Shown here piece by piece: positions 1 to 64,000 of a DNA stretch of 64,000 bases (position 1 is the first letter of the stretch; the number at the start of each line of letters is the position of its first letter). Under the pieces are notes generated by a model. The model did no database searches. It worked only from the letters and a program-made list of their open reading frames with translations, and was not told the origin of the DNA. The DNA comes from a bacterium (GTDB taxonomy: Bacteria; Cyanobacteriota; Vampirovibrionia; Obscuribacterales; Obscuribacteraceae), in NCBI GenBank assembly GCA_018062085.1, contig JAGOSY010000002.1, positions 124,001-188,000 of the forward strand. The letters are read 5' to 3'. Position numbers and translations under genes: made by a program.

Positions 1-1
1 A

Positions 2-1123
2 ATTGAGCCCGAGATTTTGCCCACAGAAGGTGGCCCTCCGACTGGACTGCATCGCCTTGAGTTTGCCAGACATCTAGAGTTCAATGCTCTTGAACTGCGC
101 CGCCTCTCTTCTGCAGCACATTTTTCACGAACCTTGATTGGTGTGAGGATAGACCCTAACAACGGCCCTGAGATCTGGGGCTTGGTGCACTCAGGCCCCC
201 GCTGGTTGCATGCTATTCACGGTGGTCGCGGTTCTGCTCCACCTTTGCCTGATGCTCTTACTATCAGTGTCACTGGTCCTGGTGATCTTGATGTCGGTAA
301 GGGGCGCGAAGTAATTGGACATTTGGCTGAAGGTCGCGTGTTTGAACCGTCCCTCAATTTGTTTCAATCACAGTGGTTGCAGGAGTGGTTTGCCTCAATT
401 AGGCAAGAACGTCAAGAGATTCACGAAGAGGCCAAGAAAGAAGCTGCTGAACCGTGGGCTGAGTTAGAGCCTGACCTTACACGCGTAATTGGTCAGCACA
501 TGATGAAGCGACTTATTGCGGGAATGAGAGCATTTCACCATGGCGGAACCCTGGTGGTGATACCACCCGAGATGGCGGATGTCTTCTGTGGCGAGAATCC
601 CTATCTGTCAATTAAGTATGGCTTTGTTAATGACGAGCCGAGGGCGCGCTTTCGCACTTTGATTATAACTGTTATGAACACCCTGGCAAAAATAGCTGGT
701 GATCAGCAAAGCATAATTGGTTGGCGTGACTATCAGCAGACCACTAACCCCGATATTATTAAGTTAGACGAAGCCATTTTTGAAATGTCGCACTTAGTGG
801 CGGCTCTCTCTACTGTTGATGGTGCTGTGGTTTTGACTAGGCGCTTTGAACTGTTAGGTTTTGGTGCTGAAATTCACTGTGAGTCTACAGATCTTAATTT
901 CGTTGCCAAAGCCTTAGACCTTGAAGGCGATCATTCAGTAGTTGAATCTGTTCACGCTGTTGGTACGCGCCATCGTTCAGCTTATCGCATATGTAGCGCC
1001 CATAAAGACGTGCTTTCAATCATTCTCTCTCAAGATGGTAATGTGCAGTTTGCCCGGTGGAAAGACGATAATGTTATGTACTGGGATCAACAAGCCGCTT
1101 TTAACTTCACTTCGATATACTAG
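2..1123 (+). CDS. DisA_N/DACNV-type diadenylate cyclase-like protein (5' truncated)
   Basis: The frame is open to the left edge, so the true start lies upstream; the first usable in-frame start in the window is TTG at 17. Counting from there, a sheet-helix block (about residues 170-235, with GGTLVVIPPE) precedes a DisA_N-like core: a DGAVVL motif at about 268 and a GTRHRSA motif at about 316, which match the DGA and RHR nucleotide-binding motifs of diadenylate cyclases. This order fits the family described as DACNV (a probable sensor form of the DAC fold). The DGA-RHR spacing of about 50 residues is longer than in DisA/CdaA, so cyclase activity is uncertain; it could bind nucleotide without making c-di-AMP. 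No membrane segment is visible in the part seen. A weak hairpin with a T-run follows the stop. Confidence 0.75.
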   Translation: MEPEILPTEGGPPTGLHRLEFARHLEFNALELRRLSSAAHFSRTLIGVRIDPNNGPEIWGLVHSGPRWLHAIHGGRGSAPPLPDALTISVTGPGDLDVGKGREVIGHLAEGRVFEPSLNLFQSQWLQEWFASIRQERQEIHEEAKKEAAEPWAELEPDLTRVIGQHMMKRLIAGMRAFHHGGTLVVIPPEMADVFCGENPYLSIKYGFVNDEPRARFRTLIITVMNTLAKIAGDQQSIIGWRDYQQTTNPDIIKLDEAIFEMSHLVAALSTVDGAVVLTRRFELLGFGAEIHCESTDLNFVAKALDLEGDHSVVESVHAVGTRHRSAYRICSAHKDVLSIILSQDGNVQFARWKDDNVMYWDQQAAFNFTSIY

Positions 1124-1148
1124 TTAAGTATTCCTTTTAAGTATTTTC

Positions 1149-1165
1149 AGGGCGCACCCTTTTTG
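1149..1165 (+). terminator. weak terminator-like hairpin
   Basis: An AGGG/CCCT stem with a four-base CGCA loop is followed directly by TTTTT, 25 bases after the stop of the DAC-like gene. The stem is only four base pairs, so this is a marginal terminator. Confidence 0.3.
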
Positions 1166-1186
1166 ATTTGCTTGAGGGCCTCAGTT

Positions 1187-1549
1187 GTGAGTTCAATGAA
1201 AGACTGTCTTGCCTTTTATCGCTCGCGCCACCGCACCCCTGGCTGCAAGCTTACTCATATGATTGGTCTGCCGTCGCTTGTTGCTACACCCTTCTTGCTG
1301 CTTTTTCAGCGCGACAAAAAGCTAGGCGTGAGTTTATTGTTTCTTGGACTCTTTATGCAATTTGCGGGACATTTCTTTTTTGAGAAGAATAAGCCAACCT
1401 TGATTGAATCAGGAGATGTAAAAGTTATTCCTGCTTCTCTCATATTTATCTGGGGCGAATGGCTAGACGTTTTCAGAGGTCAGTGGATAAAAAAGAACGG
1501 ACTTGATCTCTGGGCTAAGGGCGATTTAGAGCTGCCACCTGGCCGCTAA
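1187..1549 (+). CDS. DUF962/Mpo1-like small membrane protein
   Basis: About 120 residues with the layout of bacterial DUF962 proteins: FYRSRHRTPGCKLTH near the N-terminus, two hydrophobic segments, then QFAGHFFFEKNKPTL and a C-terminal WGEWLDVFRGQ. The yeast homologue Mpo1 is a 2-hydroxy fatty acid dioxygenase, and the conserved His residues are visible here; the bacterial function is not established. The GTG at 1187 is preferred because GAGGG (1174-1178) sits eight bases before it; ATG at 1196 is the alternative. The 3' end overlaps the convergent gene by 35 bp. Confidence 0.72.
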   Translation: MSSMKDCLAFYRSRHRTPGCKLTHMIGLPSLVATPFLLLFQRDKKLGVSLLFLGLFMQFAGHFFFEKNKPTLIESGDVKVIPASLIFIWGEWLDVFRGQWIKKNGLDLWAKGDLELPPGR

Positions 1550-2498
1550 AACTTCCTTTCGCTAGTTCTGCATAAAAAGCTTTTCTAAATTGGGCCTTGC
1601 CGTGTTTGTGTGCTGGCCAGGAGCGGTCTAAGAGGAATTGTGCTTGTTTGTTGTTACCTTCGTAAATTAAGTCAGCCATTTGAGCCGCTAGCTGTGCTGG
1701 AGCAAAGGTAATAGGTGCATCCACACAGTCAAGGTCGGTGAATAGGGCCTTCAGTTTGATGCTGTCTTTGATTAATCGAGCTTTTTTTCTGGGGCCACAC
1801 TTGTGGAGGCTCAAGGACGTTTGTGCCTTTATATTTATATCGAAAACTACTGTGGGAATAACTGGTTGATGTCCCCACGCTTCAAGATGATCGCAACCAA
1901 CCAACTGATATTGCTCACTATTATTGCTATTCAAGACTTTCAGTAACTTAAGTTGATTGCTGCCGCTGTTGAGGGTGGTTAACAGCTGGACTGGTGATAG
2001 CCTCAATATTAGGTAGTATCTCCGTTCTAACTTTGCTTCTTCTTCTTCTTCTTCTTCTCCCGTGTCTTTAGCCTGTTCGATTTGTTCTATGACTATTGCT
2101 GATTGCTTTGAATCAAGTGGTACGACAAAGTCGGCTGTCTCTGGCTTATAGTCGTAACGAAGCGAGTCAATTGATTCTATTTTTTGTAATTTATAGGTTG
2201 AATTTGCCGCGCACTGCCTAAAAACTTCATGCTCGCCTTTAAGTATCCGAAAGTATGGTTTGTGGCTATCGGTGCTAGCAAAATATTGATAAGTGAATTG
2301 GCCGAGGTTTTGTTCTTCGCTTGGTTGTTCACTGAGCGAGCTTGATATGGTCTCGTCAAGCGACTCTTTCTCAATCGAGGAGTTTTCAATTTTGTCGAGG
2401 GATCTGTTTAGGTATGAGTAAGAGTAACCTATGGCAATAGCGGCTAGTGAAATTAGCCAAACTGGCGGATTGATTGCCTTGGGTTTGATCATCGCCAT
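1515..2498 (-). CDS. hypothetical protein with one N-terminal membrane segment
   Basis: 327 residues. One membrane segment at about residues 12-31 (PPVWLISLAAIAIGYSYSYL) follows a short positively charged N-terminus, so it is probably an inner-membrane anchored protein facing out. The middle has an acidic run of seven Glu coded by a GAA repeat. The last 70 residues are helical with a pattern (MADLIYEGNNKQAQFLLDRSW) that may pack like a TPR unit. I recognise no family. The 3' end overlaps the convergent DUF962 gene by 35 bp. It is transcribed divergently from the CvfC-like gene, with 171 bp between. Confidence 0.6.
   Translation of the reverse strand: MAMIKPKAINPPVWLISLAAIAIGYSYSYLNRSLDKIENSSIEKESLDETISSSLSEQPSEEQNLGQFTYQYFASTDSHKPYFRILKGEHEVFRQCAANSTYKLQKIESIDSLRYDYKPETADFVVPLDSKQSAIVIEQIEQAKDTGEEEEEEEAKLERRYYLILRLSPVQLLTTLNSGSNQLKLLKVLNSNNSEQYQLVGCDHLEAWGHQPVIPTVVFDINIKAQTSLSLHKCGPRKKARLIKDSIKLKALFTDLDCVDAPITFAPAQLAAQMADLIYEGNNKQAQFLLDRSWPAHKHGKAQFRKAFYAELAKGSFSGQVAALNRP
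2036..2058. repeat. CTT/GAA trinucleotide microsatellite inside a gene
   Basis: About seven tandem CTT units on the + strand, coding a poly-Glu run on the minus strand in the membrane-anchored hypothetical protein. Such tracts can change length by slippage while staying in frame. Confidence 0.8.
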
Positions 2499-2669
2499 CT
2501 TTCACTTCCTAGATATCGCAGGACCATAGAGCTATTATGAGCTTTGTCTTTGAAGTGCATCAGTTGCTAAGCTACAAATATGATTGGTTTTCTGTAAGTT
2601 AGTAGTAAAAGTCTTCGGCGCACTAGTCTGCTCTGTACCACTCGGATGCAACTCGGATAAAGCAAGATC
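2499..2669. other. 171-bp divergent intergenic region
   Basis: It should hold the promoters of both divergent genes. Close to the CvfC-like start there is a direct repeat ACTCGGAT at 2640-2647 and 2651-2658, 11 bp apart (one helical turn). No convincing pair of -35 and -10 boxes was identified. Confidence 0.4.
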
Positions 2670-3794
2670 ATGAAAATTAGTTCTGTTGAAACCACTCCCA
2701 ATCCAAACTCAATTAAACTAAATTTTTTTGAGCCTCTTGGTCCGACAGCTACTTATACTTCGTCCAGCCAGGCAGCACCTGATTTCGTTATCAAGCTTTT
2801 GGCCATCGAAGGTGTGCAGAGTGTTTTTGTTTGCGGCGATTTCATCACCTTGAATCGCCACCCGCTCTCTGATTGGCGGTTGCTGCTGGAGCTTGCAACT
2901 TTTGCCTTAACGGGTGACAAGCTTTCTGGGCTTGACTCTTCTTCTTCTTCTTCAGTCACCGCTCTTGAAGGGCAGAACCAAATTTTAGTGCAGACTTTTA
3001 GAAGTGTGCCGATTCAAGTCAAAGCTGTGGATATTGCAGGCGAAACTCGTCTCAGTCTTGGCTCGGCTTTTAATGAAGCGGCCCAGCTAATTCAGAAAGA
3101 GACTGGGGCTGATTTTCTTAAAGAGCGGCTCTGGCTAGACCATGGTCTGCGCTATGGTGAGCGTGCTGAAGTGGCAGAGCAAGTGCTCTCTGAGTTACAG
3201 AACTATTTCTCACCTGAACGCCTAGATTTGCTGGTAAGGCAGGAACTTGGTGCTAGCGGTGCTGAGCCAGAGGCCGATCTTGATCAGATCAAACGACTTT
3301 TGTCTCACTCTCAATGGCAGCAAAGATTGTTGGCAGTTCAAGAGCTTAGTCGAATTGATAGCAGCCAGTCTGTGGTGTGTATAGACCTTCTGATTGAGTC
3401 TTTGCAAGACAGCAATGCTCAGGTTCGTCGTCTTGCTGCTGCTGCCTTGGGCACTACAGGCAGTGCCCTGGCTGTACCTAGTCTTTGTCAGGCAATAACT
3501 TCTGATAGTTCCATTGCCGTGCGGCGCACAGCAGGTGACGCTCTTTCTGATATTGGTGACCTTGCTGCGCACCCGGCCATGTGTCTGGCCCTTAGCGATG
3601 AGAACAAGCTTGTGCGCTGGCGAGCAGCGAGGTTCTTAAATGATCTTGGTACGGAGGAGAGCCTCCACTATCTTGAGGCTGCATTAAACGATAGTGAGTA
3701 TGAGGTATTTTTGGAAATTAGCGCTGCCATTGAGCGAATTAAGAGTGGAGTACTGGGGGCTGGCCCAGCCTGGAAGCGCATTGCCGACCGGTAG
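2670..3794 (+). CDS. CvfC-like protein: Nfu N-terminal domain plus HEAT repeats
   Basis: 374 residues, the usual length of Staphylococcus CvfC (conserved virulence factor C). Residues 1-85 are an Nfu N-terminal domain (TPNPNSIKLNF ... IEGVQSVFVCGDFITL). Residues about 105-180 hold the family's central segment, with FLKERLWLDHGLRYGE. Residues about 205-355 are PBS-lyase/HEAT repeats (DSNAQVRRLAAAALG, DSSIAVRRTAGDALSDIGD, DENKLVRWRAARFLNDLG). The CxxC-bearing NifU-like domain that holds Fe-S in true Nfu is absent, so it is probably a scaffold or adaptor rather than an Fe-S carrier. A poly-Ser run (about residues 90-95) separates the first two domains. It is a single gene, divergent from the anchored protein upstream. 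Confidence 0.82.
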   Translation: MKISSVETTPNPNSIKLNFFEPLGPTATYTSSSQAAPDFVIKLLAIEGVQSVFVCGDFITLNRHPLSDWRLLLELATFALTGDKLSGLDSSSSSSVTALEGQNQILVQTFRSVPIQVKAVDIAGETRLSLGSAFNEAAQLIQKETGADFLKERLWLDHGLRYGERAEVAEQVLSELQNYFSPERLDLLVRQELGASGAEPEADLDQIKRLLSHSQWQQRLLAVQELSRIDSSQSVVCIDLLIESLQDSNAQVRRLAAAALGTTGSALAVPSLCQAITSDSSIAVRRTAGDALSDIGDLAAHPAMCLALSDENKLVRWRAARFLNDLGTEESLHYLEAALNDSEYEVFLEISAAIERIKSGVLGAGPAWKRIADR

Positions 3795-3849
3795 GCTTAA
3801 AAAGGGCTAAATTGGGTAAGTTAATCTGGGAAATAATGGAGACATTGAT

Positions 3850-4416
3850 ATGGCCTTAGATGACAGAATCAGCAAACCAGAGCAGGTCAAATTGGCTGCT
3901 GCCGAGGGTCCCTCAAATCTTCAGTGCGAGGCCTGGCCGATGTCAAAGGCTAGCGACACGGCCATTGACGCTGCCGCTAAGCTAGTGCATGGTGATAAAG
4001 CCATTGAGGGCCCGCACAAGGCCGAGATTGACAAGCAATTTGGGGGACAAGCTGGCTTCATGCGGCAAATGGGTCAAGATTTACGCTCTCAGTATAGTTT
4101 GCCCGCTGATGCCTCAAGCGAACAGCTATATCACAAGATGGCCGCCGACGCCGTAGCCATTTTTCCCACTATGACAAAGGCCGAAAAGGCCGCGGGTTTA
4201 GCAAGTTTGCAACTTGATGGCGCTTCTATTAAAGATGAAGGCAAGGTTTTTAAGGCTTTGATCGACCGAGATCGTCGAGACGCTGACCTTTCAGCCTTGT
4301 CACTACCCGAGTTGAAGGCTAATGGTTGCTCAGCCATGAAAGAGACCGAAGTGGCTGCGCACCTGACGGCCTATAAAGACGCGGTTAAGAACGGCATTAA
4401 AATTGACTATAATTAA
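3850..4416 (+). CDS. hypothetical soluble protein, 188 residues
   Basis: I recognise no family. It is Ala/Asp/Lys-rich and predicted mostly helical, with no signal peptide or membrane segment. It has a single pair of Cys in the second half of its N- and C-terminal regions. The start ATG is preceded by a GGAGA-like element (3838-3842) at suitable spacing. Its opening MALDD resembles the start of the protein at 54806, but the rest does not align by eye. It lies 55 bp after the CvfC-like gene. Confidence 0.6.
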   Translation: MALDDRISKPEQVKLAAAEGPSNLQCEAWPMSKASDTAIDAAAKLVHGDKAIEGPHKAEIDKQFGGQAGFMRQMGQDLRSQYSLPADASSEQLYHKMAADAVAIFPTMTKAEKAAGLASLQLDGASIKDEGKVFKALIDRDRRDADLSALSLPELKANGCSAMKETEVAAHLTAYKDAVKNGIKIDYN

Positions 4417-4521
4417 CAGCAAATTTTCCTCTAACAGCATTCGTTAAGTCAAATTTGGGGCTATTCACCATTTGTACACTCAAGATGTTTCAATATGTCT
4501 ATGGGCACATTGGATAAATGA

Positions 4522-6840
4522 ATGGTTACACGTAATCCCAATCTCGACCTGCTAGTAAGCGTTTCTGAATTTTCTGATTCTGATTTGTCAGAGTCGTTAA
4601 GCAAGACAGCATTCTGGCGACATAACATCGGAAAGTCTGCCATAGACTTGTCTGTGCCGCGCAGTAGTATATGGTTTACTGGTCTGACCCCTGAGAGTTG
4701 CCCGGGCTTTTCTAGCGACGGTAAGCTTTATTCTTTGGTGATGCCTAATCTAGCAACTTGCACTAGGCAGGAAGCACTAGATTATTTCAACAATACTTGG
4801 ACTCTCTCAGAGCTTTTGTTCTCTTCTCTCAAGGGTGATGAGGCTTTCTATCGCCCACCTTACCATAGCTTGCGTCACCCTCTGATTTTCTATTATGTCC
4901 ATCCGGCTGTTCTTTACGTCAATAAATTACGCTTGGCAAAATTGGTAGAAAGCCCTATCGATTCTAAATTTGAGAGTCTCTTTGAGACTGGTGTTGATGA
5001 AATGTCTTGGGACGACATGTCGAAGAATGACATTGAATGGCCTGCTGTTGATGAGGCGCAACAGTACCGGCGTAAGGCCTATGAGTTGGTCGCCAGTGTT
5101 ATTGCGAATGCTCCCGGGCTGGAGCCAGGACATCCGCCGATTACTAGCGAGAGCCCACTTTGGGCACTCTTCATGGGCTTTGAGCATGAGCGCATACATC
5201 TTGAGACTTCATCTGTATTGATTAGAGAGTTGCCACTTGCTCTTTTGGCTCGGCCAGAGAAGTTTCCAGCCAATTCTCCAAGCTGCGGAGTTAAGTCAGA
5301 GCAGGAGTTTTTGACTGTGCCTGCTGGGGCGGTCTGTATTGGCAAGTCACCAACTGTACCGACCTTTGGCTGGGACAACGAATACGGTGAGAGGTTGGTC
5401 AATGTTCCGGCGTTCGAAGCTGGGCGTTCATTGATAAGCAATTTTCAGTTCTGGCAATTCGTTGACCAGGGCGGTTACCAAAATGACAAGTACTGGAGTG
5501 TCACTGGCCTTCGCTGGAAGCAATTCCGCAATGTCAAATGGCCTACGTTTTGGGTGCCAGATGGGCCTCAAGGACTTAACCAATTTCGCTTACGTACACT
5601 TTTTGAAGTAATAGACATGCCCTGGGATTGGCCTGTTGTAATTAACTATCATGAAGCAGAAGCTTTTTGTGTTTGGTTGCAGGCAAGTGACAATCACCAT
5701 GCATTCCGCCCGCTTACTGAAGCTGAGCATCAACGGCTGGCGATAGCCAATCAATTCAAACTAGACGTTGAAAACGGTGAAGTGATTTCGCCTCATGGCA
5801 ATATCAACCTCAGAGCTGGTTCTGAATCTTCAGTTATTGAGGATGCTGCCACTGCCAGTGGTGACATTCCTTTTCGCGATCTTTTTGGCAACGTTTGGCA
5901 ATGGTTGGGTGATCATTTTAATCCATTACCAGGATTCAAAATTAATCGTCTTTACGATGATTTTAGTACACCTTGTTTTGACGGTGAACACCAAATGATT
6001 GCTGGCGGCTCATTCATTAGCACTGGGGATGAAGCCAGTGTGCATGCACGCTTTCATTTTAGACCGCACTTCTTTCAGCATGCTGGCCTGAGAGTCGTGC
6101 GCACAAGTTTGGCTGCTCGAGAGAATCAGAGTCTCGATATCTTTGGTGCCGTAGTTCACCTTGGTAATGAGGCGGAAGTAAATGGTGAAATTGCCTCAAG
6201 CTATGGACAAGAAACGAATAGCTTTGAAGACTTAGACGCTTTACTCGCTAAGTATCTGCCCGAGATTCAAGTTGAGAGAGCCCTGCAAGTTGGTTGTTCA
6301 GTTGGTGCCTTTGCGCATGTCTTGGCTCGTCATTTTGAAAATGTTGTGGCCGTTGATTTGCGTCTGCCCCTAATTAGCGCGGCACAAGAAATATCATTGA
6401 CTAAACGATATCAGTTCAGTCAGCTCGGTAGCAATTTAGAGCAGTTTACCGTAAACGGTGTGATTGAGAATCTCAGAGCTGACAGAGTGCAGTTTAGACG
6501 CTGTGACCCGTGTTCGTTGCCTGCAGACTACCTAAACTTTGATCTTGTTGCTTTGACTGATGCTCTGACATTGGTGCCGAGCCCACTTTCTATATTGTCT
6601 CGCTTAAAAGGCGATCGTAGTATTGTCAAATTCGGCGGTTTGCTTTTGTTAGTCAGTGATTTTAATTGGCAGAAACACATCACTCCAAAAGAGTTATGGC
6701 TAGGCGAGAAGGAAGTTTGTGACATTCTTTCTCAAGACTTTGAGCTTCTGCAGCTAGTCAATTTGCCTTTTATCAATCGCGAGAGTGAACGAGTTTTTCG
6801 CCAAGTGACCAAGCATTGTTCGGTTTGGCGGCGTCTCTAA
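4522..6840 (+). CDS. ovoA: ovothiol synthase OvoA (5-histidylcysteine sulfoxide synthase / 4-mercaptohistidine N-methyltransferase)
   Basis: 772 residues with the complete OvoA layout. Residues about 65-240 are the DinB-like part with the iron motif HERIHLE (H222, H226, E228, matching HX3HXE), and GVDEMSWDD. Residues about 265-545 are the FGE-sulfatase-like part (PTFGWDNEYGERLVNVPAF, RDLFGNVWQW, AGGSFISTGDEASVHARFHFRPHFFQHAGLR in sections). Residues about 590-772 are a class I methyltransferase (GCSVGAFAHVLARHF). It joins cysteine sulfur to the histidine ring and methylates the product to ovothiol A. ATG 4522 is the first start after an in-frame stop at 4519; no strong ribosome site is seen. 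It is alone; the PLP-dependent sulfoxide lyase step must be provided elsewhere. Confidence 0.95.
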   Translation: MVTRNPNLDLLVSVSEFSDSDLSESLSKTAFWRHNIGKSAIDLSVPRSSIWFTGLTPESCPGFSSDGKLYSLVMPNLATCTRQEALDYFNNTWTLSELLFSSLKGDEAFYRPPYHSLRHPLIFYYVHPAVLYVNKLRLAKLVESPIDSKFESLFETGVDEMSWDDMSKNDIEWPAVDEAQQYRRKAYELVASVIANAPGLEPGHPPITSESPLWALFMGFEHERIHLETSSVLIRELPLALLARPEKFPANSPSCGVKSEQEFLTVPAGAVCIGKSPTVPTFGWDNEYGERLVNVPAFEAGRSLISNFQFWQFVDQGGYQNDKYWSVTGLRWKQFRNVKWPTFWVPDGPQGLNQFRLRTLFEVIDMPWDWPVVINYHEAEAFCVWLQASDNHHAFRPLTEAEHQRLAIANQFKLDVENGEVISPHGNINLRAGSESSVIEDAATASGDIPFRDLFGNVWQWLGDHFNPLPGFKINRLYDDFSTPCFDGEHQMIAGGSFISTGDEASVHARFHFRPHFFQHAGLRVVRTSLAARENQSLDIFGAVVHLGNEAEVNGEIASSYGQETNSFEDLDALLAKYLPEIQVERALQVGCSVGAFAHVLARHFENVVAVDLRLPLISAAQEISLTKRYQFSQLGSNLEQFTVNGVIENLRADRVQFRRCDPCSLPADYLNFDLVALTDALTLVPSPLSILSRLKGDRSIVKFGGLLLLVSDFNWQKHITPKELWLGEKEVCDILSQDFELLQLVNLPFINRESERVFRQVTKHCSVWRRL

Positions 6841-6933
6841 ACAAATTAGAGAAGAAAATTGTCAAATCTTTCTTTTGCGAAATAGGCTGGGCGGTATATT
6901 TTGCTGCGGGCATGACAAATCAGTAAGGATTGA

Positions 6934-7941
6934 ATGTCATATGGTGGGATAGAATGTGCATTTATGTGGCTTTCTGTCCTAATTCCTTATTGGCGATTAA
7001 TAATGAACGTAAAACCTAACCATTTCCTAGCTGCGCTTGTCATCTTCTGCGTTGGTGCTGAAGCCAGAGCCGATAATCCGTTGTCTTTGACCAATCTTGT
7101 TAAGGATGTAAAGGAATTAACTGGCAAAGCCGTCAAAGGTACAGCCCACGGCGCTGAAGCTGTACTCAAGGGAACAGGCAATGCTGTCAAGAATACAGCT
7201 GAGGGAGCCGGGGCAGTGGTTCGCGGCACAGCCCATGGTGCTGGGGCCTTAGTTCAGTATTCTGAAAAAGCTGTTGGTATTACTGCGGCAGATCCCGCCT
7301 ATCACGCCCCCGTGGCGGGAGCTAAACCGGGATCTGCAACTGCTGCAGCTGTGGTTTCTCCTCAACCAGTGAGCCGCGAACAGCAAACAACTGCCGCAAA
7401 GACTCCAAACAAATTTTTCAAACTGCCTTTTGGCCATGGTCAGACCGCACCTGTGGTCAATACTTCTGTTAGCTCTGCCCCGAAGGCTGTATCTGGCCCT
7501 ACTTCTTTGATTGGCACCAGCATTGACATTGCTGTCGATCGCCACGGCAACATTATTGACTCAAGCGGAAAACTTGTCGGTCGAGTTTCTGTAATTACTT
7601 CTGATGTTGTTGGCACCCCTTCTGAATTCGCGGGACAGAAATTTAATGTCACCGTTAATGGTGCTGGTGAAATGATAGATGGTGCAAACCGCATCATCGG
7701 TCATATTTTGGGGGCTGAACCGCCTTTGATTCCAAAAGATTTGCCCATAGAATCTAGTTCTAATTCTAATTCTAGTTCTAATTCTAGTTCTAATTCGCCG
7801 ACGGCTATACCAAGTGATCTTAGTGGTGCTGTTTCGGTGCCCACAACAATTATTCAGGGACCTGCGTCCAGTCCGGCTTCAAGTTGGACTGAAGAAGATG
7901 TGCTCAAAAATTCTGCGCCGATTATGCACGGTATTAACTAA
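6934..7941 (+). CDS. secreted protein with amphipathic 11-residue repeats
   Basis: 335 residues from ATG 6934, which has TAAGGAT five bases upstream; ATG 7003 would give a tidier signal peptide (hydrophobic stretch FLAALVIFCVGAEARA) but lacks a ribosome site. After the signal there are four 11-residue repeats of the type GKAVKGTAHGA / EAVLKGTGNAV, as in LEA or apolipoprotein-like amphipathic helices that lie on membranes. The C-terminal part repeats an HGNIIDSSGKLVGRV motif as NGAGEMIDGANRIIGHI, followed by a Ser/Asn low-complexity linker. Function unknown; an envelope or lipid-associated protein is a guess. Confidence 0.6.
   Translation: MSYGGIECAFMWLSVLIPYWRLIMNVKPNHFLAALVIFCVGAEARADNPLSLTNLVKDVKELTGKAVKGTAHGAEAVLKGTGNAVKNTAEGAGAVVRGTAHGAGALVQYSEKAVGITAADPAYHAPVAGAKPGSATAAAVVSPQPVSREQQTTAAKTPNKFFKLPFGHGQTAPVVNTSVSSAPKAVSGPTSLIGTSIDIAVDRHGNIIDSSGKLVGRVSVITSDVVGTPSEFAGQKFNVTVNGAGEMIDGANRIIGHILGAEPPLIPKDLPIESSSNSNSSSNSSSNSPTAIPSDLSGAVSVPTTIIQGPASSPASSWTEEDVLKNSAPIMHGIN
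7753..7796. repeat. AATTCTAGTTCT-type minisatellite in a gene
   Basis: Tandem six-base units (TCTAGT/TCTAAT) code an SSSNSNSSSNSSSNS linker near the C-terminus of the secreted 11-mer repeat protein. In-frame length variation between strains would be expected. Confidence 0.8.
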
Positions 7942-7956
7942 TTAAAGAAGGTCTGA

Positions 7957-8442
7957 ATGAGTCTCAAAGAAAAAATCTCTGCCGATTTGAAAGAAGCAAT
8001 GAAAGCTCGAGATCAAGTGCGGGTTGATACCTTGCGCTCTGCGCTTTCGGCATTTTCATACAAAAAGCTAGAAGCAAAGCCATCAGGCAAGAATGCTGAA
8101 GGAGATGGGGCTGCCAGCGAGAAAAGCGAGTTGAGCCATGAGGAAGAGCTAGCGGTTTTGCAAAAGCAAGTAAAGCAGCGCAATGACTCGATAGCAGAGT
8201 TTACTAAGGCTAATCGCGCTGAGTTAGTTAGTAAAGAAGTGATTGAGCGTGACATATTAGCGACCTATTTGCCTGCTCAAAAATCTGAAGCAGAAGTGCG
8301 CGAGCTGGTTAAAGTCATCATCGACGGCTTGCCTGCCGAAGGCCGCAATCAAGGTGGGGCGATGAAGGCCGTAATGCCACAGCTCAAAGGTTTGGCCGAC
8401 GGCAATCTTGTGCGGCAAATCGTTACCGATCTCTTGAAGTAG
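7957..8442 (+). CDS. GatB/YqeY domain protein
   Basis: 161 residues with the typical YqeY pattern: MSLKEKISADLKEAMKARD, RVDTLRSALSAF, then the conserved core ERDILATYLPAQKSEAEV and the C-terminal GGAMKAVMPQLKGLADGNLV. The family shares the tail domain of GatB, which contacts tRNA in the amidotransferase, but stand-alone YqeY has no firm role. An insertion rich in Glu/Ser (about residues 40-60) lengthens the usual 147-150 residues. AAAGAAGG (7945-7952) gives a good ribosome site. The next gene begins within 30 bp, so they are probably co-transcribed. Confidence 0.92.
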   Translation: MSLKEKISADLKEAMKARDQVRVDTLRSALSAFSYKKLEAKPSGKNAEGDGAASEKSELSHEEELAVLQKQVKQRNDSIAEFTKANRAELVSKEVIERDILATYLPAQKSEAEVRELVKVIIDGLPAEGRNQGGAMKAVMPQLKGLADGNLVRQIVTDLLK

Positions 8443-8469
8443 GTGACTGTGGTAGTTAGAGATCGCTTC

Positions 8470-8865
8470 ATGCCCTGTCCTTGTTGCAGCCAGGTTGTCT
8501 ATCACAAGTGCTGCAAGCCCTATCACGATGGTGCTATTCCTCAATCAGCACTGCTATTGATGCGCTCTCGCTATTGTGCCTATGCCTTAGGGCTGGCTGA
8601 CTATTTGATGAACACTACTCACCCTGATCACCCTGCTTATAATCCTGATTTTGTTGAATGGAAAGCTGATCTGTTGAACTTTTCGAGAGGCACCAATTTT
8701 CACGGTTTGAAGATTCTTGAATTTGTAGACGGAGCAGACACTGCCTCTGTTTCTTTCAGTGCCTACTTGCGCCAAGGCGAGCATGATTCTACCTTCTCTG
8801 AAAAGAGCACATTTATTAAACAAGACGGGCGTTGGCTGTATCAAGCCGGTGAGCTAGCCAACTAA
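8470..8865 (+). CDS. YchJ-family protein (SEC-C zinc motif plus NTF2-like domain)
   Basis: About 131 residues from ATG 8470 (140 from GTG 8443). The N-terminus has CPCCSQVVYHKCCKPYH, a CxCx8CC zinc motif of the SEC-C type, followed by ALLLMRSRYCAYALGLADYL and FHGLKILEF, as in E. coli YchJ. The C-terminal second SEC-C motif of E. coli YchJ is missing, which is common in short members. Likely a small cytosolic zinc protein of unknown function. It follows the YqeY gene directly and ends 9 bp from the convergent TPR gene. Confidence 0.85.
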   Translation: MPCPCCSQVVYHKCCKPYHDGAIPQSALLLMRSRYCAYALGLADYLMNTTHPDHPAYNPDFVEWKADLLNFSRGTNFHGLKILEFVDGADTASVSFSAYLRQGEHDSTFSEKSTFIKQDGRWLYQAGELAN

Positions 8866-8874
8866 ATTCTATGT

Positions 8875-9585
8875 CTATTTGTAGACGTAGTCCCAGCCTG
8901 TAGATTCTGGTTTATGCTCAAGTTTTTCCTCTTGCTTCACAAGAGCTGGCTTGAGCGTCTTTACTAGGCTTGGATTGCTGCTGCTGTTTACTTGTATTTT
9001 TTTGCTTACTGGAGTTTTTGTTAGGGCGCCTTTTGGGGGCATTACTTCGGGCTTTGCTGCCGATTTTGGTTGGCGCATTGCGAGAATTTTTTTTATGTCG
9101 GCAATGTCGCGATTAATTGCCGCTCTTTCGCTGGCGGGCATGGTGAGCTTGAGACATTTCTCGAAAGTGCTAACTGTCTCTGTCAGCTTGTTTTGCTTCA
9201 ACAGTGCGTTGGCTAGATTGCTCCAAGTCATCCAGTCTTTATTGTTTAAGGTCAGGGCTCTGCGAAAAGCCTGCTCAGCGCTTTCAAAATCTCCGAGCTT
9301 GCGGTAGCAATAACCTAAATTGATGTAGAAGTCGGGGTCGTTAGGAAAGCGGGCAATGGCTTCATGATAGTTGTCTACGGCATCTTCATAGCGTTCTTTT
9401 TCTAGGTATTTGTTGGCTAGATTATAATATGGAATGGCGTCGCTCCACGCGGCAGGATGCTCGATTGGTTCTTGTAACTGTTCGCCTTTTTCTTGCTTAA
9501 TTGCTGGTGCTGCTTGTGTCTCTACGCTAACAAGCCAACTGCTTAGACAAAGAGCAAGAATATAGATTGTTTTTATGATTTGCAT
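8875..9585 (-). CDS. secreted TPR protein
   Basis: 236 residues. A signal peptide (IIKTIYILALCLSSWLVS, cleavage near TQAA) is followed by three TPR units (about residues 45-150: AIPYYNLANKYLEKERYEDA, FPNDPDFYINLGYCYRKLGD, WSNLANALLKQNKLTE) and a Lys/Pro-rich tail. It is the last gene of a three-gene minus-strand operon, starting 3 bp after the stop of the gene upstream. Probably a periplasmic scaffold; no enzymatic motif is visible. Confidence 0.8.
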   Translation of the reverse strand: MQIIKTIYILALCLSSWLVSVETQAAPAIKQEKGEQLQEPIEHPAAWSDAIPYYNLANKYLEKERYEDAVDNYHEAIARFPNDPDFYINLGYCYRKLGDFESAEQAFRRALTLNNKDWMTWSNLANALLKQNKLTETVSTFEKCLKLTMPASERAAINRDIADIKKILAMRQPKSAAKPEVMPPKGALTKTPVSKKIQVNSSSNPSLVKTLKPALVKQEEKLEHKPESTGWDYVYK

Positions 9586-9588
9586 TTT

Positions 9589-11046
9589 TTATCGATTAAG
9601 GTCTGGCCAACTCAAGATTTTATTGTCATCAATAGAAGCAAATGGATCTCCTTCAGTTATAGCGGCACCAGTGGTGGTACTTAGATCGTTAAGCTCAAGG
9701 GTAACTGCTCTTAGTTCTTTTATGGTTGGTTTGCTCATTATGTGCCCTTCTACCTCAGCCTTGATTTCACGATTCTGTTCTAGTAGTTTGGCTTTGGTGG
9801 CTAGGTCTTTTTCTTTTGCCAGCTTTTTCATTTTTGCTTTGAGTTGCCGTTCATTTTTTGCTTTTATAATTTTTGCTCTAATTTGAGCATCTGCCGCTAA
9901 GGCATTTGCTAGCTCTTTAATTGCTTCGGCTTGTTTTACCTGCTCACGATAGTTGCGCACATAGGCCAACATCTTGCCAAAATTCCAGGTCATCTGAAAA
10001 TTCCAACCCGTAATATTTGAGTTGGCCGGAAAGGCGAGAATACGCGAATGATTAAGGTCGCGAATGGCTCCAACAAGACACTTATTTAAAACCGAGTCTG
10101 CTGTGCTCGCGTATATGCTGCCATGAAGATTACCTTTTCTATCAATGCTAAAGATAGCGGCTGCTGCACCTCTCACCTGATCTGTCGACTCGGCATTCAA
10201 GCGCTTGAGTAAAACGTGTTGAATAGAGCGTTTGAAGCGGGCTATCCAATAATCCCATTCAGGAGTGTTTTCTGGTGCCTGTGAATAGACAGTCAGACCT
10301 TCGGCGTGACTGGCCCAGGCCGGTACGTTCATAGTTTTGCTTTTCTCTACTAAATCTAGCATTTCGTCCATATGCATAATTTCGGCTGGGCCACTAGTGC
10401 GCCTAGAGCGTGAAGATTGTGATGATTGAGAAGAAGATACACCAGTGGCAGTCTTTATCATTTTTTTGCCGCTGCGAATGGCGTCTTTCATCGAGCCAAA
10501 CAGGTCAGGAATTTCAAAATTTGCTGATGTTGTCGGCTTTTCGCTAGTGCTAGGTTTGTTATTCTCTGGCTTTGTCAGGCCAATAAAGTCAGTCACTGAT
10601 GAAGTCATTTGCGCAAACCAGTCTTTGGGCTTGGCTGGTGCTACTGGTAATAGCGGTGACGCCGCTTTATCTAGTCCCTCTAGTTTCTCCTCGGCAAAGG
10701 CACTAATCATTTCTGGTGGTGCTAAGCGAGCGGCCATTTCTAGCTCTTTGAGGGCCGACATGTCCATGCCCTGTTTCTTCAAGGCGAGGCCGAGGTAATA
10801 GTGTGTTTTGCTGTCTTCTGGGTGTTCTTTTAAGTCAGTGAGCAAAAGGTTTGCTGCTTCGCTATATTTGCCGGCTTTGTAGGCCTTTAGAGCGAGCTTA
10901 ACTGCAGTTTTTGAATCGAGTTTTTGTGCTGGCCTTTTTTCTTCTTTAACTTGAGCGTGTACTTGGTTTATAGGCTGGAGTGAACACAAGGAAACAGTTA
11001 AGGCGATGAAAAAGTTTGATGCTTTAATCAACATTTTTCGGCTCAT
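9589..11046 (-). CDS. secreted TPR protein with TonB-C-like domain
   Basis: 485 residues. A signal peptide ends near QVHA. TPR units lie at about residues 45-125 (ALKAYKAGKYSEAANLLL, THYYLGLALKKQGM). A Ser/Thr-rich linker follows, then at about 270-385 a domain with AAAAIFSIDRKGNLHGSIYA and NKCLVGAIRDLNHSRILAFP, resembling the C-terminal domain of TonB/TolA. A Lys/Glu-rich coiled coil follows (about 385-440). Its ATG overlaps the upstream gene's stop by 4 bp (translational coupling). This suggests a periplasmic partner of the PATAN/GGDEF-like protein encoded first in the operon. Confidence 0.7.
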   Translation of the reverse strand: MSRKMLIKASNFFIALTVSLCSLQPINQVHAQVKEEKRPAQKLDSKTAVKLALKAYKAGKYSEAANLLLTDLKEHPEDSKTHYYLGLALKKQGMDMSALKELEMAARLAPPEMISAFAEEKLEGLDKAASPLLPVAPAKPKDWFAQMTSSVTDFIGLTKPENNKPSTSEKPTTSANFEIPDLFGSMKDAIRSGKKMIKTATGVSSSQSSQSSRSRRTSGPAEIMHMDEMLDLVEKSKTMNVPAWASHAEGLTVYSQAPENTPEWDYWIARFKRSIQHVLLKRLNAESTDQVRGAAAAIFSIDRKGNLHGSIYASTADSVLNKCLVGAIRDLNHSRILAFPANSNITGWNFQMTWNFGKMLAYVRNYREQVKQAEAIKELANALAADAQIRAKIIKAKNERQLKAKMKKLAKEKDLATKAKLLEQNREIKAEVEGHIMSKPTIKELRAVTLELNDLSTTTGAAITEGDPFASIDDNKILSWPDLNR

Positions 11047-12680
11047 GCACTGGGGGTCATGTCTTTGAACATGACTATTGGATAGTTGTTTTTCTGGGCT
11101 ACTACTTTTGCTGCTTTGGCGGCAGCTAGAAGGAGACCAACTTCTTGGCAGTCTTCCGGTATACCGGCCACTCCAAAAGCAAGAGCCAGTTGGCTGAGAT
11201 TGGCCTCCGGGCCAAGACTCCGAGCTCTCAATATTTCAAGAATGCGATGAGCCAATACTGCAGCGGCTTGCGTTTCGGTGTGGGGCAGTAGAATGGCATA
11301 GCTCAATGCCTCAAAGTGAGCAAAGAGATCAAGAGAGCGTTTGGCACCGTTTATGCGGCTAACCGCTTCTTGTAGTGCCGATGGCGTTAGGGCTTTGAGT
11401 TCATTATTGTGCCAGGCCCACATCTCAAATATGATGATCGAATAGGGTATTCGGTACTGTTGAAACCGCTGAAATTCTTGATCAAGAAAATAGTGAAAAG
11501 AGGGATAGGAAAGAATTCCTGTATCGGGGCGAGACAACATTTTGTTGACTCTCTCAATTGCCACGTGATCAATAGGAGTGGCATTTAGCCCAGCTGTTTT
11601 GTCGGTTTTTGCTGGCTTATTCGAGGCAGTAATGAGCTTGGTATTGACTAAATTAAAGAGAATGGGCACCCAGTCTTTTTTAGCCATGGGCGTTTTGCGC
11701 AAAATATCAGCCAATGTGGAACAGCCATCAAGTTGAATATAGAAATATTTTTGCCTGGCCATGTCGACAGGAGCACCGCTGGCAACCCGTTCTTCGAATT
11801 CTTTTTCAGTTAGGCTGCCATCAGCTTTGTTGATGTACGATTCTGATTTTATGCCGGCGGCATCAAGTGTCTTGGTCTGATCAAGAATAGTAATGCCTTC
11901 CATCAGGAGGGCATCAATGCGCTTTGCTACGGTTCTAAGCGGGTTTGTTTCATCGCGGTAGAAATAGAATTTGCCCTTTTCCCAGGTAACTAGTTCTAAT
12001 ACTGCTAAGTCACCTTCTAGACCTTGGGCTGTTGCATGGGTCAGAGCCCCTTCGTAGAAAAATACTTCTGCTCCCGACTGACCATTGTCGACAAATAAAC
12101 AACCAGTCATGCCACCCATGTTGATAGATTGAAGTAAGTTCGGCACTTGCATATCAACTAAGCTGCCTTCCATGGTGGCAACTTTTGAGTTGCGGCTGGC
12201 GTTAGAAACTGGGGCCCGTTGGGTGGAGATCGACTGCATTTTTAGCAGTGTGCTTGTGAAGACGCCACTGCTGTTAATGGTTCCTCTAGCTGAGCTGTTC
12301 ACCATCTGGTTTGAATCACCCAGTGGAAGAGCATCACCGGTACATTCAGCTGTCACCAAGTTGAGAATAAGGCCGACATCGCCACAGGGATATGTCCAAA
12401 TTTCTCTGATTTCCCGCTGGCTACTTTCGGTCAATTCCCAGACCGGTTCGCCACCTAGAGGGCTGAAGGTGCAGGTCAAGGTCAATGTATTTTCGCTAGA
12501 GGGTCGCCCCCAAATTACCTCAATTCTTCTACCAGCACTCGTCTGGGCGTGTTGAAGAGCTTCGGTAACATCTTTGCTTGTTGGCAAAGACTCCAAACGC
12601 GGCAGACGTAGAGGCAGAGTGTTGGGGTCGACTTTGGGGCGGTACATGTTTTGGACTGTATATTGGTTTGGACGGTACAC
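11043..12680 (-). CDS. PATAN (DUF4388) plus degenerate GGDEF protein
   Basis: 545 residues, no signal peptide. The middle (about 170-265) is a PATAN/DUF4388 domain (MEGSLVDMQVPNLLQSIN, GCLFVDNGQSGAEVFFYEGAL). The C-terminal 155 residues have the GGDEF fold pattern (LSYPSFHYFLDQEFQRF, FEALSYAILLPHT, AFGVAGIPED), but the GG(D/E)EF loop is replaced by AHFEALSY. It therefore cannot make c-di-GMP, although it might bind it or act as a scaffold. PATAN domains are response-linked adaptors in cyanobacteria. First gene of the three-gene operon; the stop overlaps the next ATG by 4 bp. Divergent from its paralogue at 12829. Confidence 0.78.
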   Translation of the reverse strand: MYRPNQYTVQNMYRPKVDPNTLPLRLPRLESLPTSKDVTEALQHAQTSAGRRIEVIWGRPSSENTLTLTCTFSPLGGEPVWELTESSQREIREIWTYPCGDVGLILNLVTAECTGDALPLGDSNQMVNSSARGTINSSGVFTSTLLKMQSISTQRAPVSNASRNSKVATMEGSLVDMQVPNLLQSINMGGMTGCLFVDNGQSGAEVFFYEGALTHATAQGLEGDLAVLELVTWEKGKFYFYRDETNPLRTVAKRIDALLMEGITILDQTKTLDAAGIKSESYINKADGSLTEKEFEERVASGAPVDMARQKYFYIQLDGCSTLADILRKTPMAKKDWVPILFNLVNTKLITASNKPAKTDKTAGLNATPIDHVAIERVNKMLSRPDTGILSYPSFHYFLDQEFQRFQQYRIPYSIIIFEMWAWHNNELKALTPSALQEAVSRINGAKRSLDLFAHFEALSYAILLPHTETQAAAVLAHRILEILRARSLGPEANLSQLALAFGVAGIPEDCQEVGLLLAAAKAAKVVAQKNNYPIVMFKDMTPSA

Positions 12681-12828
12681 TTTGACTAGTGGTGAATGAG
12701 ACTTAAGCCTAACAGAATAAGGCCAAATTGTAGATATAAAGAGGACTCTAAACTTTCTACTGTGAGCTGGTGCTAGATTTTATTGTGCCATGCTGCTATT
12801 AAATGCTTGTTAAGCCTGCGAGTTTCAA

Positions 12829-13719
12829 ATGGAACGAACCAAACTATCGAAAGTAAGTAAAACCCCCGACCAATTTACCTTGCTGTCAGTGGTTGAAATG
12901 GCATCGATGATTCGCAGTTCATTGATTGCCCTGCCGTTTCAGGCGGCGAGCCAAACTTTGCTTGTCACTTGTACATTTTCGTTTGCCACAACCAACGTGC
13001 CTCGTTGGTGTTTATTTGCCAGTGAAGAAGAAGATGCTCCTGCTGTCTGGTGCATCGATTCAGCTGATTTAGAAGAAGTCAGTGCTCTTTTGGCTAAGGG
13101 TCTGCCCCCTCAAGCAATAGCTAGTCAAGTTTCTCCTAGTCAAGATGACCGCCGTTCCCACCCAGTAGCCGCACCCCAACCCGGTGTCTTACCCCAGCCA
13201 GCGGTTTTTGACCAGGTTAGCTTTGATGCCTACTGTAAGCGCCTTATCGACGTTAGTTCTGGTATGTTTGCCGAAGGCTCTTTTTACTGGTTTTTGATGC
13301 AAGAGTTTAACCGCTATCAGCGCACCAAGCTTGGTTTCGGCATTGTTCTTCTCTCACCCTGCGCTAGTCTTGAGCAAAATATGGGGCTGACCCACTCACG
13401 GCAAGAGGTAATTGCCTGGTTGGGTAACTTAGCTGTGGCTGAAGTTCGTAAGCTCGACTATATTTGCCACTTTAACGGTCTCATTGGCATGGTACTTGCT
13501 AACTCATCTCTGGAAGAGTCTGAAACCTGCGCTCAGCGAATCATCGAAATTGCCAATTCGCGCAACAATAGCCAGCGTTTCGACGCCGGCTTTGACCCTC
13601 ACGCTGGTGTAGCTGGTATGCCCCAGACTTGCGAACATCCAGGTATTTTGATAGCAGCCGCCCAGCAGTGTCTGAACCAAGCGATTGCAGCAAAAATACC
13701 AGTGCTAGCGTTTCGTTAA
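12829..13719 (+). CDS. degenerate GGDEF protein, paralogue of the divergent gene
   Basis: 296 residues. Its N-terminal region (TLLVTCTFS) matches the divergent 545-residue protein (TLTLTCTFS), and its C-terminal 165 residues (FYWFLMQEFNRYQRTKLGFGIVLL in part, LDYICHFNGLIGMVLANS, AGVAGMPQTCEHPG) match its GGDEF-like end. The PATAN domain is missing. The GGDEF loop is again lost (ICHFNGLIG), so it is not a cyclase. The two genes flank a 148-bp promoter region and probably arose by duplication. Confidence 0.72.
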   Translation: MERTKLSKVSKTPDQFTLLSVVEMASMIRSSLIALPFQAASQTLLVTCTFSFATTNVPRWCLFASEEEDAPAVWCIDSADLEEVSALLAKGLPPQAIASQVSPSQDDRRSHPVAAPQPGVLPQPAVFDQVSFDAYCKRLIDVSSGMFAEGSFYWFLMQEFNRYQRTKLGFGIVLLSPCASLEQNMGLTHSRQEVIAWLGNLAVAEVRKLDYICHFNGLIGMVLANSSLEESETCAQRIIEIANSRNNSQRFDAGFDPHAGVAGMPQTCEHPGILIAAAQQCLNQAIAAKIPVLAFR

Positions 13720-13732
13720 TTTCCGCCTTTCG

Positions 13733-13789
13733 TAAAACCCCGATATCCATAATTAGCTTTGTTATATAAGCTTTTCTGCGGGGGTTTTA
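13733..13789 (+). promoter_or_regulatory. possible Shine-Dalgarno-sequestering hairpin before the protease gene
   Basis: TAAAACCCC (13733-13741) can pair with GGGGTTTTA (13781-13789), the segment containing the G-rich ribosome site and ending at the ATG (13790). The loop is about 39 bases and contains a TATATAA element that could be a -10 box. If transcription starts inside the loop, the pairing would not form in mRNA. It could also act as a poor terminator of the upstream gene. Confidence 0.35.
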
Positions 13790-15031
13790 ATGCCGTTTCA
13801 ACCAGATAAGTTCGATGAAGACCGGCAATTTGCGAAATTTGCTGATGACAAGTTGGCTCGCGAAGTTTATGTGCTGGCGAGCGGAAGTGCTGACGCCATT
13901 GGTGCCGTCAAGCAGCGACTGCCCGAAGTTGGCGTAGAAGTTGCTGTTTCTGTGGCTACCGGCTTTGCCCTGCGAGCGGCTGAGGCAAAATTGCCCTGGC
14001 TTAGACCAGGCTTAGCTATTGGGGCTGTGGCCTTAACTGGTACGGCGGTCAAAGATTTGCTTAAACCGGCCGGTGAAATTGCATCAACTCTAGCCGACAC
14101 CTGGCGCTCGGCTGATAATCTTGAGGCTAATCGGGCCAAGTTTGCAGGCACTGGGGGAAAGTTTGCCGTTGATTTAGCGATCATAACAACTGCTGGCTTG
14201 GCTGGCTCTGCTCTGGCCAATCGAGCGCTATTTGGTGGTGGCAGCAACTATGTGCGCATTAACACATACGAACCGGCTTCAACCTATGCTGGCGAAACAT
14301 ATTTCCGCGGTCCGAGAGCTAGGCTCTATAACCTTCAGGAGCCCGACGCGGCTTCATTTTTGGCGGCTCGTCAGAGTTCAGTGTTTTTGACTTCAACTAA
14401 AGTGCCCGGCGGTCAGCACCGCTATAGCGCCAATGGCTTCTTTGCCTCTGAAGATGGCCTGATTGTCACCAACCATCATGTGGTAGCGGGAAAGATTGAG
14501 ATCAACGCCAGAGACTATAGCGGCACTATTAGAAAAGCTCGCGTTGTAGCAATGAATGGAGCCGAAGATCTCGCTGTGCTCAAGATAGAATCTCAGCAGG
14601 GTTTCAAGCCCCTTAAGTTTGCCAAAGAAGCGGCTCTTCCTGGGGATAGAGTCTTGCCTGTTAGTCACCAATATGCAGTCAAAGGCTTGACCATAGGACC
14701 CGGTCGCATTGAAAGTATTGAGCAAATGCCCATTCGGGTGAAGCAGGATGGCACCAGGGTGAAAGTGACCGACCCGGCTAGTTACAATGCCTCAGAGCAT
14801 ACTTTCAAATTTTCCAGTGAGCTTCAACCCGGTACTAACCAAGTCATTTCTGAGCGCTTCTTTGGTAATTATTTCTCCAAGCCAGGTGCCTCTGGTAGCC
14901 CGCTTTTGAATAGTCAGGGTGAGGTAGTAGCTGTTTTATCTGGTGGCATGGATGGCAAAAACTATGCAATTCCAACCAAGGCAATCGAAGAAATTTTGGC
15001 TAACGCCCGCAAGCTTATGACTAATAAATAG
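13790..15031 (+). CDS. trypsin-like serine protease (S1C/Deg-like, no PDZ)
   Basis: 413 residues. The C-terminal 210 form a chymotrypsin-fold protease with H230 (TNHHVV), D260 (AEDLAVL) and S368 (PGASGSPLL), all three catalytic residues present. No PDZ domain follows, so substrate choice differs from DegP. The N-terminal 150 residues are Ala/Gly-rich with two hydrophobic stretches (VAVSVATGFALRAA; LAIITTAGLAGSALA) and no normal signal peptide. It has an unusual membrane-associated start, loosely like the modules of the glycoamylase and 54806 proteins. The stop overlaps the convergent glycoamylase gene by 11 bp. Confidence 0.85.
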   Translation: MPFQPDKFDEDRQFAKFADDKLAREVYVLASGSADAIGAVKQRLPEVGVEVAVSVATGFALRAAEAKLPWLRPGLAIGAVALTGTAVKDLLKPAGEIASTLADTWRSADNLEANRAKFAGTGGKFAVDLAIITTAGLAGSALANRALFGGGSNYVRINTYEPASTYAGETYFRGPRARLYNLQEPDAASFLAARQSSVFLTSTKVPGGQHRYSANGFFASEDGLIVTNHHVVAGKIEINARDYSGTIRKARVVAMNGAEDLAVLKIESQQGFKPLKFAKEAALPGDRVLPVSHQYAVKGLTIGPGRIESIEQMPIRVKQDGTRVKVTDPASYNASEHTFKFSSELQPGTNQVISERFFGNYFSKPGASGSPLLNSQGEVVAVLSGGMDGKNYAIPTKAIEEILANARKLMTNK

Positions 15032-17054
15032 GGGCTGGTATTAATTCAGTTTTTCTAAAACCGGCCTTGTTCAGTGCATCATTTAGGTATTTGTCTTGCT
15101 TGATTGTCTGCCAGACAGAGCCACTGAGATAGTTTTCGATCATAAGTAAAATCGGGCCTTGGTCTATTCCAAGAGTTTCCGGGCCGATCCAACCCGATGG
15201 TTTTATTTTGTCAAAGGTCGGATTAAAGGCGTCTTGAAAGCCATAGCGCCCCATAATTTCTGGTCGGTCATTGACCCAGTGTTTTAGAGTCGGCAAGACA
15301 AGTTCAGGAGCAAAGGGCAATGATGCTGCCGCTGCCGTTGGTGCGATGGTGCCGTCATCGAGGGCTTTAGGAAATCCCCGTGCGGCATATCCTTGAAATT
15401 CGATGGGCCTACCGTCGACAGCTTTGATCTGATAGCCAGGGCCATCTGAGGCCGTTAGACCCCAATCTAGGGCGCTGTAACCTTTCCAGTTGCCAGGATT
15501 GTGCACGGCATACTCGTGTTGTTTTAAGACTGCCGCTCGTGAGTGATCAAAATAGTCAAGGCTGAGTTGTCTGCCCCGAGCGTCTCGAATGCCTTTCATC
15601 TCTATCCATACTTGAGTGTATTGATGGCCAAAAAGCGGACCAAACTCAAGACCTTTGTGGCCATATTGTTCGCTCACTATATCAGTTGAATGGTATTGCT
15701 CCCAGGCTTTGGTCGGCAGAGGATGAGTGGGGGAGCCGATTCCAAGCAGCATTAAAATCGATGCCTCGTCGTAACCCCGCCAGTCAGTTTTGATAAAACC
15801 ATTTTCTGGTGTCCAGCCCATACTGAGGCGACCGCTTTCGTTGGTGGCCCAATTCCAGTCAACCCGGCTGAATAATTTAGTAGAAAGTTCGCGAATTTCT
15901 CTTTCTTTGGGCAAGTTTAGTTCGAAGTAGTTTTTTGAAAAGAGAACACCAGACATTAAGAGTGCGGTATCAACCGTTGATATTTCATTGTTTCCAGCAC
16001 GTAAGCCGGTCTTCGCATTGAGGAAGTGATAGAAAAGGCCGTGATCGCCTGATGTGCCTTGAACTGCCGGACCTTGTGGGGCTTGCCATAAGGTCTTTAG
16101 TACTTTCAATGTGTAGTCGGCTGCTCCGTCGCGACTAATCCAACCGTGTTCTGCGGCGATACCATGGGCGGTGAGTGAAAATCCCACGGCGGCAATACTA
16201 GCTGGTGAGGTTTCGGTAGAACGGTCTTTGGTCAAGCCGGTGGTCTTATCGCTCTGCTCTCTGAAATATTCGAAGTGTGCTTTTTGTAATTTCTCTAACA
16301 TAATTCTGTCTGCCATGCTTAGCTCGGGAGCTGCTGCTTGGCGAGCCATTAGCTCACCAGTGATTCTTCTTGCGTTGCCGTGGGCTTGATGCAAATCTGC
16401 CGCAATATGAACACCATCGAGAGCTGCCCCGGTCACCACAAAGGCAGCCATAGATTCGACTATTTGTTCCTTTGTGGCGTGACCATTGCCTGAGAGCAAA
16501 GAAGTACTTTCGGCACTAACGGCACCACCAATAGAACCACCAGCTGCATTGGTGCTCAGTCTGAAACTTATACCAGCTGTCGATCGACTAAACGCCAAGT
16601 CAGAAATTGGTATCTTAAATGTGCTTTCGGCCGCTACCATCATGCTGCGGCTGGCTAGACCCATGGCACCAAAGGTAAGAGCTGAGCTAGCAGCGGCAAT
16701 GCCCCTTTGCTCCCAGAAACCTTTGTTTAGATCTGTCGATGGTGTCACCACAGAGCCATAAATTGCTCCATCTAGGGCCATTTTTACCGGTGGCGCTAAA
16801 AATCTTACTGTATTTGCTAGACGACCCATACTGGTTGCCTCAGCTTGGCTCAATGCTATGGTTCTTACCACTGATGCACTAAGTTCGCTGGTTTCACCTA
16901 AGCGACCAATTTGGCTTAAGGCTTTACTGGAAGAGCCTTTCACGAGGAGAAATGGAGCCACCATACCAAAGCCAGAGCCAATTGTTGATGCTAACCATTC
17001 TTTGCTGGCGAAGGGCTGCACAGTTGGCGCTTCGACAAGCTTGAGGGTAGGCAA
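15021..17054 (-). CDS. glycoamylase-family (PF10091-like) protein with hydrophobic N-terminal module
   Basis: 677 residues from TTG 17054. Residues about 235-670 match the glycoamylase-like fold (FEYFREQSDKTTGLTKDRS, NEISTVDTALLMSGVL, DWRGYDEASILMLLGIGSP, GPLFGHQYTQVWIEM). Relatives act on beta-1,2-glucan or other glucans (GH144/GH189); the substrate is unknown. Residues 1-230 are a Gly/Ala-rich hydrophobic module, collinear with the protein at 54806. The TTG start is doubtful: the same frame continues upstream with homology to that protein (ALQAPVDGLTQLVNH), crosses a TAA at 17121-17123 and reaches ATG 17255, which has GAGG at good spacing. The gene is probably interrupted by a nonsense change. 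The 3' end overlaps the protease gene. Confidence 0.75.
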   Translation of the reverse strand: MPTLKLVEAPTVQPFASKEWLASTIGSGFGMVAPFLLVKGSSSKALSQIGRLGETSELSASVVRTIALSQAEATSMGRLANTVRFLAPPVKMALDGAIYGSVVTPSTDLNKGFWEQRGIAAASSALTFGAMGLASRSMMVAAESTFKIPISDLAFSRSTAGISFRLSTNAAGGSIGGAVSAESTSLLSGNGHATKEQIVESMAAFVVTGAALDGVHIAADLHQAHGNARRITGELMARQAAAPELSMADRIMLEKLQKAHFEYFREQSDKTTGLTKDRSTETSPASIAAVGFSLTAHGIAAEHGWISRDGAADYTLKVLKTLWQAPQGPAVQGTSGDHGLFYHFLNAKTGLRAGNNEISTVDTALLMSGVLFSKNYFELNLPKEREIRELSTKLFSRVDWNWATNESGRLSMGWTPENGFIKTDWRGYDEASILMLLGIGSPTHPLPTKAWEQYHSTDIVSEQYGHKGLEFGPLFGHQYTQVWIEMKGIRDARGRQLSLDYFDHSRAAVLKQHEYAVHNPGNWKGYSALDWGLTASDGPGYQIKAVDGRPIEFQGYAARGFPKALDDGTIAPTAAAASLPFAPELVLPTLKHWVNDRPEIMGRYGFQDAFNPTFDKIKPSGWIGPETLGIDQGPILLMIENYLSGSVWQTIKQDKYLNDALNKAGFRKTELIPAPIY

Positions 17055-17120
17055 AATTTTGCTGTCAGCGAGGTGATTTACTAATTGCGTTAAACCGTCT
17101 ACAGGCGCTTGTAATGCTGA

Positions 17121-17255
17121 TTAGACAAACGCTTTGCCGCTTAGTTCAGAGAGGTTGAGTGCTTGTCTCGCTATGCCCACGTCAGTATTGTCAGCTCCTT
17201 CTGTTGAATGCTGGTTCTCTGGCTGCGCTTCTGCGTGTTTGACCACTATAGGCAT
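17121..17255 (-). pseudogene. 5' fragment of the glycoamylase-family gene, ending at an in-frame TAA
   Basis: A 44-codon frame starts at ATG 17255, with GAGG six bases upstream, and ends at TAA 17121-17123. It is in exactly the same frame as the 677-residue ORF downstream. The codons on both sides of the TAA line up with the paralogue at 54806 (LLQEFWQSLKYTAIQQPYDG against SGKAFV-stop-SALQAPVDG), so the two pieces were one gene. This is a nonsense mutation, readthrough site or consensus error. It lies 61 bp after the aminotransferase gene on the same strand. Confidence 0.6.
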
Positions 17256-17316
17256 GTCCACCTCAGGCGCATGATGGGCGCCTAGCGACCTATTGTCAAT
17301 GGGGTAAAGCTAAATT

Positions 17317-18495
17317 CTAGCTGTTTGCGTTTTTAAGCTGGTCGATAAAGCATTTGATGCGCTCTAGTGCTTGCTCGATTTTGTCTATAGAAGTGGCATA
17401 GCTGCATCTGACATGATTGGCTCCACCGGCACCAAAAGCAGTGCCCGGAACAAGCGCTACTCGCTGCTCATAGAGCAAGCGCTCAGCAAAGTCTTCGCAG
17501 CTTAGGCCGGTGCTGGCAATACTAGGAAAAGCATAAAATGCCCCAGCAGGCATGTGGCAATCAAGGCCAATTTGATTGAAGCCGTTGACTATCACTCGTC
17601 TTCGCTGGCTGTATTGCTCAACCATATCTTGTACTTGGGGCTCAGAGCCTTTGAGAGCCTCAAGCGCTGCTTTTTGCCCAGTTATAGGGGCGCAGAGCAT
17701 GGTGTAAGAATGTATTTTCATGATCGTGGCAAGAATGTCACTTGGCGCACAAATGTAGCCGATACGCCATCCGGTCATGGCATAAGCTTTGGAAAAGCCG
17801 TTAAAGAGTATGGTGCGCTCAAACGCTCCATTTATTGAAGGTACGCAGGTATGCTCGCCTTCGTAAGTGAGGCGATCGTAGATTTCGTCACTGAGAATAT
17901 ATAAGCCATGCGCTTCAGCAAATTTTACTATTTCTTCCATCAATGAGCGCGGCATGGTGGCGCCAGTAGGGTTGGATGGATAGCCTAAGAGTATTGCTTT
18001 CGTGCGGCTAGTAAGATGGGCTTCTAGCTTTTGAGCTGTGATGCGAAAACCTTCTTCGGCGGTGGTCTCAACTGCTACAGGTATACCGCCGGCTAGACTG
18101 ATGCAAGGTTTGTATGAAACATAGCAGGGCTCTGGTACTAGAACTTCGTCGCCAGCATCAAGTATGGTGCGCAGAGCGATGTCTAAGCCTTCAGAAACTC
18201 CTACGGTTATTAAAATTTGGTCTTCTGGTCGATAGCTGACCTGATAGAGATGTTCTAGATGCTCGCTAATAGCCCGCCTTAGTTCAATTAGACCCCAGTT
18301 AGATGTGTAACTTGTCTGACCGCGTTCTAGTGAGTAAATAGCTGCTTCTCTTATCGACCAAGGGGTGACGAAGTCTGGTTCTCCTACCCCAAGCGATATT
18401 ACATCTTGCATTGAGGCGGCAATATCAAAAAAACGTCTTATTCCTGAGACCGGAAGAGCGCTAGCGATTTTGGCAATGGGCTTGAGGCTAGTCAT
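17317..18495 (-). CDS. class I/II PLP-dependent aminotransferase
   Basis: 392 residues, fold type I. Visible motifs are SLGVGEPDFVTPW, the substrate region GQTSYTSNWGLIELRRAI, YPSNPTGAT, SDEIYDRLTYEG, the PLP lysine K236 in FSKAYAMTGWRIGY, and a C-terminal HVRCSYATS that supplies the substrate-carboxylate Arg. It is close to the AspC/PatA/AlaT group; alanine or aromatic amino acids are likely substrates but not fixed by sequence. It starts 2 bp after the Lrp-family regulator gene, an arrangement like the alaR-alaT pair of Bacillus, so the regulator probably senses the amino acid made or consumed. Confidence 0.92.
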   Translation of the reverse strand: MTSLKPIAKIASALPVSGIRRFFDIAASMQDVISLGVGEPDFVTPWSIREAAIYSLERGQTSYTSNWGLIELRRAISEHLEHLYQVSYRPEDQILITVGVSEGLDIALRTILDAGDEVLVPEPCYVSYKPCISLAGGIPVAVETTAEEGFRITAQKLEAHLTSRTKAILLGYPSNPTGATMPRSLMEEIVKFAEAHGLYILSDEIYDRLTYEGEHTCVPSINGAFERTILFNGFSKAYAMTGWRIGYICAPSDILATIMKIHSYTMLCAPITGQKAALEALKGSEPQVQDMVEQYSQRRRVIVNGFNQIGLDCHMPAGAFYAFPSIASTGLSCEDFAERLLYEQRVALVPGTAFGAGGANHVRCSYATSIDKIEQALERIKCFIDQLKNANS

Positions 18496-18497
18496 AG

Positions 18498-19007
18498 CTA
18501 AGGAGAAATCACCAAACGCTCACTGCCTTCTGCTTCTAGGTAAAGCACGTCATCCTCTTTGTAGCGACGCAATTGGAAGTGGGTCACTGTTCCGGTGACA
18601 CCATTGATGGTGGAGAGCTTTTCGGCAACGAAGTTGGCTAGCTGACGCAAGTTTGTTGCTTCAACAACTACTCTTAAATCACTGCCACCAGAGACCAGCC
18701 AAACACTGCGAACTTCAGGAAAACGGGCTATGCGACCAGCGATGGCGTCAAAGCCTACGTCGCGAGCCGGTACTACTCGAACATCAATGAAAGCTGTAAC
18801 TTTGTCAAAACCAGCTTTCTCCCAGTCAATAACAGCGTTATAGCGCTTTATAACACCTTCGCTTTCGTATTGAGTAATTAGCGCTTTGACTTCGTCGACT
18901 GAGCGCCCTATTTGCTTGGCAATGGCTTCGGCAGTGGTCCTGCCGTCGCGGGCCAGAATGTTTAGAACCTCGCAGCGCTTTTCTTCGTTGGCCGAACCGT
19001 CTTTCAT
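18498..19007 (-). CDS. Lrp/AsnC family transcriptional regulator
   Basis: 169 residues. The N-terminal winged helix (about residues 8-60: EVLNILARDGRTTAEAIAKQIG, EVKALITQYESEGVIKRYNAV) binds DNA; the C-terminal RAM domain (about 70-150: VTAFIDVRVVPA, VRSVWLVSGGSDLRVVVEA) binds amino acids and drives oligomer formation. The ATG overlaps the end of the upstream gene by 4 bp, and the aminotransferase starts 2 bp downstream, so it probably controls this operon. Confidence 0.93.
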   Translation of the reverse strand: MKDGSANEEKRCEVLNILARDGRTTAEAIAKQIGRSVDEVKALITQYESEGVIKRYNAVIDWEKAGFDKVTAFIDVRVVPARDVGFDAIAGRIARFPEVRSVWLVSGGSDLRVVVEATNLRQLANFVAEKLSTINGVTGTVTHFQLRRYKEDDVLYLEAEGSERLVISP

Positions 19008-19951
19008 GAAAGCCTCAAAGTTGCTTTTGCTTGTTCGATTATCCGTCTAAGATTACTTTCGCCAATTTCTTCGACGCTGGCCGCTTGTTCGACTGGCGCA
19101 AATATTTGGCCGTACCATGTCGGGTCTTGAAAGACTTCAGTCCAGTTGTCGAGTTTGTCCCATTCGCCATCGTTGAGACCAAGCAAGAAGCGTGCCCTAA
19201 AAGGATCGACCCCTTCAGCTTCAAAGGCCGCTACTCGTAGGTCACGACCAAGGTTGGTGTCGAAGTGAGCGGTGCCAGCGCTGTCGACATCAACGTCACC
19301 ATAGATATCAAAACGCTTAATTAGATCTTGGGCTTCAGCAATGTACGAGTCGTGCATACGTTTGCCTTTTTCGCTTAATTTGTAAGCTGCTTTTTTGACG
19401 TCAATCTCAATTAGATTTTCGCGCTCGCCGTAAGCAATCACATCAACTAGGTCGCCGTTGTCTTTAGTGACATCAATAATGGTGCCAACAGCGATTTGAT
19501 GTAAGAACATTACTCGGCCAAATTCTTCGACTTTCTTTTCTGTTGTGGTCTGGTTGGCATTATTGGGCTGACCAGAACTAGCACTAGAATTACTTTTGTC
19601 TAGCACCACAAGATCGCAGCGCATATACTTAACTGAGTCGCGCTCCGATGGTACAAATGCTTGCAGAAGTGGTGCCTCTGGATCAAGTGCTTCACCGTTG
19701 GCGACAAAATCGACAGAGTTAGAAATGAAAAGCCCATCGCTGTCACGGTCGAAAATTATTTGTTGCAGGGCGCGCAAGTCTTCAATCTGTCCTTGGGGCA
19801 GTCGACCTTCTTCAATTAGCTCCTCAGGCTTTTCGGCGCCGAGAATTTCAAAAACAATGTCAACTGCTGGTTGTTTTGCGGTTTGTTGATCAAGGGTAAT
19901 CACTACTAGATGCTGATTGAGGTGATCTGAAACACGCAGCAAGTAGTTCAT
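19004..19951 (-). CDS. hypothetical acidic soluble protein in the Lrp/aminotransferase operon
   Basis: 315 residues, no signal peptide or membrane segment, acidic. I recognise no family. It has an N-terminal alpha/beta-like part, a Ser/Asn/Gln-rich linker (about residues 120-140), and a C-terminal helical part (AAYKLSEKGKRMHDSYIAEA; EIGESNLRRIIEQAKATL). It sits between a lipoprotein gene (2 bp upstream) and the regulator (4-bp overlap), so its expression is tightly coupled to both. Confidence 0.65.
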   Translation of the reverse strand: MNYLLRVSDHLNQHLVVITLDQQTAKQPAVDIVFEILGAEKPEELIEEGRLPQGQIEDLRALQQIIFDRDSDGLFISNSVDFVANGEALDPEAPLLQAFVPSERDSVKYMRCDLVVLDKSNSSASSGQPNNANQTTTEKKVEEFGRVMFLHQIAVGTIIDVTKDNGDLVDVIAYGERENLIEIDVKKAAYKLSEKGKRMHDSYIAEAQDLIKRFDIYGDVDVDSAGTAHFDTNLGRDLRVAAFEAEGVDPFRARFLLGLNDGEWDKLDNWTEVFQDPTWYGQIFAPVEQAASVEEIGESNLRRIIEQAKATLRLS

Positions 19952-19953
19952 CT

Positions 19954-20796
19954 TTATCTTCTCCGTCCGCCCCAGCCGCCCGATCTCTTCATAGAGAAGC
20001 CCGATGAGCGTCGGCCGCCCCAGCCAGAGCTAGACGATGCGCTTGGTGATGAAGAGGAAGAGAAGCCGCCCAGACCGCCCCAGCTTCTTTTCGCGGTAGT
20101 GCCGGCTGGCGACGAGAAGGAACCACCAAATCCACTTTTACTAGTCAAGCTGCCATCTGACTTGCTCTTAAATCTAGAGAAGAAACCTTGATTGGCTGTT
20201 TTCTGTTGGGCGTACTGTGGCGATTGCCGCCAGGTATTGCGGTAACCCATAAGGCCGCCGTGGTTGCCATAAGGTGTATGGTAGCGCCCGCCCCAACTGC
20301 TCATTAGATGCGACATTACCATCATTTGTACGAACGGATTATCGAGAATGCTGCGGTGACCTTCATAGTAAGGTCTTCCGTCATAACCAGCCACTCGGTA
20401 TGGTAGTTCGTTGTTTACTACATCTCCGGTTTGTTCAATTGCAAAGAGCTTTTCGTCTCCTGTTTGAAACCCTGGTTTTTGGTCTTTGTCGATATAGCCT
20501 ATTACAGTCAAACGAGAATTCTCGTGGGTGGCATCAAGAGAAACAACGCCTTCGCCATCGTATATTTCGTTTACTCGCTTCTCAAAATTAGCCATCTTGC
20601 TGTTGAAGTCTTTGTCACCTTTGGTCTCAAAGAATGCTTTTTGTACTTCATCTAAATTGATTTTTTGTGACACACCTTGAATTTCAGGTGAAACATAGTG
20701 CTCTTTTACGCCCCCAGAAGAGCAGCCCGTTAGGCTCACCGGGGCGATCATGAGCGCCAAACTCAACACAATAGTGAGTGATTGCCAGCGTTTCAT
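19954..20796 (-). CDS. lipoprotein with Gly/Ser/Arg-rich tail
   Basis: 280 residues. A lipoprotein signal (VLSLALMIAPVSLTGC) with lipobox LTGC puts Cys25 as the lipidated residue, giving envelope anchoring. The middle contains YRVAGYDGRPYYEGHRSI and a Trp/Tyr/Gly-rich region; the last 100 residues are low-complexity (SWGGLGGFSSSS, GWGGRRSSGF). GGAGG lies nine bases before the ATG. First gene of a four-gene operon with the unknown protein, Lrp regulator and aminotransferase. Function unknown. Confidence 0.75.
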   Translation of the reverse strand: MKRWQSLTIVLSLALMIAPVSLTGCSSGGVKEHYVSPEIQGVSQKINLDEVQKAFFETKGDKDFNSKMANFEKRVNEIYDGEGVVSLDATHENSRLTVIGYIDKDQKPGFQTGDEKLFAIEQTGDVVNNELPYRVAGYDGRPYYEGHRSILDNPFVQMMVMSHLMSSWGGRYHTPYGNHGGLMGYRNTWRQSPQYAQQKTANQGFFSRFKSKSDGSLTSKSGFGGSFSSPAGTTAKRSWGGLGGFSSSSSPSASSSSGWGGRRSSGFSMKRSGGWGGRRR

Positions 20797-20924
20797 GCTT
20801 TAAGACCTCCAGCGGTAGTAATAGGTACTATAACAACTCTAGAAGCCAAGTTTGTTTATATACATGATATTTTCGTAGTTGCGGTTACTGGCTAGTGACA
20901 TGCTTCAAGAAGATTCAACTAAAC

Positions 20925-20951
20925 TGGACATTAATATCTTGCGGATATAAT
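20925..20951 (+). promoter_or_regulatory. sigma70-type promoter of the USP gene
   Basis: A perfect TATAAT at 20946-20951 and TGGACA (five of six bases of TTGACA) at 20925-20930, with a short 15-bp spacer. Transcription would start about 25 bases before the ATG, leaving the AGGAG ribosome site in the leader. Confidence 0.55.
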
Positions 20952-20981
20952 TGTCCAAGTAAGTAACAGCTCAGGAGAATC

Positions 20982-22037
20982 ATGAAAATACTAGCCGCGA
21001 TAGATGGATCTTTTCAGTCTGAGGCTGCTATCGATGCTTTGGGTAGTTTTAAGTGGGCCGGTGGTACAGACATAATTTTGTTCACTGTGCTCAAGGCACC
21101 TGAAATGGGTTTAGCTTTTGGTCGTAAAAGCGGTGACCAGTCAGTGCTGATGAAAGAAATGGCTGCCTCCACTGCTGACACCTTAAAAGGAATGGCGGCA
21201 GAGCTAGAAAGGAATTTGTCGGGTAGTCGGGTGACTTTTCAAATTGCCCAAGGCGATGCCAAAAATGAAATTCTTGCGGCTGCCAAAGAAAATGCAGTGG
21301 ACATGATTATCATGGGCTCACGGGGCCATAAGGGTATGGAGCTGATATTGCTTGGTAGTGTCTCCCAAGGCGTATTGATGCAAGCTCAGTGTCCGGTAGT
21401 GATTGTCAAAAGTGAACCAAGCACTGACTCACCAAACCTTCAGGAAGGTTTCAAAAACGTGCTTTTGACCGTAGACAATTCACCTTATTCTCGTGCTGCC
21501 CTGGCGTGGGTTAAGACCCTCAACTGGTCTGCTTCCACTCGTTTTAAACTGGTGACAGTGGTGCAAGCTCTAACTGATTCGTTTGCATCTGAAGAGAGTG
21601 CAGTTCGTGCCACCAGCTTAACCAGGCAACACGATTCACTACATGCCATGGCCCGTAGTGAGATGGAAGCGATGGCTCAAGATTTGATTGATCATGTCGG
21701 ACCTGGTCGGGTAACCACTCAAGTCGGAGAAGGCGATCCTCGCGAAGTAATTTTGCATGTGGCTAGCATCTGGTCTGCTGATTTGATTGTATTGGGTTCA
21801 CACGGTCGCACCGGTTTAACTAAGTTGTTGCTTGGCAGTGTTTCTCATGCCGTAGCTGTTCATGGCTATTGTTCAGTGGCGATAGTCAAAGGCATGGTGG
21901 CCAAGGGGCAAAGTGTGCGCCAGCAGCAGACAGGGATGTTTAAGATACCTGAGGTCAAAGAGATTGTTGATCGCTTGCCACCGCCACCACCTAATAGCCC
22001 TTCTGATACGCCTCACATTCAACCAGGCGGCATGTAG
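20982..22037 (+). CDS. tandem universal stress protein (two USP domains)
   Basis: 351 residues with two USP folds (about 1-144 and 155-298). Both carry the ATP-binding signature Gx2Gx9GS: GSRGHKGMELILLGS in the first and GSHGRTGLTKLLLGS in the second, each followed by CPVVIVK or CSVAIVK. The C-terminus has a Pro-rich tail (PPPPPNSPSDTP). Such proteins bind ATP and act in stress survival; the partner is unknown. AGGAG lies eight bases before the ATG. Confidence 0.95.
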   Translation: MKILAAIDGSFQSEAAIDALGSFKWAGGTDIILFTVLKAPEMGLAFGRKSGDQSVLMKEMAASTADTLKGMAAELERNLSGSRVTFQIAQGDAKNEILAAAKENAVDMIIMGSRGHKGMELILLGSVSQGVLMQAQCPVVIVKSEPSTDSPNLQEGFKNVLLTVDNSPYSRAALAWVKTLNWSASTRFKLVTVVQALTDSFASEESAVRATSLTRQHDSLHAMARSEMEAMAQDLIDHVGPGRVTTQVGEGDPREVILHVASIWSADLIVLGSHGRTGLTKLLLGSVSHAVAVHGYCSVAIVKGMVAKGQSVRQQQTGMFKIPEVKEIVDRLPPPPPNSPSDTPHIQPGGM

Positions 22038-22038
22038 T

Positions 22039-22128
22039 TTATTGTTTGCTTATGACTTGATAGATGAGCACAAAAGCAACAATCAATATCAGTATTAGGG
22101 CTTTAGCTATAGAGAGTAAGCGCTCCAT
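22039..22128 (-). CDS. candidate single-membrane-helix microprotein (29 residues)
   Basis: A 29-codon frame fills the gap between the USP gene and the next minus-strand gene: short charged start (MERLLSIAK), a continuous hydrophobic helix (ALILILIVAFVLIYQV), and a basic end (ISKQ). This is the profile of a one-helix membrane microprotein. No clear ribosome site is seen, and chance remains possible. Confidence 0.3.
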   Translation of the reverse strand: MERLLSIAKALILILIVAFVLIYQVISKQ

Positions 22129-22172
22129 TACTTTGGTTCTGATATTGTAAGTAGTGGCATAGCCAATTGCTC

Positions 22173-23255
22173 CTAGGCTGGTGGGTGTTTTCTCAGCACT
22201 ACTTCTTTGACGATTATATCGATGCGATCCATCAACTGAATATCTTTTTCTTTGTCTTGGGGAAAGAGGTTAGCGTTGAGCTGGTGTAGTCTTTGTAAGA
22301 GGTGGAGCTGGGGAAAAGACTTGCCAAACAACTGCATTTCGCACCAGGCTACCCGTGACAAAGTTCGCTCATGACTAGAGGGAGCGTTAGGTTTGGCGGC
22401 ATCAATAAGTTGTTGTTCAATCATTTCTTTTCGGGCTTCGGCAGCAGGGTCATCATCTTCGTCTGCTGAGTAGCTGCTTGTTGCACTGCTTGTTGCAATA
22501 GAATTAACGGGATTTAGGTCAGAAGCGACGCTGCGTAGCCCTCTAACAAATGGATTGGCCTCAAATGTACCAAGGTTGCCAGCCGCAGCGCTCGGTACTT
22601 GGCCATCCATTCGCGTGCTCATGCGTGGATTGACAGCCAGAGCATTTTCTGGTTTGACGTGCAGCTTAACTTCGGCATATTGGTCGAGGGCATCGGTTCT
22701 AGCGGAAAGATCGCTGCTATTGGATTGGGCGCCGAAAGCCTTTAGTTCCATGCGATTTAGTCTTGTGGAAATGGCATCGGTCTGGTAACTCTGGCCCAAA
22801 ATGGCGGTTTCTAGGGCTGTTACTCGTGGGTAGTGACCCGGCGATTGATCGGAGGTAGGCTCTTTTGTATTTTGATTAGTGTGTGTTGTCGTTGTTGTTG
22901 TTGTTGTCTCAGCTGCTTTTGGTTGTAATTCAGAAGGCAGCCCGACTGCCGCTATGATTTGTGCTGTTCTGTGGGCGGCATCTCCGCTGTTTGTAGCGCC
23001 AAAAATGAAGTTCTCAAGCCGATTGAGGCGTTGATCATCACTTTCGCTTTCGAAATTGCGCTCGAAATATTTGTGCTCGTATGCGCGTATCTCGCGAGTT
23101 AGGTCGTCTGTTTTTACGGGCTTTTCAGGAAGCTTGTTGGTAGTTGCCACTGTCACTTTTGCTGCGGGCGCTTGCACATTGGCATAAGTGGCACTAGCTG
23201 CCGCTAGTGTAATTAAACCGGTGACAAAAACGGCTGTAAAAATGTCGCGACGCAT
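22173..23255 (-). CDS. secreted protein with repeated RLxRLE..FG motifs
   Basis: 360 residues with a signal peptide (TAVFVTGLITLAAASATYA). Four copies of a motif of the type E..IfG......d...RLnRlE..aFG are visible: EHKYFERNFESESDDQRLNR, ETAILGQSYQTDAISTRLNR, and the C-terminal CEMQLFGKSFPQLHLLQRLH among them. This repeat occurs in cyanobacterial-lineage envelope proteins but has no known function. A Thr-rich linker lies between the first and second copies. Single gene. Confidence 0.65.
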   Translation of the reverse strand: MRRDIFTAVFVTGLITLAAASATYANVQAPAAKVTVATTNKLPEKPVKTDDLTREIRAYEHKYFERNFESESDDQRLNRLENFIFGATNSGDAAHRTAQIIAAVGLPSELQPKAAETTTTTTTTHTNQNTKEPTSDQSPGHYPRVTALETAILGQSYQTDAISTRLNRMELKAFGAQSNSSDLSARTDALDQYAEVKLHVKPENALAVNPRMSTRMDGQVPSAAAGNLGTFEANPFVRGLRSVASDLNPVNSIATSSATSSYSADEDDDPAAEARKEMIEQQLIDAAKPNAPSSHERTLSRVAWCEMQLFGKSFPQLHLLQRLHQLNANLFPQDKEKDIQLMDRIDIIVKEVVLRKHPPA

Positions 23256-23330
23256 TCTACTTTCTCCAGAACAATCGCCTTTTACTCTATAAGAAATTGC
23301 GCCTTTCTAGTAAGCCAAATCGTTTAAGGT

Positions 23331-23978
23331 TTAGGAATAGGCTTGCGAGCGTAGCATTTTAAAGCGGCGCACTTGGTCGTCTCGACCCACTGCATAGGCG
23401 TGGTTGAGATGAAAGTCAATTACTTTAAGGGCATCTAGCTTGGCATGATTGCCTATACAAGCCTGTGCTCTTAGTTTACCAAGACTAAAGCCTAAGTCTG
23501 ACGAAAGTTCGCTGTGGTCAACTAGTCGCTCTGCCAAATCTAAGAGTTTTAAAGCTAGGGCAAAGTTACTTTCGGCTAAAGCCTCGTCAACACTAAGTAT
23601 TAGCGAGTGCAGTCTGTAATTGCGTCTGAGGGCGACCAGTGCAAGGAAATCGGGCTTGAATTCTTGATTTGTGCCCCGTTTTTCTCTTTCACTAAGTGCA
23701 TGTGAGAGCAGGTCTTGTACCTCCGGGTGAGCTAAACCTAGCGAGATTGCTTTTTCGAGGTCTTTTTGACACAGCTCAAAGGCGCATAGCCCGAGAAAGG
23801 CTTTAGCTCTCATAAACATGTACTGAGCCTGATTGGGATGACGTTCTATCAGGATAGTGAAGTTGTTGACGGCCAGGCCATAATTCGCCGTCTCAAGAGC
23901 TTCTCGCCCATTGATAAAGGCAAGCGAATCGGTGTGATCGCATCCAAATGATTCTGACTGTTCAGAGAACTGAGCCAT
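23331..23978 (-). CDS. TPR-like protein, cytosolic
   Basis: 215 residues with no signal peptide. N-terminal TPR units (about 20-95: GREALETANYGLAVNNFTIL, AQYMFMRAKAFLGLCAFELC) and a helical C-terminal half (SNFALALKLLDLAERLV). Probably a protein-interaction module of unknown partner. It lies between the RLxRLE-repeat gene and the hydrolase-thioredoxin gene on the same strand, with gaps of about 75-80 bp. Confidence 0.6.
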   Translation of the reverse strand: MAQFSEQSESFGCDHTDSLAFINGREALETANYGLAVNNFTILIERHPNQAQYMFMRAKAFLGLCAFELCQKDLEKAISLGLAHPEVQDLLSHALSEREKRGTNQEFKPDFLALVALRRNYRLHSLILSVDEALAESNFALALKLLDLAERLVDHSELSSDLGFSLGKLRAQACIGNHAKLDALKVIDFHLNHAYAVGRDDQVRRFKMLRSQAYS

Positions 23979-24061
23979 TTTATGGTTTGCCTAAAATCTG
24001 GTTGTCAAGAGCTGATTTCATCTTAGCAAAAAATCACGGCACCTTGAGAGGCTTAGGTAAA

Positions 24062-25603
24062 TTATTGTTCAGCCTTTAGCAACTGTTGCACCCTGCTGTG
24101 GATAGCTGTTGGTCCTGGATCGCCCAGGCTATAGAGCAAAACTTCGTTGTTCTTTTTGAGGTAGAGTATGGCTGGCAGTGGTTTGACACCATATTCAGCA
24201 AGTAGAGGTTTGTTCTTCTCTTGGTCGGCATCAATCCAGACCACATTGACTTTATCTGCGTCTTTGCCCAGAGCTGCAGTGATATCGGCCGATAGTGTGT
24301 TGCAGGCGGCAATCCAGGGGGCGCAGAAGACTAAAATTGTCGGCTTGGTATTGTCTTTAGCGGCATTCAACGAAGTTAGTGCCAGTGAATCTTTTGCAGA
24401 CGTACTCATTGATGGTGCGATAAATTTTTCAGGTAACTCTAGTAGCAGTTTGTGTGCTCTGGCTGCTAGAGCCGTTCCCCGTGCTACCTGCAGGGTCGTG
24501 CTGAGGTGTTCTTCTGCCTTTTTATATTCACCCAGTAAAATTTCACCCTCAGCAATTTTGAAATGACCAAGGGCTTGCTTGAAGCTGCCAGCATCTTCTA
24601 CCTCGGCCTTGCCTTGAGCCTGTTTTTTGCTTGTCTGCTCTGGCTTGTCTGCGCCTGTTACTACGTGTTTTTCGATCCAGTTGGAGACAAGATCAACCAT
24701 GTCGCTTGCAAATTGACCTTGTTCAAATATGAGGTGTTCGGCTGAGCCTACCATCACTAAATTTTTATCCGATGACTTGATCTTACTAAATAGTTCAAGG
24801 GTGCCTGATGGTTTGACTAGCCTGTCACTAGCCCCTTGCAAAAATAGCACTGGCATGTCGGTTATTAACTGCGCCTTGCTGCGATTTTGATTCATCAAGT
24901 TACGGAAGTGATTTAAATCTTTGGCTGAAAATCGACTGCGGTTGAGCGGGTCTTGCTCCCATTCTTCTGCTACTTCAGGCTTGCTTGTGGCCCGAGCAAT
25001 GACCTTAGGACCGACTAATAGTTCTTTGTTTGGTGTGTAAATAAAACCAAGTGCAGCTTTGATATTAGTACCCTTTTGACCTTGATTTTTTCTAGAGGGA
25101 ACGCTGCAAATTAGGGCATCGACTAATTTAGGATTATCAGCTGCCGTTTGCAAAGCCAAGGCACCACCCATTGACTCACCTAGAAGAATAATTGGTAAAC
25201 CAGGGTGAGCTTTGCGAATTGAGACAAGGGCACCCTTTATATCTTCGAAAGCCGACGGAAAATCTAGATCGGCTGTATCTTTTTGGTTTTGCCATGAACC
25301 AAAACCACGTATGTCAATGGCATAAGTAGGAATGCCTAAGTGCCCCATTTGTTTGCCGAAAGAAGCATAGCTGTTGGCGTGCAGGCTCAGTCCATGAATA
25401 CACAACAGAGCTGCCCAAGGGGGAACAGTGAGGTCGCGCCAGGCTTCCATTGGTGCTGTAGCAGGGCTTGCATTTGCTTTCTCAGTGTTGGAAGTTTTTT
25501 TTGATTTGGCCCAGGCCGATTGGGCATCGAGCTGGGCTGCTGAAGGAAGTAGTGCGATTGATAAGCTGAGAGCCAGGGTGATGATAAAGGCTGAGTTTTT
25601 CAT
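24062..25603 (-). CDS. secreted alpha/beta hydrolase fused to a thioredoxin-like domain
   Basis: 513 residues. A signal peptide (LSIALLPSAAQLDAQSAWA region) leads to a monoglyceride-lipase-like alpha/beta hydrolase (about 50-310): ALLCIHGLSLHANSYASFG, nucleophile S144 in GESMGG, acid in LFLQGASDRLVKPSG, His in SAEHLIFEQ. A Gln/Lys linker and a TPR-like helical part follow, then a thioredoxin-like domain (about 415-510) with CAPWIAAC. The usual WCxxC has lost its first Cys (Ile431) but keeps C434, so it is at best a monothiol. Likely periplasmic lipid or ester hydrolase; this fusion is unusual. Confidence 0.82.
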   Translation of the reverse strand: MKNSAFIITLALSLSIALLPSAAQLDAQSAWAKSKKTSNTEKANASPATAPMEAWRDLTVPPWAALLCIHGLSLHANSYASFGKQMGHLGIPTYAIDIRGFGSWQNQKDTADLDFPSAFEDIKGALVSIRKAHPGLPIILLGESMGGALALQTAADNPKLVDALICSVPSRKNQGQKGTNIKAALGFIYTPNKELLVGPKVIARATSKPEVAEEWEQDPLNRSRFSAKDLNHFRNLMNQNRSKAQLITDMPVLFLQGASDRLVKPSGTLELFSKIKSSDKNLVMVGSAEHLIFEQGQFASDMVDLVSNWIEKHVVTGADKPEQTSKKQAQGKAEVEDAGSFKQALGHFKIAEGEILLGEYKKAEEHLSTTLQVARGTALAARAHKLLLELPEKFIAPSMSTSAKDSLALTSLNAAKDNTKPTILVFCAPWIAACNTLSADITAALGKDADKVNVVWIDADQEKNKPLLAEYGVKPLPAILYLKKNNEVLLYSLGDPGPTAIHSRVQQLLKAEQ

Positions 25604-25675
25604 ACACCTGAGTCTTGCATATGTATGTCCAGTTAGTCTGGCCTAATTCTACTCTGAGAGTGCTCTAATGGAAGG

Positions 25676-26278
25676 TTGCTTGGTCTGCGTCATACTGACT
25701 ACTTGTTGAAAGAGTATATTGTTGAAAATAAAAGTAGTAGGTTACTGGCATTGATTCCCTCTAAACCAAGCGCTGTTCTGGATCTTGACTTGAAAGCAGT
25801 AGAACCAGATCTAGAACTAGAAATGGATCGCCCTCTGGCTGAAGAAGAAGGCTGGCAGATTGCTCGGGCATCTTTCGCCCGCGAAGCTCTCCACTATTCA
25901 GTGCGTGGCGGTATTGCTCTTTTGATTCTTGCGGCTTTAGTTCTGGGGGGCTTCTGGCTTATACACAAAGTACAGCACCTGCCGCCTCATGTAGTTAATG
26001 GCGCCAAGCAGATGATTGATCCTGTGCTCAAGGCCAATCCTTTCAATAGCGCCAGCGAAAACAATCCACCGGCCCCAACTTCGACTGATTCTAAGGCAAA
26101 GGTTGTCAGCTCTAGTGCTGGACATTCTAAAGCCTCTTCTACTAGTAAGCGGCGCCGTCGCCAAGTGGCCAAAAGAGCTGGTCATGGCCATGTTAGACCC
26201 GTTCAAGCTGGAGACGACCCCACTGGCGGGCGTGTCACCTACTCTGATGGCATGATTACCGAATACTCCTGGAAATAA
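25676..26278 (+). CDS. hypothetical single-pass membrane protein
   Basis: Up to 200 residues. One membrane segment (about residues 78-96: GGIALLILAALVLGGFWLI) with an acidic N-terminal cytosolic part and a Ser/Lys/Arg-rich outside part (SKRRRRQVAKRAGHGH). The start is unclear: no ATG lies between the in-frame stop at 25655 and residue 50, so TTG 25676 is a guess. No family recognised. It is divergent from the hydrolase gene. Confidence 0.5.
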   Translation: MLGLRHTDYLLKEYIVENKSSRLLALIPSKPSAVLDLDLKAVEPDLELEMDRPLAEEEGWQIARASFAREALHYSVRGGIALLILAALVLGGFWLIHKVQHLPPHVVNGAKQMIDPVLKANPFNSASENNPPAPTSTDSKAKVVSSSAGHSKASSTSKRRRRQVAKRAGHGHVRPVQAGDDPTGGRVTYSDGMITEYSWK

Positions 26279-26381
26279 CCCTTTATAGCGCTTCCTATAG
26301 TCAGTTATGGTTCTGCCTATACCGGGTAGTGCTTGCCATCGGCTAGCCTAGGTTTATGCAATCTAGCTAGATGGGAAATTG

Positions 26382-26684
26382 ATGAACATTAAAACCGTTG
26401 CCGACTTCATGAACAACCTCAAAGCCAAACTTACTTCAGATACAGAGCTGGCCGAACAAGCCTGCCCATCTGTCAGGCTGAAGCAGATAGAAGCGCGCTC
26501 TAGAGAGAATATCGAGGCTGGCCTAATCGACAGCAGTAACCGGCAGAAAACTACTGTTCGTGAGGTGGCCATCCGTTGGTCCACCAATCCTGACGGATTT
26601 GTCCGTCAAGATGTCCGTAAACCTCATCAGATGGCTGGGAACCAGAGCAATTTTGAAATTGATCCGATGGCTAAACTAGACTAG
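26382..26684 (+). CDS. hypothetical protein, 100 residues
   Basis: Small soluble protein with a helical N-terminus (TVADFMNNLKAKLTSDTELA) and a basic C-terminal half. ATG 26382 is chosen over TTG 26379 because GGGA lies eight bases before it. No family recognised; the codon use resembles its neighbours. Confidence 0.5.
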   Translation: MNIKTVADFMNNLKAKLTSDTELAEQACPSVRLKQIEARSRENIEAGLIDSSNRQKTTVREVAIRWSTNPDGFVRQDVRKPHQMAGNQSNFEIDPMAKLD

Positions 26685-26845
26685 CTACTTAGCCGACTAC
26701 TAGCTGACTATTTGTATATTGATTCACGTTAACTTTATTTGCAAGGAACCAAAGAGCTGAGAGCCAGTCTTTTCACCTTGGGTGCATATTCAGAGTAAAC
26801 AAGCGGTTGTTTGCCTGGTATTCTGCACTGAAAGAGGTGTTTTGA

Positions 26846-28063
26846 GTGCGTCGAAGCAATATAAAACCAGCTCTGGCTTATCTCACCGTTTTATCAGGTC
26901 TGACTGTCAATGCCGCCTTAGCAGAGGCATGGAGCCAGCCAGAGATTATTCCTGTTGCAGCTCCGGTTCGAGTTCCTGTTCTGGCGCCGGCAACAGTCAA
27001 AGTTATAGCGCCATTGACAGATGCCAAAAGCGATAGCAAAGCAGTGCACCAGGGTGCGATAAATCGCAGTGCCGATGCACTTTCTCCGCCGGCCAATATT
27101 GCCGTCGACTCGGCAACAGCTGAAGCTTTCAAAGAAACAAAACCGCGTTTGATTCTGGCGCTTTCTGGAGGCGGCTGTAAGGCAGTTGCTGAAATTGGTG
27201 TTTTGCGCAGCTTTGAGCAACATGGCATAAAAATTGACGGCATAGTTGGTACCAGTATGGGCTCTACTGTTGGTGCCCTCTATTGTGCTGGTGTTTCGGT
27301 GGACGACATTGAAAAAATGTATCTTGATGACACCATGCAAAATGCCATGCTCAAAGGTGCGATTTTGAGTGTTATTACTAGCCCTATCAAACCGATTGCT
27401 TATCTTTTTAAAGGCCGACCTTATGCTGGAATTACCAGTGGCGATGGCTATCTAAAACTACTGCAAAGCAAGCTACCGGCAACCTTTAGCGAATTGAAAC
27501 TTCCTTTTGCTGCAGTGGTTACTAATCTGACCGACGGCGAAACTACTGCTCTGGCGACTGGCGATTTGCCCCGTTCGGTTTTAGCGAGCAACTGTGTTCC
27601 CACTCTTTATCGGCCGATGATGTTGGGAGGCAAACTCTATGTCGATGGGGGTTTAAAGGCTAACCTGCCTTCAACCATTGCTCAAGGAATGGGCGCTAAT
27701 ATAGTCGTCGCTGCTCTGGTGGATACGGCCATCAAACCAGTAGCCAATAAGCAGTTTAAGTCGAAAAAGAATTTGATGATGAGAGTAATGGATATCATGT
27801 TGGCCAATGCTGACAAGCAACAAGCCCATGCTTCTGACATTCTCATTTATCCCGATGTTGACTTTGTTCCAGGCATGACCAAAGACAGAGACATTTTGAA
27901 GCGTGGCATTGCCGCAGGGCAAAAAGCTGCTGACACAGTGGCCAGCCGCATTAAGGCTGAACTCTTGGCCCTAGATAGAAGCAAAGGGGCAAATCCCAAT
28001 CATTTGGTGGAAATTCCCAGTAAACAGGTCGAGACTGAAGACAGTAAATCAAGTCCCGAGTAA
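26846..28063 (+). CDS. secreted patatin-like phospholipase
   Basis: 405 residues from GTG 26846, with GAGGTG nine bases upstream. A signal peptide ends near ALAEA. The patatin domain (about 95-300) has the oxyanion motif GGGCKA, the nucleophile S137 in GTSMGS, and the catalytic D267 in YVDGGLKAN, so the Ser-Asp dyad is complete. Gly replaced by Cys in the GGGxRG position is common in bacterial members (RssA-like). It probably hydrolyses lipids in the periplasm or envelope. It lies 39 bp before the AMP-ligase fusion gene, with which it may be co-transcribed. Confidence 0.92.
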   Translation: MRRSNIKPALAYLTVLSGLTVNAALAEAWSQPEIIPVAAPVRVPVLAPATVKVIAPLTDAKSDSKAVHQGAINRSADALSPPANIAVDSATAEAFKETKPRLILALSGGGCKAVAEIGVLRSFEQHGIKIDGIVGTSMGSTVGALYCAGVSVDDIEKMYLDDTMQNAMLKGAILSVITSPIKPIAYLFKGRPYAGITSGDGYLKLLQSKLPATFSELKLPFAAVVTNLTDGETTALATGDLPRSVLASNCVPTLYRPMMLGGKLYVDGGLKANLPSTIAQGMGANIVVAALVDTAIKPVANKQFKSKKNLMMRVMDIMLANADKQQAHASDILIYPDVDFVPGMTKDRDILKRGIAAGQKAADTVASRIKAELLALDRSKGANPNHLVEIPSKQVETEDSKSSPE

Positions 28064-28102
28064 AATTAAGGCAATTTTGCAGTTCATTTAAGTAGGTGTG
28101 AT

Positions 28103-30910
28103 ATGGTCGCAGAAGTCGACAAGGTTGAAAAATCTAGTTTGGAAACCCCGGACAAGACTGATGGCGCTACTGTTAGCGGGCGCACCTTGAAAGATCTGAT
28201 CGATGGCTTTAGCGAATATGGTCCTCAAGATGCCATAGTCAGCTTTGTCAAAAATGGTTCGGTGACTTTGAATTATCATGGCTTTCTCTCTGAGATTCGC
28301 AATGTTGCTGCTTCTCTGCTCAGCCAAGGAATAAACAAAGGTGACAACGTCGTCTTCTTTGCACCAAATTCAGCGTCATGGATTATTTCTGCTCTTGCCA
28401 CCATATATACAGGGGCAACAGTGGTGCCAATTGATTCTCAACAAAATGATGATGTGATTAAACACATTATTGAGGATAGCTCGGCTGGTTGGATTTTTAC
28501 TGATGATAAAGGCTCTAAGCGTCTCGAAAAAATATTGCCGAAGTCTGGTGCTAAAGCCAAATCTAAACATCGCATCGTTCGACTTGATGATGATGAAGTG
28601 GCAGAAAGCTGGAAGAAAATTAGTGCTGCTTCGAAAGAAAAAGCTGAGGACATTAATCCGCAGTTGTTAAAGCTTACACCGACTGATATTGCTGTCTTGT
28701 TTTATACATCCGGCACTACAGGTACGCCAAAGGGTGTGCCACTGAGCCACACCAATATGCTCTTACAGCTTGACGAAGTTATTTCTAAGATTGATTTGCT
28801 CAAGCCCAAAGACCGCGTTATGCTGCCCTTGCCTCTCTTTCATGTCTACCCGCTTAACACTGGTTTGATGGCACCACTTTTGATGGGCCTCACCATTGTT
28901 TTACCCCGGTCGTTGACAGGGCCTGAGATTATGCGTGCCCTCAACGATGGCAAAGTCACTGTCATTGTTGGAGTGCCTAGGCTTTTGCGTTCTCTTTATC
29001 AAGCTATTGAAAGCAAATTTCACAAGAACGAAATCATTGGTGCCGGATTTGATGCTGCCATTAACTATTGTCTGGGCATGGATAGATTTTTCAATCTGCG
29101 TCCGGGCAAGACACTTTTTGCGCCTGTACGAAAGAAGTTTGGACCAACTTTGCGTCTGTTCACCTGCGGTGGTGCTCCACTTGCCAGTGAATTGGCTTAC
29201 AAGATAAGAGCAATTGGTTGGGAGATAGGGGTTGGTTATGGTTTAACAGAAACGGCACCGCTAGTTACTTTTCGTGTTCCTGAAGATCGTGATCTTGAAG
29301 GGGTTGGTCAAGCGATTAAGGGTGTCAAAGTACGCATAGACCCTTTGGCTGAACCTGATGAAAGGCTAGATAAGGATGCCGGTGAAATTGTCGTCACCGG
29401 TCCCAATGTCTTTGCTGGCTATAAGAACCTTCCTGAATTAACCAAAGAAGTATTTACTGCTGATGGTTGGTTTAGAACTGGTGATCTTGGGGTGATGAAG
29501 CATGGCAAGTTGCATGTGATTGGACGAGCCTCTTCTACCATTGTCATGGAAGGCGGCGAGAAGATTCAACCAGAAGACGTTGAAGATCGCATTGCTAAAC
29601 AACCAGCCATTGCCGAAATTGGCTTATTGCAAGTAGATCACAAATTGGTTGCTTTAGTTATGCCTGATATGAAAGTAATTGGCGATCAAGATGTTAGAGC
29701 TGCTCTGGCTAGTGCTCTTAAGGTAGCTTCTAGCAACCTCGCTTCGTACTTACAAGTAACCAATTTTGCCATCACCAAAGATACTTTGCCCCGCACTAAT
29801 TTGGGTAAAATTAAGCGTCATGAATTGCGGGCTCGTTATGACCAGGCCGTGGCCGAAGAAAAGCAAGGTAAAGGCGCGAGTAAAGCAAAAAGTGCTGAGT
29901 CGCTTGATTCTAATGATCAAATATTGGTGGAAGATCCTGCTGCTGCCGCTTGCTTAAAATGGCTGAAAGAGCGCTTCCCTGAGCAAGAGATTAGACTTGA
30001 TACCAGTCCGCAACTTGATCTCAATATAGATTCGCTTGAATGGATGCATCTGACTTTAGAACTCGTCGAGCACACTGGTGTAGAACTGACCGGCGAAGCC
30101 GTTTCAAGAGTGACCACTGTGCGCGAACTTTTAAGTGAGATCGTGGCCTCATCTGAAGGCGGCGAAGGTGCTGTTTCACCAATTGATGATCCTGATCATT
30201 ATTTAACGGCTGAGCAAAGAGAGTTTGTCCAACCTCTAACGGGCTGGCGCATTGGCGCAGCCGAAACTCTCTATAATTTCACCATGATGGTAATGAGCCC
30301 CTTTAGAGTGCAAGCTGTTCATCCTGAAAATATCAAAGATGTGCCACAGGTTATCTTCGTTCCCAATCATGCCAGCTATATAGATGCATTTGTCATTGCT
30401 GCAGCTCTGCCGAAAGAGCGAGTGAAGAACACACAATGGGCCGGTTGGACTGGTATTGCCTTTGGTAACCCAGTGTTTTCATTCCTCAGTCGTCTATCGC
30501 GAGTTATCCCGATTGAAGCTAAGCAATCTATTTTTTCTAGCTTGGCACTGTCTGTGTCGGTTTTGAAGCAGGGTAATAACTTGGTCTGGTTCCCTGAAGC
30601 GGAGAGAACTCTTGACGGTCGTCTTTTACCCTTCAAGCAAGGTATTGGTCTTCTGCTAGAAAAGAGTGATGTAAAAGCTGTGCCTGTTTATCTTGATGGT
30701 ACACGTCAGGCCTTAGCCCCAGGAGCTTTCTTCCCTACTTATGTCCCTATACGTGTGATCTTTGGCGAGCCTGCGACTGGCAGTCAGTTGGCCAAGGAAG
30801 GTAAAGGAAAGGAAGCCCCCGAGCGTATTGCCAATGCTCTGCAGCAGAGAGTATTAGCGCTTTCGAAAGAAGCCGTAAATAAAGTGCCCGAGCAAGAAAG
30901 CAAGAGCTAA
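28103..30910 (+). CDS. acyl-CoA/ACP synthetase - carrier - acyltransferase fusion
   Basis: 935 residues with three domains in order. Residues about 25-590 are an AMP-binding ligase (YTSGTTGTPKG at 201-211; GYGLTETAP; DGWFRTGDLGVM; IVMEGGEKIQPEDVE). Residues about 615-690 are an acyl-carrier domain with phosphopantetheine Ser644 in NIDSLEW. Residues about 720-935 are a PlsC-type acyltransferase (NHASYID, H756 and D761; FPEAERTLDG). It would activate a fatty acid, hold it on its own carrier and pass it to a lysolipid, like Aas but with the order reversed and an internal carrier. Stop and the next ATG overlap (TAATG). Next to a patatin gene, this suggests lipid remodelling. Confidence 0.9.
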   Translation: MVAEVDKVEKSSLETPDKTDGATVSGRTLKDLIDGFSEYGPQDAIVSFVKNGSVTLNYHGFLSEIRNVAASLLSQGINKGDNVVFFAPNSASWIISALATIYTGATVVPIDSQQNDDVIKHIIEDSSAGWIFTDDKGSKRLEKILPKSGAKAKSKHRIVRLDDDEVAESWKKISAASKEKAEDINPQLLKLTPTDIAVLFYTSGTTGTPKGVPLSHTNMLLQLDEVISKIDLLKPKDRVMLPLPLFHVYPLNTGLMAPLLMGLTIVLPRSLTGPEIMRALNDGKVTVIVGVPRLLRSLYQAIESKFHKNEIIGAGFDAAINYCLGMDRFFNLRPGKTLFAPVRKKFGPTLRLFTCGGAPLASELAYKIRAIGWEIGVGYGLTETAPLVTFRVPEDRDLEGVGQAIKGVKVRIDPLAEPDERLDKDAGEIVVTGPNVFAGYKNLPELTKEVFTADGWFRTGDLGVMKHGKLHVIGRASSTIVMEGGEKIQPEDVEDRIAKQPAIAEIGLLQVDHKLVALVMPDMKVIGDQDVRAALASALKVASSNLASYLQVTNFAITKDTLPRTNLGKIKRHELRARYDQAVAEEKQGKGASKAKSAESLDSNDQILVEDPAAAACLKWLKERFPEQEIRLDTSPQLDLNIDSLEWMHLTLELVEHTGVELTGEAVSRVTTVRELLSEIVASSEGGEGAVSPIDDPDHYLTAEQREFVQPLTGWRIGAAETLYNFTMMVMSPFRVQAVHPENIKDVPQVIFVPNHASYIDAFVIAAALPKERVKNTQWAGWTGIAFGNPVFSFLSRLSRVIPIEAKQSIFSSLALSVSVLKQGNNLVWFPEAERTLDGRLLPFKQGIGLLLEKSDVKAVPVYLDGTRQALAPGAFFPTYVPIRVIFGEPATGSQLAKEGKGKEAPERIANALQQRVLALSKEAVNKVPEQESKS

Positions 30911-31557
30911 TGACAAAATCTCAAGAAACTAAAGAGATGGAGCCAATGTGGCCATCCTTAGTTGCACTTTTAGCTGCTGGTGGACTCTATGCTGCTCTGC
31001 CTCAGTCTCTGGCCTTGGGGCCGCGATGGATGCTTATAGCTTTAGTGCTGTTTACTCTTGCACCATCTGAATTCTTACACAGCCGAGGGCATCACAAATT
31101 TTGTCGCCCCATAGGCTTCTTTGTCATTAGTGCCGTAACCTTGGGCATGATTGTTTCGGTGGTCTTATTGGTTAGGGCTATTCCTGCCCATGTGGTGGAC
31201 CCTGAACAACTTTTGCATTCAGCCACAGCACTTTGGCTCAGCAATATTTTGGTCTTTGCTGTTTGGTACTGGCGCCTAGATGCTGGCGGTCCACACCAGC
31301 GCAGTCTGCGTGATCAACATACTCATAGCCATGGGGCCTTTCTCTTTCCTCAAATGACCATCGCCCACTCTAATCAAGACAAATGGGCACCACTTTTTGT
31401 TGACTATCTCTTTCTTGCCTTTAATACCAGCACAGCTCTTTCACCCACTGATGTACCCGTGCTTTCTCGTTGGGCCAAAGCATTGATGATGGTGCAATCG
31501 GCAATTTCTCTAGCGGTGGTAGGTTTGCTCGCTGCGCGTGCTGTAAATATCTTATGA
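30910..31557 (+). CDS. conserved multi-pass membrane protein (DUF1345-like)
   Basis: 215 residues with about five hydrophobic segments. The central WRLDAGGPHQR and the C-terminal FVDYLFLAFNTSTALSPTDVPVLSRWAKAL (in part), MMVQSAISL and RAVNIL match a conserved family of bacterial membrane proteins of unknown function. The last part resembles an ion-channel pore helix with a filter-like loop, but this is not proven. Its ATG overlaps the stop of the synthetase fusion gene (TAATG), so translation is coupled. Confidence 0.7.
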   Translation: MTKSQETKEMEPMWPSLVALLAAGGLYAALPQSLALGPRWMLIALVLFTLAPSEFLHSRGHHKFCRPIGFFVISAVTLGMIVSVVLLVRAIPAHVVDPEQLLHSATALWLSNILVFAVWYWRLDAGGPHQRSLRDQHTHSHGAFLFPQMTIAHSNQDKWAPLFVDYLFLAFNTSTALSPTDVPVLSRWAKALMMVQSAISLAVVGLLAARAVNIL

Positions 31558-31594
31558 TTGATAGGTCGATTGAGCATTTTCAAGTGGTGCGCTT

Positions 31595-32758
31595 ATGATT
31601 CGCTTTGGAGAACTGCTAGTTAGGTTAAACCTCGTCAGTGAGCGAGATTTGACAGATGCGCTTCAGGTAGCACCGCAATTTGGCTTGCCCTTAGGGCGCA
31701 CCTTAGTGCTGTCGGGTCGTATCAGCGAGACTGAATTGCAGCTCGCCGTTGAGCTGCAGCCATTGATTGGGCAAAATCTTTGCTCTTTAGAACGGGCCAA
31801 AGAAGCAGCAAAATTGGTTCGAGCTAAGGGGCTACTACCGGCTGAGGCCTTAAAGCGAATTGGTGTTCAGGGGGCTACCGATAAGGCTACCTTGGGCTGT
31901 CTATTAGTTGATTCTGGTTTCATTTCAGCCGAACAGGTTGATAATGCTCAGAAGATCAGTTATGAAACAGGCATGAGGCTTGGCAGAGTGCTGATTCTCA
32001 ATAATCTGATCAGCCATTCCCTGTTGACCCAGGCTCTCGACCTTCAGGCTATGGTGCGTCAAGGTCGCATGTCTTTGCCTCAAGCTGTCGAGATGCTAGT
32101 GAGCAGTGCGCCGAAGCATGCTCTTCCTGCCAATATCTCTATGCGATTAGAGGCCCATGGGCTGAGCCCCTCACCGGCCAAAAAGCAAGTTCGCTTTGGC
32201 GAGTTCTTGGTAATGTCTGGCCTTGCCAGTGAGAACGAAATTCTCAATGCCATGGAGACGAGTTTGAGTAAGCAGCTCAGTCTTGGTGAGGCGATTGTTG
32301 CCCTTGGTCTAATCTCAGAGTCACTCTTCAAGAAGGCCGAAGGTCTGCACGAGCAAGTGAGCCAGGGTGCTGTCACTCTGAAGCAAGCTACTGATGAGAT
32401 TTACCGCCTGATTCATGGTAACAAGGGCGGTAGCAAGGCTGGTAGCGTCGATGATAATATTCCTTCTCCTGTCTTGGGCGAATTGCTCAAAATGACAGGA
32501 TTTGTCAATGATTCTGATATCTCTGAGGCAATTGAACTGAGCAGCCGCTATCCGGCCCTGATTGGCAAAATGCTTGTGGTGTCTGGTGCTATTGATGAAG
32601 CGACATTGATTGCTTCATTGCGTTGTCAGTATCTGCTTAAGCACGGTTATCTCGGAGTCGACCAAGCAGTTAAAGCTCTGCAGTATTCAAGGAAGAATAA
32701 AGTCAGTTTTGATGATGCTATGGAAGAACTTAGTATTGCTAAGCCTACCGGCATTTAA
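31595..32758 (+). CDS. four-repeat MshEN (GspE/PilB N-terminal) domain protein
   Basis: 387 residues built from four MshEN-like units. The segments LGRTLVLSGRISETELQLA, LGRVLILNNLISHSLLTQAL, LGEAIVALGLISESLFKKA and IGKMLVVSGAIDEATLIASL each follow the pattern that binds c-di-GMP in MshE. No ATPase domain follows, so this is a stand-alone receptor-like or scaffold protein. The Arg of the RLGxx(L/V) signature is present only in the second unit, so binding may be limited. It follows the membrane protein by 37 bp on the same strand. Confidence 0.8.
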   Translation: MIRFGELLVRLNLVSERDLTDALQVAPQFGLPLGRTLVLSGRISETELQLAVELQPLIGQNLCSLERAKEAAKLVRAKGLLPAEALKRIGVQGATDKATLGCLLVDSGFISAEQVDNAQKISYETGMRLGRVLILNNLISHSLLTQALDLQAMVRQGRMSLPQAVEMLVSSAPKHALPANISMRLEAHGLSPSPAKKQVRFGEFLVMSGLASENEILNAMETSLSKQLSLGEAIVALGLISESLFKKAEGLHEQVSQGAVTLKQATDEIYRLIHGNKGGSKAGSVDDNIPSPVLGELLKMTGFVNDSDISEAIELSSRYPALIGKMLVVSGAIDEATLIASLRCQYLLKHGYLGVDQAVKALQYSRKNKVSFDDAMEELSIAKPTGI

Positions 32759-32764
32759 TTTCAC

Positions 32765-33145
32765 CTATAAGACTTTCATTTTTTTCTGGATGGTGGTTTC
32801 GTCGTTGTCTGCAGTAATGCATTTGACTGTTACTACGCGTTCGCCTGCTTGAGCATCTTCTACCATCTGCCATGACCAGTTGACTGTTCCGGCAGTGTCA
32901 GCACGTTTCTCTATTAGATTAGGATGTCTGCTTGCTTTGCCGTTGGGTTTTTGTACCGTGATCTGGCAATAGGCTCCTGGTTCGGTTTGTACTGTGACGC
33001 TGCAAATCTGGCCTGCCCTTACCACCCTGGTGAAACCGACGATCTTGGCTTTGGCATGATGGAAAGGCAAAGCTTGGGCAGGAAGTCCTGCCAGCAGCAT
33101 GAAAGTCAGTAAGGGCACAAGAAGTATCTTGTTGAGTAAAAACAT
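32765..33145 (-). CDS. small secreted protein, immunoglobulin-like
   Basis: 126 residues with a clear signal peptide (LLVPLLTFMLLAGLPAQA). The mature part has beta-strand alternation (VVRAGQICSVTVQTEPGAYC, GTVNWSWQM, ERVVTVKC) with three Cys, like a small Ig-type sandwich. No family recognised. Its 3' end is 6 bp from the convergent MshEN gene. Confidence 0.6.
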   Translation of the reverse strand: MFLLNKILLVPLLTFMLLAGLPAQALPFHHAKAKIVGFTRVVRAGQICSVTVQTEPGAYCQITVQKPNGKASRHPNLIEKRADTAGTVNWSWQMVEDAQAGERVVTVKCITADNDETTIQKKMKVL

Positions 33146-33290
33146 TCTTTTCTCCAGATAGCTCTAGCATAATAACATGGTGTGTGGGCCGGTTTTGTAT
33201 CATCTTGGAACTATTTAGTCAGGGCTCCGTCATTGAAAACACGAGGCGTTGAGAATCGCTGGCCCTAGTAATTAATAAGTGAGGAAAGCT

Positions 33291-34145
33291 GTGAATAATT
33301 CGATTTATAGAAGCAAGTTCAAATTCGTTGCATTTGCAATGATGACACCACTGCTCAGTTCGGCCATTTTTTTATCAGCTCAACCCGCTCAAGCTCAAGG
33401 TTTTACTGATACTTTACGCAACGTGCTTGGTCCAAATAACAACAGCTCTTTCAATTCAAACAATTTTTTGGCTGGCAACAACAGTGGCATGAATGCCGCG
33501 CAATCAACATCAATAAATAATCTCAATAGCACACGGGCTCAGGCTAACGCTTCAATATCTGCTGCTGTGGCCAATGGTACAATGAGCGTTGATCAAGCTA
33601 GTCTCTATCAAAATCAATTGAATGCTAACGCCAATGAGCAAAACAATTATGTAAACTCTGGTAACTTTAACTTTGCCCAAATGCAGTCAGTATTGACCAA
33701 TTTGCAAAGTATCAACAGCAATATCACTAGTGCAATTTCAACTGGTGCCACCAATAACTTCAACGCTAACACTAGTGCCAATAACTACAACAATAATAAC
33801 GGCTGGAACAATGGTCGGCGCAATCATGGTAGAAATCGCTGGAACAACGGTTACAACAATCAGGTCAGTGCGACTTACTGGGCTGGTATTGACAGCCAGT
33901 TGAGTGCATCCCTAACCCGCATGCAAGATGGTCTCAATAATCGTTCGCTCACTCAAAATGAGTTTAACGATTTGAAGCGGCAGTACGACGCAATTGTTAG
34001 CAGAGAAGCACAGTACAAAAGTAATGGCAATCGCTTTAACAACAACGAACGGACAGCATTAGAGCGTCAAATCGATAACTTAAATAATACAATAACCCGC
34101 GAAGTGACTGACCGCGAACACAATCGTCGCAGACGTTGGCACTAA
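33291..34145 (+). CDS. secreted Asn-rich protein
   Basis: 284 residues from GTG 33291, preferred over GTG 33279 because GAGGAAAG lies just upstream of it. The signal peptide ends near AQPAQAQ. The mature protein is rich in Asn, Ser and Ala (SSFNSNNFLAGNNSG; WNNGRRNHGRNRWNNGYNN), with helical stretches between. No family recognised; a surface or matrix role is possible. Confidence 0.65.
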   Translation: MNNSIYRSKFKFVAFAMMTPLLSSAIFLSAQPAQAQGFTDTLRNVLGPNNNSSFNSNNFLAGNNSGMNAAQSTSINNLNSTRAQANASISAAVANGTMSVDQASLYQNQLNANANEQNNYVNSGNFNFAQMQSVLTNLQSINSNITSAISTGATNNFNANTSANNYNNNNGWNNGRRNHGRNRWNNGYNNQVSATYWAGIDSQLSASLTRMQDGLNNRSLTQNEFNDLKRQYDAIVSREAQYKSNGNRFNNNERTALERQIDNLNNTITREVTDREHNRRRRWH

Positions 34146-34173
34146 GGTATAAATTGAACTCTTTCAGCACTTA

Positions 34174-34250
34174 GCGACAAATATAGATTAGCAATATGAT
34201 ACTTTGACATCTGTTTTCAAAGTATCATACTTGTCTAATCTATATTTCGC
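34174..34250. repeat. long near-perfect palindrome before the deaminase gene
   Basis: Two arms of about 34 bases (34174-34207 and 34217-34250) are inverted complements with two small mismatched bulges, around a nine-base loop. Each arm holds AAATATAGATTAG and TATGATACTTTGA. The stem is AT-rich and not followed by a long T-run, so it is not a standard terminator. It ends five bases before the ribosome site of the deaminase gene. It could be a mRNA structure, a protein-binding site or a small non-coding repeat element. Confidence 0.85.
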
Positions 34251-34264
34251 TTTTGGGAGAAAGA

Positions 34265-35152
34265 ATGTCAACAGCAAAAATTTTCCGCTGGAATTTTTTG
34301 ATGGCTTTAGTGGCCTGTCTATCTTGCCTGGTTAGTACGAGCGCCGCATCTTTTGCTGCCGAAAAGAAGTTCTTTGGCAATGAGTACGATCCTACTAAAG
34401 ATCAAATTACTGCTTATACAGACGCAACAGGCGAAGAGTATCCAAATAAGCCAGTACCGCTTAAAGTCAAAGACATGTTCAGCTATCTGCAGCCATGGGA
34501 TGGTTATTGCAATGAGAGCAAATTGCCTGAAGCCGATATAAAGCGTCTGCCATGTCAAACATCGAATATTAAACCGACTTTGAAATACCATGGTGTTCAA
34601 GTAATTGGAAACAAGTGGATGCACCGAGCTTGCGCTGAGGCCCTAAAGTCTGTGCAAAACGGCGGCGGACCTTTCAGCACAGTGATTGTGCAAATTGACA
34701 ATGACACTAATAAAGTAATTCGCTACTGGGTTTCACACAACCACGTAACAGAGTGGATCGACCCCACTGCTCACGGCGAAACTACTGCCATTAGGCAAGC
34801 CTGCAGAGAGTTGGGCGTTTTTAATCTTGGCGAAATCAATAAATCAAATCCAAATCTTAAGTTGCCGCAAACTTGCGCTACTTCACACTGTGACTTGTAT
34901 ACTTCAGCTGAACCATGCCCAATGTGCTATTCGGCTACTCGCTGGGCACATATTGATAACATCTACTTTGCTGCCACCGTATACGATGCGGCCACTCAAG
35001 GTGTTAACTTCGGTGACGAGCCTCAGTATGCTGAGCTTTCTCTCAATTACGAAGATAGAGTTAGGCTAGGAGTAAACTGCTATCAGTGCACAACTGATAA
35101 CTCGCTTGATGCTTTTAACCACTTTAAACGTGGTGGCAGCATAAAGTACTAA
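34265..35152 (+). CDS. secreted CMP/dCMP/guanine-deaminase-like zinc protein
   Basis: 295 residues from ATG 34265, with GGGAGA eight bases upstream. A signal peptide (LMALVACLSCLVSTSAASFA) is followed at about residue 120 by a cytidine-deaminase-fold domain: zinc ligand H170 and proton-shuttle E172 in AHGETTA, and ligands C218 and C221 in EPCPMC. The pattern is nearest guanine/tRNA-type deaminases. Such enzymes are normally cytosolic, so export is unusual. The N-terminal 100 residues are extra and Cys-containing. A strong terminator follows. Confidence 0.85.
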   Translation: MSTAKIFRWNFLMALVACLSCLVSTSAASFAAEKKFFGNEYDPTKDQITAYTDATGEEYPNKPVPLKVKDMFSYLQPWDGYCNESKLPEADIKRLPCQTSNIKPTLKYHGVQVIGNKWMHRACAEALKSVQNGGGPFSTVIVQIDNDTNKVIRYWVSHNHVTEWIDPTAHGETTAIRQACRELGVFNLGEINKSNPNLKLPQTCATSHCDLYTSAEPCPMCYSATRWAHIDNIYFAATVYDAATQGVNFGDEPQYAELSLNYEDRVRLGVNCYQCTTDNSLDAFNHFKRGGSIKY

Positions 35153-35168
35153 ATATAAATTGCTTGTG

Positions 35169-35205
35169 AAAGGGGCGCGGGGTGTGTACTCCGCGCCCCT
35201 TTTTA
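35169..35205 (+). terminator. strong Rho-independent terminator
   Basis: A GC-rich stem AGGGGCGCGG / CCGCGCCCCT (10 bp) with a 10-base loop is followed by TTTTT. It ends the deaminase transcript. The downstream ribosome site AAGGAT begins right after it. Confidence 0.92.
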
Positions 35206-35214
35206 AGGATAGCT

Positions 35215-37671
35215 ATGACGAAAAAAGAGCACCTTGATCTGACCGGCCCTACCAATATCAATTTGCTAGAAGCCTGCATAATTGGTTTAGTGGCAGCCAT
35301 CGGCGCTGTTTTACTCAAAGATGGAGTGGGCTTTCTTGGTGCTTGGCGCATTGCTGGCGTTGACTTTGCCAATGCTAATTTGGGCCAGTGGCACTTTTTG
35401 TTTTTGCCAGTAGTTGGATCATTGGGCGGTCTAGTCGCGGGGGCTTTAATTCAGTTTGTCGCACCAGCGGCGACTGGAAGCGGCATTCCTCAAGTGAAAG
35501 CAGCAATTATGGGAGTGCCGCAAGATCTTGGATTGCGTACTGCAGCTGTGAAATTAGTGAGCTGCGTGGTGGCACTCGGGTCTGGTCTATCTATGGGGCG
35601 TGAAGGCCCAACTGTACAACTATCAGCAGCTCTGTCAGCCAAAGCCAGCGAATTGATTCGCTCTTCGCCCAAGCATCGCGCTCAGCTCATTGCCGCTGGT
35701 GCCGGTGCCGGTTTGGCGGCTGCATTTAATGCACCACTTGCAGGTGCGCTCTTTGTTTTAGAAGAGCTAATTGGTCGTATTTCGGGCTTTACCGTTGGTA
35801 CAGCTGTTGTTGCTTGTTTTATGGCGGCAGTGCTTTCTCGCTTAGTCGGAGTACACAGTCTTGATATTGAAATGAGTAAGTTGAACGGATTGTCAACCTT
35901 TTTTCCTATAGACATTCCTTTCTATTTGCTTCTTGGAGTGGCTGCAGGTTTACTTGGCGCCCTTTTTAATAAATCTATTATTGGTGGCCTGACTATTAAC
36001 CGTGATTTTTTGAAATGGCCAGTGACAATCACTTGTGGTCTTGCTGGCTTAATTTCAGGTATTTTGGTCGCCTCTGTACCACCGCTCTATAACGACTATA
36101 GCGGTTTGCGCGAAGCACTTGTGGCTGGCAATCTCGGTCTAAATGCTATTCTGCTGGCCTTGGTCTTGCAATTTGTATTAACTGTAGTTGCCTATAGCTC
36201 TGGTGCTCCAGGAGGTCTGTTTGCCCCTAGTTTGACGATGGGGGCTTGTCTTGGTTTGCTGGTTGCTTTTGTCGAGCAACAGCTTTGTGGTTCTGCTAAT
36301 TCTGTCACTTTTGCCATAGTTGGTATGGGCGCTGTCTTCTGTGCCGTTGCCCGGGTGCCCATGACTGCTGTGGTGATAATTTTTGAGATGACCACAGACT
36401 TTAATGTGGTATTACCTTTGATGATTTGTTCAGTGGTTAGTTATCTCGTGGCCGAGAAGTTAGACCCGGGTTCTATCTATGATCAATTATTAGAATGGGG
36501 CGGTATTGATTCTGAATCTGTCGACCGGCCATCTCTTTTGCAGACAATTGCTGTTGGTCAAGTTATGGAGCGCCAAGTTGAAACCCTAGAACAATCTGCC
36601 ACCTTAGGGCAAATACGTGCACAGTTTGCTGCTTCTCGTCACCATGGCTTTCCGGTATTAGATCAAGACAAAAAAGTTGTGGGGATGCTGACAGAGCATG
36701 ATCTGCTGATTCTAAATCAAGAGCAAGAAGAGAATCTAAGTGCCAAAAAGTTGATGGTGCCAAATCCGGTCACTGTTGATTCTGAGCAGGTTTTGGCTGA
36801 AGCCGTTTTGCTTTTCGATAACTATAAAATTAGCCGTATTCCAGTTGTAGATGACGGGTGCTTAGTCGGTATTATAACTCGCGAAGATGTTATGGCGGCT
36901 GAGAGTAAAGGTTTCCTTCGACCAAAACGAGATCTCAGTGCCACATCATTTGTTACTTATGAGACTAGGTCATTGACTGAGAGCCGGTCGCGTCTTTTAG
37001 TGATTTTGCAAGAAGAGGGTGAAACTGAACGTCACGCTCTTGTTGCCCTTGCTGCCACCGTTGCCAAAGCCAAGTCTTTTGATCTCGAATGTTTGCATGT
37101 ACAGACAACTGGCTTAAATTCACTAGAAGTACAAAAAGATAGCAACCGTGCTCGTCTTTTCGTTCAGCAGGCAGAAGCTGTGGCAAATGAAATGTCTGTT
37201 GCTGTTCATACAAGTGTTCGTTTGGCTCAGCATCAGGCCATCGCTGTGGGCGAAATTATTGATAGACGGCCAATAGCGATGATTGTTGTCGCTCTCGATT
37301 TAGCAACTGACTTGCTAGAGCTTGAGTTGATTGTGAAGCAAACAGCTTGTCCAATTTTAGGTAGCTGTTCTTCTTACGGTGGCAATGCTAGTGCTGTAAC
37401 TCTCACCATTTTTGGCCTAGATCCAGCTCAAGCTTCTTTGTCAAAAGAAATTGGCCAGTTATTTATGCAAACTTCTGAAGCTAAGTTGGCTACTCTTCAT
37501 GAGAATGTAATTGAGAGTGAGAAAGTTAGTAAAATCCTTGAGTCGTTCAAGAGTGCTAATGAGCTTGCAATCTTGGCTCTTTCGCGGCAAAATTTTATAG
37601 CTGCTATTAAAGATGCTGAAGTGAGAGAGCTTCTAAAGCGCCAAGTACCAATTTTATTTTCGGTAAGTTGA
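35215..37671 (+). CDS. ClC chloride channel/antiporter with CBS pair and USP-like C-terminus
   Basis: 818 residues from ATG 35215 (AAGGAT five bases before; the longer frame from 35182 would begin in the terminator). The ClC core (about 1-420) has GSGIP, GREGP (gating E130) and GGLFAP; E183-E184 sits where the internal proton Glu is found in exchangers, so a H+/Cl- antiporter is likely. Two CBS domains (about 445-570; ITREDV) may bind nucleotides. The last 250 residues are USP-like. The stop TGA overlaps the amylase ATG (TGATG). Confidence 0.92.
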   Translation: MTKKEHLDLTGPTNINLLEACIIGLVAAIGAVLLKDGVGFLGAWRIAGVDFANANLGQWHFLFLPVVGSLGGLVAGALIQFVAPAATGSGIPQVKAAIMGVPQDLGLRTAAVKLVSCVVALGSGLSMGREGPTVQLSAALSAKASELIRSSPKHRAQLIAAGAGAGLAAAFNAPLAGALFVLEELIGRISGFTVGTAVVACFMAAVLSRLVGVHSLDIEMSKLNGLSTFFPIDIPFYLLLGVAAGLLGALFNKSIIGGLTINRDFLKWPVTITCGLAGLISGILVASVPPLYNDYSGLREALVAGNLGLNAILLALVLQFVLTVVAYSSGAPGGLFAPSLTMGACLGLLVAFVEQQLCGSANSVTFAIVGMGAVFCAVARVPMTAVVIIFEMTTDFNVVLPLMICSVVSYLVAEKLDPGSIYDQLLEWGGIDSESVDRPSLLQTIAVGQVMERQVETLEQSATLGQIRAQFAASRHHGFPVLDQDKKVVGMLTEHDLLILNQEQEENLSAKKLMVPNPVTVDSEQVLAEAVLLFDNYKISRIPVVDDGCLVGIITREDVMAAESKGFLRPKRDLSATSFVTYETRSLTESRSRLLVILQEEGETERHALVALAATVAKAKSFDLECLHVQTTGLNSLEVQKDSNRARLFVQQAEAVANEMSVAVHTSVRLAQHQAIAVGEIIDRRPIAMIVVALDLATDLLELELIVKQTACPILGSCSSYGGNASAVTLTIFGLDPAQASLSKEIGQLFMQTSEAKLATLHENVIESEKVSKILESFKSANELAILALSRQNFIAAIKDAEVRELLKRQVPILFSVS

Positions 37672-39794
37672 TGAGTAAATTATTTGATTGGACCGCAATT
37701 GTATTTTCTTTGCTGACCTTGCAGTCTGTTTCTGCGGTGCAAGCTTCAGACTTTCATAAAGATATTATCTATCAGGTTTTTACAGATAGATTTTTCAACG
37801 GGCGCCAAGACAATGATAATCCACCTCAGAGCCCTGGCCTGTTTGATGGCGGCCGCAAAAACTGGAAGGCATACTGGGGCGGTGATCTAGCTGGGGTTCG
37901 AGAGAAGCTTGCTTATATAAAGAGTTTAGGCTGCACAGCCATTTGGATTTCGCCTTGCATTGATAACATCAACAAACCAGATAATGATGCTGCTGGCAAT
38001 ATGGTGGCGCCTTATCACGGTTATCATGCTCGTGATTTTATGAGAGTTGATGAGCATTTTGGTGACAGTGAGATGAGTTGGAAAGATTTTGATGCTTTGA
38101 CCAAGGCTGCCCACGATCTCAATATGCGAGTCTTTGTTGATATGCCCTTTAATCATACTAGCCCGTACAATCGTGGTGAATATGGTGCCCTCTATGATAA
38201 CGGTCAGTATAGAAGTGACGTAGAAAACGACCGCAATAAATATTTCCATCACTTGCCTGCTGTTAGTGATTTTAACGATTCTTATCAGCTGCAATATGGC
38301 ACCATATTTTATTTGGGCGATTTAGATCAAGAAAATCAGTATGTTGACACTTACCTAAAACAAGCAGCGGCAAAGTTTCAAAGTCATGGAGCCGATGGTA
38401 CTAGGCTTGATGCCGCTAAGCATATGAACTGGGGTTGGCAGCACGTCTTGGCAAATAGCTTATATAACCGCGCTGATCATTTAGTTCTGGGCGAGTGGTG
38501 GCTTACTGGTATTGACGATCAAATGTATAAAGATGCCGTCAAATTTGCTAATAAGGGTGGTATTTCGCTTTACGATTTTCCATTGGCCTATGCTATTCGT
38601 AAGTCGTTTGCGGATGGCGGCGACCTGCGACTAGTTGATCAAGTCGTTAGCCAAGAGAACAAAGATTTCATTGATAGCAATGAACTTTTGACCTTCATTG
38701 ACAATCACGATATGTCGCGCTTTCCCAGTATCAATCAAGATAAGAAAGCTATGCAACTAGCTCTAGCAACCCTTCTTACTAGTCGCGGCATTCCCATCAT
38801 TTATTATGGTACCGAGCAAGGTTTGCATGATGATACTAATGGCGGTGAAGACCCCTATGACCGTCCCATGATGCAGAGTTTCGATCAATCATCTGAGAAC
38901 TATAAATTGATTCAAAAACTCACAGCCCGAAGACATTCAAATTTGGCTCTAAGCTCCGGTAAGCAGAAAACTATTTTCTGCTCTAAAGATCTCTATGTCT
39001 TTGAGCGTCGAGCCGGAGATCAAGTTGCCGTTGTGGCGCTCTCTTTGAGTAAAGGGGAAGCTGCTGTCGGTAATTTAGTTTCTACTGCTCTTGGTTTGCC
39101 TGCCAACCAGCGTGTCGAAGACGCACTCAACGGTGATCTTTCGGGTATTGCCTTTAAGTCAGGTAGTGAACTTAGTTTACCGCCCCGATCTCTTGCGGTT
39201 TGGTTGACTAAGGCGAGTTCGCCCGCCGCCTTTATCGCGGCGGTACGACCACCGGCGGCCACTGCCGGCAAACCGGTCACTATCTATGGTGCAGGCTTTG
39301 GGTCAGGCTTAGATAAAGCTAGCAAGGTCACTGTTGGCGGTGAAGAGATGACAATTTCTTCGTGGGCTGACGACAAAATCGTATTCAATGCTCCTCTGCT
39401 CAAGCATGGTCGCTGTGCGCTTGAAGTAACTTGCGGGAGTTCAAACAAGGCTAGTGCAGAGATGGTCGTGGTTGAAGGTAAGCTAGTTCTCGTCAGGTTT
39501 GTGGTCTCAGGACTGAAGCTTGCCCCTGGCGAGAAGCTCTATATCAGTGGCAATACTAGCGCATTAGGCGGCGGTGCTTTGGTGCCCACAGATGCTGCCG
39601 GACCAATGCTGGTCAATCAAGATAGCCCAGAAAGAACATTGATCTTGGCCGTGCCCATGCCTGCTGGTCAGTCAGTAGACTTGCGTCTGTTTGTTTGCAA
39701 TGGCAAAGATGAGCTTGTGAGAAGCGAGAGCAAGGCACACACTTTGAAGATGCCACAGCTAGGACCAAGTGTCGTTAAAATGACTTGGCAATGA
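37671..39794 (+). CDS. secreted GH13 amylase, cyclodextrin glucanotransferase-like
   Basis: 707 residues with the A-B-C-D-E order of CGTases: signal peptide (FSLLTLQSVSAVQA), (beta/alpha)8 barrel with nucleophile D247 (GTRLDAAKH), acid E275 (LGEWW) and D347 (FIDNHDMSRF); C domain; an IPT/TIG D domain (about 525-600, PVTIYGAGFG) and a CBM20-like E domain (about 605-705). It acts outside on starch or glycogen, making maltooligosaccharides or cyclodextrins. Its ATG overlaps the ClC stop, so they are coupled. Confidence 0.9.
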   Translation: MSKLFDWTAIVFSLLTLQSVSAVQASDFHKDIIYQVFTDRFFNGRQDNDNPPQSPGLFDGGRKNWKAYWGGDLAGVREKLAYIKSLGCTAIWISPCIDNINKPDNDAAGNMVAPYHGYHARDFMRVDEHFGDSEMSWKDFDALTKAAHDLNMRVFVDMPFNHTSPYNRGEYGALYDNGQYRSDVENDRNKYFHHLPAVSDFNDSYQLQYGTIFYLGDLDQENQYVDTYLKQAAAKFQSHGADGTRLDAAKHMNWGWQHVLANSLYNRADHLVLGEWWLTGIDDQMYKDAVKFANKGGISLYDFPLAYAIRKSFADGGDLRLVDQVVSQENKDFIDSNELLTFIDNHDMSRFPSINQDKKAMQLALATLLTSRGIPIIYYGTEQGLHDDTNGGEDPYDRPMMQSFDQSSENYKLIQKLTARRHSNLALSSGKQKTIFCSKDLYVFERRAGDQVAVVALSLSKGEAAVGNLVSTALGLPANQRVEDALNGDLSGIAFKSGSELSLPPRSLAVWLTKASSPAAFIAAVRPPAATAGKPVTIYGAGFGSGLDKASKVTVGGEEMTISSWADDKIVFNAPLLKHGRCALEVTCGSSNKASAEMVVVEGKLVLVRFVVSGLKLAPGEKLYISGNTSALGGGALVPTDAAGPMLVNQDSPERTLILAVPMPAGQSVDLRLFVCNGKDELVRSESKAHTLKMPQLGPSVVKMTWQ

Positions 39795-39936
39795 CTGCGG
39801 GCAATAACACCTGACAAGGGCTGCAAAGTGGCTAATCTCTGCTAATTCCTGCAAATCTTTGAATTTGCTGGTTTGAGCCCATTTATTAGCTAAAATAGGC
39901 AGTTGTGAGCTTTAGATACTGGAAGCAAGATTTACC
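39795..39936. other. 142-bp leader of the queuosine genes
   Basis: The region probably contains the queF promoter; a TAAAAT -10-like box is seen near 39889. No preQ1 riboswitch fold was recognised by eye. GGAAG about 12 bases before the queF ATG is a weak ribosome site. Confidence 0.3.
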
Positions 39937-40389
39937 ATGACCGAGAAAGCAAAAAAACAGAAGTTTGCCCAGTTGGGCAAAACCAATAAGCAGATTTATG
40001 ACGATCCCAAAGCCGCTATTCTTGAGTGCTTTCCTAACCCCTTTGCTGATCCTGAGCAAAATGTAAACGGTGTTGTTGGCACAATTCATATTGAAGCGCC
40101 AGAATTCACAACTCTCTGCCCAATTACCGGGCAGCCTGACTTCGCCACAATTGTTATTGATTACCGGCCGCGACAACTCTGCGTGGAGAGCAAGTCGTTG
40201 AAGGTCTATCTCGGGGCATTTCGTCAATTTAACGAATTTCACGAAGCGAGTGTTAATCGTATCGCCAATGATTTGATCACCTTGCTAGATCCTCACTATC
40301 TCAAGGTGGAGGGGCGCTTTACTCCTCGGGGCGGTATTCCATTTTGGCCCACAGCTGAATACACTAGGGCCAAGAAGACTTCTAAGTAG
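39937..40389 (+). CDS. queF: QueF, NADPH-dependent preQ0 reductase
   Basis: 150 residues, the short T-fold (YkvM-type) form. Visible are the catalytic C61 and D68 in LCPITGQPDFA, the QueF signature ESKSLKVYLGAFRQFNEFHE and PRGGIPFWP. It reduces the nitrile of preQ0 to preQ1 in queuosine synthesis. First of four consecutive queuosine genes on the same strand. Confidence 0.97.
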   Translation: MTEKAKKQKFAQLGKTNKQIYDDPKAAILECFPNPFADPEQNVNGVVGTIHIEAPEFTTLCPITGQPDFATIVIDYRPRQLCVESKSLKVYLGAFRQFNEFHEASVNRIANDLITLLDPHYLKVEGRFTPRGGIPFWPTAEYTRAKKTSK

Positions 40390-40452
40390 AGCTTATGTAC
40401 TGGCTATTTGCTACAATTTTTGGGCCCCTCAGTTCTATGTTGCTTGCAATCA

Positions 40453-41151
40453 ATGTCTAAAGCTTTAGTAGTTTTTTCTGGTGGTCAAGACAGTACCACT
40501 TGCCTTTATTGGGCCAAACAACGTTTTGATTTAGTGCGGGCTCTGACATTTGATTATGGTCAGAGGCATCGCCTTGAGCTTGTCAGTGCTCGAACCATCG
40601 CCCAGATGGCTGGTGTGGAGCAAGAAGTAATAGAGTTGGGTAAAATCTTTGCTGGTTTAAGCCCCCTTACTGATCTCTCTAAGCCGGTTGAGGCCTATGA
40701 TGGCGTCGAGAGCTTACCTCAGGGCATTGCCTCTACTTTTGTGCCGGGACGCAATATCTTGTTTCTTTCGGTGGCTGCAAACCGTGCCTATGTCTTGGGT
40801 TGCGACACTGTTGTAATTGGAGTGGCAGAGCAAGACTTTGGCGGATATCCTGATTGTCGCTTAGAGTTTATTGAAAAAATGCAGGCAGCTCTAGCCAGCG
40901 GTTTAGATGCGCCGCTCACAATTGCAGCCCCACTGATGAATTTGACTAAAGAGGATACTGTTGTCCTGGCCCAATCTCTGCCTGGCTGTCTGGAGGCCTT
41001 GGCTTATTCCACCACTTGCTACAACGGTGTATGCCCGCCCTGTGGCCATTGTAATTCGTGCTTACTGCGAGCAAAAGGCTTTGAGCAAGCTGGCATCAGT
41101 GACCCCTTGCTTAGTCTAGTTCAGTTAGCTGAGGAAGTGAAAAGTGGATAG
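40453..41151 (+). CDS. queC: QueC, 7-cyano-7-deazaguanine synthase
   Basis: 232 residues from ATG 40453. The PP-loop SGGQDSTT, RALTFDYGQRH, STFVPGRNILFLS and the zinc-binding C-terminal CYNGVCPPCGHCNSC are diagnostic. It uses ATP and ammonia to turn 7-carboxy-7-deazaguanine into preQ0. A strong ribosome site is not evident, and 63 bp separate it from queF. The 3' end overlaps queD by 8 bp. Confidence 0.97.
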   Translation: MSKALVVFSGGQDSTTCLYWAKQRFDLVRALTFDYGQRHRLELVSARTIAQMAGVEQEVIELGKIFAGLSPLTDLSKPVEAYDGVESLPQGIASTFVPGRNILFLSVAANRAYVLGCDTVVIGVAEQDFGGYPDCRLEFIEKMQAALASGLDAPLTIAAPLMNLTKEDTVVLAQSLPGCLEALAYSTTCYNGVCPPCGHCNSCLLRAKGFEQAGISDPLLSLVQLAEEVKSG

Positions 41152-41587
41152 TAAGCAAACTATCTCAGCTGTTCGCAAGTTGCAGTTTTGTGCTGGGCAT
41201 CGTCTATATCAACACGAATCAAAGTGTCGCCATCTTCATGGCCATAACTATAAAGTTTTTCTCCATGCTCAATCTACTTCTAACTTAGATCAAATTGGTC
41301 GAGTAATTGATTTTTCTATATTGAAAGGGCGTTTCTTGCCCTGGATTGAAGAGAACTGGGACCACGGGTTCATAGTTTGGCAAGGCGACCTAGAAGCAAT
41401 TGCCGCATTAAGGGCAATACCAGATCAGAAACTATTTTTACTTGATAGCAACCCCACAGCCGAGAATCTGGCTCTTTATCTACTCAATCAGGTGGCTCCA
41501 AAACTCTTAGCAGAAACTGACGTGAGTATTTCTAAGATTGTTCTCTGGGAAACAGAGAACTGTTTTGTTGAAGTTACAACTGCATGA
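41144..41587 (+). CDS. queD: QueD, 6-carboxytetrahydropterin synthase
   Basis: 147 residues of the PTPS/QueD T-fold. Zinc His ligands are in CAGHRL and HLHGHNY; DFSILKG, PTAENLALYLL and WETENCFVEV follow. It makes 6-carboxy-tetrahydropterin from dihydroneopterin triphosphate. GTG 41144 is chosen because GAGGAAG lies seven bases upstream. It overlaps queC by 8 bp and queE by 4 bp. Confidence 0.95.
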   Translation: MDSKQTISAVRKLQFCAGHRLYQHESKCRHLHGHNYKVFLHAQSTSNLDQIGRVIDFSILKGRFLPWIEENWDHGFIVWQGDLEAIAALRAIPDQKLFLLDSNPTAENLALYLLNQVAPKLLAETDVSISKIVLWETENCFVEVTTA

Positions 41588-42300
41588 GAGGCGATAATCC
41601 ACTACGTCCCCAAGAATTAAATGATGGCCATCTTTGGGTGCAAGAAGTTTTTTACACGCTTCAAGGTGAAGGCCCCTTTACTGGTCAGCCAGCAGTGTTC
41701 GTTAGGTTGGCCGGTTGCAATCTTTGTTGCTTCTGGTGTGATACTGAATTTGAGTCTTCTGATTGGCGGCCTCAATTGCCCGAGCTAATGGCCGCTATCG
41801 AGAAAGTGCGTCCGCCATTTTGTCAGCTAATTGTCCTTACCGGTGGTGAGCCCTTTCGCCAGAATATCGGACCTTTAGTTGAGAGCGTGCTTGCTCTCAG
41901 CGACAAGCTCATTGTGCAAATTGAAACGAATGGCACACTTTATGTTGATTTGCCAGATAGTAGTCGCATTCATATTGTCTGTAGCCCTAAGACCAGTGCA
42001 CTGAATCAGCGGCTTTTGCCCAAGATCAGTTCGTATAAGTATCTCATTGCCGCTGGTCAGTATGATAACGGCGATGGTTTGCCGCTTGAGAGTACTCAGA
42101 AGGTCGGTGAGAGCATGCGCATAGCCAGGCCAGCTCAAGCTTTAGTGGCGGACGCTGGTGAACCTTCTGTCTTTGTCATGCCAATTGATACAGGTTCTGT
42201 TGCTGGAAGTTGTGCCAACACCCAGGCCGCAGTTGAGGTGGCCCTAAATTTCGGTTATCGCCTCACTCTGCAAACCCACAAGATAACTGGTATTCCCTAG
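41584..42300 (+). CDS. queE: QueE, 7-carboxy-7-deazaguanine synthase
   Basis: 238 residues, radical SAM. C45-x3-C49-x2-C52 in GCNLCCFWC binds the 4Fe-4S cluster; FYTLQGEGPFTGQPAVFVR and VLTGGEPFRQ are typical. It rearranges carboxytetrahydropterin to carboxydeazaguanine. The ATG overlaps the queD stop. The last 38 bp overlap the convergent PD-(D/E)xK-like gene. Confidence 0.96.
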   Translation: MRGDNPLRPQELNDGHLWVQEVFYTLQGEGPFTGQPAVFVRLAGCNLCCFWCDTEFESSDWRPQLPELMAAIEKVRPPFCQLIVLTGGEPFRQNIGPLVESVLALSDKLIVQIETNGTLYVDLPDSSRIHIVCSPKTSALNQRLLPKISSYKYLIAAGQYDNGDGLPLESTQKVGESMRIARPAQALVADAGEPSVFVMPIDTGSVAGSCANTQAAVEVALNFGYRLTLQTHKITGIP

Positions 42301-42814
42301 AGCTAAGCCTTGCCGAGTTGGCACAGTCGAAGGCTTTTAATATTAGTTCGCTGTCTCTTTGGGGTGCTAGTGCTGCGGTCGAGTCAATTGATGCAGAATT
42401 TTGCAAGTACCAACATTTATTGCCTTCGAGCAAGCAAAGTTTCTGGCCTGCTCCTTCGGCAAATGTTGCCCAGTAAAATTTTGGATAGGCATGGGCCTTG
42501 TCTCTAGGGGCAAACAGTCGCACTGAATAGCGATTTGGCAGGGCGATACCCTTGATGCATAGTATGGGAAAATTTGACTGCTCTGCAGCTTCTTGATAGC
42601 GAGTTGGTTTGCCTCCGGCTCTATTTCTATTGCTATAACTTTCAATTTCGATAGAGATTTGCTCATTTGCCAACCAGAGATGCGGGCGATAAGTGCCAAA
42701 GGATAAGTTGAAGCTGGTGTTCCCTAGCTCTATACCTAGGCTTAGGAAGAAGACTTTCCAGCTGGCCTCTAAACAGGACTCATCAAAAATTGATCGAACT
42801 GCGCCTCCAAACAT
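42263..42814 (-). CDS. hypothetical protein, possibly PD-(D/E)xK nuclease-like
   Basis: 183 residues. The segment YRPHLWLANEQISIEIES and downstream ILCIKGIAL give the strand order of small restriction-like nucleases that have YxPDFxL...wxEvKg, but the Asp is His here and the (D/E)xK triad is not complete, so activity is doubtful. It overlaps the end of queE by 38 bp on the opposite strand and is divergent from the thioredoxin-like gene. Confidence 0.5.
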   Translation of the reverse strand: MFGGAVRSIFDESCLEASWKVFFLSLGIELGNTSFNLSFGTYRPHLWLANEQISIEIESYSNRNRAGGKPTRYQEAAEQSNFPILCIKGIALPNRYSVRLFAPRDKAHAYPKFYWATFAEGAGQKLCLLEGNKCWYLQNSASIDSTAALAPQRDSELILKAFDCANSARLSSREYQLSCGFAE

Positions 42815-42940
42815 TTGTTTGCCTCGCTAGATGTGCTTTTGACTAAAGAAATACTATTACGGTTGTCTCACTCGGTCACTGTGCTATTGCACAGAATTGG
42901 CCGCAAAGCTAAACTACTGTTCTGGTTTATGTAGGTGCTT

Positions 42941-43429
42941 ATGCTAGTCAAGCTCTTCTTACTTACCGAGGTTTTTGCTCTGTCGTGCCTTTGCGCCGTT
43001 TCGCTTTCGTTATCTATTGTGGCTTTGGCGCATGCTGCACCCCTTAATGCAGTAATTGCTCAAGCCCCTGAGTCTTCTGGGCTTGGCAATCAAGAGCGAG
43101 CATGTAGAGTTTTGGTTGTGTTGGTTTACGATCAGCATTGCAAGGCCTGGTGCACAAAAGTCAGACCAATAATGCAAGAGCTAGCCGATGAACTTGGTGA
43201 AGAGGTAAGCGTTGTCGAAATTGACTCTTCAGCTACAGTTGGAAAGAGTGCCATAAAGACTGCCGAAGATCTGGGCATCATTCGTTACTACAAAGATGTA
43301 GATATGGTGCCGGTGGTAATGATCTTTGATAGCAAAAAGAAGCTGATGCATGAGCTTGGTGGCCCTAAAACAAAAGAGACGTACAAGGCAGCAATTTTAA
43401 GTACTCTAAAAACTGCTAAAAACAAGTAG
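42941..43429 (+). CDS. secreted thioredoxin-like protein
   Basis: 162 residues from ATG 42941. A long signal peptide ends near ALAHA. The mature part has thioredoxin order (VLVVLVYDQHCKAWCTKVR, VSVVEIDSSA, VDMVPVVMIFDSKKKL with the cis-Pro in MVP). The active site is CKAWC, three residues between the cysteines instead of CxxC, so redox behaviour would differ. The gene lies 8 bp before the kinase gene and is probably co-transcribed with it. Confidence 0.75.
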   Translation: MLVKLFLLTEVFALSCLCAVSLSLSIVALAHAAPLNAVIAQAPESSGLGNQERACRVLVVLVYDQHCKAWCTKVRPIMQELADELGEEVSVVEIDSSATVGKSAIKTAEDLGIIRYYKDVDMVPVVMIFDSKKKLMHELGGPKTKETYKAAILSTLKTAKNK

Positions 43430-43437
43430 CTAACTAT

Positions 43438-45486
43438 ATGAATAGTGACGACGATAAGACTCAAGTAAGTGCTGCAGCCTCAGAGGAAGTCGTTACTGTG
43501 GTTTCTCCTCAGGCTAAGTCTAGTAACGTCAGAAATATTGCGGATGCCCCTACGGCTCGCTCTGGTATGCAAACAAGTCGGACCATGACCCGCACCGAGA
43601 AATTTGATCGCGGCGACAGCGCTGCTGTTTCTTTGCGCTCGGTGCGGCTGATTTCATCCCTTGCCGATATGAGTTTGATCGCTGCTGGTCTTTTGTCTTT
43701 GTGCGTGATTGTCGGCTGGGTGTTCTCGATAGATGTATTGAAGCGGTTGTTTTTTGATCAATTAACTGGCTTCCCCACCGCTTTTTGGTTGTGTCTGCTG
43801 ACAGTAGCGACATTGCCGGTGGTGATGAAAATAAATGCTAGTAACAAAGTTGTCCAGGTGGTGAGTCGCGCTCTGCTGGTAGTCTGTACCGCTAGCGGGG
43901 CGGCTTTATGGCTTGAGCATTTGCTGGGACAAGACTGGAACTTAGCTCTACCGATATATCAACCGGCTGATGCAGGCTATTTGACTTTGCCAGGCTTGTT
44001 GTCTGTTGACACATCATTTTGTCTTATGTTCGTGGCATTGACTGTACTATCTCTTGAATTTGTTGGTGCTACTCGCCCTCTTGTTCATCAGTCGCTGAGC
44101 TTGCTTTTGGGACTACCTAGTTTAATACTGGTGCTGGCCTTTATGTTTGGAGCGGGGGGAGCCGTAGATGGATTTTGTGCCATGCAGGGTTGTGTCGTCT
44201 TTAAGTATTTGACTTATCTGATTTTTTGCTTGCTTGAGGTGTCGATCTTCTTATCGCGCCCCACTCTTGGTATCACTAGACTGCTTGCTATTGATACGGT
44301 TGGTGGCAAGTTCTTTCGCTTATCAATTTTGGCATTTATTGGAATGGTGCCAATCAGTTGGGCCTTACAGCAGGCTGTCGTTCATGAAATTGTAAATTTG
44401 CCCAGTGCGCTTTTGCTGGCCTTCATCGCCTTAGCCGCTGAGGTTAGTGCCATTTTTGCTTATAGTGCTCGGAAGATAGACAAAATTGGCTTTGAGAAGC
44501 AAGAGACCGAGGATAGTCTCGCTGAGCTTAGTGCGGCCCAAGAAGAAGGGCTGAAATACAAAATGGTTTGTCTTTCTTGTGCCAAAGAATTCCCAGAGGG
44601 TTGGCTTTCGTGTCCTTATGACGGAGCTGATCTTTCTCGTATTGCTGATCGGTTTGCTCCCGGTTCTATCTTTGCTGGTAAATATGAAGTTGGTGATCGC
44701 TTGGGTTCGGGCGGTATGAGCACGGTTTATTTGGCTAAACACAAGTTCTTGAACAAAAATGTGGCTGTAAAAGTTTTGCATTCCAATTTAGCCTCTGATG
44801 CTAAGTCTGTGCAGCGTTTTCAAATGGAAGCTAAGGCAGCATTTGATTTGACCCATCCCAACCTGCTCACCATTTATGATTTTGGTATTTCGCAAGATGG
44901 TCAAGCTTATATTGTCATGGATTACATCGAAGGTGAGAGCTTGTCTGATTTGGTGCAGCGTCAAGGGCCCCTTGAGCTGACTCAGGCTCTGCCACTTTTT
45001 TATGATATTTGTTTGGGCTTGGCTCATGCTCACGAGAAGAATGTTTTGCACCGCGATATCAAGCCAAGCAACGTCATGCTACTCAAGGGTGAAAGTCGCA
45101 TCGTCGCCAAAATTGTTGATTTTGGCTTGGCCAAGAATTACGACGAGTCAGCCCTGAAATTGACTCAAACCGGTGAAATATTTGGTAGCCCCTTGTATAT
45201 GAGTCCTGAGCAATGTCAGGGTGCTCCGTTAGACAATCGCTCGGATATTTATTCGCTTGGCTGTTTGTTCTATGAATCTCTCTCTGGCATTCCTCCCATA
45301 AAGGGAGATAGTGCTTACGATACTTTTAAACGCAAATTCTCTGATAGCCCACCACCCTTTGACCCTGATCTGAACATTCCAGGTTGGCTCTCAGCCTTGA
45401 TTATGAGCATGCTAAGCATCAAGCGAGACGAGCGTCCAGCCAGCGCTCAGGCTGTGGCCAAGTCTTTTGCTGCTTTTATTCGCTAG
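43438..45486 (+). CDS. membrane Ser/Thr protein kinase with N-terminal membrane domain
   Basis: 682 residues. A Thr/Ser-rich start is followed by about eight membrane segments (about 75-355), then a zinc-ribbon-like motif (C378-x2-C381, then SCPYDG) and a Hanks-type kinase (about 412-680) with all key residues: GSGGMSTVYLA, K445 (VAVKVL), D540 (LHRDIKPSN), D561 (VDFGLA) and SPEQ. The membrane part may sense a signal and the kinase phosphorylate cytosolic partners. It precedes the giant-protein gene by 211 bp. Confidence 0.93.
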   Translation: MNSDDDKTQVSAAASEEVVTVVSPQAKSSNVRNIADAPTARSGMQTSRTMTRTEKFDRGDSAAVSLRSVRLISSLADMSLIAAGLLSLCVIVGWVFSIDVLKRLFFDQLTGFPTAFWLCLLTVATLPVVMKINASNKVVQVVSRALLVVCTASGAALWLEHLLGQDWNLALPIYQPADAGYLTLPGLLSVDTSFCLMFVALTVLSLEFVGATRPLVHQSLSLLLGLPSLILVLAFMFGAGGAVDGFCAMQGCVVFKYLTYLIFCLLEVSIFLSRPTLGITRLLAIDTVGGKFFRLSILAFIGMVPISWALQQAVVHEIVNLPSALLLAFIALAAEVSAIFAYSARKIDKIGFEKQETEDSLAELSAAQEEGLKYKMVCLSCAKEFPEGWLSCPYDGADLSRIADRFAPGSIFAGKYEVGDRLGSGGMSTVYLAKHKFLNKNVAVKVLHSNLASDAKSVQRFQMEAKAAFDLTHPNLLTIYDFGISQDGQAYIVMDYIEGESLSDLVQRQGPLELTQALPLFYDICLGLAHAHEKNVLHRDIKPSNVMLLKGESRIVAKIVDFGLAKNYDESALKLTQTGEIFGSPLYMSPEQCQGAPLDNRSDIYSLGCLFYESLSGIPPIKGDSAYDTFKRKFSDSPPPFDPDLNIPGWLSALIMSMLSIKRDERPASAQAVAKSFAAFIR

Positions 45487-45697
45487 TCTCCTGAAAATAT
45501 GAAGCGAGGAAGTAGTCGGATGGAAGATTAAGTTCTTGCTTTCGTTGCAAGCTTTTCTTGTCATTCTCCTTGAAAGGTAATCAAGGCATGGGTTTTAGTG
45601 ATTTCGCTGGCTACGGGCTGGCGTGTCGGAAAACACCTTCTTTTGGGGTATATAGAAGGGTAATTTACTATGCAAATTTACTAGGCAGATTTAAATT
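45487..45697 (+). other. 211-bp structured leader of the giant gene
   Basis: It contains a weak hairpin (CTTGC/GCAAG at 45535-45551, followed by CTTTTC) that may end the kinase transcript, then inverted pairs CCTTG/CAAGG and CCTTCT/AGAAGG nearer the giant gene. No known riboswitch was recognised. The gene's TTG start has only a weak ribosome site. Confidence 0.35.
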
Positions 45698-48600
45698 TTG
45701 GCAGACGATAAAGCTACCGTCGTGAAAGATAAGCCCAAAGAGGGTGAAAAGCCTGGGGAGAAAGAGTCACATCTTGCTCCTGAACTTCTTGGTAAGGATA
45801 GCTTAGCGATTCTGCGCACTGCTGACAAAACCGGCAGTAAAGCTAAAGCAGATTTACCGGCAGTGGAACTCTTCGATTCATCGAGAAATGGCGGAGCAAA
45901 TGCCGCTGCCAAGACCGAGGCAGGCAAGCCTGAGCTCGTTAAGCATGAAGTCAAGAAAGGCGATACTCTCAGCCATATCGTCGAGAAACATTTGCCGAAG
46001 AACGAGGGTGAGAGTGCTCGTGATTACAATAAGCGCCTCTATTCCGAGGTGGGCGAGGTCGCCCGAAAGAATGGTATTGCCGACCCAGACAAGATTAAGC
46101 CCGGTCAGAAGATTGAGCTGACGGATCACACTAAACCAGCCGTTAAACCGGCTGATCAGCCAGCAGTTAAGCCTGAAGGTCAAACCACAGTTAAGCCAGG
46201 GGATCAGCCAGCGGTTAAGCCCGCCGATCAGACGACAGTTAAGCCAGGAGATCAGCCGGCGGTAACGCCTCCAGCCGAGCTGCCTCAAGAACCAGTGAAG
46301 AAACCTGTTGATGTTGATGCCATGCGCAAGCAGGCTGAGGTGCTCTATAACGCCACAGAGGGCAAATGGTTTGGCGCCAACGAAGTCTTAGCCAAAGAAG
46401 TTTTGAAAAATCTCAATGAAGATCAGCGCAAAGTCTTAAATGAAGTCTATAAAGACAAGCACGGCAAGAATATAGACGAAGTTCTTCGCTCAAAATTGGG
46501 CGGTAAAGATTTGACTGAGTCTTTGACTTACCTAAATGCCAAAGATAAAGTTTCGGGAGCTGACCTTGGTAAGGCTGAGCGAGTTGCAGAAGCAATTGAT
46601 CAGGCCGCCAATGGCGGATTTCTTGGCATAGGTACTGACAAGAAAACAATCGAAGAGCTGCTGAAAGGCAAGTCAACTGATGAACTGAAGGCTATTGATG
46701 CAGCCTACAGCGCTAGAACGGGTCATAGTCTCAAGGATGAACTGGTAGACGAGCTATCTGGTTCTGATCTGACTAAGCTCACGGCCATGGCTGAAGGCAA
46801 GAATGATGATGCCGCTCGTATCAATGCTGTTCTAGAAGAACACAAAGAATGGGGCATTGGTGCTCGTTCTAATGCTAACTGTGAAAAAGATCTGCGCGAT
46901 ACGATTTCGACCTTGAATTCGCAACAAATTGAGGCTCTAGATAAGACCTACCAAGAGCGCTACGGCAAATCGTTGCGCGAAGTTCTGCAAAATGATGATA
47001 ATTTGCCCAAAGAGACCAAAGATGCCCTAAGCATTTATCTCAAGGGCACTGACAAAATGACTGCGGCCGATACTTTGGCTGTAGCAGACATTGCCATGAG
47101 GTCACAAAACTTGGACATGTTCCAAGAAGCTTTCCGTGGCGCATCGCCTGAAGCGCGGGCGCAGTTCTTGCAAAATGGCGGTGAGCAGAAGGTCAATGAG
47201 GCATTTGGCTCAGCTTCTAGCAATGAATACAGTACTGAAACTACCTACAGCACTAATAGTGATACCACCCATGCGATGGATTATGTTAGAGCTGGTAAGT
47301 TAGATGCCTCTACCAAGATTGCTGACAACACTAGTGCTTTTGGCGATAACGAAGAAGCAATCGAAGCCTCATTGGCTCAAATGAGCGCTGCTGAAAAGCA
47401 GTCTTATATGGCCGGCCAAAAGCTGGCGAGCGGCGATACTGCTAATCTAAATTCTGCTGACAAGGCAAATCTTGAGTACTACAACAAGATTCATAGCGCT
47501 TTAGATGCGGCTGGCAATGAGCGCGAAGTCGCAAAATGGGAAGACATGATTGCCACTGGTAAAGATGGCAGTTTGGTGACAAGATTGGCTGCCCATGGCG
47601 GTATGTTCGATGATGGCATGGGCAAAGTGCTTGGTACCATTGAGAGCATGCCGAAAGAAGATTGGGAAAGACTAAAGAGCGATCCTGAGTACCGCAAGAA
47701 AGTTGAGGCCACTCTTGCTATCGATTTGAGCGATTCTGAAATGGCTCGGACCCGCGAAGCTCTAGACAAAAAAATGCAAGCTCCTACCTATGAAGCTAGC
47801 AAAGAAGCGCAGCGTTCTGTTGTTGATGCCATAAAAGACGAAACTGGATTCTTCGACGACAACGAAGACAACATCATTCGTGCCCTGGAGAAAATGACTC
47901 CAGAGGAGCAAAAACGCTATAGAGAAGACCCTGAATTCAAGAAACAGCTCAATGCCGAAGTGGCTAGTGCCTTAGATTATGGTTCTGAACGCGATGCGGC
48001 TATGCGTATTCTCGACAAAGTAGCAAAGGGCGAAAAACCCGAATCTGACATTGTCGCCAAGCTCGAGATGCATTCTACCAACTTCAATGTTGATGAGGCT
48101 AAAGTTGTTGCCGACCTAGAAGAAAGTTTCCGCAAAGACCCCACTCTTCGCGATCGTCTGCGCAATCCGCAAACGCCTGAAGACAAAGACATGGCAGAGA
48201 AGTTCAATACTGCTATACACAAAGCTCTTGACCAAGATGAATATGATAAATTTGCTAAACCGCTGTTAGAAACCGGTCGTATACCACTTGCAGTAAAAGC
48301 TGAGCTTTACCAAGGCCTCTTTAATGACGATGAAAAAGCTGTTTACGATGCCTTAAAGAAAGATAGAGCCACTCCTGAAGATTGGAAAGAAGTGATTGCC
48401 AATCCGGAGAAGACTCTAGGGTTCATGTCTGTCGAAGAGCGCGAAGTAGCCTTGAATATTGCTCGCCAGCAAGGTGAAATGAAGCCTGAAGATGAGCTGC
48501 GGGCCGCCATGCTTGGTGTTGGTAAGGACGAAGACAAAATCAAGGAAGTGCTCAAGGGCTTTACTCCAGATCAACTGCAGGCTGCCAAAGACGCTTATGA

Positions 48601-51600
48601 AGTTAAGTATGGCTCAAGCCTTACGGGCGATACCCTAGACGAACTCGGTGGCGCTGATAAAGTTGAGGCAGCCCGCGAACTGCGCGGCCCTCAATCAGCG
48701 CGTGAGTCATACAACGATGCCCGCTCTGAAGTATACGAGAGTGCCGACGGCATTGGTAAGTTTATAGTCAAGCACTGGGATGGCACCAGTGAAATGACTC
48801 AAGATCAGCTTGAACAGTACTCTAAAGCCATGGGCGACTATTCTAAGGCCTATCAAGAGATGCCTCTAGAAGGTCGGCAGCAATTCGAAGATAATCTCTA
48901 TAAGTCACTTGAACTCTATAAAAAGTCAGAGGGTGCCGCTGCTGACGCCATTGTTGACGGAGCCATTATTGCCGCTGGTGTTGGCGGAGCTGCCTTCACC
49001 GGTGGTGTGAGCTTGTCTCTACTGGCTGCCACCAGTGTTGGCGGTGCAATGTTCAAGATTGGTGCTAAGTCAGCAATTCTTGGAGCCGATTATGACTTTG
49101 CCAGTGCCCAGATAGTTAAAGATGGTGCTACTGGTGCCATTGATGCTGCTACTATTTTCTTAGGGCCCGCGCAAGCCGCTCAGATGCTTAAACTGGGCGA
49201 GCGAAGCGCATTGACTGCAGCTCGCGCGGCAATGTCCGAAGTGGACAATGTCGCTGTCTTAGGCGGTAAACAGCTTCTCAAAGAGGGCGCTGAAGGTACT
49301 ATCAAAAAAGAACTAGCTGAGCAAGTGGCAGTTGCTATTTCGAATGGTGCTAAAGGCGTTGACGATAAAGCAATTGCTAAAATTGCTGAAAAAGTTGCCG
49401 CTGATGCTGTCGATGTACCGCAAATTCAGCAAATTCTTAAAGCAAATCTTGCCAAAGCAATTGAGACCGAAGCTTCTGCTGGTCTCAAAGCTTCAATGAG
49501 AGAATATGCACTGAATACTGGCGCTGGTGTTGTCGGCGGTTCACTTTCAGGTGGTGTACGCGGTGGCGTTGATGGTGAGTCATTTGACGCAGTGGCTCAG
49601 CAAGCCTTTATGGGTGGCCTCTCGGGCGGTGCTATGGCTGGTGCTTTCACAGTCGCCTTTAAGGGCTTGGGTCGAACCGCATCGGTCTTCCGCAATGCTG
49701 ACGGTCCGGATGTTCATACTAGTCCAGTAGGATCTCTGGAAGTTAAAGCTGTTAGTGCCGCTTCTGAAGTTCATCCGCCTAAGTTAGACCGCAGTGGTCG
49801 CATTGCCGAAGTGATAACACCAGAGGGCAAGTTGTCTGTTGCTTATCACAAAGCTGGTGATCTTGAAGGTGAGGTACGAAAGGTCACTTTCCCTAACGGC
49901 AATGTTTATAGCAGTGAAGATGGGGTTAAGTGGACTGTTAAAGACCCCGCCGCCCCTGGTGGCAAGTATGAAGTCAACGGTTCGATGAAGGTTGATGCAG
50001 AGGGTGGTGTCACATGGCACGCTGAAGGTGGAAGTAAGTCAACTCTTCGTAGCGATGGATCGCGCATAATTGAAGATAAGCATACAGGCGATTTAGTCAC
50101 CACCGACGCGCTTGGTTATGTGCGTGAAGTGAAAAAAGATAACTCTGGTGTCAAATTCGACTATGACCATGATGGCCAGGTTCAGAAAGCTAGTTTCGAC
50201 AACGGCAGTGTTATTGATGTCAAAGCCGATGGTAAGGTCGTGCAGACTAAAGCTGATGGCACAGCTGTTGATCTAGACGGAAAGCTCAAGGTCAATAATG
50301 ATGGCCAACTAACTCTTACTGCTGCGGATGGTCGTGCTCAGGTGCTGACTCCTGAAGGTGCGCGTCTTCAATATGACGGTGATAGTAATAGAGTCAGTGA
50401 TTTTTGGAATGCCAAAGGTGATCACTATCGCTACGAGTATAGTTCGGCTGGTGAATTAGATAAAGTGACCTTGCCTGATGGCAAAGGCTTGAAACGAGAT
50501 CCTGCAGGCGGATGGCAGCATATTGATTTGGATGGCCGGGTCAATGGTGCCACCACCACCGAATACAAAGTTTTGAGTGATGGTTCTTTCAGTTACTCAC
50601 AGGGTGACCGCAGTATAACCTTTGGCTTGGACGGTCATGAAAGAGTCTACGATACTACTAACAATAAATTACTAATTGAAAGAGGCATTGATGGCCAGGC
50701 GCTGAAGTCGAAAGTTGAAGTTGGTGTTGATGGACGGCCGCTTGAGTTCCAGGAAAAGGTTAAAGAGAAGTTCGTCGTTCAGAACGCTGAGAGCAAAGAG
50801 AAATCGCTTGCTCTTGTTGCTAGCGAATTGAAGGATGTTCGCGCCATTGATGCCAACGGTAAACCAAGTAGCGCCTACGATAGTTTGATGTCTGACAAGA
50901 CACTGACAGATAGACAGAAGCAAAATATTCTCGACAACATGTCTGAAATCAGAGAGCACTTTGCTTCATATCGAGTTGGCGATCGCATGCATCCAGACCC
51001 TGAGGTCAATTGGATTCACACCCAGGGCGAAATGGCCAAAGTGTTAGAAGTTGGTCGCAAGGCTGGTCTTAAGCCAGACGAACTAGAAGATGCTCTTCTT
51101 GCTTCGATGTATTCTGATTCTGTCAAATTTGCCTTCCCCCCACCGAAGGGTGCTGAGGCTAACTTCTTCACCCACCATCTTGATGGTGCTTTAGCTGCTC
51201 AAGAATCACTGACACGCAAAGGCTTCCCACCTGAGCGCGTCGACCGTATCGTGCAAGCAATCAAAGAGCACCAAATCGCTCCGCCTGAATTTATGGGCAA
51301 TCTCTATCTCAACTTTAAGATCAAGCCCGGTCTTGATGATTTAGCTAAGAAAGGCACCATTACCGCGGAGCGCCATGCTGAACTTACAGCTGTATTGAAA
51401 GATATGACAGTAGTGGGTGAGGATGGGGTTTCTAGACTTAAACCAATTGCCAAAGTCAATGACTGGCCTAAAGTTCGCAATGCCGACGGCAGTTGGGAAG
51501 TTGCCCTAACTCCTGATCAGCGAGAACTGTTTAAATTGGCCGGCATTGAGCATTGGTCTACACCGGTCAATCCAGTCGATACACCCGGATTCAAGCAGCT

Positions 51601-54283
51601 TTCCAAAGTTGAGCAAGACGCTCTGGTTAGCAAGTATCAGATCGCAAGTACCTTAATCGATGGTGATGGTGTAGACAACTATGCCACTCTGGGTGGTGCC
51701 AGTAAAATTGTTGCAATAAGAGGCCCTGGAACATTCTTTAAAGATGGCAATGTCTGGCAGTCAATTGATTCGATTGACGCTAGCTTCAAAGATACTTACT
51801 CGGTTCTCTCACCTAAAGGCCGTGAAGTTGCCGATGCCAGTTTGGCCCAACGCAACGCAATGTTGCACGACAAGCAGTCTGGAATCAAGGCCCAGATGAA
51901 TGAGTGGCTGAAGTCTAAGGGCTTGAATCCAGAAGAAGTAGTTTATTTACAGAAAGATGGTGCTCTTAAGTATCCGCGCCCACTTGATGACGCCGCTACA
52001 TTGCGTGTTAGTGAAATAAATGCGCTCCTGAAAGACAACAAGATTCCTGCCTCAGAGATTGCCAGTCTCACAAGTGAACTGCGAACTCTTAAACATCGCG
52101 GCATGAACGAAGAAGAAATTCGTCAGTTTGAATTGGCTAGTGAAGTTAGAGAGAAAATGGTCGACTTGCTTAGATCTGGTCACCGCACCGATAACTCGCT
52201 TCCTGGCGAGTTTCATCAGGTCAAGAGCGAGGCCAAGACTCACCCTGAGTGGTTGGAGGCCAAGCCCTTCATCGCCCCTGAGCCAACTGGTAGAGCCAGA
52301 GATTTTGGTGATGGCACCACCGTAACTACTTACAAAGACGGCGTTATCGTAAAGGGCGCTGATGGTTCTTCAGCCGTTGTCGATAATGTACACAATACTT
52401 CCGTTCGTCACAATGCTCTCGGCCAAGTTACTGAAGCCCATGGTGTCAATGGCAAGCGCGCCTTTACTTATGACTCTGAAGGCAAGCTAAATACAGTCAC
52501 TTTTGAGAATGGCGCCGTTGTTAAGAAAGAAAACGGTGTGTGGATGGGCCATGTGAAACAGGCTGATGGAACTTCCAAGGACGAAGTTTGGTTCAGGGGC
52601 GACCTGGTTGCCGATGGAGATGGCAGCATCCGTTCTTTTCATAGCATTGATGAAAAAGGCACGGTTACAATTGACTCAATCAACGGCTCAAAAATGGAGC
52701 TTACTGGTGATAGGCTCGACTATCTCAGCGCTAATTTAGCCGTAGAAGAAGCTAACCTTTCTCGCCTCTCCGCCAAGGCCTTTCCTGATGTAGCGCGCTT
52801 TGAACGGTTTGACAAGTTACTCAGAGACTTTGATGTTGAAGCTGCTAAGCGTGGTATCACTGATGAGAAAAAAGCGCTTCTATATCTCCATGTCAATCGC
52901 CTGCTCGAAGCAAATCCTATGGCAGTGTTGTCGCAGGCAGAGAGAGCCGACCTAGCTGAACAGCTGATGTCACACGCTGTTCATCCACGGACCGTCGACC
53001 AGGGAATGAACAGCACCTGCAACGTCACGACATTGGAAGTGCGTAATTATGCTAAAGATCCCGAGAAGAATGCGCAGCTTTTGGCTGATATAGCTATCAA
53101 TGGTAAGTTTGTCACCAAAGATGGCCATACTGTCGACATGACGGCCTTAGATAATGGTATCAAACCAGACTTTGAGGCTCGCAGAGCCCTTAAGCGCCAG
53201 CATGGTGAGGGCGATAAGCTCAAGGCCGACGGCAGTAGAGATTGGTCGAGCCAACTGACTGAAAATGCTATGGTTAATGCTTACTGGCAGGGCCGTAAAC
53301 ACATAATTAGTGATGGTCGTCGGGTTGATAGTAGTGGTCTTGCCTTTGACAAAGATCGTAATTTGATTGGCAAAATCAAGAGCAAATCTGAAGTACAGAT
53401 GCTCTATGACAAAGAAGGCGATCGCTTAGCCCAGTTTAAGCCTGGAGATCAGGCTTACACTAAAGATCATAAACCGATCAAGAATGTTGATGCCGATAGC
53501 TTGATTTACTCTGAGAATGGTGCTCTGTACGGTGTGCTACCAGAGAAGAAAATTGACAAAGTTTTTGATAGTGCTGGTAAGCAACTGCGCAATTTGGAGC
53601 CTGGTGCGACTGCCTATGATGCTGATGGTAAGCTGGTTATGCGTGTCGCTAAACCGGGCGAAATTAAGTATGAAAAGAGTGTTGATAGTTTGATGGGTGG
53701 AGAAAAGGTCAAATACTTTGACGGAGAAAATTGGGTGCAATTGCGCGACCGCAATGGCTCGAAAATGGATGCTCCCAGTATCTTCACCAATGAGCTAGAA
53801 GGCGTGAACAAACAAGCAACGGGTGTGAGTGACAATCACTTCGTTCTTACTGCCGGTGATAAAGCCAAGCAATGGTCTGGTCAGAGAGATGTAAGTACTG
53901 CAGATGAGCTTGCCGATGCTATTCTTGAGCTTGAGAAATCAGGCCAACTTCCTGCAGTTATGCAGGTGCACACGGCAAGACCGCCATTTTCTCAACTCTA
54001 TGGCATAGAGTCTGCTGTGGGCATGGGTGGTGGTTGGCATGTGATTAACATCCACGGCTACGATCCAGTAACGCGCCAGGTTAAGTTCACAAATCAGTGG
54101 GGTAGCAGAAATGACTTCCTTGAGGAGGGCTATTCTGTTGATAAACTCTTCCGCTCAATGAAGGAACCAGCAATGCACAAATTTATGCGTTCAACTGGAG
54201 GGAAAGTGGTAAAAGGTACCGTGGCTGCCGGAGCCGTGGTTTACTCAGGCGTTGTGGCTCATGACAAGTTGAATAACCGTTGA
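45698..54283 (+). CDS. giant modular protein: LysM, annexin-like repeats, YD/RHS-like repeats, C-terminal cysteine-peptidase-like domain
   Basis: 2861 residues from TTG 45698 (the preceding in-frame stop is at 45692). Order: LysM (about 82-140, HEVKKGDTLSHIVEKHL); 8-residue Pro repeat KPxxQxxV (about 146-190); nine or ten annexin-like repeats (about 212-997, for example GTDKKTIEELL, DDNEDNIIRALEKM); a Gly-rich hydrophobic module (about 1080-1331); YD/RHS-like strands (about 1345-1690, FDYDHDGQVQKASF); an HD-like helical segment (about 1775-1865, FTHHLDGALAAQE); more YD-like strands (about 2190-2330); and a calpain/papain-like end with C2441 (QGMNSTC), H2781 (GGWHVINI) and N2799 (FTNQWG). There is no signal peptide. 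It looks like a secreted or cell-wall-bound effector. The function is not known. Confidence 0.8.
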   Translation: MADDKATVVKDKPKEGEKPGEKESHLAPELLGKDSLAILRTADKTGSKAKADLPAVELFDSSRNGGANAAAKTEAGKPELVKHEVKKGDTLSHIVEKHLPKNEGESARDYNKRLYSEVGEVARKNGIADPDKIKPGQKIELTDHTKPAVKPADQPAVKPEGQTTVKPGDQPAVKPADQTTVKPGDQPAVTPPAELPQEPVKKPVDVDAMRKQAEVLYNATEGKWFGANEVLAKEVLKNLNEDQRKVLNEVYKDKHGKNIDEVLRSKLGGKDLTESLTYLNAKDKVSGADLGKAERVAEAIDQAANGGFLGIGTDKKTIEELLKGKSTDELKAIDAAYSARTGHSLKDELVDELSGSDLTKLTAMAEGKNDDAARINAVLEEHKEWGIGARSNANCEKDLRDTISTLNSQQIEALDKTYQERYGKSLREVLQNDDNLPKETKDALSIYLKGTDKMTAADTLAVADIAMRSQNLDMFQEAFRGASPEARAQFLQNGGEQKVNEAFGSASSNEYSTETTYSTNSDTTHAMDYVRAGKLDASTKIADNTSAFGDNEEAIEASLAQMSAAEKQSYMAGQKLASGDTANLNSADKANLEYYNKIHSALDAAGNEREVAKWEDMIATGKDGSLVTRLAAHGGMFDDGMGKVLGTIESMPKEDWERLKSDPEYRKKVEATLAIDLSDSEMARTREALDKKMQAPTYEASKEAQRSVVDAIKDETGFFDDNEDNIIRALEKMTPEEQKRYREDPEFKKQLNAEVASALDYGSERDAAMRILDKVAKGEKPESDIVAKLEMHSTNFNVDEAKVVADLEESFRKDPTLRDRLRNPQTPEDKDMAEKFNTAIHKALDQDEYDKFAKPLLETGRIPLAVKAELYQGLFNDDEKAVYDALKKDRATPEDWKEVIANPEKTLGFMSVEEREVALNIARQQGEMKPEDELRAAMLGVGKDEDKIKEVLKGFTPDQLQAAKDAYEVKYGSSLTGDTLDELGGADKVEAARELRGPQSARESYNDARSEVYESADGIGKFIVKHWDGTSEMTQDQLEQYSKAMGDYSKAYQEMPLEGRQQFEDNLYKSLELYKKSEGAAADAIVDGAIIAAGVGGAAFTGGVSLSLLAATSVGGAMFKIGAKSAILGADYDFASAQIVKDGATGAIDAATIFLGPAQAAQMLKLGERSALTAARAAMSEVDNVAVLGGKQLLKEGAEGTIKKELAEQVAVAISNGAKGVDDKAIAKIAEKVAADAVDVPQIQQILKANLAKAIETEASAGLKASMREYALNTGAGVVGGSLSGGVRGGVDGESFDAVAQQAFMGGLSGGAMAGAFTVAFKGLGRTASVFRNADGPDVHTSPVGSLEVKAVSAASEVHPPKLDRSGRIAEVITPEGKLSVAYHKAGDLEGEVRKVTFPNGNVYSSEDGVKWTVKDPAAPGGKYEVNGSMKVDAEGGVTWHAEGGSKSTLRSDGSRIIEDKHTGDLVTTDALGYVREVKKDNSGVKFDYDHDGQVQKASFDNGSVIDVKADGKVVQTKADGTAVDLDGKLKVNNDGQLTLTAADGRAQVLTPEGARLQYDGDSNRVSDFWNAKGDHYRYEYSSAGELDKVTLPDGKGLKRDPAGGWQHIDLDGRVNGATTTEYKVLSDGSFSYSQGDRSITFGLDGHERVYDTTNNKLLIERGIDGQALKSKVEVGVDGRPLEFQEKVKEKFVVQNAESKEKSLALVASELKDVRAIDANGKPSSAYDSLMSDKTLTDRQKQNILDNMSEIREHFASYRVGDRMHPDPEVNWIHTQGEMAKVLEVGRKAGLKPDELEDALLASMYSDSVKFAFPPPKGAEANFFTHHLDGALAAQESLTRKGFPPERVDRIVQAIKEHQIAPPEFMGNLYLNFKIKPGLDDLAKKGTITAERHAELTAVLKDMTVVGEDGVSRLKPIAKVNDWPKVRNADGSWEVALTPDQRELFKLAGIEHWSTPVNPVDTPGFKQLSKVEQDALVSKYQIASTLIDGDGVDNYATLGGASKIVAIRGPGTFFKDGNVWQSIDSIDASFKDTYSVLSPKGREVADASLAQRNAMLHDKQSGIKAQMNEWLKSKGLNPEEVVYLQKDGALKYPRPLDDAATLRVSEINALLKDNKIPASEIASLTSELRTLKHRGMNEEEIRQFELASEVREKMVDLLRSGHRTDNSLPGEFHQVKSEAKTHPEWLEAKPFIAPEPTGRARDFGDGTTVTTYKDGVIVKGADGSSAVVDNVHNTSVRHNALGQVTEAHGVNGKRAFTYDSEGKLNTVTFENGAVVKKENGVWMGHVKQADGTSKDEVWFRGDLVADGDGSIRSFHSIDEKGTVTIDSINGSKMELTGDRLDYLSANLAVEEANLSRLSAKAFPDVARFERFDKLLRDFDVEAAKRGITDEKKALLYLHVNRLLEANPMAVLSQAERADLAEQLMSHAVHPRTVDQGMNSTCNVTTLEVRNYAKDPEKNAQLLADIAINGKFVTKDGHTVDMTALDNGIKPDFEARRALKRQHGEGDKLKADGSRDWSSQLTENAMVNAYWQGRKHIISDGRRVDSSGLAFDKDRNLIGKIKSKSEVQMLYDKEGDRLAQFKPGDQAYTKDHKPIKNVDADSLIYSENGALYGVLPEKKIDKVFDSAGKQLRNLEPGATAYDADGKLVMRVAKPGEIKYEKSVDSLMGGEKVKYFDGENWVQLRDRNGSKMDAPSIFTNELEGVNKQATGVSDNHFVLTAGDKAKQWSGQRDVSTADELADAILELEKSGQLPAVMQVHTARPPFSQLYGIESAVGMGGGWHVINIHGYDPVTRQVKFTNQWGSRNDFLEEGYSVDKLFRSMKEPAMHKFMRSTGGKVVKGTVAAGAVVYSGVVAHDKLNNR
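46133..46264. repeat. 24-bp in-frame tandem repeat (KPxxQxxV)
   Basis: Five copies of an 8-codon unit (KPADQPAV, KPEGQTTV, KPGDQPAV, KPADQTTV, KPGDQPAV) form a stiff linker between LysM and the annexin-like repeats of the giant protein. Confidence 0.9.
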
Positions 54284-54299
54284 TTGAATTAAGAGAATA

Positions 54300-54815
54300 A
54301 TGAATAAGACTGCCTTAAAATTGAAGAATCAAGGACAAATTAAGTCTATGGAGCTGCCCGACGGCTGGGTAGAGTGTCTATTAGAGAAACGCACCGCCAC
54401 TGATTTTTTAAGAGAGTTTCGAGCGCAAGAAAGTGCCGAGGTGAAGTTGTCTTTTTATTATCGAGGTAAGCGCATTGCTCCTGATGGTGCCTCCGATTTT
54501 CTCAAAGTATTGTCTCAACCAGACCATGAGCTGTCAGAGGAAGAATTTAGTTCTGTAGATCTTGTCGTCAGAAACGCATCTGATCCTGATTTCTTTTTGC
54601 TTAGTTCTAGCCGTACTGAAGAGCTAAATGGCAAGCGTGTTTTAATCGTCGAGGGTATTTGGAAGAAAGGTGGACTAGTCGATATGGGACTATTTATCGA
54701 CAGCGATAAAACTGGTTCAGCAGTGCAAGAAATTCATTTTGAAGCCCCACAAAGTGAGTACGAGCTTTTTGTTGATCAAGTGGAGAAGTCTTTAAAGACT
54801 ATAGTTTGGCTCTAG
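54300..54815 (+). CDS. small acidic protein after the giant gene (candidate immunity protein or chaperone)
   Basis: 171 residues, acidic, no signal peptide. The pattern (MELPDGWVECLL at about 18-29; GKRVLIVEGIWKKGG; a C-terminal helix EYELFVDQVEKSLKTIVWL) resembles the PsbP/DcrB/DUF1795 fold, which includes Eag chaperones of Rhs effectors, but the match is weak by eye. It starts 16 bp after the giant gene, and its stop overlaps the next gene by 10 bp. The position fits an immunity protein or a chaperone. Confidence 0.6.
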   Translation: MNKTALKLKNQGQIKSMELPDGWVECLLEKRTATDFLREFRAQESAEVKLSFYYRGKRIAPDGASDFLKVLSQPDHELSEEEFSSVDLVVRNASDPDFFLLSSSRTEELNGKRVLIVEGIWKKGGLVDMGLFIDSDKTGSAVQEIHFEAPQSEYELFVDQVEKSLKTIVWL

Positions 54816-55906
54816 ATAAATTTGGAATTGCGAAAATGCCGTTAAGACCAGAACAAGACAATAGTAAAGATAGTAAGGTCGAAGCTGCAGTGGCTGACAG
54901 CAGTGCGCCGCTATTGCAAGAGTTCTGGCAGTCTCTCAAGTACACTGCCATTCAGCAGCCTTATGATGGCATTTCGCAGGCTGTAAATCATTTTGGTGGC
55001 AACATCGCCAAGCGTAACCTGGTTGACGCCCCTGATGTTGCTGAGGTTGGCTCTTCTCAATGGATAGCTCAACAGGCTGGGTCTGGTGTGGCTAAACTTG
55101 GTGGCGTTTTGCTGATGCACAGAGGAGTGAGCTTTGCTGGTGCAGCTATTGGTGCCAGAGCTTCAACTGTCGCTCTAGGTGAATCGGTAGCGACTGGTCG
55201 CGTCACCGTGGGTAGTTTGGCAACTGCCGGGGGCCTTTACGAAGGCCTTGTCACCAAATCTGGTGAGAATTTCTGGACAGATAGATTGGGTAGTGCTGGA
55301 ATTGGCGGCACTTCTATGTATATTATGGGCAAGGCGCAGATTGGTATTCAAGGCCTAAGTAGTATTAAGAGTATGGCTTCTCATTTGCCAGAAGGACTTT
55401 CAGGCACGGTGGGTCGACAGCTGATGAATGGTGCTAGCGGATTTCTAGCTGGAGCTGCTGGTGGCGCATTCAGTGCCGAGGCTAGTTCTCTCTTCAAGCA
55501 TGGAAAGTTGGCAACAACTTCAGAGCTGGCTGAGAAGACTCTTTCAAGTGCTGTCATGGGTGGTGTCTTTGGCACAGTGACAAAACCTGCTTTGGAGAAC
55601 GTTGTCAGCCCTCAGCGCACTGGTGCTCTGCCAAGCTTGCATTTAGAGCAGTTACCAGTGCGTACTGGCCCTGTCGTGAGCAAACCGGCTGAATTGGGTC
55701 CAGATGTTTCTCTGCTTGTGTCTAGCACTGCTGTTAAAGCTCATAGTCCGAGCTTGCTAGATGGGCTGAAATTGCGTACATCCGAAGTGCCAGGAGTGGG
55801 CACGTTACCGAAGGTGGCAATTGACCCCTTGCCAATTTTTAAACCAAAGCCTGTGTCTAAGGATATTCCACCCAAAGTTACCGATTTGCACACCCCTGGA
55901 ACTTAA
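54806..55906 (+). CDS. hydrophobic-module protein in the giant-protein operon
   Basis: 366 residues from TTG 54806, overlapping the previous gene by 10 bp. Residues about 30-270 are a Gly/Ala-rich module with glycine-zipper-like stretches (GVAKLGGVLLMHRGVSFAGAAIGA, split here; GFLAGAAGGAFSAEASSLF). It is collinear with the start of the glycoamylase-family gene at 15-17.3 kb: AIQQPYDGISQAVNH against ALQAPVDGLTQLVNH, and GGAFSAEASSLF against GGAVSAESTSLL. The tail is Pro-rich without an enzyme domain. It may anchor, insert or help deliver the giant protein. Confidence 0.65.
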   Translation: MALDKFGIAKMPLRPEQDNSKDSKVEAAVADSSAPLLQEFWQSLKYTAIQQPYDGISQAVNHFGGNIAKRNLVDAPDVAEVGSSQWIAQQAGSGVAKLGGVLLMHRGVSFAGAAIGARASTVALGESVATGRVTVGSLATAGGLYEGLVTKSGENFWTDRLGSAGIGGTSMYIMGKAQIGIQGLSSIKSMASHLPEGLSGTVGRQLMNGASGFLAGAAGGAFSAEASSLFKHGKLATTSELAEKTLSSAVMGGVFGTVTKPALENVVSPQRTGALPSLHLEQLPVRTGPVVSKPAELGPDVSLLVSSTAVKAHSPSLLDGLKLRTSEVPGVGTLPKVAIDPLPIFKPKPVSKDIPPKVTDLHTPGT

Positions 55907-55946
55907 ATAAATAACTCGATTCTAAAAAGAGAAAGGCTAGCACAAG

Positions 55947-57140
55947 TTGAAAAGTATGCATGAAGAGAGCACCGAGTCTCTTCTCAAAAGAAAAGAAGCT
56001 TTAGATACCTTCCTCACTAATTGTGCTCTGGCTGGAATTGAACCGCCTGAGAGCGACGCTGCTGCCTTTGTGGAAGTACAATCTGAGTTGGCTACCCGTG
56101 ATCTCAGTGGGGTGCCAGCAAAGCCAAAGTCATGGACAAATTGGCTCGGTGTCAAAATTGATGGCTTTATGCTAAACGGTCAAATTTCTAGTGGTCGTTT
56201 TTGTTTTCTCTTTCATGCCGAAGATGAGTTTGGCAACGAAAGAGTCTACAAAGTAGCTAAAGATCCAAGCGACATAGCCGAGCCTGAGAAATTTTCTACG
56301 CAAGCACTCAAAGTTATTCCTTTTCAAACTGGACCGGTTACACCAATTCCAGACCAGATGATGCAATTGCAGCTGACCCGTTTGATAGAGCTAGCCGGGC
56401 CCTTGGTGGTGCCGGTTGAGAGCAGTGGAGAGTGCCAGGAGCGCGCCTATTATTCAATGCCTGTATTGCGCGGCCTAACGTTGCGCCAACAGCTCGCTGA
56501 AAGAGAGATGTCGCAGAAGCAAATTTTGGCGCTGTTTCACTTGCTTGCCAGTTTTATGGAAGCCATGCCCAATGCCTATCATGGTGACTTAACTCCTGAC
56601 AATATTTTTATTGAGTGCGACGAAAATGATGACGTCAGTGGTATCAGATTACTTGACCCGGGTTATTTTGGCTCTTTGCATTGCTTAGAAGGCGAATTTG
56701 ATACTTGCATGATTTCGACACCGGCTTATTATCCTCTGCTTGTGCCCGATGATTTGATGGCAGTTGGTATTTGTATGTGGGAAGCACTAACTGGTGTTCA
56801 TCCGCTTACGAGCAAACCAGTTGCCCCTAATTCGCCTATTAGTGCGGCTCAAGACCTAGTTGATTTGATCAACTTTAGAAATTCGCTTTTGCAGCCTTAT
56901 CTCACGCCGCTTATGAATGTTGTTTTGCCTTGTGACTTAAATAGTGAGATCAATGCTCAGCTGCAGTCAGCAATTCTTTCGTGCATGCATTTCCGCCTGG
57001 ATGAGAGCCGAAAAATTGCAATAGACAACGGATTTGAAGGCTTTGCTCAACTAAGAGTTGAATTAGCTGCTTTGATAGGCGAAGTTGATTTGGAGACGCC
57101 TGAGGCCGCACAGGCCCCACAGACTGATTTCTCTGTTTAG
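55947..57140 (+). CDS. degenerate Ser/Thr kinase-like protein
   Basis: 397 residues from TTG 55947 (AAAGG 11 bases upstream). The kinase fold is visible: a loop ISSGRFCFLF, lysine in VYKVAKD, the catalytic-loop equivalent YHGDLTPDN (D214; the usual Lys is Thr) and DPG in place of DFG (D237). LLVPDDLMAVGICMWEALTG follows. The changes suggest a pseudokinase or a weak kinase. No membrane segment. It closes the run that begins with the giant gene and lies 17 bp from the convergent beta-barrel gene. Confidence 0.7.
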   Translation: MKSMHEESTESLLKRKEALDTFLTNCALAGIEPPESDAAAFVEVQSELATRDLSGVPAKPKSWTNWLGVKIDGFMLNGQISSGRFCFLFHAEDEFGNERVYKVAKDPSDIAEPEKFSTQALKVIPFQTGPVTPIPDQMMQLQLTRLIELAGPLVVPVESSGECQERAYYSMPVLRGLTLRQQLAEREMSQKQILALFHLLASFMEAMPNAYHGDLTPDNIFIECDENDDVSGIRLLDPGYFGSLHCLEGEFDTCMISTPAYYPLLVPDDLMAVGICMWEALTGVHPLTSKPVAPNSPISAAQDLVDLINFRNSLLQPYLTPLMNVVLPCDLNSEINAQLQSAILSCMHFRLDESRKIAIDNGFEGFAQLRVELAALIGEVDLETPEAAQAPQTDFSV

Positions 57141-57157
57141 TTTGTTTCGCTGTCGCT

Positions 57158-58204
57158 CTAAAAACTGCGCACATAGCGCATTGTAATACTCACTGGCGCA
57201 ACAAGCCCAAGATTGCGATCTGGGTTAAAAGGCGCAGGTGTATTACCATTTGATGGCCCCGGCACAGCTGATCTGCTGGCGTTTATGTACCTTGAAAAAA
57301 CAATAGGCACGTCAATCATCAAGACATCTTTGCCATTGGCATAAGTCAGGCCTGGGCCCACAGACATGGCCCAGCCTGGTTGTCTGTAGCCACCGGCTGG
57401 TCCGAACAAATCATGGGCCCGCACTCCTTCCCAGCGGCCGACAAGCCGCATTCTTAGGCCCTTCAACTTCGGTTTGTTCCAGGTGCCAGGCACTTTCATC
57501 GATACGCCTGTTTGCACACTGTAGGCATCAGAAACTGAATTGGTCAACTCATCCAAAAAGTTTGGCGTCAGGGGCACGCCAGCACTGCCAATGATTGACG
57601 AGGTGCCATTGGTGTTGCGTGGGTTCGATAAATAAGAACCGGCGACAAAGAGTGTCTTGCCTCGCAAGAATCTGTTGACTCTAAAAGTTTTGTAGGCATC
57701 AACTGTGGCAATAATTCCTGTACCACCATCGCCTGGCATGACAGCGGCCGGATAGACCGCGCGACTAGCAAAGTTTTGACCGTTGAGGTTGGGAATAACC
57801 CGTCGTTCGTCCCAGTTGCCGGTGGGTATTTTCATGCCTAGGCCGACAATGCAATTTTCAAAAGGATGGTCCTTGGGATCGACTAGAGAGATTTGAGTAA
57901 CTAAGGCGAGATCTCCCACTCCGTTAATGTCCCAACCAGCCCTCTGACCTATGCCAGGCCCTTTGGGTGGATAAATCATGCTGAAATTGTTCATTGAAAC
58001 TGGCAAGGTGCCAACTATGGCTACTCGTCTGTTGATGTAGTAGCGCGCTGAAACATCCAACACACTCTGGCGCATGTAGGGCTTCCAGTTATTAGTGAAA
58101 CTCGAATTGTAGTCAGTGCCATTGTATGACTTGTCGGCTCGCGCAGCGCGCCAGCCAACTGATAATTGAAACTTACCTGACCCTGCTCCCAGACCTGGGA
58201 CCAC
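57158..58204 (-). CDS. outer-membrane beta-barrel protein (signal peptide separated by an in-frame TGA)
   Basis: 348 residues from GTG 58204. The sequence alternates strands typical of transporter-like barrels (LDVSARYYINRRVAIVGTL, MRLVGRWEGVRAHDLFG), and ends in Phe (MRYVRSF), the usual last residue of barrels. It lacks a signal peptide in this frame, but the same frame upstream codes one, cut off by TGA 58220-58222. The gene therefore most likely starts at TTG 58312. It follows the agmatinase gene by 4 bp when counted from that start. Confidence 0.7.
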   Translation of the reverse strand: MVPGLGAGSGKFQLSVGWRAARADKSYNGTDYNSSFTNNWKPYMRQSVLDVSARYYINRRVAIVGTLPVSMNNFSMIYPPKGPGIGQRAGWDINGVGDLALVTQISLVDPKDHPFENCIVGLGMKIPTGNWDERRVIPNLNGQNFASRAVYPAAVMPGDGGTGIIATVDAYKTFRVNRFLRGKTLFVAGSYLSNPRNTNGTSSIIGSAGVPLTPNFLDELTNSVSDAYSVQTGVSMKVPGTWNKPKLKGLRMRLVGRWEGVRAHDLFGPAGGYRQPGWAMSVGPGLTYANGKDVLMIDVPIVFSRYINASRSAVPGPSNGNTPAPFNPDRNLGLVAPVSITMRYVRSF

Positions 58205-58219
58205 ACCACGTGCGGCCGC

Positions 58220-58312
58220 TCAGCCCTGACCCCAGGCGGCGCGTTCGCCTAGGCAGACAAAAAGTGCCAGTACTATCAGCTTAAGAATAGGCTTGATATA
58301 ATTGCTTTTCAA
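58220..58312 (-). pseudogene. signal-peptide fragment of the beta-barrel gene, ending at an in-frame TGA
   Basis: A frame of 30 codons from TTG 58312 gives a textbook signal peptide (ILKLIVLALFVCLGERAAWG) and stops at TGA 58220-58222. It is in frame with the barrel ORF (AAARGVVPGLGAG follows the stop). It starts 4 bp after the agmatinase stop, so it is translationally coupled to it. A single-base change would restore the whole gene. Confidence 0.65.
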
Positions 58313-58316
58313 ATTC

Positions 58317-59372
58317 TCAGAATTGGTCGTTTGACTTTGCTGTTAGGTTGGCTAGACGATAGAGTAGACGGGCTCCCACGTTAGCATCCCATTCGTCTTC
58401 ATCGTTGTTTGAAGGTGCTACTTCGTTAACATCAAAGCCGATAATTACTCGACCACTTTCGGCTACCATGCGCACCAGATATAGTGCTTGTTCGTATTCT
58501 AAGCCACCAGGTACTGGTGTGCCTGTGTTAGGGCAAAGCTTAGGGTCTAGGCCGTCTATATCGAAGCTGACATAGACTTCATCAGGCAGTTGGCTGACTA
58601 TTTCTTGGCAGATATGCATCCAGCTCATGCCTTCAAACATTTTAGTTTTGATATCTCGGTCATAGAAGCTGACGATTCTTCCGCCTGATGATAGCACCAG
58701 ATCTGATTCAGTTTCACAATAATCGCGAATGCCAACTTGCACCAACTTGGTCAGTGTCGGCTCTTTGATAGCATTGAACATGATTGATGCGTGAGAATAG
58801 GTAAAGCCTTCGTAGGCATCGCGCAGGTCGGCGTGAGCATCGATGTGCAAGATACCAAATGAGTCGTGGCGCTTCGCTAGTTCGCGAATCAGTCCGAGAG
58901 GCGTGCTGTGGTCACCGCCGAGTACGGCGGCAATGGCACCGCGGTCGAGCTGCTCGGCTGCTCGCTCTTGCACCCACTCGTTCATTTTTTCGCAAGAGGC
59001 ATTGATTTTTTCTAGCATCTGCTTCATCGTTGGGTGATCAGAAGGAGTGTGACCCTCTTCTAACATGCCGATATATTCTTCGGCTGTGGGTCGCATTTCG
59101 TCGTTGAGTCGGCGTATTTCACTAGGAATTTCTTCCATAGCTAAACCAATTTTCCAGGCATCGACATAGTCAGGGTCGTATAAGTCAACTTGGTACGAAG
59201 CCGCAAGAATTGCTTCTGGCCCGCCAGCTGTGCCTTCTCGATAAGATACTGTCACTTCCCATGGCACAGGTATGACTACTATTGTTGCTTCGTCGGCTGT
59301 GAAAGGCAGACCGAAAATATTCTCGGTTTTCTGACCAACTGAGTTGGGATCGAAAGTGCGAATGTCTGTCAT
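58317..59372 (-). CDS. agmatinase/arginase-family ureohydrolase
   Basis: 351 residues. The binuclear manganese motifs are complete: GGDHS, DAHADLRDAY, SFDIDGLDP and FDVNEVAPSNN. It is longer than E. coli SpeB by an N-terminal segment. It hydrolyses a guanidino compound to urea; agmatine or arginine cannot be told apart here. The barrel gene follows within 4 bp. Confidence 0.9.
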   Translation of the reverse strand: MTDIRTFDPNSVGQKTENIFGLPFTADEATIVVIPVPWEVTVSYREGTAGGPEAILAASYQVDLYDPDYVDAWKIGLAMEEIPSEIRRLNDEMRPTAEEYIGMLEEGHTPSDHPTMKQMLEKINASCEKMNEWVQERAAEQLDRGAIAAVLGGDHSTPLGLIRELAKRHDSFGILHIDAHADLRDAYEGFTYSHASIMFNAIKEPTLTKLVQVGIRDYCETESDLVLSSGGRIVSFYDRDIKTKMFEGMSWMHICQEIVSQLPDEVYVSFDIDGLDPKLCPNTGTPVPGGLEYEQALYLVRMVAESGRVIIGFDVNEVAPSNNDEDEWDANVGARLLYRLANLTAKSNDQF

Positions 59373-59491
59373 GGTCAGGTTCTCTTTAGTGAGTAGTCAA
59401 CAGGCTCGTTGAGACATCAAGCATAATAGCTTAAACAGCGCCACTTTGCCCTTCGCTGAAGAGAAGGTATGATTATTTGTCAATAGCCTTG

Positions 59492-61699
59492 CTAAAGCTG
59501 TCGGGCTGTTACTTGGGTTGTAAATTGGTCGCTTTTGCCTTGGCGGTTGATTTCAATCACAATCAGTCTCTTTTTGCTGCGGTCTGGAATTTCCATTTTC
59601 AGCCAGTTGATCCCTGGGGGGAATTGGGGACAGTCATCGACTGCTCGGCCGCGACCAACTAGTCCGGTGAGATCGTGAACCATGCTGAAAACACTACCAA
59701 CACACCAGAGTTGCGGTACGCATGAGACGGCGTATGGCTTCGGTGTTGCCTCTTTTTCTCTAGGATAGCCGCAAAACAGCTCAGGAAGCCGTTTGTCTTT
59801 GCTCTGCATGGCCACTTCTAGCAAAGGATTGACGACAGTGGCTACTGCATTGCCCAGGCGATGCTTGCGCATACCAGCCACTATCAAGGCATTGTCGTGA
59901 GGCCAAATTGAGCCGTTGTGGTAGCTGGCGGGGTCGTAGTTTTTTTCTTGACTTGAAAGTGTGCGGATGCCCCAGCCGCTGAACATGTCAGTCTTTAGTA
60001 GGCGTTCAGCTATGGCCAAGGCCTCTTTCCTATCTATGATGCCTGAGCTTAGCAAATGACCGGCATTAGAAGTCACTACTGAACAAGGCTTTAGGCTGCC
60101 GTCCAAGGCCAGAGCCACAAAGTTTTGCTCAGGTAGCCAGAATGATTGTTTGAAGTGTTCTTTTAGTTTTTTCGCTCTTTCTTTCAGTTCGGTTGCTTCT
60201 TCAACTTTGCCAAGCTTTTCTGCTAGCGTGGCACCACTGATCCAAGCATCGTACAAATAGCCTTGCACCTCACATATGGCAATTGGTGGCTTAGCCAATT
60301 TTCCGTCTTTGTGCATCACTGAATCACCGGAATCTTTCCAAGCCTGATTGGTCAGAGCTGGTTCTTTGCCATCTACGGCATGGCCATAGAAGAGAAAGTC
60401 GCTTTGTGTATTGGCTTTCAAATATGCCAGCGCTGCTTCGATGTTGGGCCAGAGTGAGCGCGCCAGCTCTAGATCGCCTGTGCTCTCTACATATCGATTG
60501 ACCAACACCAGCCAAAGTGGAGTAGCATCGACGGTGCCGTAATAGGGAATGAAAGGGATCTCGCGCGTGCGCGCCATTTCGCCTGTGCGCAATTCATGCA
60601 TGATTTTGCCAGGGGTTTCTTCTGTGAATTTGTCGTCTTTTTTGCCTTGATAGTTTGCTAGTAGAGTGATTATTTGCTTGGCGCTGTCTGGAGCAAAATC
60701 AAGAATTTGCAGGGCTGTAATTACCTGGTCGCGGCCAAAGGCCACGCTGTACCAAGGAAGACCGGCAGCAAAAGCAGGACCGCGCGGAGTGGTTATTTTC
60801 AAAACATACAAATCACGAACTGCCTGAGCAAAAACTTGATTAAGGAGTGGGTTGTCACAGGTGATTGCGACGTTGTTTTTTTGCCAGATCTCAAAATCTT
60901 TGTCGGCTTGCAGCTTATGCATATTAAAGTCGATTTTAGTTAGAGCAGTTGGCTCTGGCAGTGCGGCAAATTCGATGGTCTGACTTGCACCAGGAGCTAA
61001 TGTGATTTGGTATCGAGCTTCGTTGCCATTTAGTTTGGCCAGTTTAGTTGGCTGACTAAATTGCATGGCGCTAGTGAGAACTTTATTGTCTAGACCGGTG
61101 TAGCGCGCTCTGACTTGATCACTAGTTAAGTCGGTGGCTAGTGAACCGTGGGCTTTTCTTGCCTGACCGCGCACCTCGAACATGTCTTTGAAGTCGAAAT
61201 TGAAATTGATTACTAAGTCGATTTCTTTGGCTTTGGCCTCAGAGTTCTTTAGTGTAAGCCGTTCTACCACCATAGCGCAGTGATCTTGACTGCCATTGCC
61301 AATGACAATTTCTCGATCAATTGCTATCTTATTGTCTGTTTGATAGTTGAAACTTGCTTTGTAGCCATCTTTGCTCTTGCTTGATATGGTCTTGAGCGGC
61401 TTGCCGTCAGCTCTAATTGTTAGACCGCTCAAGTAGCGAGTGTCGTCAAGATAGAGGCCGTATGCTCCAGACGATCCAGATGGTCCACCGTTCATGGTGC
61501 CATCTGGATCTAATACCATGAAGATGCTGCCGTTTTTGATTACCAACCTTGGTTGGTCTAGCTCGGCTTGTTCGGGCGTTTTTTGCTCTACTGCTTTTTG
61601 CTCTACCGTGGCAGCACACGCTGCAATTTGGATAGGGCCTGTAAGTATAGACAGTAAGCAAAGGCCCGATAGAGTGAACGATATGAGAGAGTGGCGCAC
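59492..61699 (-). CDS. secreted amylo-alpha-1,6-glucosidase (debranching enzyme)
   Basis: 735 residues. A signal peptide (LCLLSILTGPIQIAACAA) precedes an N-terminal beta-sandwich (about 45-265, GDE_N-like; GAYGLYLDDTRYLSGL) and an (alpha/alpha)6 barrel (about 280-725) with TPRGPAFAAGLPWYSVAFGRD, KDSGDSVMHKDG and the acid region SYHNGSIWPHDNALI. It would cut alpha-1,6 branches of glycogen or amylopectin outside the cytoplasm. It lies 14 bp after the GH63-like gene on the same strand. Confidence 0.88.
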   Translation of the reverse strand: MRHSLISFTLSGLCLLSILTGPIQIAACAATVEQKAVEQKTPEQAELDQPRLVIKNGSIFMVLDPDGTMNGGPSGSSGAYGLYLDDTRYLSGLTIRADGKPLKTISSKSKDGYKASFNYQTDNKIAIDREIVIGNGSQDHCAMVVERLTLKNSEAKAKEIDLVINFNFDFKDMFEVRGQARKAHGSLATDLTSDQVRARYTGLDNKVLTSAMQFSQPTKLAKLNGNEARYQITLAPGASQTIEFAALPEPTALTKIDFNMHKLQADKDFEIWQKNNVAITCDNPLLNQVFAQAVRDLYVLKITTPRGPAFAAGLPWYSVAFGRDQVITALQILDFAPDSAKQIITLLANYQGKKDDKFTEETPGKIMHELRTGEMARTREIPFIPYYGTVDATPLWLVLVNRYVESTGDLELARSLWPNIEAALAYLKANTQSDFLFYGHAVDGKEPALTNQAWKDSGDSVMHKDGKLAKPPIAICEVQGYLYDAWISGATLAEKLGKVEEATELKERAKKLKEHFKQSFWLPEQNFVALALDGSLKPCSVVTSNAGHLLSSGIIDRKEALAIAERLLKTDMFSGWGIRTLSSQEKNYDPASYHNGSIWPHDNALIVAGMRKHRLGNAVATVVNPLLEVAMQSKDKRLPELFCGYPREKEATPKPYAVSCVPQLWCVGSVFSMVHDLTGLVGRGRAVDDCPQFPPGINWLKMEIPDRSKKRLIVIEINRQGKSDQFTTQVTARQL

Positions 61700-61712
61700 T
61701 ATTACTCCAAGT

Positions 61713-62987
61713 TTATTCGAGAGTCTTAATTAACTCTAGAGCGAGGATATTCCAACTCATAAACTGTGGTGCCCAGAGACCTTTGCCCGTATCGGCATCG
61801 TAATTTTCGTACAGTGTATTGTAATTGCTCAAGCTGTTCAGGAGGGTCTTCACAATACGGGTCGATATTTCCCGGGCCTCTTCTTTGTAACCATATTTGT
61901 TCAAAATTCTTACGGCCAGGGCATTTGGTAGCACCCAAACTGGTCCTTGCCAATTTGAAACTATGGCTCGACCATAGAGGCCTCGGCGTTGTTGATTGGC
62001 TAGTGGCTCTGATATTGCATGCGATGCCAAACCATGTATACGCAAGAAGTGCTCAGCGTTTAGTATGTTCTCTTGAATGACGCGCTCTCGATGTTCTTCT
62101 GAAGCTAAATCCATTAGTACTGGTGCAAGGCCTGTCCAGCTACGCAACTCTATGGCGTTTTTGTCGATGGGGTTGTAATTGCAATAGATAGAAAGCCTTT
62201 CGTTCCAGAGTTTGCTTTCAATTGCTTCAATCAAAATCTTAGCAGCGCTTCGATACTCAGCTTCTAATTGACTGCGTTTGAAGTGAGCGCAAAAATCTGC
62301 AAAACAGAGAAATTCACGAGCAAGGTAGCTACTGAGATCGCTCGCTAGTATTGCCCCATCGGGAAAGTTTCCCACCGACTCGTCTTCATCTTTGGCTGCT
62401 TCTCTGGGAGCAATTAGAGCCAGATTGTCGTCCACTCCACTTTCTAAGACGTTGCGCCAATGGTATAGACCAAATTCTTTTTTTCTCTCTCTTTGAAAAA
62501 ATTTCAAATAACAATCTAGATCATCTAGATAGTGGCCGAACTCTTCTTTCTTTGTCTGCTCGGCTCGCTTAAATTCGGCCCAAAGCGTTTGCACCAAGAA
62601 CGGCTTGCACTGGTCGCCCTTGTCCCAGATGCGCTGCGGTGAAATCGTGCGTGGTATCTGGCCATTGGCGGCTTTGAGGCTGAGAAAATTAGCTACGACA
62701 TCTAAGCCTAGACCATTTAGGCCGGCCAGTTCGGTCAAATGTGCTGCTTGTGAGAAGAAGCAAGCATCCCAATCATACATTTGTAGGTAGTGCCCGGTGG
62801 AAGAACGCTCGGGTACCTCAGCGTTATCGTCACCTCCGGCAATCACAGTCTTGCCATTTGCAGCATAAGTAGGGGTGGTGAAGCGATATTTGAGCAGACC
62901 TTCTGCTGGGTGTACACAGCTTGGTGCGTACTCTCTAAAGAAGGCTTTTAATTTGGCCAGTTCTGGTTTGCTTACTTTCTCTTTCAT
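61713..62987 (-). CDS. GH63-like glycoside hydrolase, cytosolic
   Basis: 424 residues, no signal peptide. The (alpha/alpha)6 fold is indicated by YDWDACF, the acid motif LESGVDDN, the substrate motif SNWQGPVWVLPNAL and the C-terminal YENYDADTGKG...FMSWN. The pattern is near the GH63 glucosylglycerate/mannosylglycerate hydrolases; GH37 trehalase is less likely. It starts 1 bp after the stop of the TPR gene upstream and precedes the debranching enzyme, so the three form an operon. Confidence 0.8.
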   Translation of the reverse strand: MKEKVSKPELAKLKAFFREYAPSCVHPAEGLLKYRFTTPTYAANGKTVIAGGDDNAEVPERSSTGHYLQMYDWDACFFSQAAHLTELAGLNGLGLDVVANFLSLKAANGQIPRTISPQRIWDKGDQCKPFLVQTLWAEFKRAEQTKKEEFGHYLDDLDCYLKFFQRERKKEFGLYHWRNVLESGVDDNLALIAPREAAKDEDESVGNFPDGAILASDLSSYLAREFLCFADFCAHFKRSQLEAEYRSAAKILIEAIESKLWNERLSIYCNYNPIDKNAIELRSWTGLAPVLMDLASEEHRERVIQENILNAEHFLRIHGLASHAISEPLANQQRRGLYGRAIVSNWQGPVWVLPNALAVRILNKYGYKEEAREISTRIVKTLLNSLSNYNTLYENYDADTGKGLWAPQFMSWNILALELIKTLE

Positions 62988-62988
62988 T

Positions 62989-63999
62989 CTATTTATTGGC
63001 TCTTGTTGCTTTCTCTGCTTTGAGTTTCAGTTCAGAGTAGTTGGAATCGTCGGGATACTTTTGAGCGAGATCAGAAAAGTCAGCAATAGCCTTGTCATAT
63101 TGTTTCATGTCTTGGTAGCAGAGGCCACGTTGGCAGCGCGCCCATTCGGCATGGGGGTCTAACTCTAAGACCTGAGTGTAATCTTTTATAGCCAATTCGT
63201 CGTGGTGTAGGTCTTGGTGTAATTTGGCCCGATAACCAAGAATATCTTTGTCATTAGGTGCTGCTATTAGTGCTTGATTGAAATCAGCCAGTGCTGCTTT
63301 TTCATTGTTCTTGACCCGCAGCTGCAAGGCCCGGTGAAACAGGGCTTGGGCGTTTTTACTATTGAGAGCAATGGCTTTGTCAAAATCAAGGCGAGCTTGA
63401 TTTTCTTTTTCTAGTCTATTGAACACTTCTCCCCGACCTTCATAGGCGTCAGAACTTTTAGGGTCAAGCATTATTGCTTTATTGAAGCAGTGTAGGGCTC
63501 TTCTTTCTTGATCTCTTTTGAGGTAGAGCTGTCCAACTTTTACAGCGTTGGCAGCGGTTTCAGAAGGCAAGGTAGTTGGATTTTGCGATTTCAGTAGAGC
63601 TGTTAGTTCTTTTGGTGCTTTGCCCCCCTGAGAATTTATATATATGATGCGTTTCTTTTGCATCGCCGCTTCTGGGCCCTTCTTTTGGCGGGTGAGAAAA
63701 TCAGCGTAAGATTGCAATGAATAAATGAGAGTTGGGCTTTCATCGCCAGCGCTTTGCTCGCGCCCGGCAATTGCTTCTTTGTACATTGCGTCGGCTTGGG
63801 CCGGTTTTTGCCACTTTTCATAGATTTCAGCTAAAGCTAGTTGTTCTGTCTGCAAATCTAGACCCAGTATCTTCCTGTCGGCTAAAACCCCAGAGAAGAT
63901 TGCCGCGGCCTCCTCATAGTGCTTTGTCTCTGTTAGCTTTCGCCCTTTTAGTTCGCTCACCATCCAGGGGCCGCTCTTTTTTCGCACAGCGCTAGTGAC
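62989..63999 (-). CDS. TPR protein (5' truncated at the window edge)
   Basis: At least 336 residues; the frame is open to the right edge. It contains about eight TPR units (EEAAAIFSGVLADRKIL, LYLKRDQERRALHCFNKA, AYEGRGEVFNRLEKENQA, EWARCQRGLCYQDMKQYD). The lack of a visible signal peptide may be due to the cut. It is upstream of and coupled to the GH63-like gene. Confidence 0.8.
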   Translation of the reverse strand, partial: VTSAVRKKSGPWMVSELKGRKLTETKHYEEAAAIFSGVLADRKILGLDLQTEQLALAEIYEKWQKPAQADAMYKEAIAGREQSAGDESPTLIYSLQSYADFLTRQKKGPEAAMQKKRIIYINSQGGKAPKELTALLKSQNPTTLPSETAANAVKVGQLYLKRDQERRALHCFNKAIMLDPKSSDAYEGRGEVFNRLEKENQARLDFDKAIALNSKNAQALFHRALQLRVKNNEKAALADFNQALIAAPNDKDILGYRAKLHQDLHHDELAIKDYTQVLELDPHAEWARCQRGLCYQDMKQYDKAIADFSDLAQKYPDDSNYSELKLKAEKATRANK

Positions 64000-64000
64000 T

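Follow-up and report, generated by a model that had tools for sequence, protein, structure and literature searches.

What is the function of a bacterial protein that carries an array of annexin repeats and a putative cysteine peptidase in a single chain of 2861 residues? The question is raised by an open reading frame (ORF) in a 64,000-nucleotide stretch of DNA from a member of the Obscuribacteraceae (hereafter, the window), whose host genome comprises 5.83 Mb in 80 contigs and is 88% complete. An annotation made without database searches (the sequence-only reading) had described the product as polymorphic-toxin-like, and had suggested a large effector or a predation/adhesion factor.

A modular protein of the Obscuribacterales

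The 2861-residue ORF lies intact at the position given in the sequence-only reading, uninterrupted from a TTG start (Table 1). Because 23 relatives align with the protein end to end and colinearly, at 37-86% identity, a chance ORF can be ruled out. These relatives belong to the Obscuribacterales, which are non-photosynthetic cyanobacteria, and one recovered in the protein search (P0015) carries the name Candidatus Obscuribacter. Among the 22 named loci that encode the C-terminal peptidase tip, 19 are labelled Obscuribacter, Obscuribacterales, Melainabacteria or Cyanobacteria (L029 is Candidatus Obscuribacter phosphatis EBPR_351), and the remaining three are labelled unclassified bacterium (twice) and Actinobacteria (once). 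When 60 related genomes were searched, matches were found in 35 of 36 genomes of the same family and in all three from another family in the order, and in none of the 21 genomes from other families of the class.

A promoter scan of the locus gave candidates that did not rise above those in shuffled sequences, and terminators fell within about 1.4 sd. A PADLOC defence-system search with three proteins returned no match, and a defence-system reading was dropped on that account. Elsewhere in the window (40408-42300), genes for QueC, a PTPS-family protein and a radical-SAM protein stand in a row and probably form a queuosine (7-deazaguanine) cluster.

Table 1. Features of the 2861-residue protein and the genes that follow it, with positions in the window.
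Feature	Position	Strand	Basis
Annexin-array protein with predicted papain-like protease domain, 2861 aa	45698..54283	+	TTG start; 23 colinear relatives
LysM domain, residues 83-140	45944..46117	+	Pfam PF01476, 1.2e-4
Pro/Lys/Val-rich linker repeat, ~residues 147-200	46136..46297	+	Translation; mean identity 0.46 over 151-200
Predicted annexin-fold array, ~residues 206-1027, with ten to eleven repeats and a type-II-like calcium motif at two sites (first residues 310 and 940)	46313..48778	+	Pfam; predicted models
Gly-rich hydrophobic helical module, ~residues 1079-1345	48932..49732	+	Translation; hydropathy scan
First beta (YD-like) stretch, residues 1346-1650	49733..50647	+	Mean identity 0.49; without Pfam RHS repeat
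Predicted HD/phosphodiesterase-like fold, ~residues 1690-2081, with Ser1806 in place of the signature His	50765..51940	+	Predicted model
Second beta stretch with the sole RHS/YD repeat, residues 2177-2345	52226..52732	+	Pfam RHS_repeat; mean identity 0.42
Predicted papain-like peptidase tip, residues 2337-2831	52706..54190	+	Own-genome paralogs; profile comparison with Peptidase_C1
Gln2435, candidate oxyanion-hole residue	53000..53002	+	Gln in 35/35 peptidase domains
Cys2441, candidate nucleophile, opens a predicted helix	53018..53020	+	Cys in 35/35; model helix 780-792
His2781, candidate base, within a predicted strand	54038..54040	+	His in 33/33 that reach it; model strand 1119-1128
Asn2799, candidate third residue, just past the next predicted strand	54092..54094	+	Asn in 30/33, Asp in 2, Gly in 1; model strand 1133-1137
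Partner gene (171 aa), putative matched inhibitor/immunity protein	54300..54815	+	Adjacency; co-divergence
366-aa Gly-rich ORF, begins inside the end of the partner gene	54806..55906	+	Relatives follow the partner in L022-L029
397-aa protein, weak protein-kinase similarity	55947..57140	+	Pkinase E 0.11, below cut-off; follows in L023-L025, L027, L029

The LysM domain, the Pro repeat and the Gly-rich hydrophobic module of the sequence-only reading were all recovered, the first by Pfam and the other two as features visible in the translation. The Gly-rich module holds the only stretch that exceeds 1.4 in a 19-residue hydropathy scan, beginning at 1080-1099; model confidence is low past model residue 900, in the region of this module.

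Pfam identifies Annexin in four stretches (4.7e-23), and predicted models support an annexin fold for the array. The model places 53 helices within model residues 17-838, and since an annexin repeat has five, the number of repeats is nearer ten to eleven than the nine or ten proposed before. The type-II calcium site of annexin repeats has the form GxGT...E. Only two type-II-like motifs were found by pattern; a Glu stands 42 residues after each (352 and 982), and 17 of 24 relatives have Glu at each position. Further annexin proteins were seen in the surveyed DNA. A 2,452-residue annexin protein of the host genome (L009:1814-9172) ends in an HExxH domain, and the partner family described below was absent from its fetched surroundings. 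Another annexin-module match (G016:C1:154685-156709) falls inside an open frame 18,420 codons long, and in L028 the annexin/HD part and the peptidase part occupy two overlapping ORFs (4036-9606 and 9461-11590), a split or frame-shifted copy.

The HD-like segment that had been proposed was borne out in its fold and not in its signature. Predicted models support an HD/phosphodiesterase-like fold, the same as that of HD-domain and class I cyclic nucleotide phosphodiesterases. The signature of the HD family is a His-Asp pair, whereas here the pair is Ser-Asp, with Ser1806 in all 24 sequences in place of His and Asp1807 in 23 of 24. A stand-alone 533-residue HD-like paralog (L010:2904-4505) has Ser-Asp too, and many related genomes contain matching ORFs of this kind.

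The HD-like domain is flanked by the two beta stretches, which bear on the possibility, toward which the sequence-only reading leaned, that the protein is an RHS-type toxin with its C-terminal tip encapsulated in a shell. One RHS/YD repeat is indeed present (Pfam RHS_repeat, 6.8e-8 at 2238-2273; YD_repeat_2x in NCBIfam), so that the YD/RHS-like strands stand in part, and a Foldseek search with model 1 gave weak matches to Rhs and teneurin chains. However, none of its matches reached E <= 0.001, the beta stretches span only about 305 and 169 residues with the HD-like domain between them, both rank among the four modules, out of nine, with the lowest conservation, and no type VI secretion system (T6SS) sheath was found in 38 genomes (see below). 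We have therefore rejected an RHS cage as the main reading, and consider it extremely unlikely. We interpret the HD-like and beta modules as a spacer or scaffold.

The C-terminal domain is predicted to be papain-like

The sequence-only reading had placed C2441, H2781 and N2799 in calpain/papain-like contexts. The three positions were exact, and none of these residues varies among the 24 full-length sequences in the alignment. To these can be added Gln2435, giving Gln, Cys, His and Asn in order and in papain-type contexts, as in clan CA. A profile of 35 peptidase domains was compared by hhalign with one of 13 Peptidase_C1 domains (13 of 14 papain loci, L054 being left out), which gave a probability of 89 and a score of 50.8. 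The main alignment set HVV..DYD..NQWG on HAV..GYD..NSWG, with H2781 on the His and N2799 on the Asn of papain, and a second, weak alignment (probability 0.3) set DQG...TC on NQG..SC. When columns were shuffled, with match columns only, none of 200 shuffles reached 50.8 (maximum 20.2), and the reversed profile scored 12.7; an earlier control that kept insert columns had given spurious scores far above the real one in two of 60 shuffles, an apparent gap artefact.

The predicted model points the same way, in that C2441 opens a helix, H2781 is part of a strand and N2799 comes just after the strand that follows. In papain, Cys, His and Asn are placed likewise at a helix start, in a strand and after the next strand. 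No known family of cysteine peptidases was matched by sequence: Pfam peptidase families gave nothing in ten members of the tip family at E <= 10, and none of the solved structures was related to the tip in sequence. Fold searches included no papain chain among the matches listed, a viral structure library gave no match at E <= 0.001, the host genome held no Peptidase_C1, and a comparison with C39 was set aside because it covered only 14 columns at a probability of 19. The papain-like assignment of the sequence-only reading is supported by the profile score and the conserved quartet, and we predict that the domain represents a papain-like family without a Pfam match.

The host genome contains ten strong copies of the domain, including that of the window, plus weaker matches, two of which (C5:54063 and C23) lie outside the examined set. 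ORFs with a peptidase score below 100 bits were left out of the set of 35, among them a 3,982-residue protein (L019:1678-13626) in which a GGDEF domain (2e-21) occurs with a peptidase-like stretch of low score (48.8 bits); L025 was dropped as it shares a contig with L022. Around the papain-like paralogs of the host genome, a patatin-like phospholipase with a Gly-rich N-terminal part (L017:1305-3110; Pfam 1.8e-8) directly precedes one (L017:3163-4464). Three papain-like paralogs (L011:947-2533, L013:5146-6969, L014:750-2561) lie near proteins that share a similar N-terminal membrane segment and, judged by eye, resemble sensor kinases.

A small partner gene accompanies the peptidase

The 171-residue ORF begins 16 nt past the stop of the large gene. 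Its product has no Pfam match and belongs to a multi-copy family. The loci that we fetched contain 21 members, 20 of them distinct, and 18 of these start at -91 to +27 nt relative to the end of a peptidase ORF, which several of them overlap by 4 nt or 1 nt; the other two are a tandem second copy and an orphan. All ten distinct loci of the long type, the window included, have the partner. Because the fetched loci were chosen through the peptidase, a genome-wide search is a fairer test. With the two families searched separately in nine genomes, 22 of 34 partner hits had a peptidase hit on the same strand within the 800 nt upstream of them, against a chance expectation of about 0.02 by our own arithmetic on genome sizes. 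The 12 hits not within 800 nt include one tandem second copy, at 992 nt. From the side of the peptidase, a partner accompanies 23 of 68 hits in the nine genomes, 18 of 35 distinct ORFs in the fetched loci and five of the ten strong ones in the host genome. The partner is also found behind small peptidases that have no annexin, Gly-rich or HD-like module, which indicates that it goes with the peptidase.

The partner could not be placed in a known family. None of 44 members in the large protein set has a Pfam domain, comparison of 18 members with Pfam brought no family to E 0.01, and the matches obtained in Pfam and PDB were weak and scattered, none of them to an inhibitor already known. The 366-residue ORF that follows the partner shows no similarity to the Gly-rich module of the large protein.

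One hypothesis for the role of the partner is that it is a chaperone or activator for folding or loading of the peptidase, rather than its inhibitor. EagR-type proteins act in this way for some T6SS effectors, and a small, co-directional gene that often overlaps the peptidase gene would be in keeping with it. However, half of the peptidase genes have no partner, it also follows peptidases without the hydrophobic module, and DUF1795 was among the families that none of the 18 members reached at E 0.01. We regard this hypothesis as quite improbable.

Tips and partners diverge together

Several close relatives differ sharply in their C-terminal parts. P0009 and P0010 are 99-100% identical in each 100-residue block over residues 1-1600, and identity then falls to 85-88% over 1601-2100 and to 50-79% over 2101-2800. 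P0008 is 93-99% identical to both as far as about residue 1300, where a drop begins. The candidate catalytic residues are kept in all three tips. This pattern, a strongly divergent C-terminal domain behind a near-identical N-terminal part, is that of polymorphic toxins. Among the other close relatives, most lack this drop, and their tips are conserved like their shells.

The partner changes with the tip. With the pairing presumed from contigs of equal size, and with the linked partners P0065 and P0067 being representatives of many contigs, identity between P0008 and P0010 is 0.97 in the annexin shell, 0.60 in the tip and 0.68 in the partner, and between P0008 and P0011 it is 0.85, 0.81 and 0.84, respectively. 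Over 11 sets of shell, tip and partner, the partner-tip correlation with the shell removed was 0.67, a value reached by none of 5000 permutations, and the partner-shell correlation with the tip removed was 0.50; the partner thus tracks the tip more than the shell, and not exclusively. Peptidase and partner identities are correlated at 0.94 over 18 pairs, and at 0.45 over the 123 comparisons in which peptidase identity is below 0.4. Shell and tip identities, with the truncated P0018 and P0020 left out, are correlated at 0.78 overall and at 0.02 for pairs with shell identity below 0.5. One interpretation is that tips are swapped among divergent shells, for which the signal in these alignments is mixed. 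The tip diversification and the matched downstream gene, evidence new to this analysis, support the earlier description of the protein as polymorphic-toxin-like.

A second kind of tip was found among 55 shell proteins, a set biased by its query, the window protein. Annexin, HD-like and papain-like parts are combined in 36 of them, annexin and HD-like parts in five, annexin, HD-like and HExxH parts in five, all four in four, annexin, papain-like and HExxH parts in two, annexin alone in two, and annexin and papain-like parts in one. The HExxH domain, which we take to be zincin-like, keeps its motif in 11 of 11 members and had no Pfam match in the one scanned. FHA, papain-like and HExxH domains occur together in P0041 and P0044.

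These arrangements bear on whether the papain-like domain might cut only its own chain, thereby freeing other modules. The partial text of PMC3482391 describes papain-like domains as releasing peptidases in some polymorphic toxins, and four P0021-type and two P0041-type proteins have an additional HExxH module. In the window protein, though, only about 30 residues lie past the papain-like domain, the stand-alone paralogs consist mainly of that domain, and a separate partner would not be needed. Pure self-processing is thus very unlikely in our estimate.

Delivery

No signal-peptide-like hydrophobic stretch was found in 36 N termini, two of them truncated (highest 15-residue hydropathy, 0.84). 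Neither the phage-type sheath (PF04984) nor TssC (PF05943) was detected in any of 38 genomes, and VirB4 (PF03135) was detected in one, which is not the host genome; each family was detected in at least one control genome. Cargo of an eCIS/PVC or T6SS was rejected for want of a sheath family in the 38 genomes, and cargo of a type IV secretion system (T4SS) because VirB4 was confined to that one genome. These searches turned up no delivery route, and they lend no support to the predation/adhesion factor that the sequence-only reading had suggested. Melainabacteria have been described as diderm, according to the portion of PMC4040986 available, and use of a T4SS has been proposed for the predator Vampirovibrio in the corresponding portion of PMC4451040.

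Discussion

The explanation that we favor, and to which we give about an even chance, is that the 2861-residue protein is a membrane-docked protease effector and that the 171-residue protein is its matched inhibitor, that is, an immunity protein. It draws on the intact ORF, the Gln-Cys-His-Asn pattern, the profile similarity in papain register, the linkage between peptidase and partner genes and the joint change of tip and partner. The annexin-fold array would hold the protein on membranes, where the C-terminal domain, with its predicted papain-like activity, would cut proteins. The product of the gene encoded 16 bases downstream would shield the producing cell. Export may occur by a leaderless route, or the protein may be released on lysis. 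Weighing against this explanation are the searches that turned up no delivery machinery beyond VirB4 in one of 38 genomes, the mixed signal for tip swapping among divergent shells, the conserved tips of most close relatives, the half of the peptidase ORFs that have no partner, and the fold searches that listed no papain chain.

The main rival is that the protein is a calpain-like regulated protease of the cytoplasm. The annexin array would bring it to the inner membrane of the producer itself on a calcium or lipid signal, the 171-residue protein would be a regulatory inhibitor or subunit, and no warfare would be involved. The 36 sequences without a signal peptide and the 38 genomes without a phage-type or type VI sheath are in accord with this proposal, as is an upstream Ser/Thr kinase that is 91-92% conserved in L020 and L021. 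The FHA domains listed for P0041 and P0044, and the GGDEF domain of the 3,982-residue protein with the weak peptidase-like stretch, also fit a cytoplasmic role and count against an effector. On the other hand, the N-terminal LysM domain and the exchange with an HExxH tip count against this proposal, and sharp divergence of the tip behind a near-identical shell is unexpected for a housekeeping regulator. We judge the cytoplasmic role to be unlikely, while giving it real weight.

Should the effector reading be correct, one could go further and envision a conflict system in its own right, in which a conserved carrier of ten or more annexin repeats bears exchangeable papain-like or HExxH tips, the papain-like tip and its antidote gene vary as a single cassette, and the annexin array provides delivery without an injection machine. 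We put this forward tentatively, as a possible and somewhat doubtful extension. If true, the locus would add a family of papain-like peptidases that has no Pfam model and a matched partner family without an assigned function, and annexin repeats, which are best known from eukaryotic membrane trafficking, would carry a bacterial weapon. It would also open to experiment the question of whether annexins of bacteria can tether a cargo to membranes, or shift it there, when no purpose-built injection machinery is present, and the locus would give a handle on the biology of the Obscuribacterales, which are known mainly from metagenomes. Our literature search found no paper joining Obscuribacter and annexin, and a broader one had none joining Melainabacteria and annexin among the matches listed.

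Comparison with known systems

With RHS/YD polymorphic toxins, the window protein shares one YD/RHS repeat, a diversified C-terminal tip and a downstream partner gene, but it has no shell of RHS length, and no PAAR or T6SS context was found.

The annexin toxins of Haliangium and Microscilla, of the PVC/eCIS type, resemble the window protein in architecture. In the available portions of the sources, PVC-type toxins are described as having an annexin domain followed by an enzymatic toxin domain (PMC3482391), and bacterial annexins as occurring with metalloprotease or toxin domains (PMC3894181). The order of annexin and C-terminal enzyme, metallopeptidases included, is thus the same as here, and breaching of membranes has been proposed there. 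As described in those portions, the Haliangium and Microscilla toxins have a single annexin domain, a PVC-metallopeptidase and PVC delivery, whereas the protein described here has ten to eleven repeats, a predicted papain-like tip, a partner family of its own encoded downstream and, in 38 related genomes, no phage-type sheath.

Other parallels concern the peptidase and its neighbor. Secreted papain-fold proteases in the staphopain-staphostatin, SpeB-Spi and Bacteroides C10-Bfi systems are, in the partial texts of PMC3462683, PMC4490255 and PMC7863939, encoded contiguously with a small gene, as here, and the inhibitor guards the cytoplasm. Unlike those enzymes as there described, the present protein has no signal peptide and resides in a carrier of 2,861 residues. 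Its partner, at 171 residues, compares with 116-138 for the Bacteroides Bti proteins in the same texts, and its sequence matches none of the known inhibitors in Pfam or PDB. The proposed effector and immunity pair also resembles, by description, the papain-like protease toxin Cpe1 and its immunity protein Cpi1 (PMC12136450). In the part of that paper at hand, Cpe1 is delivered by a T6SS or by CDI, and neither an annexin array nor an HD-like fold is among the features given for it. The two systems have in common a papain-like catalytic pattern, an adjacent downstream gene of immunity-protein size (79-239 residues in that system) and a correlated divergence of partner and peptidase.
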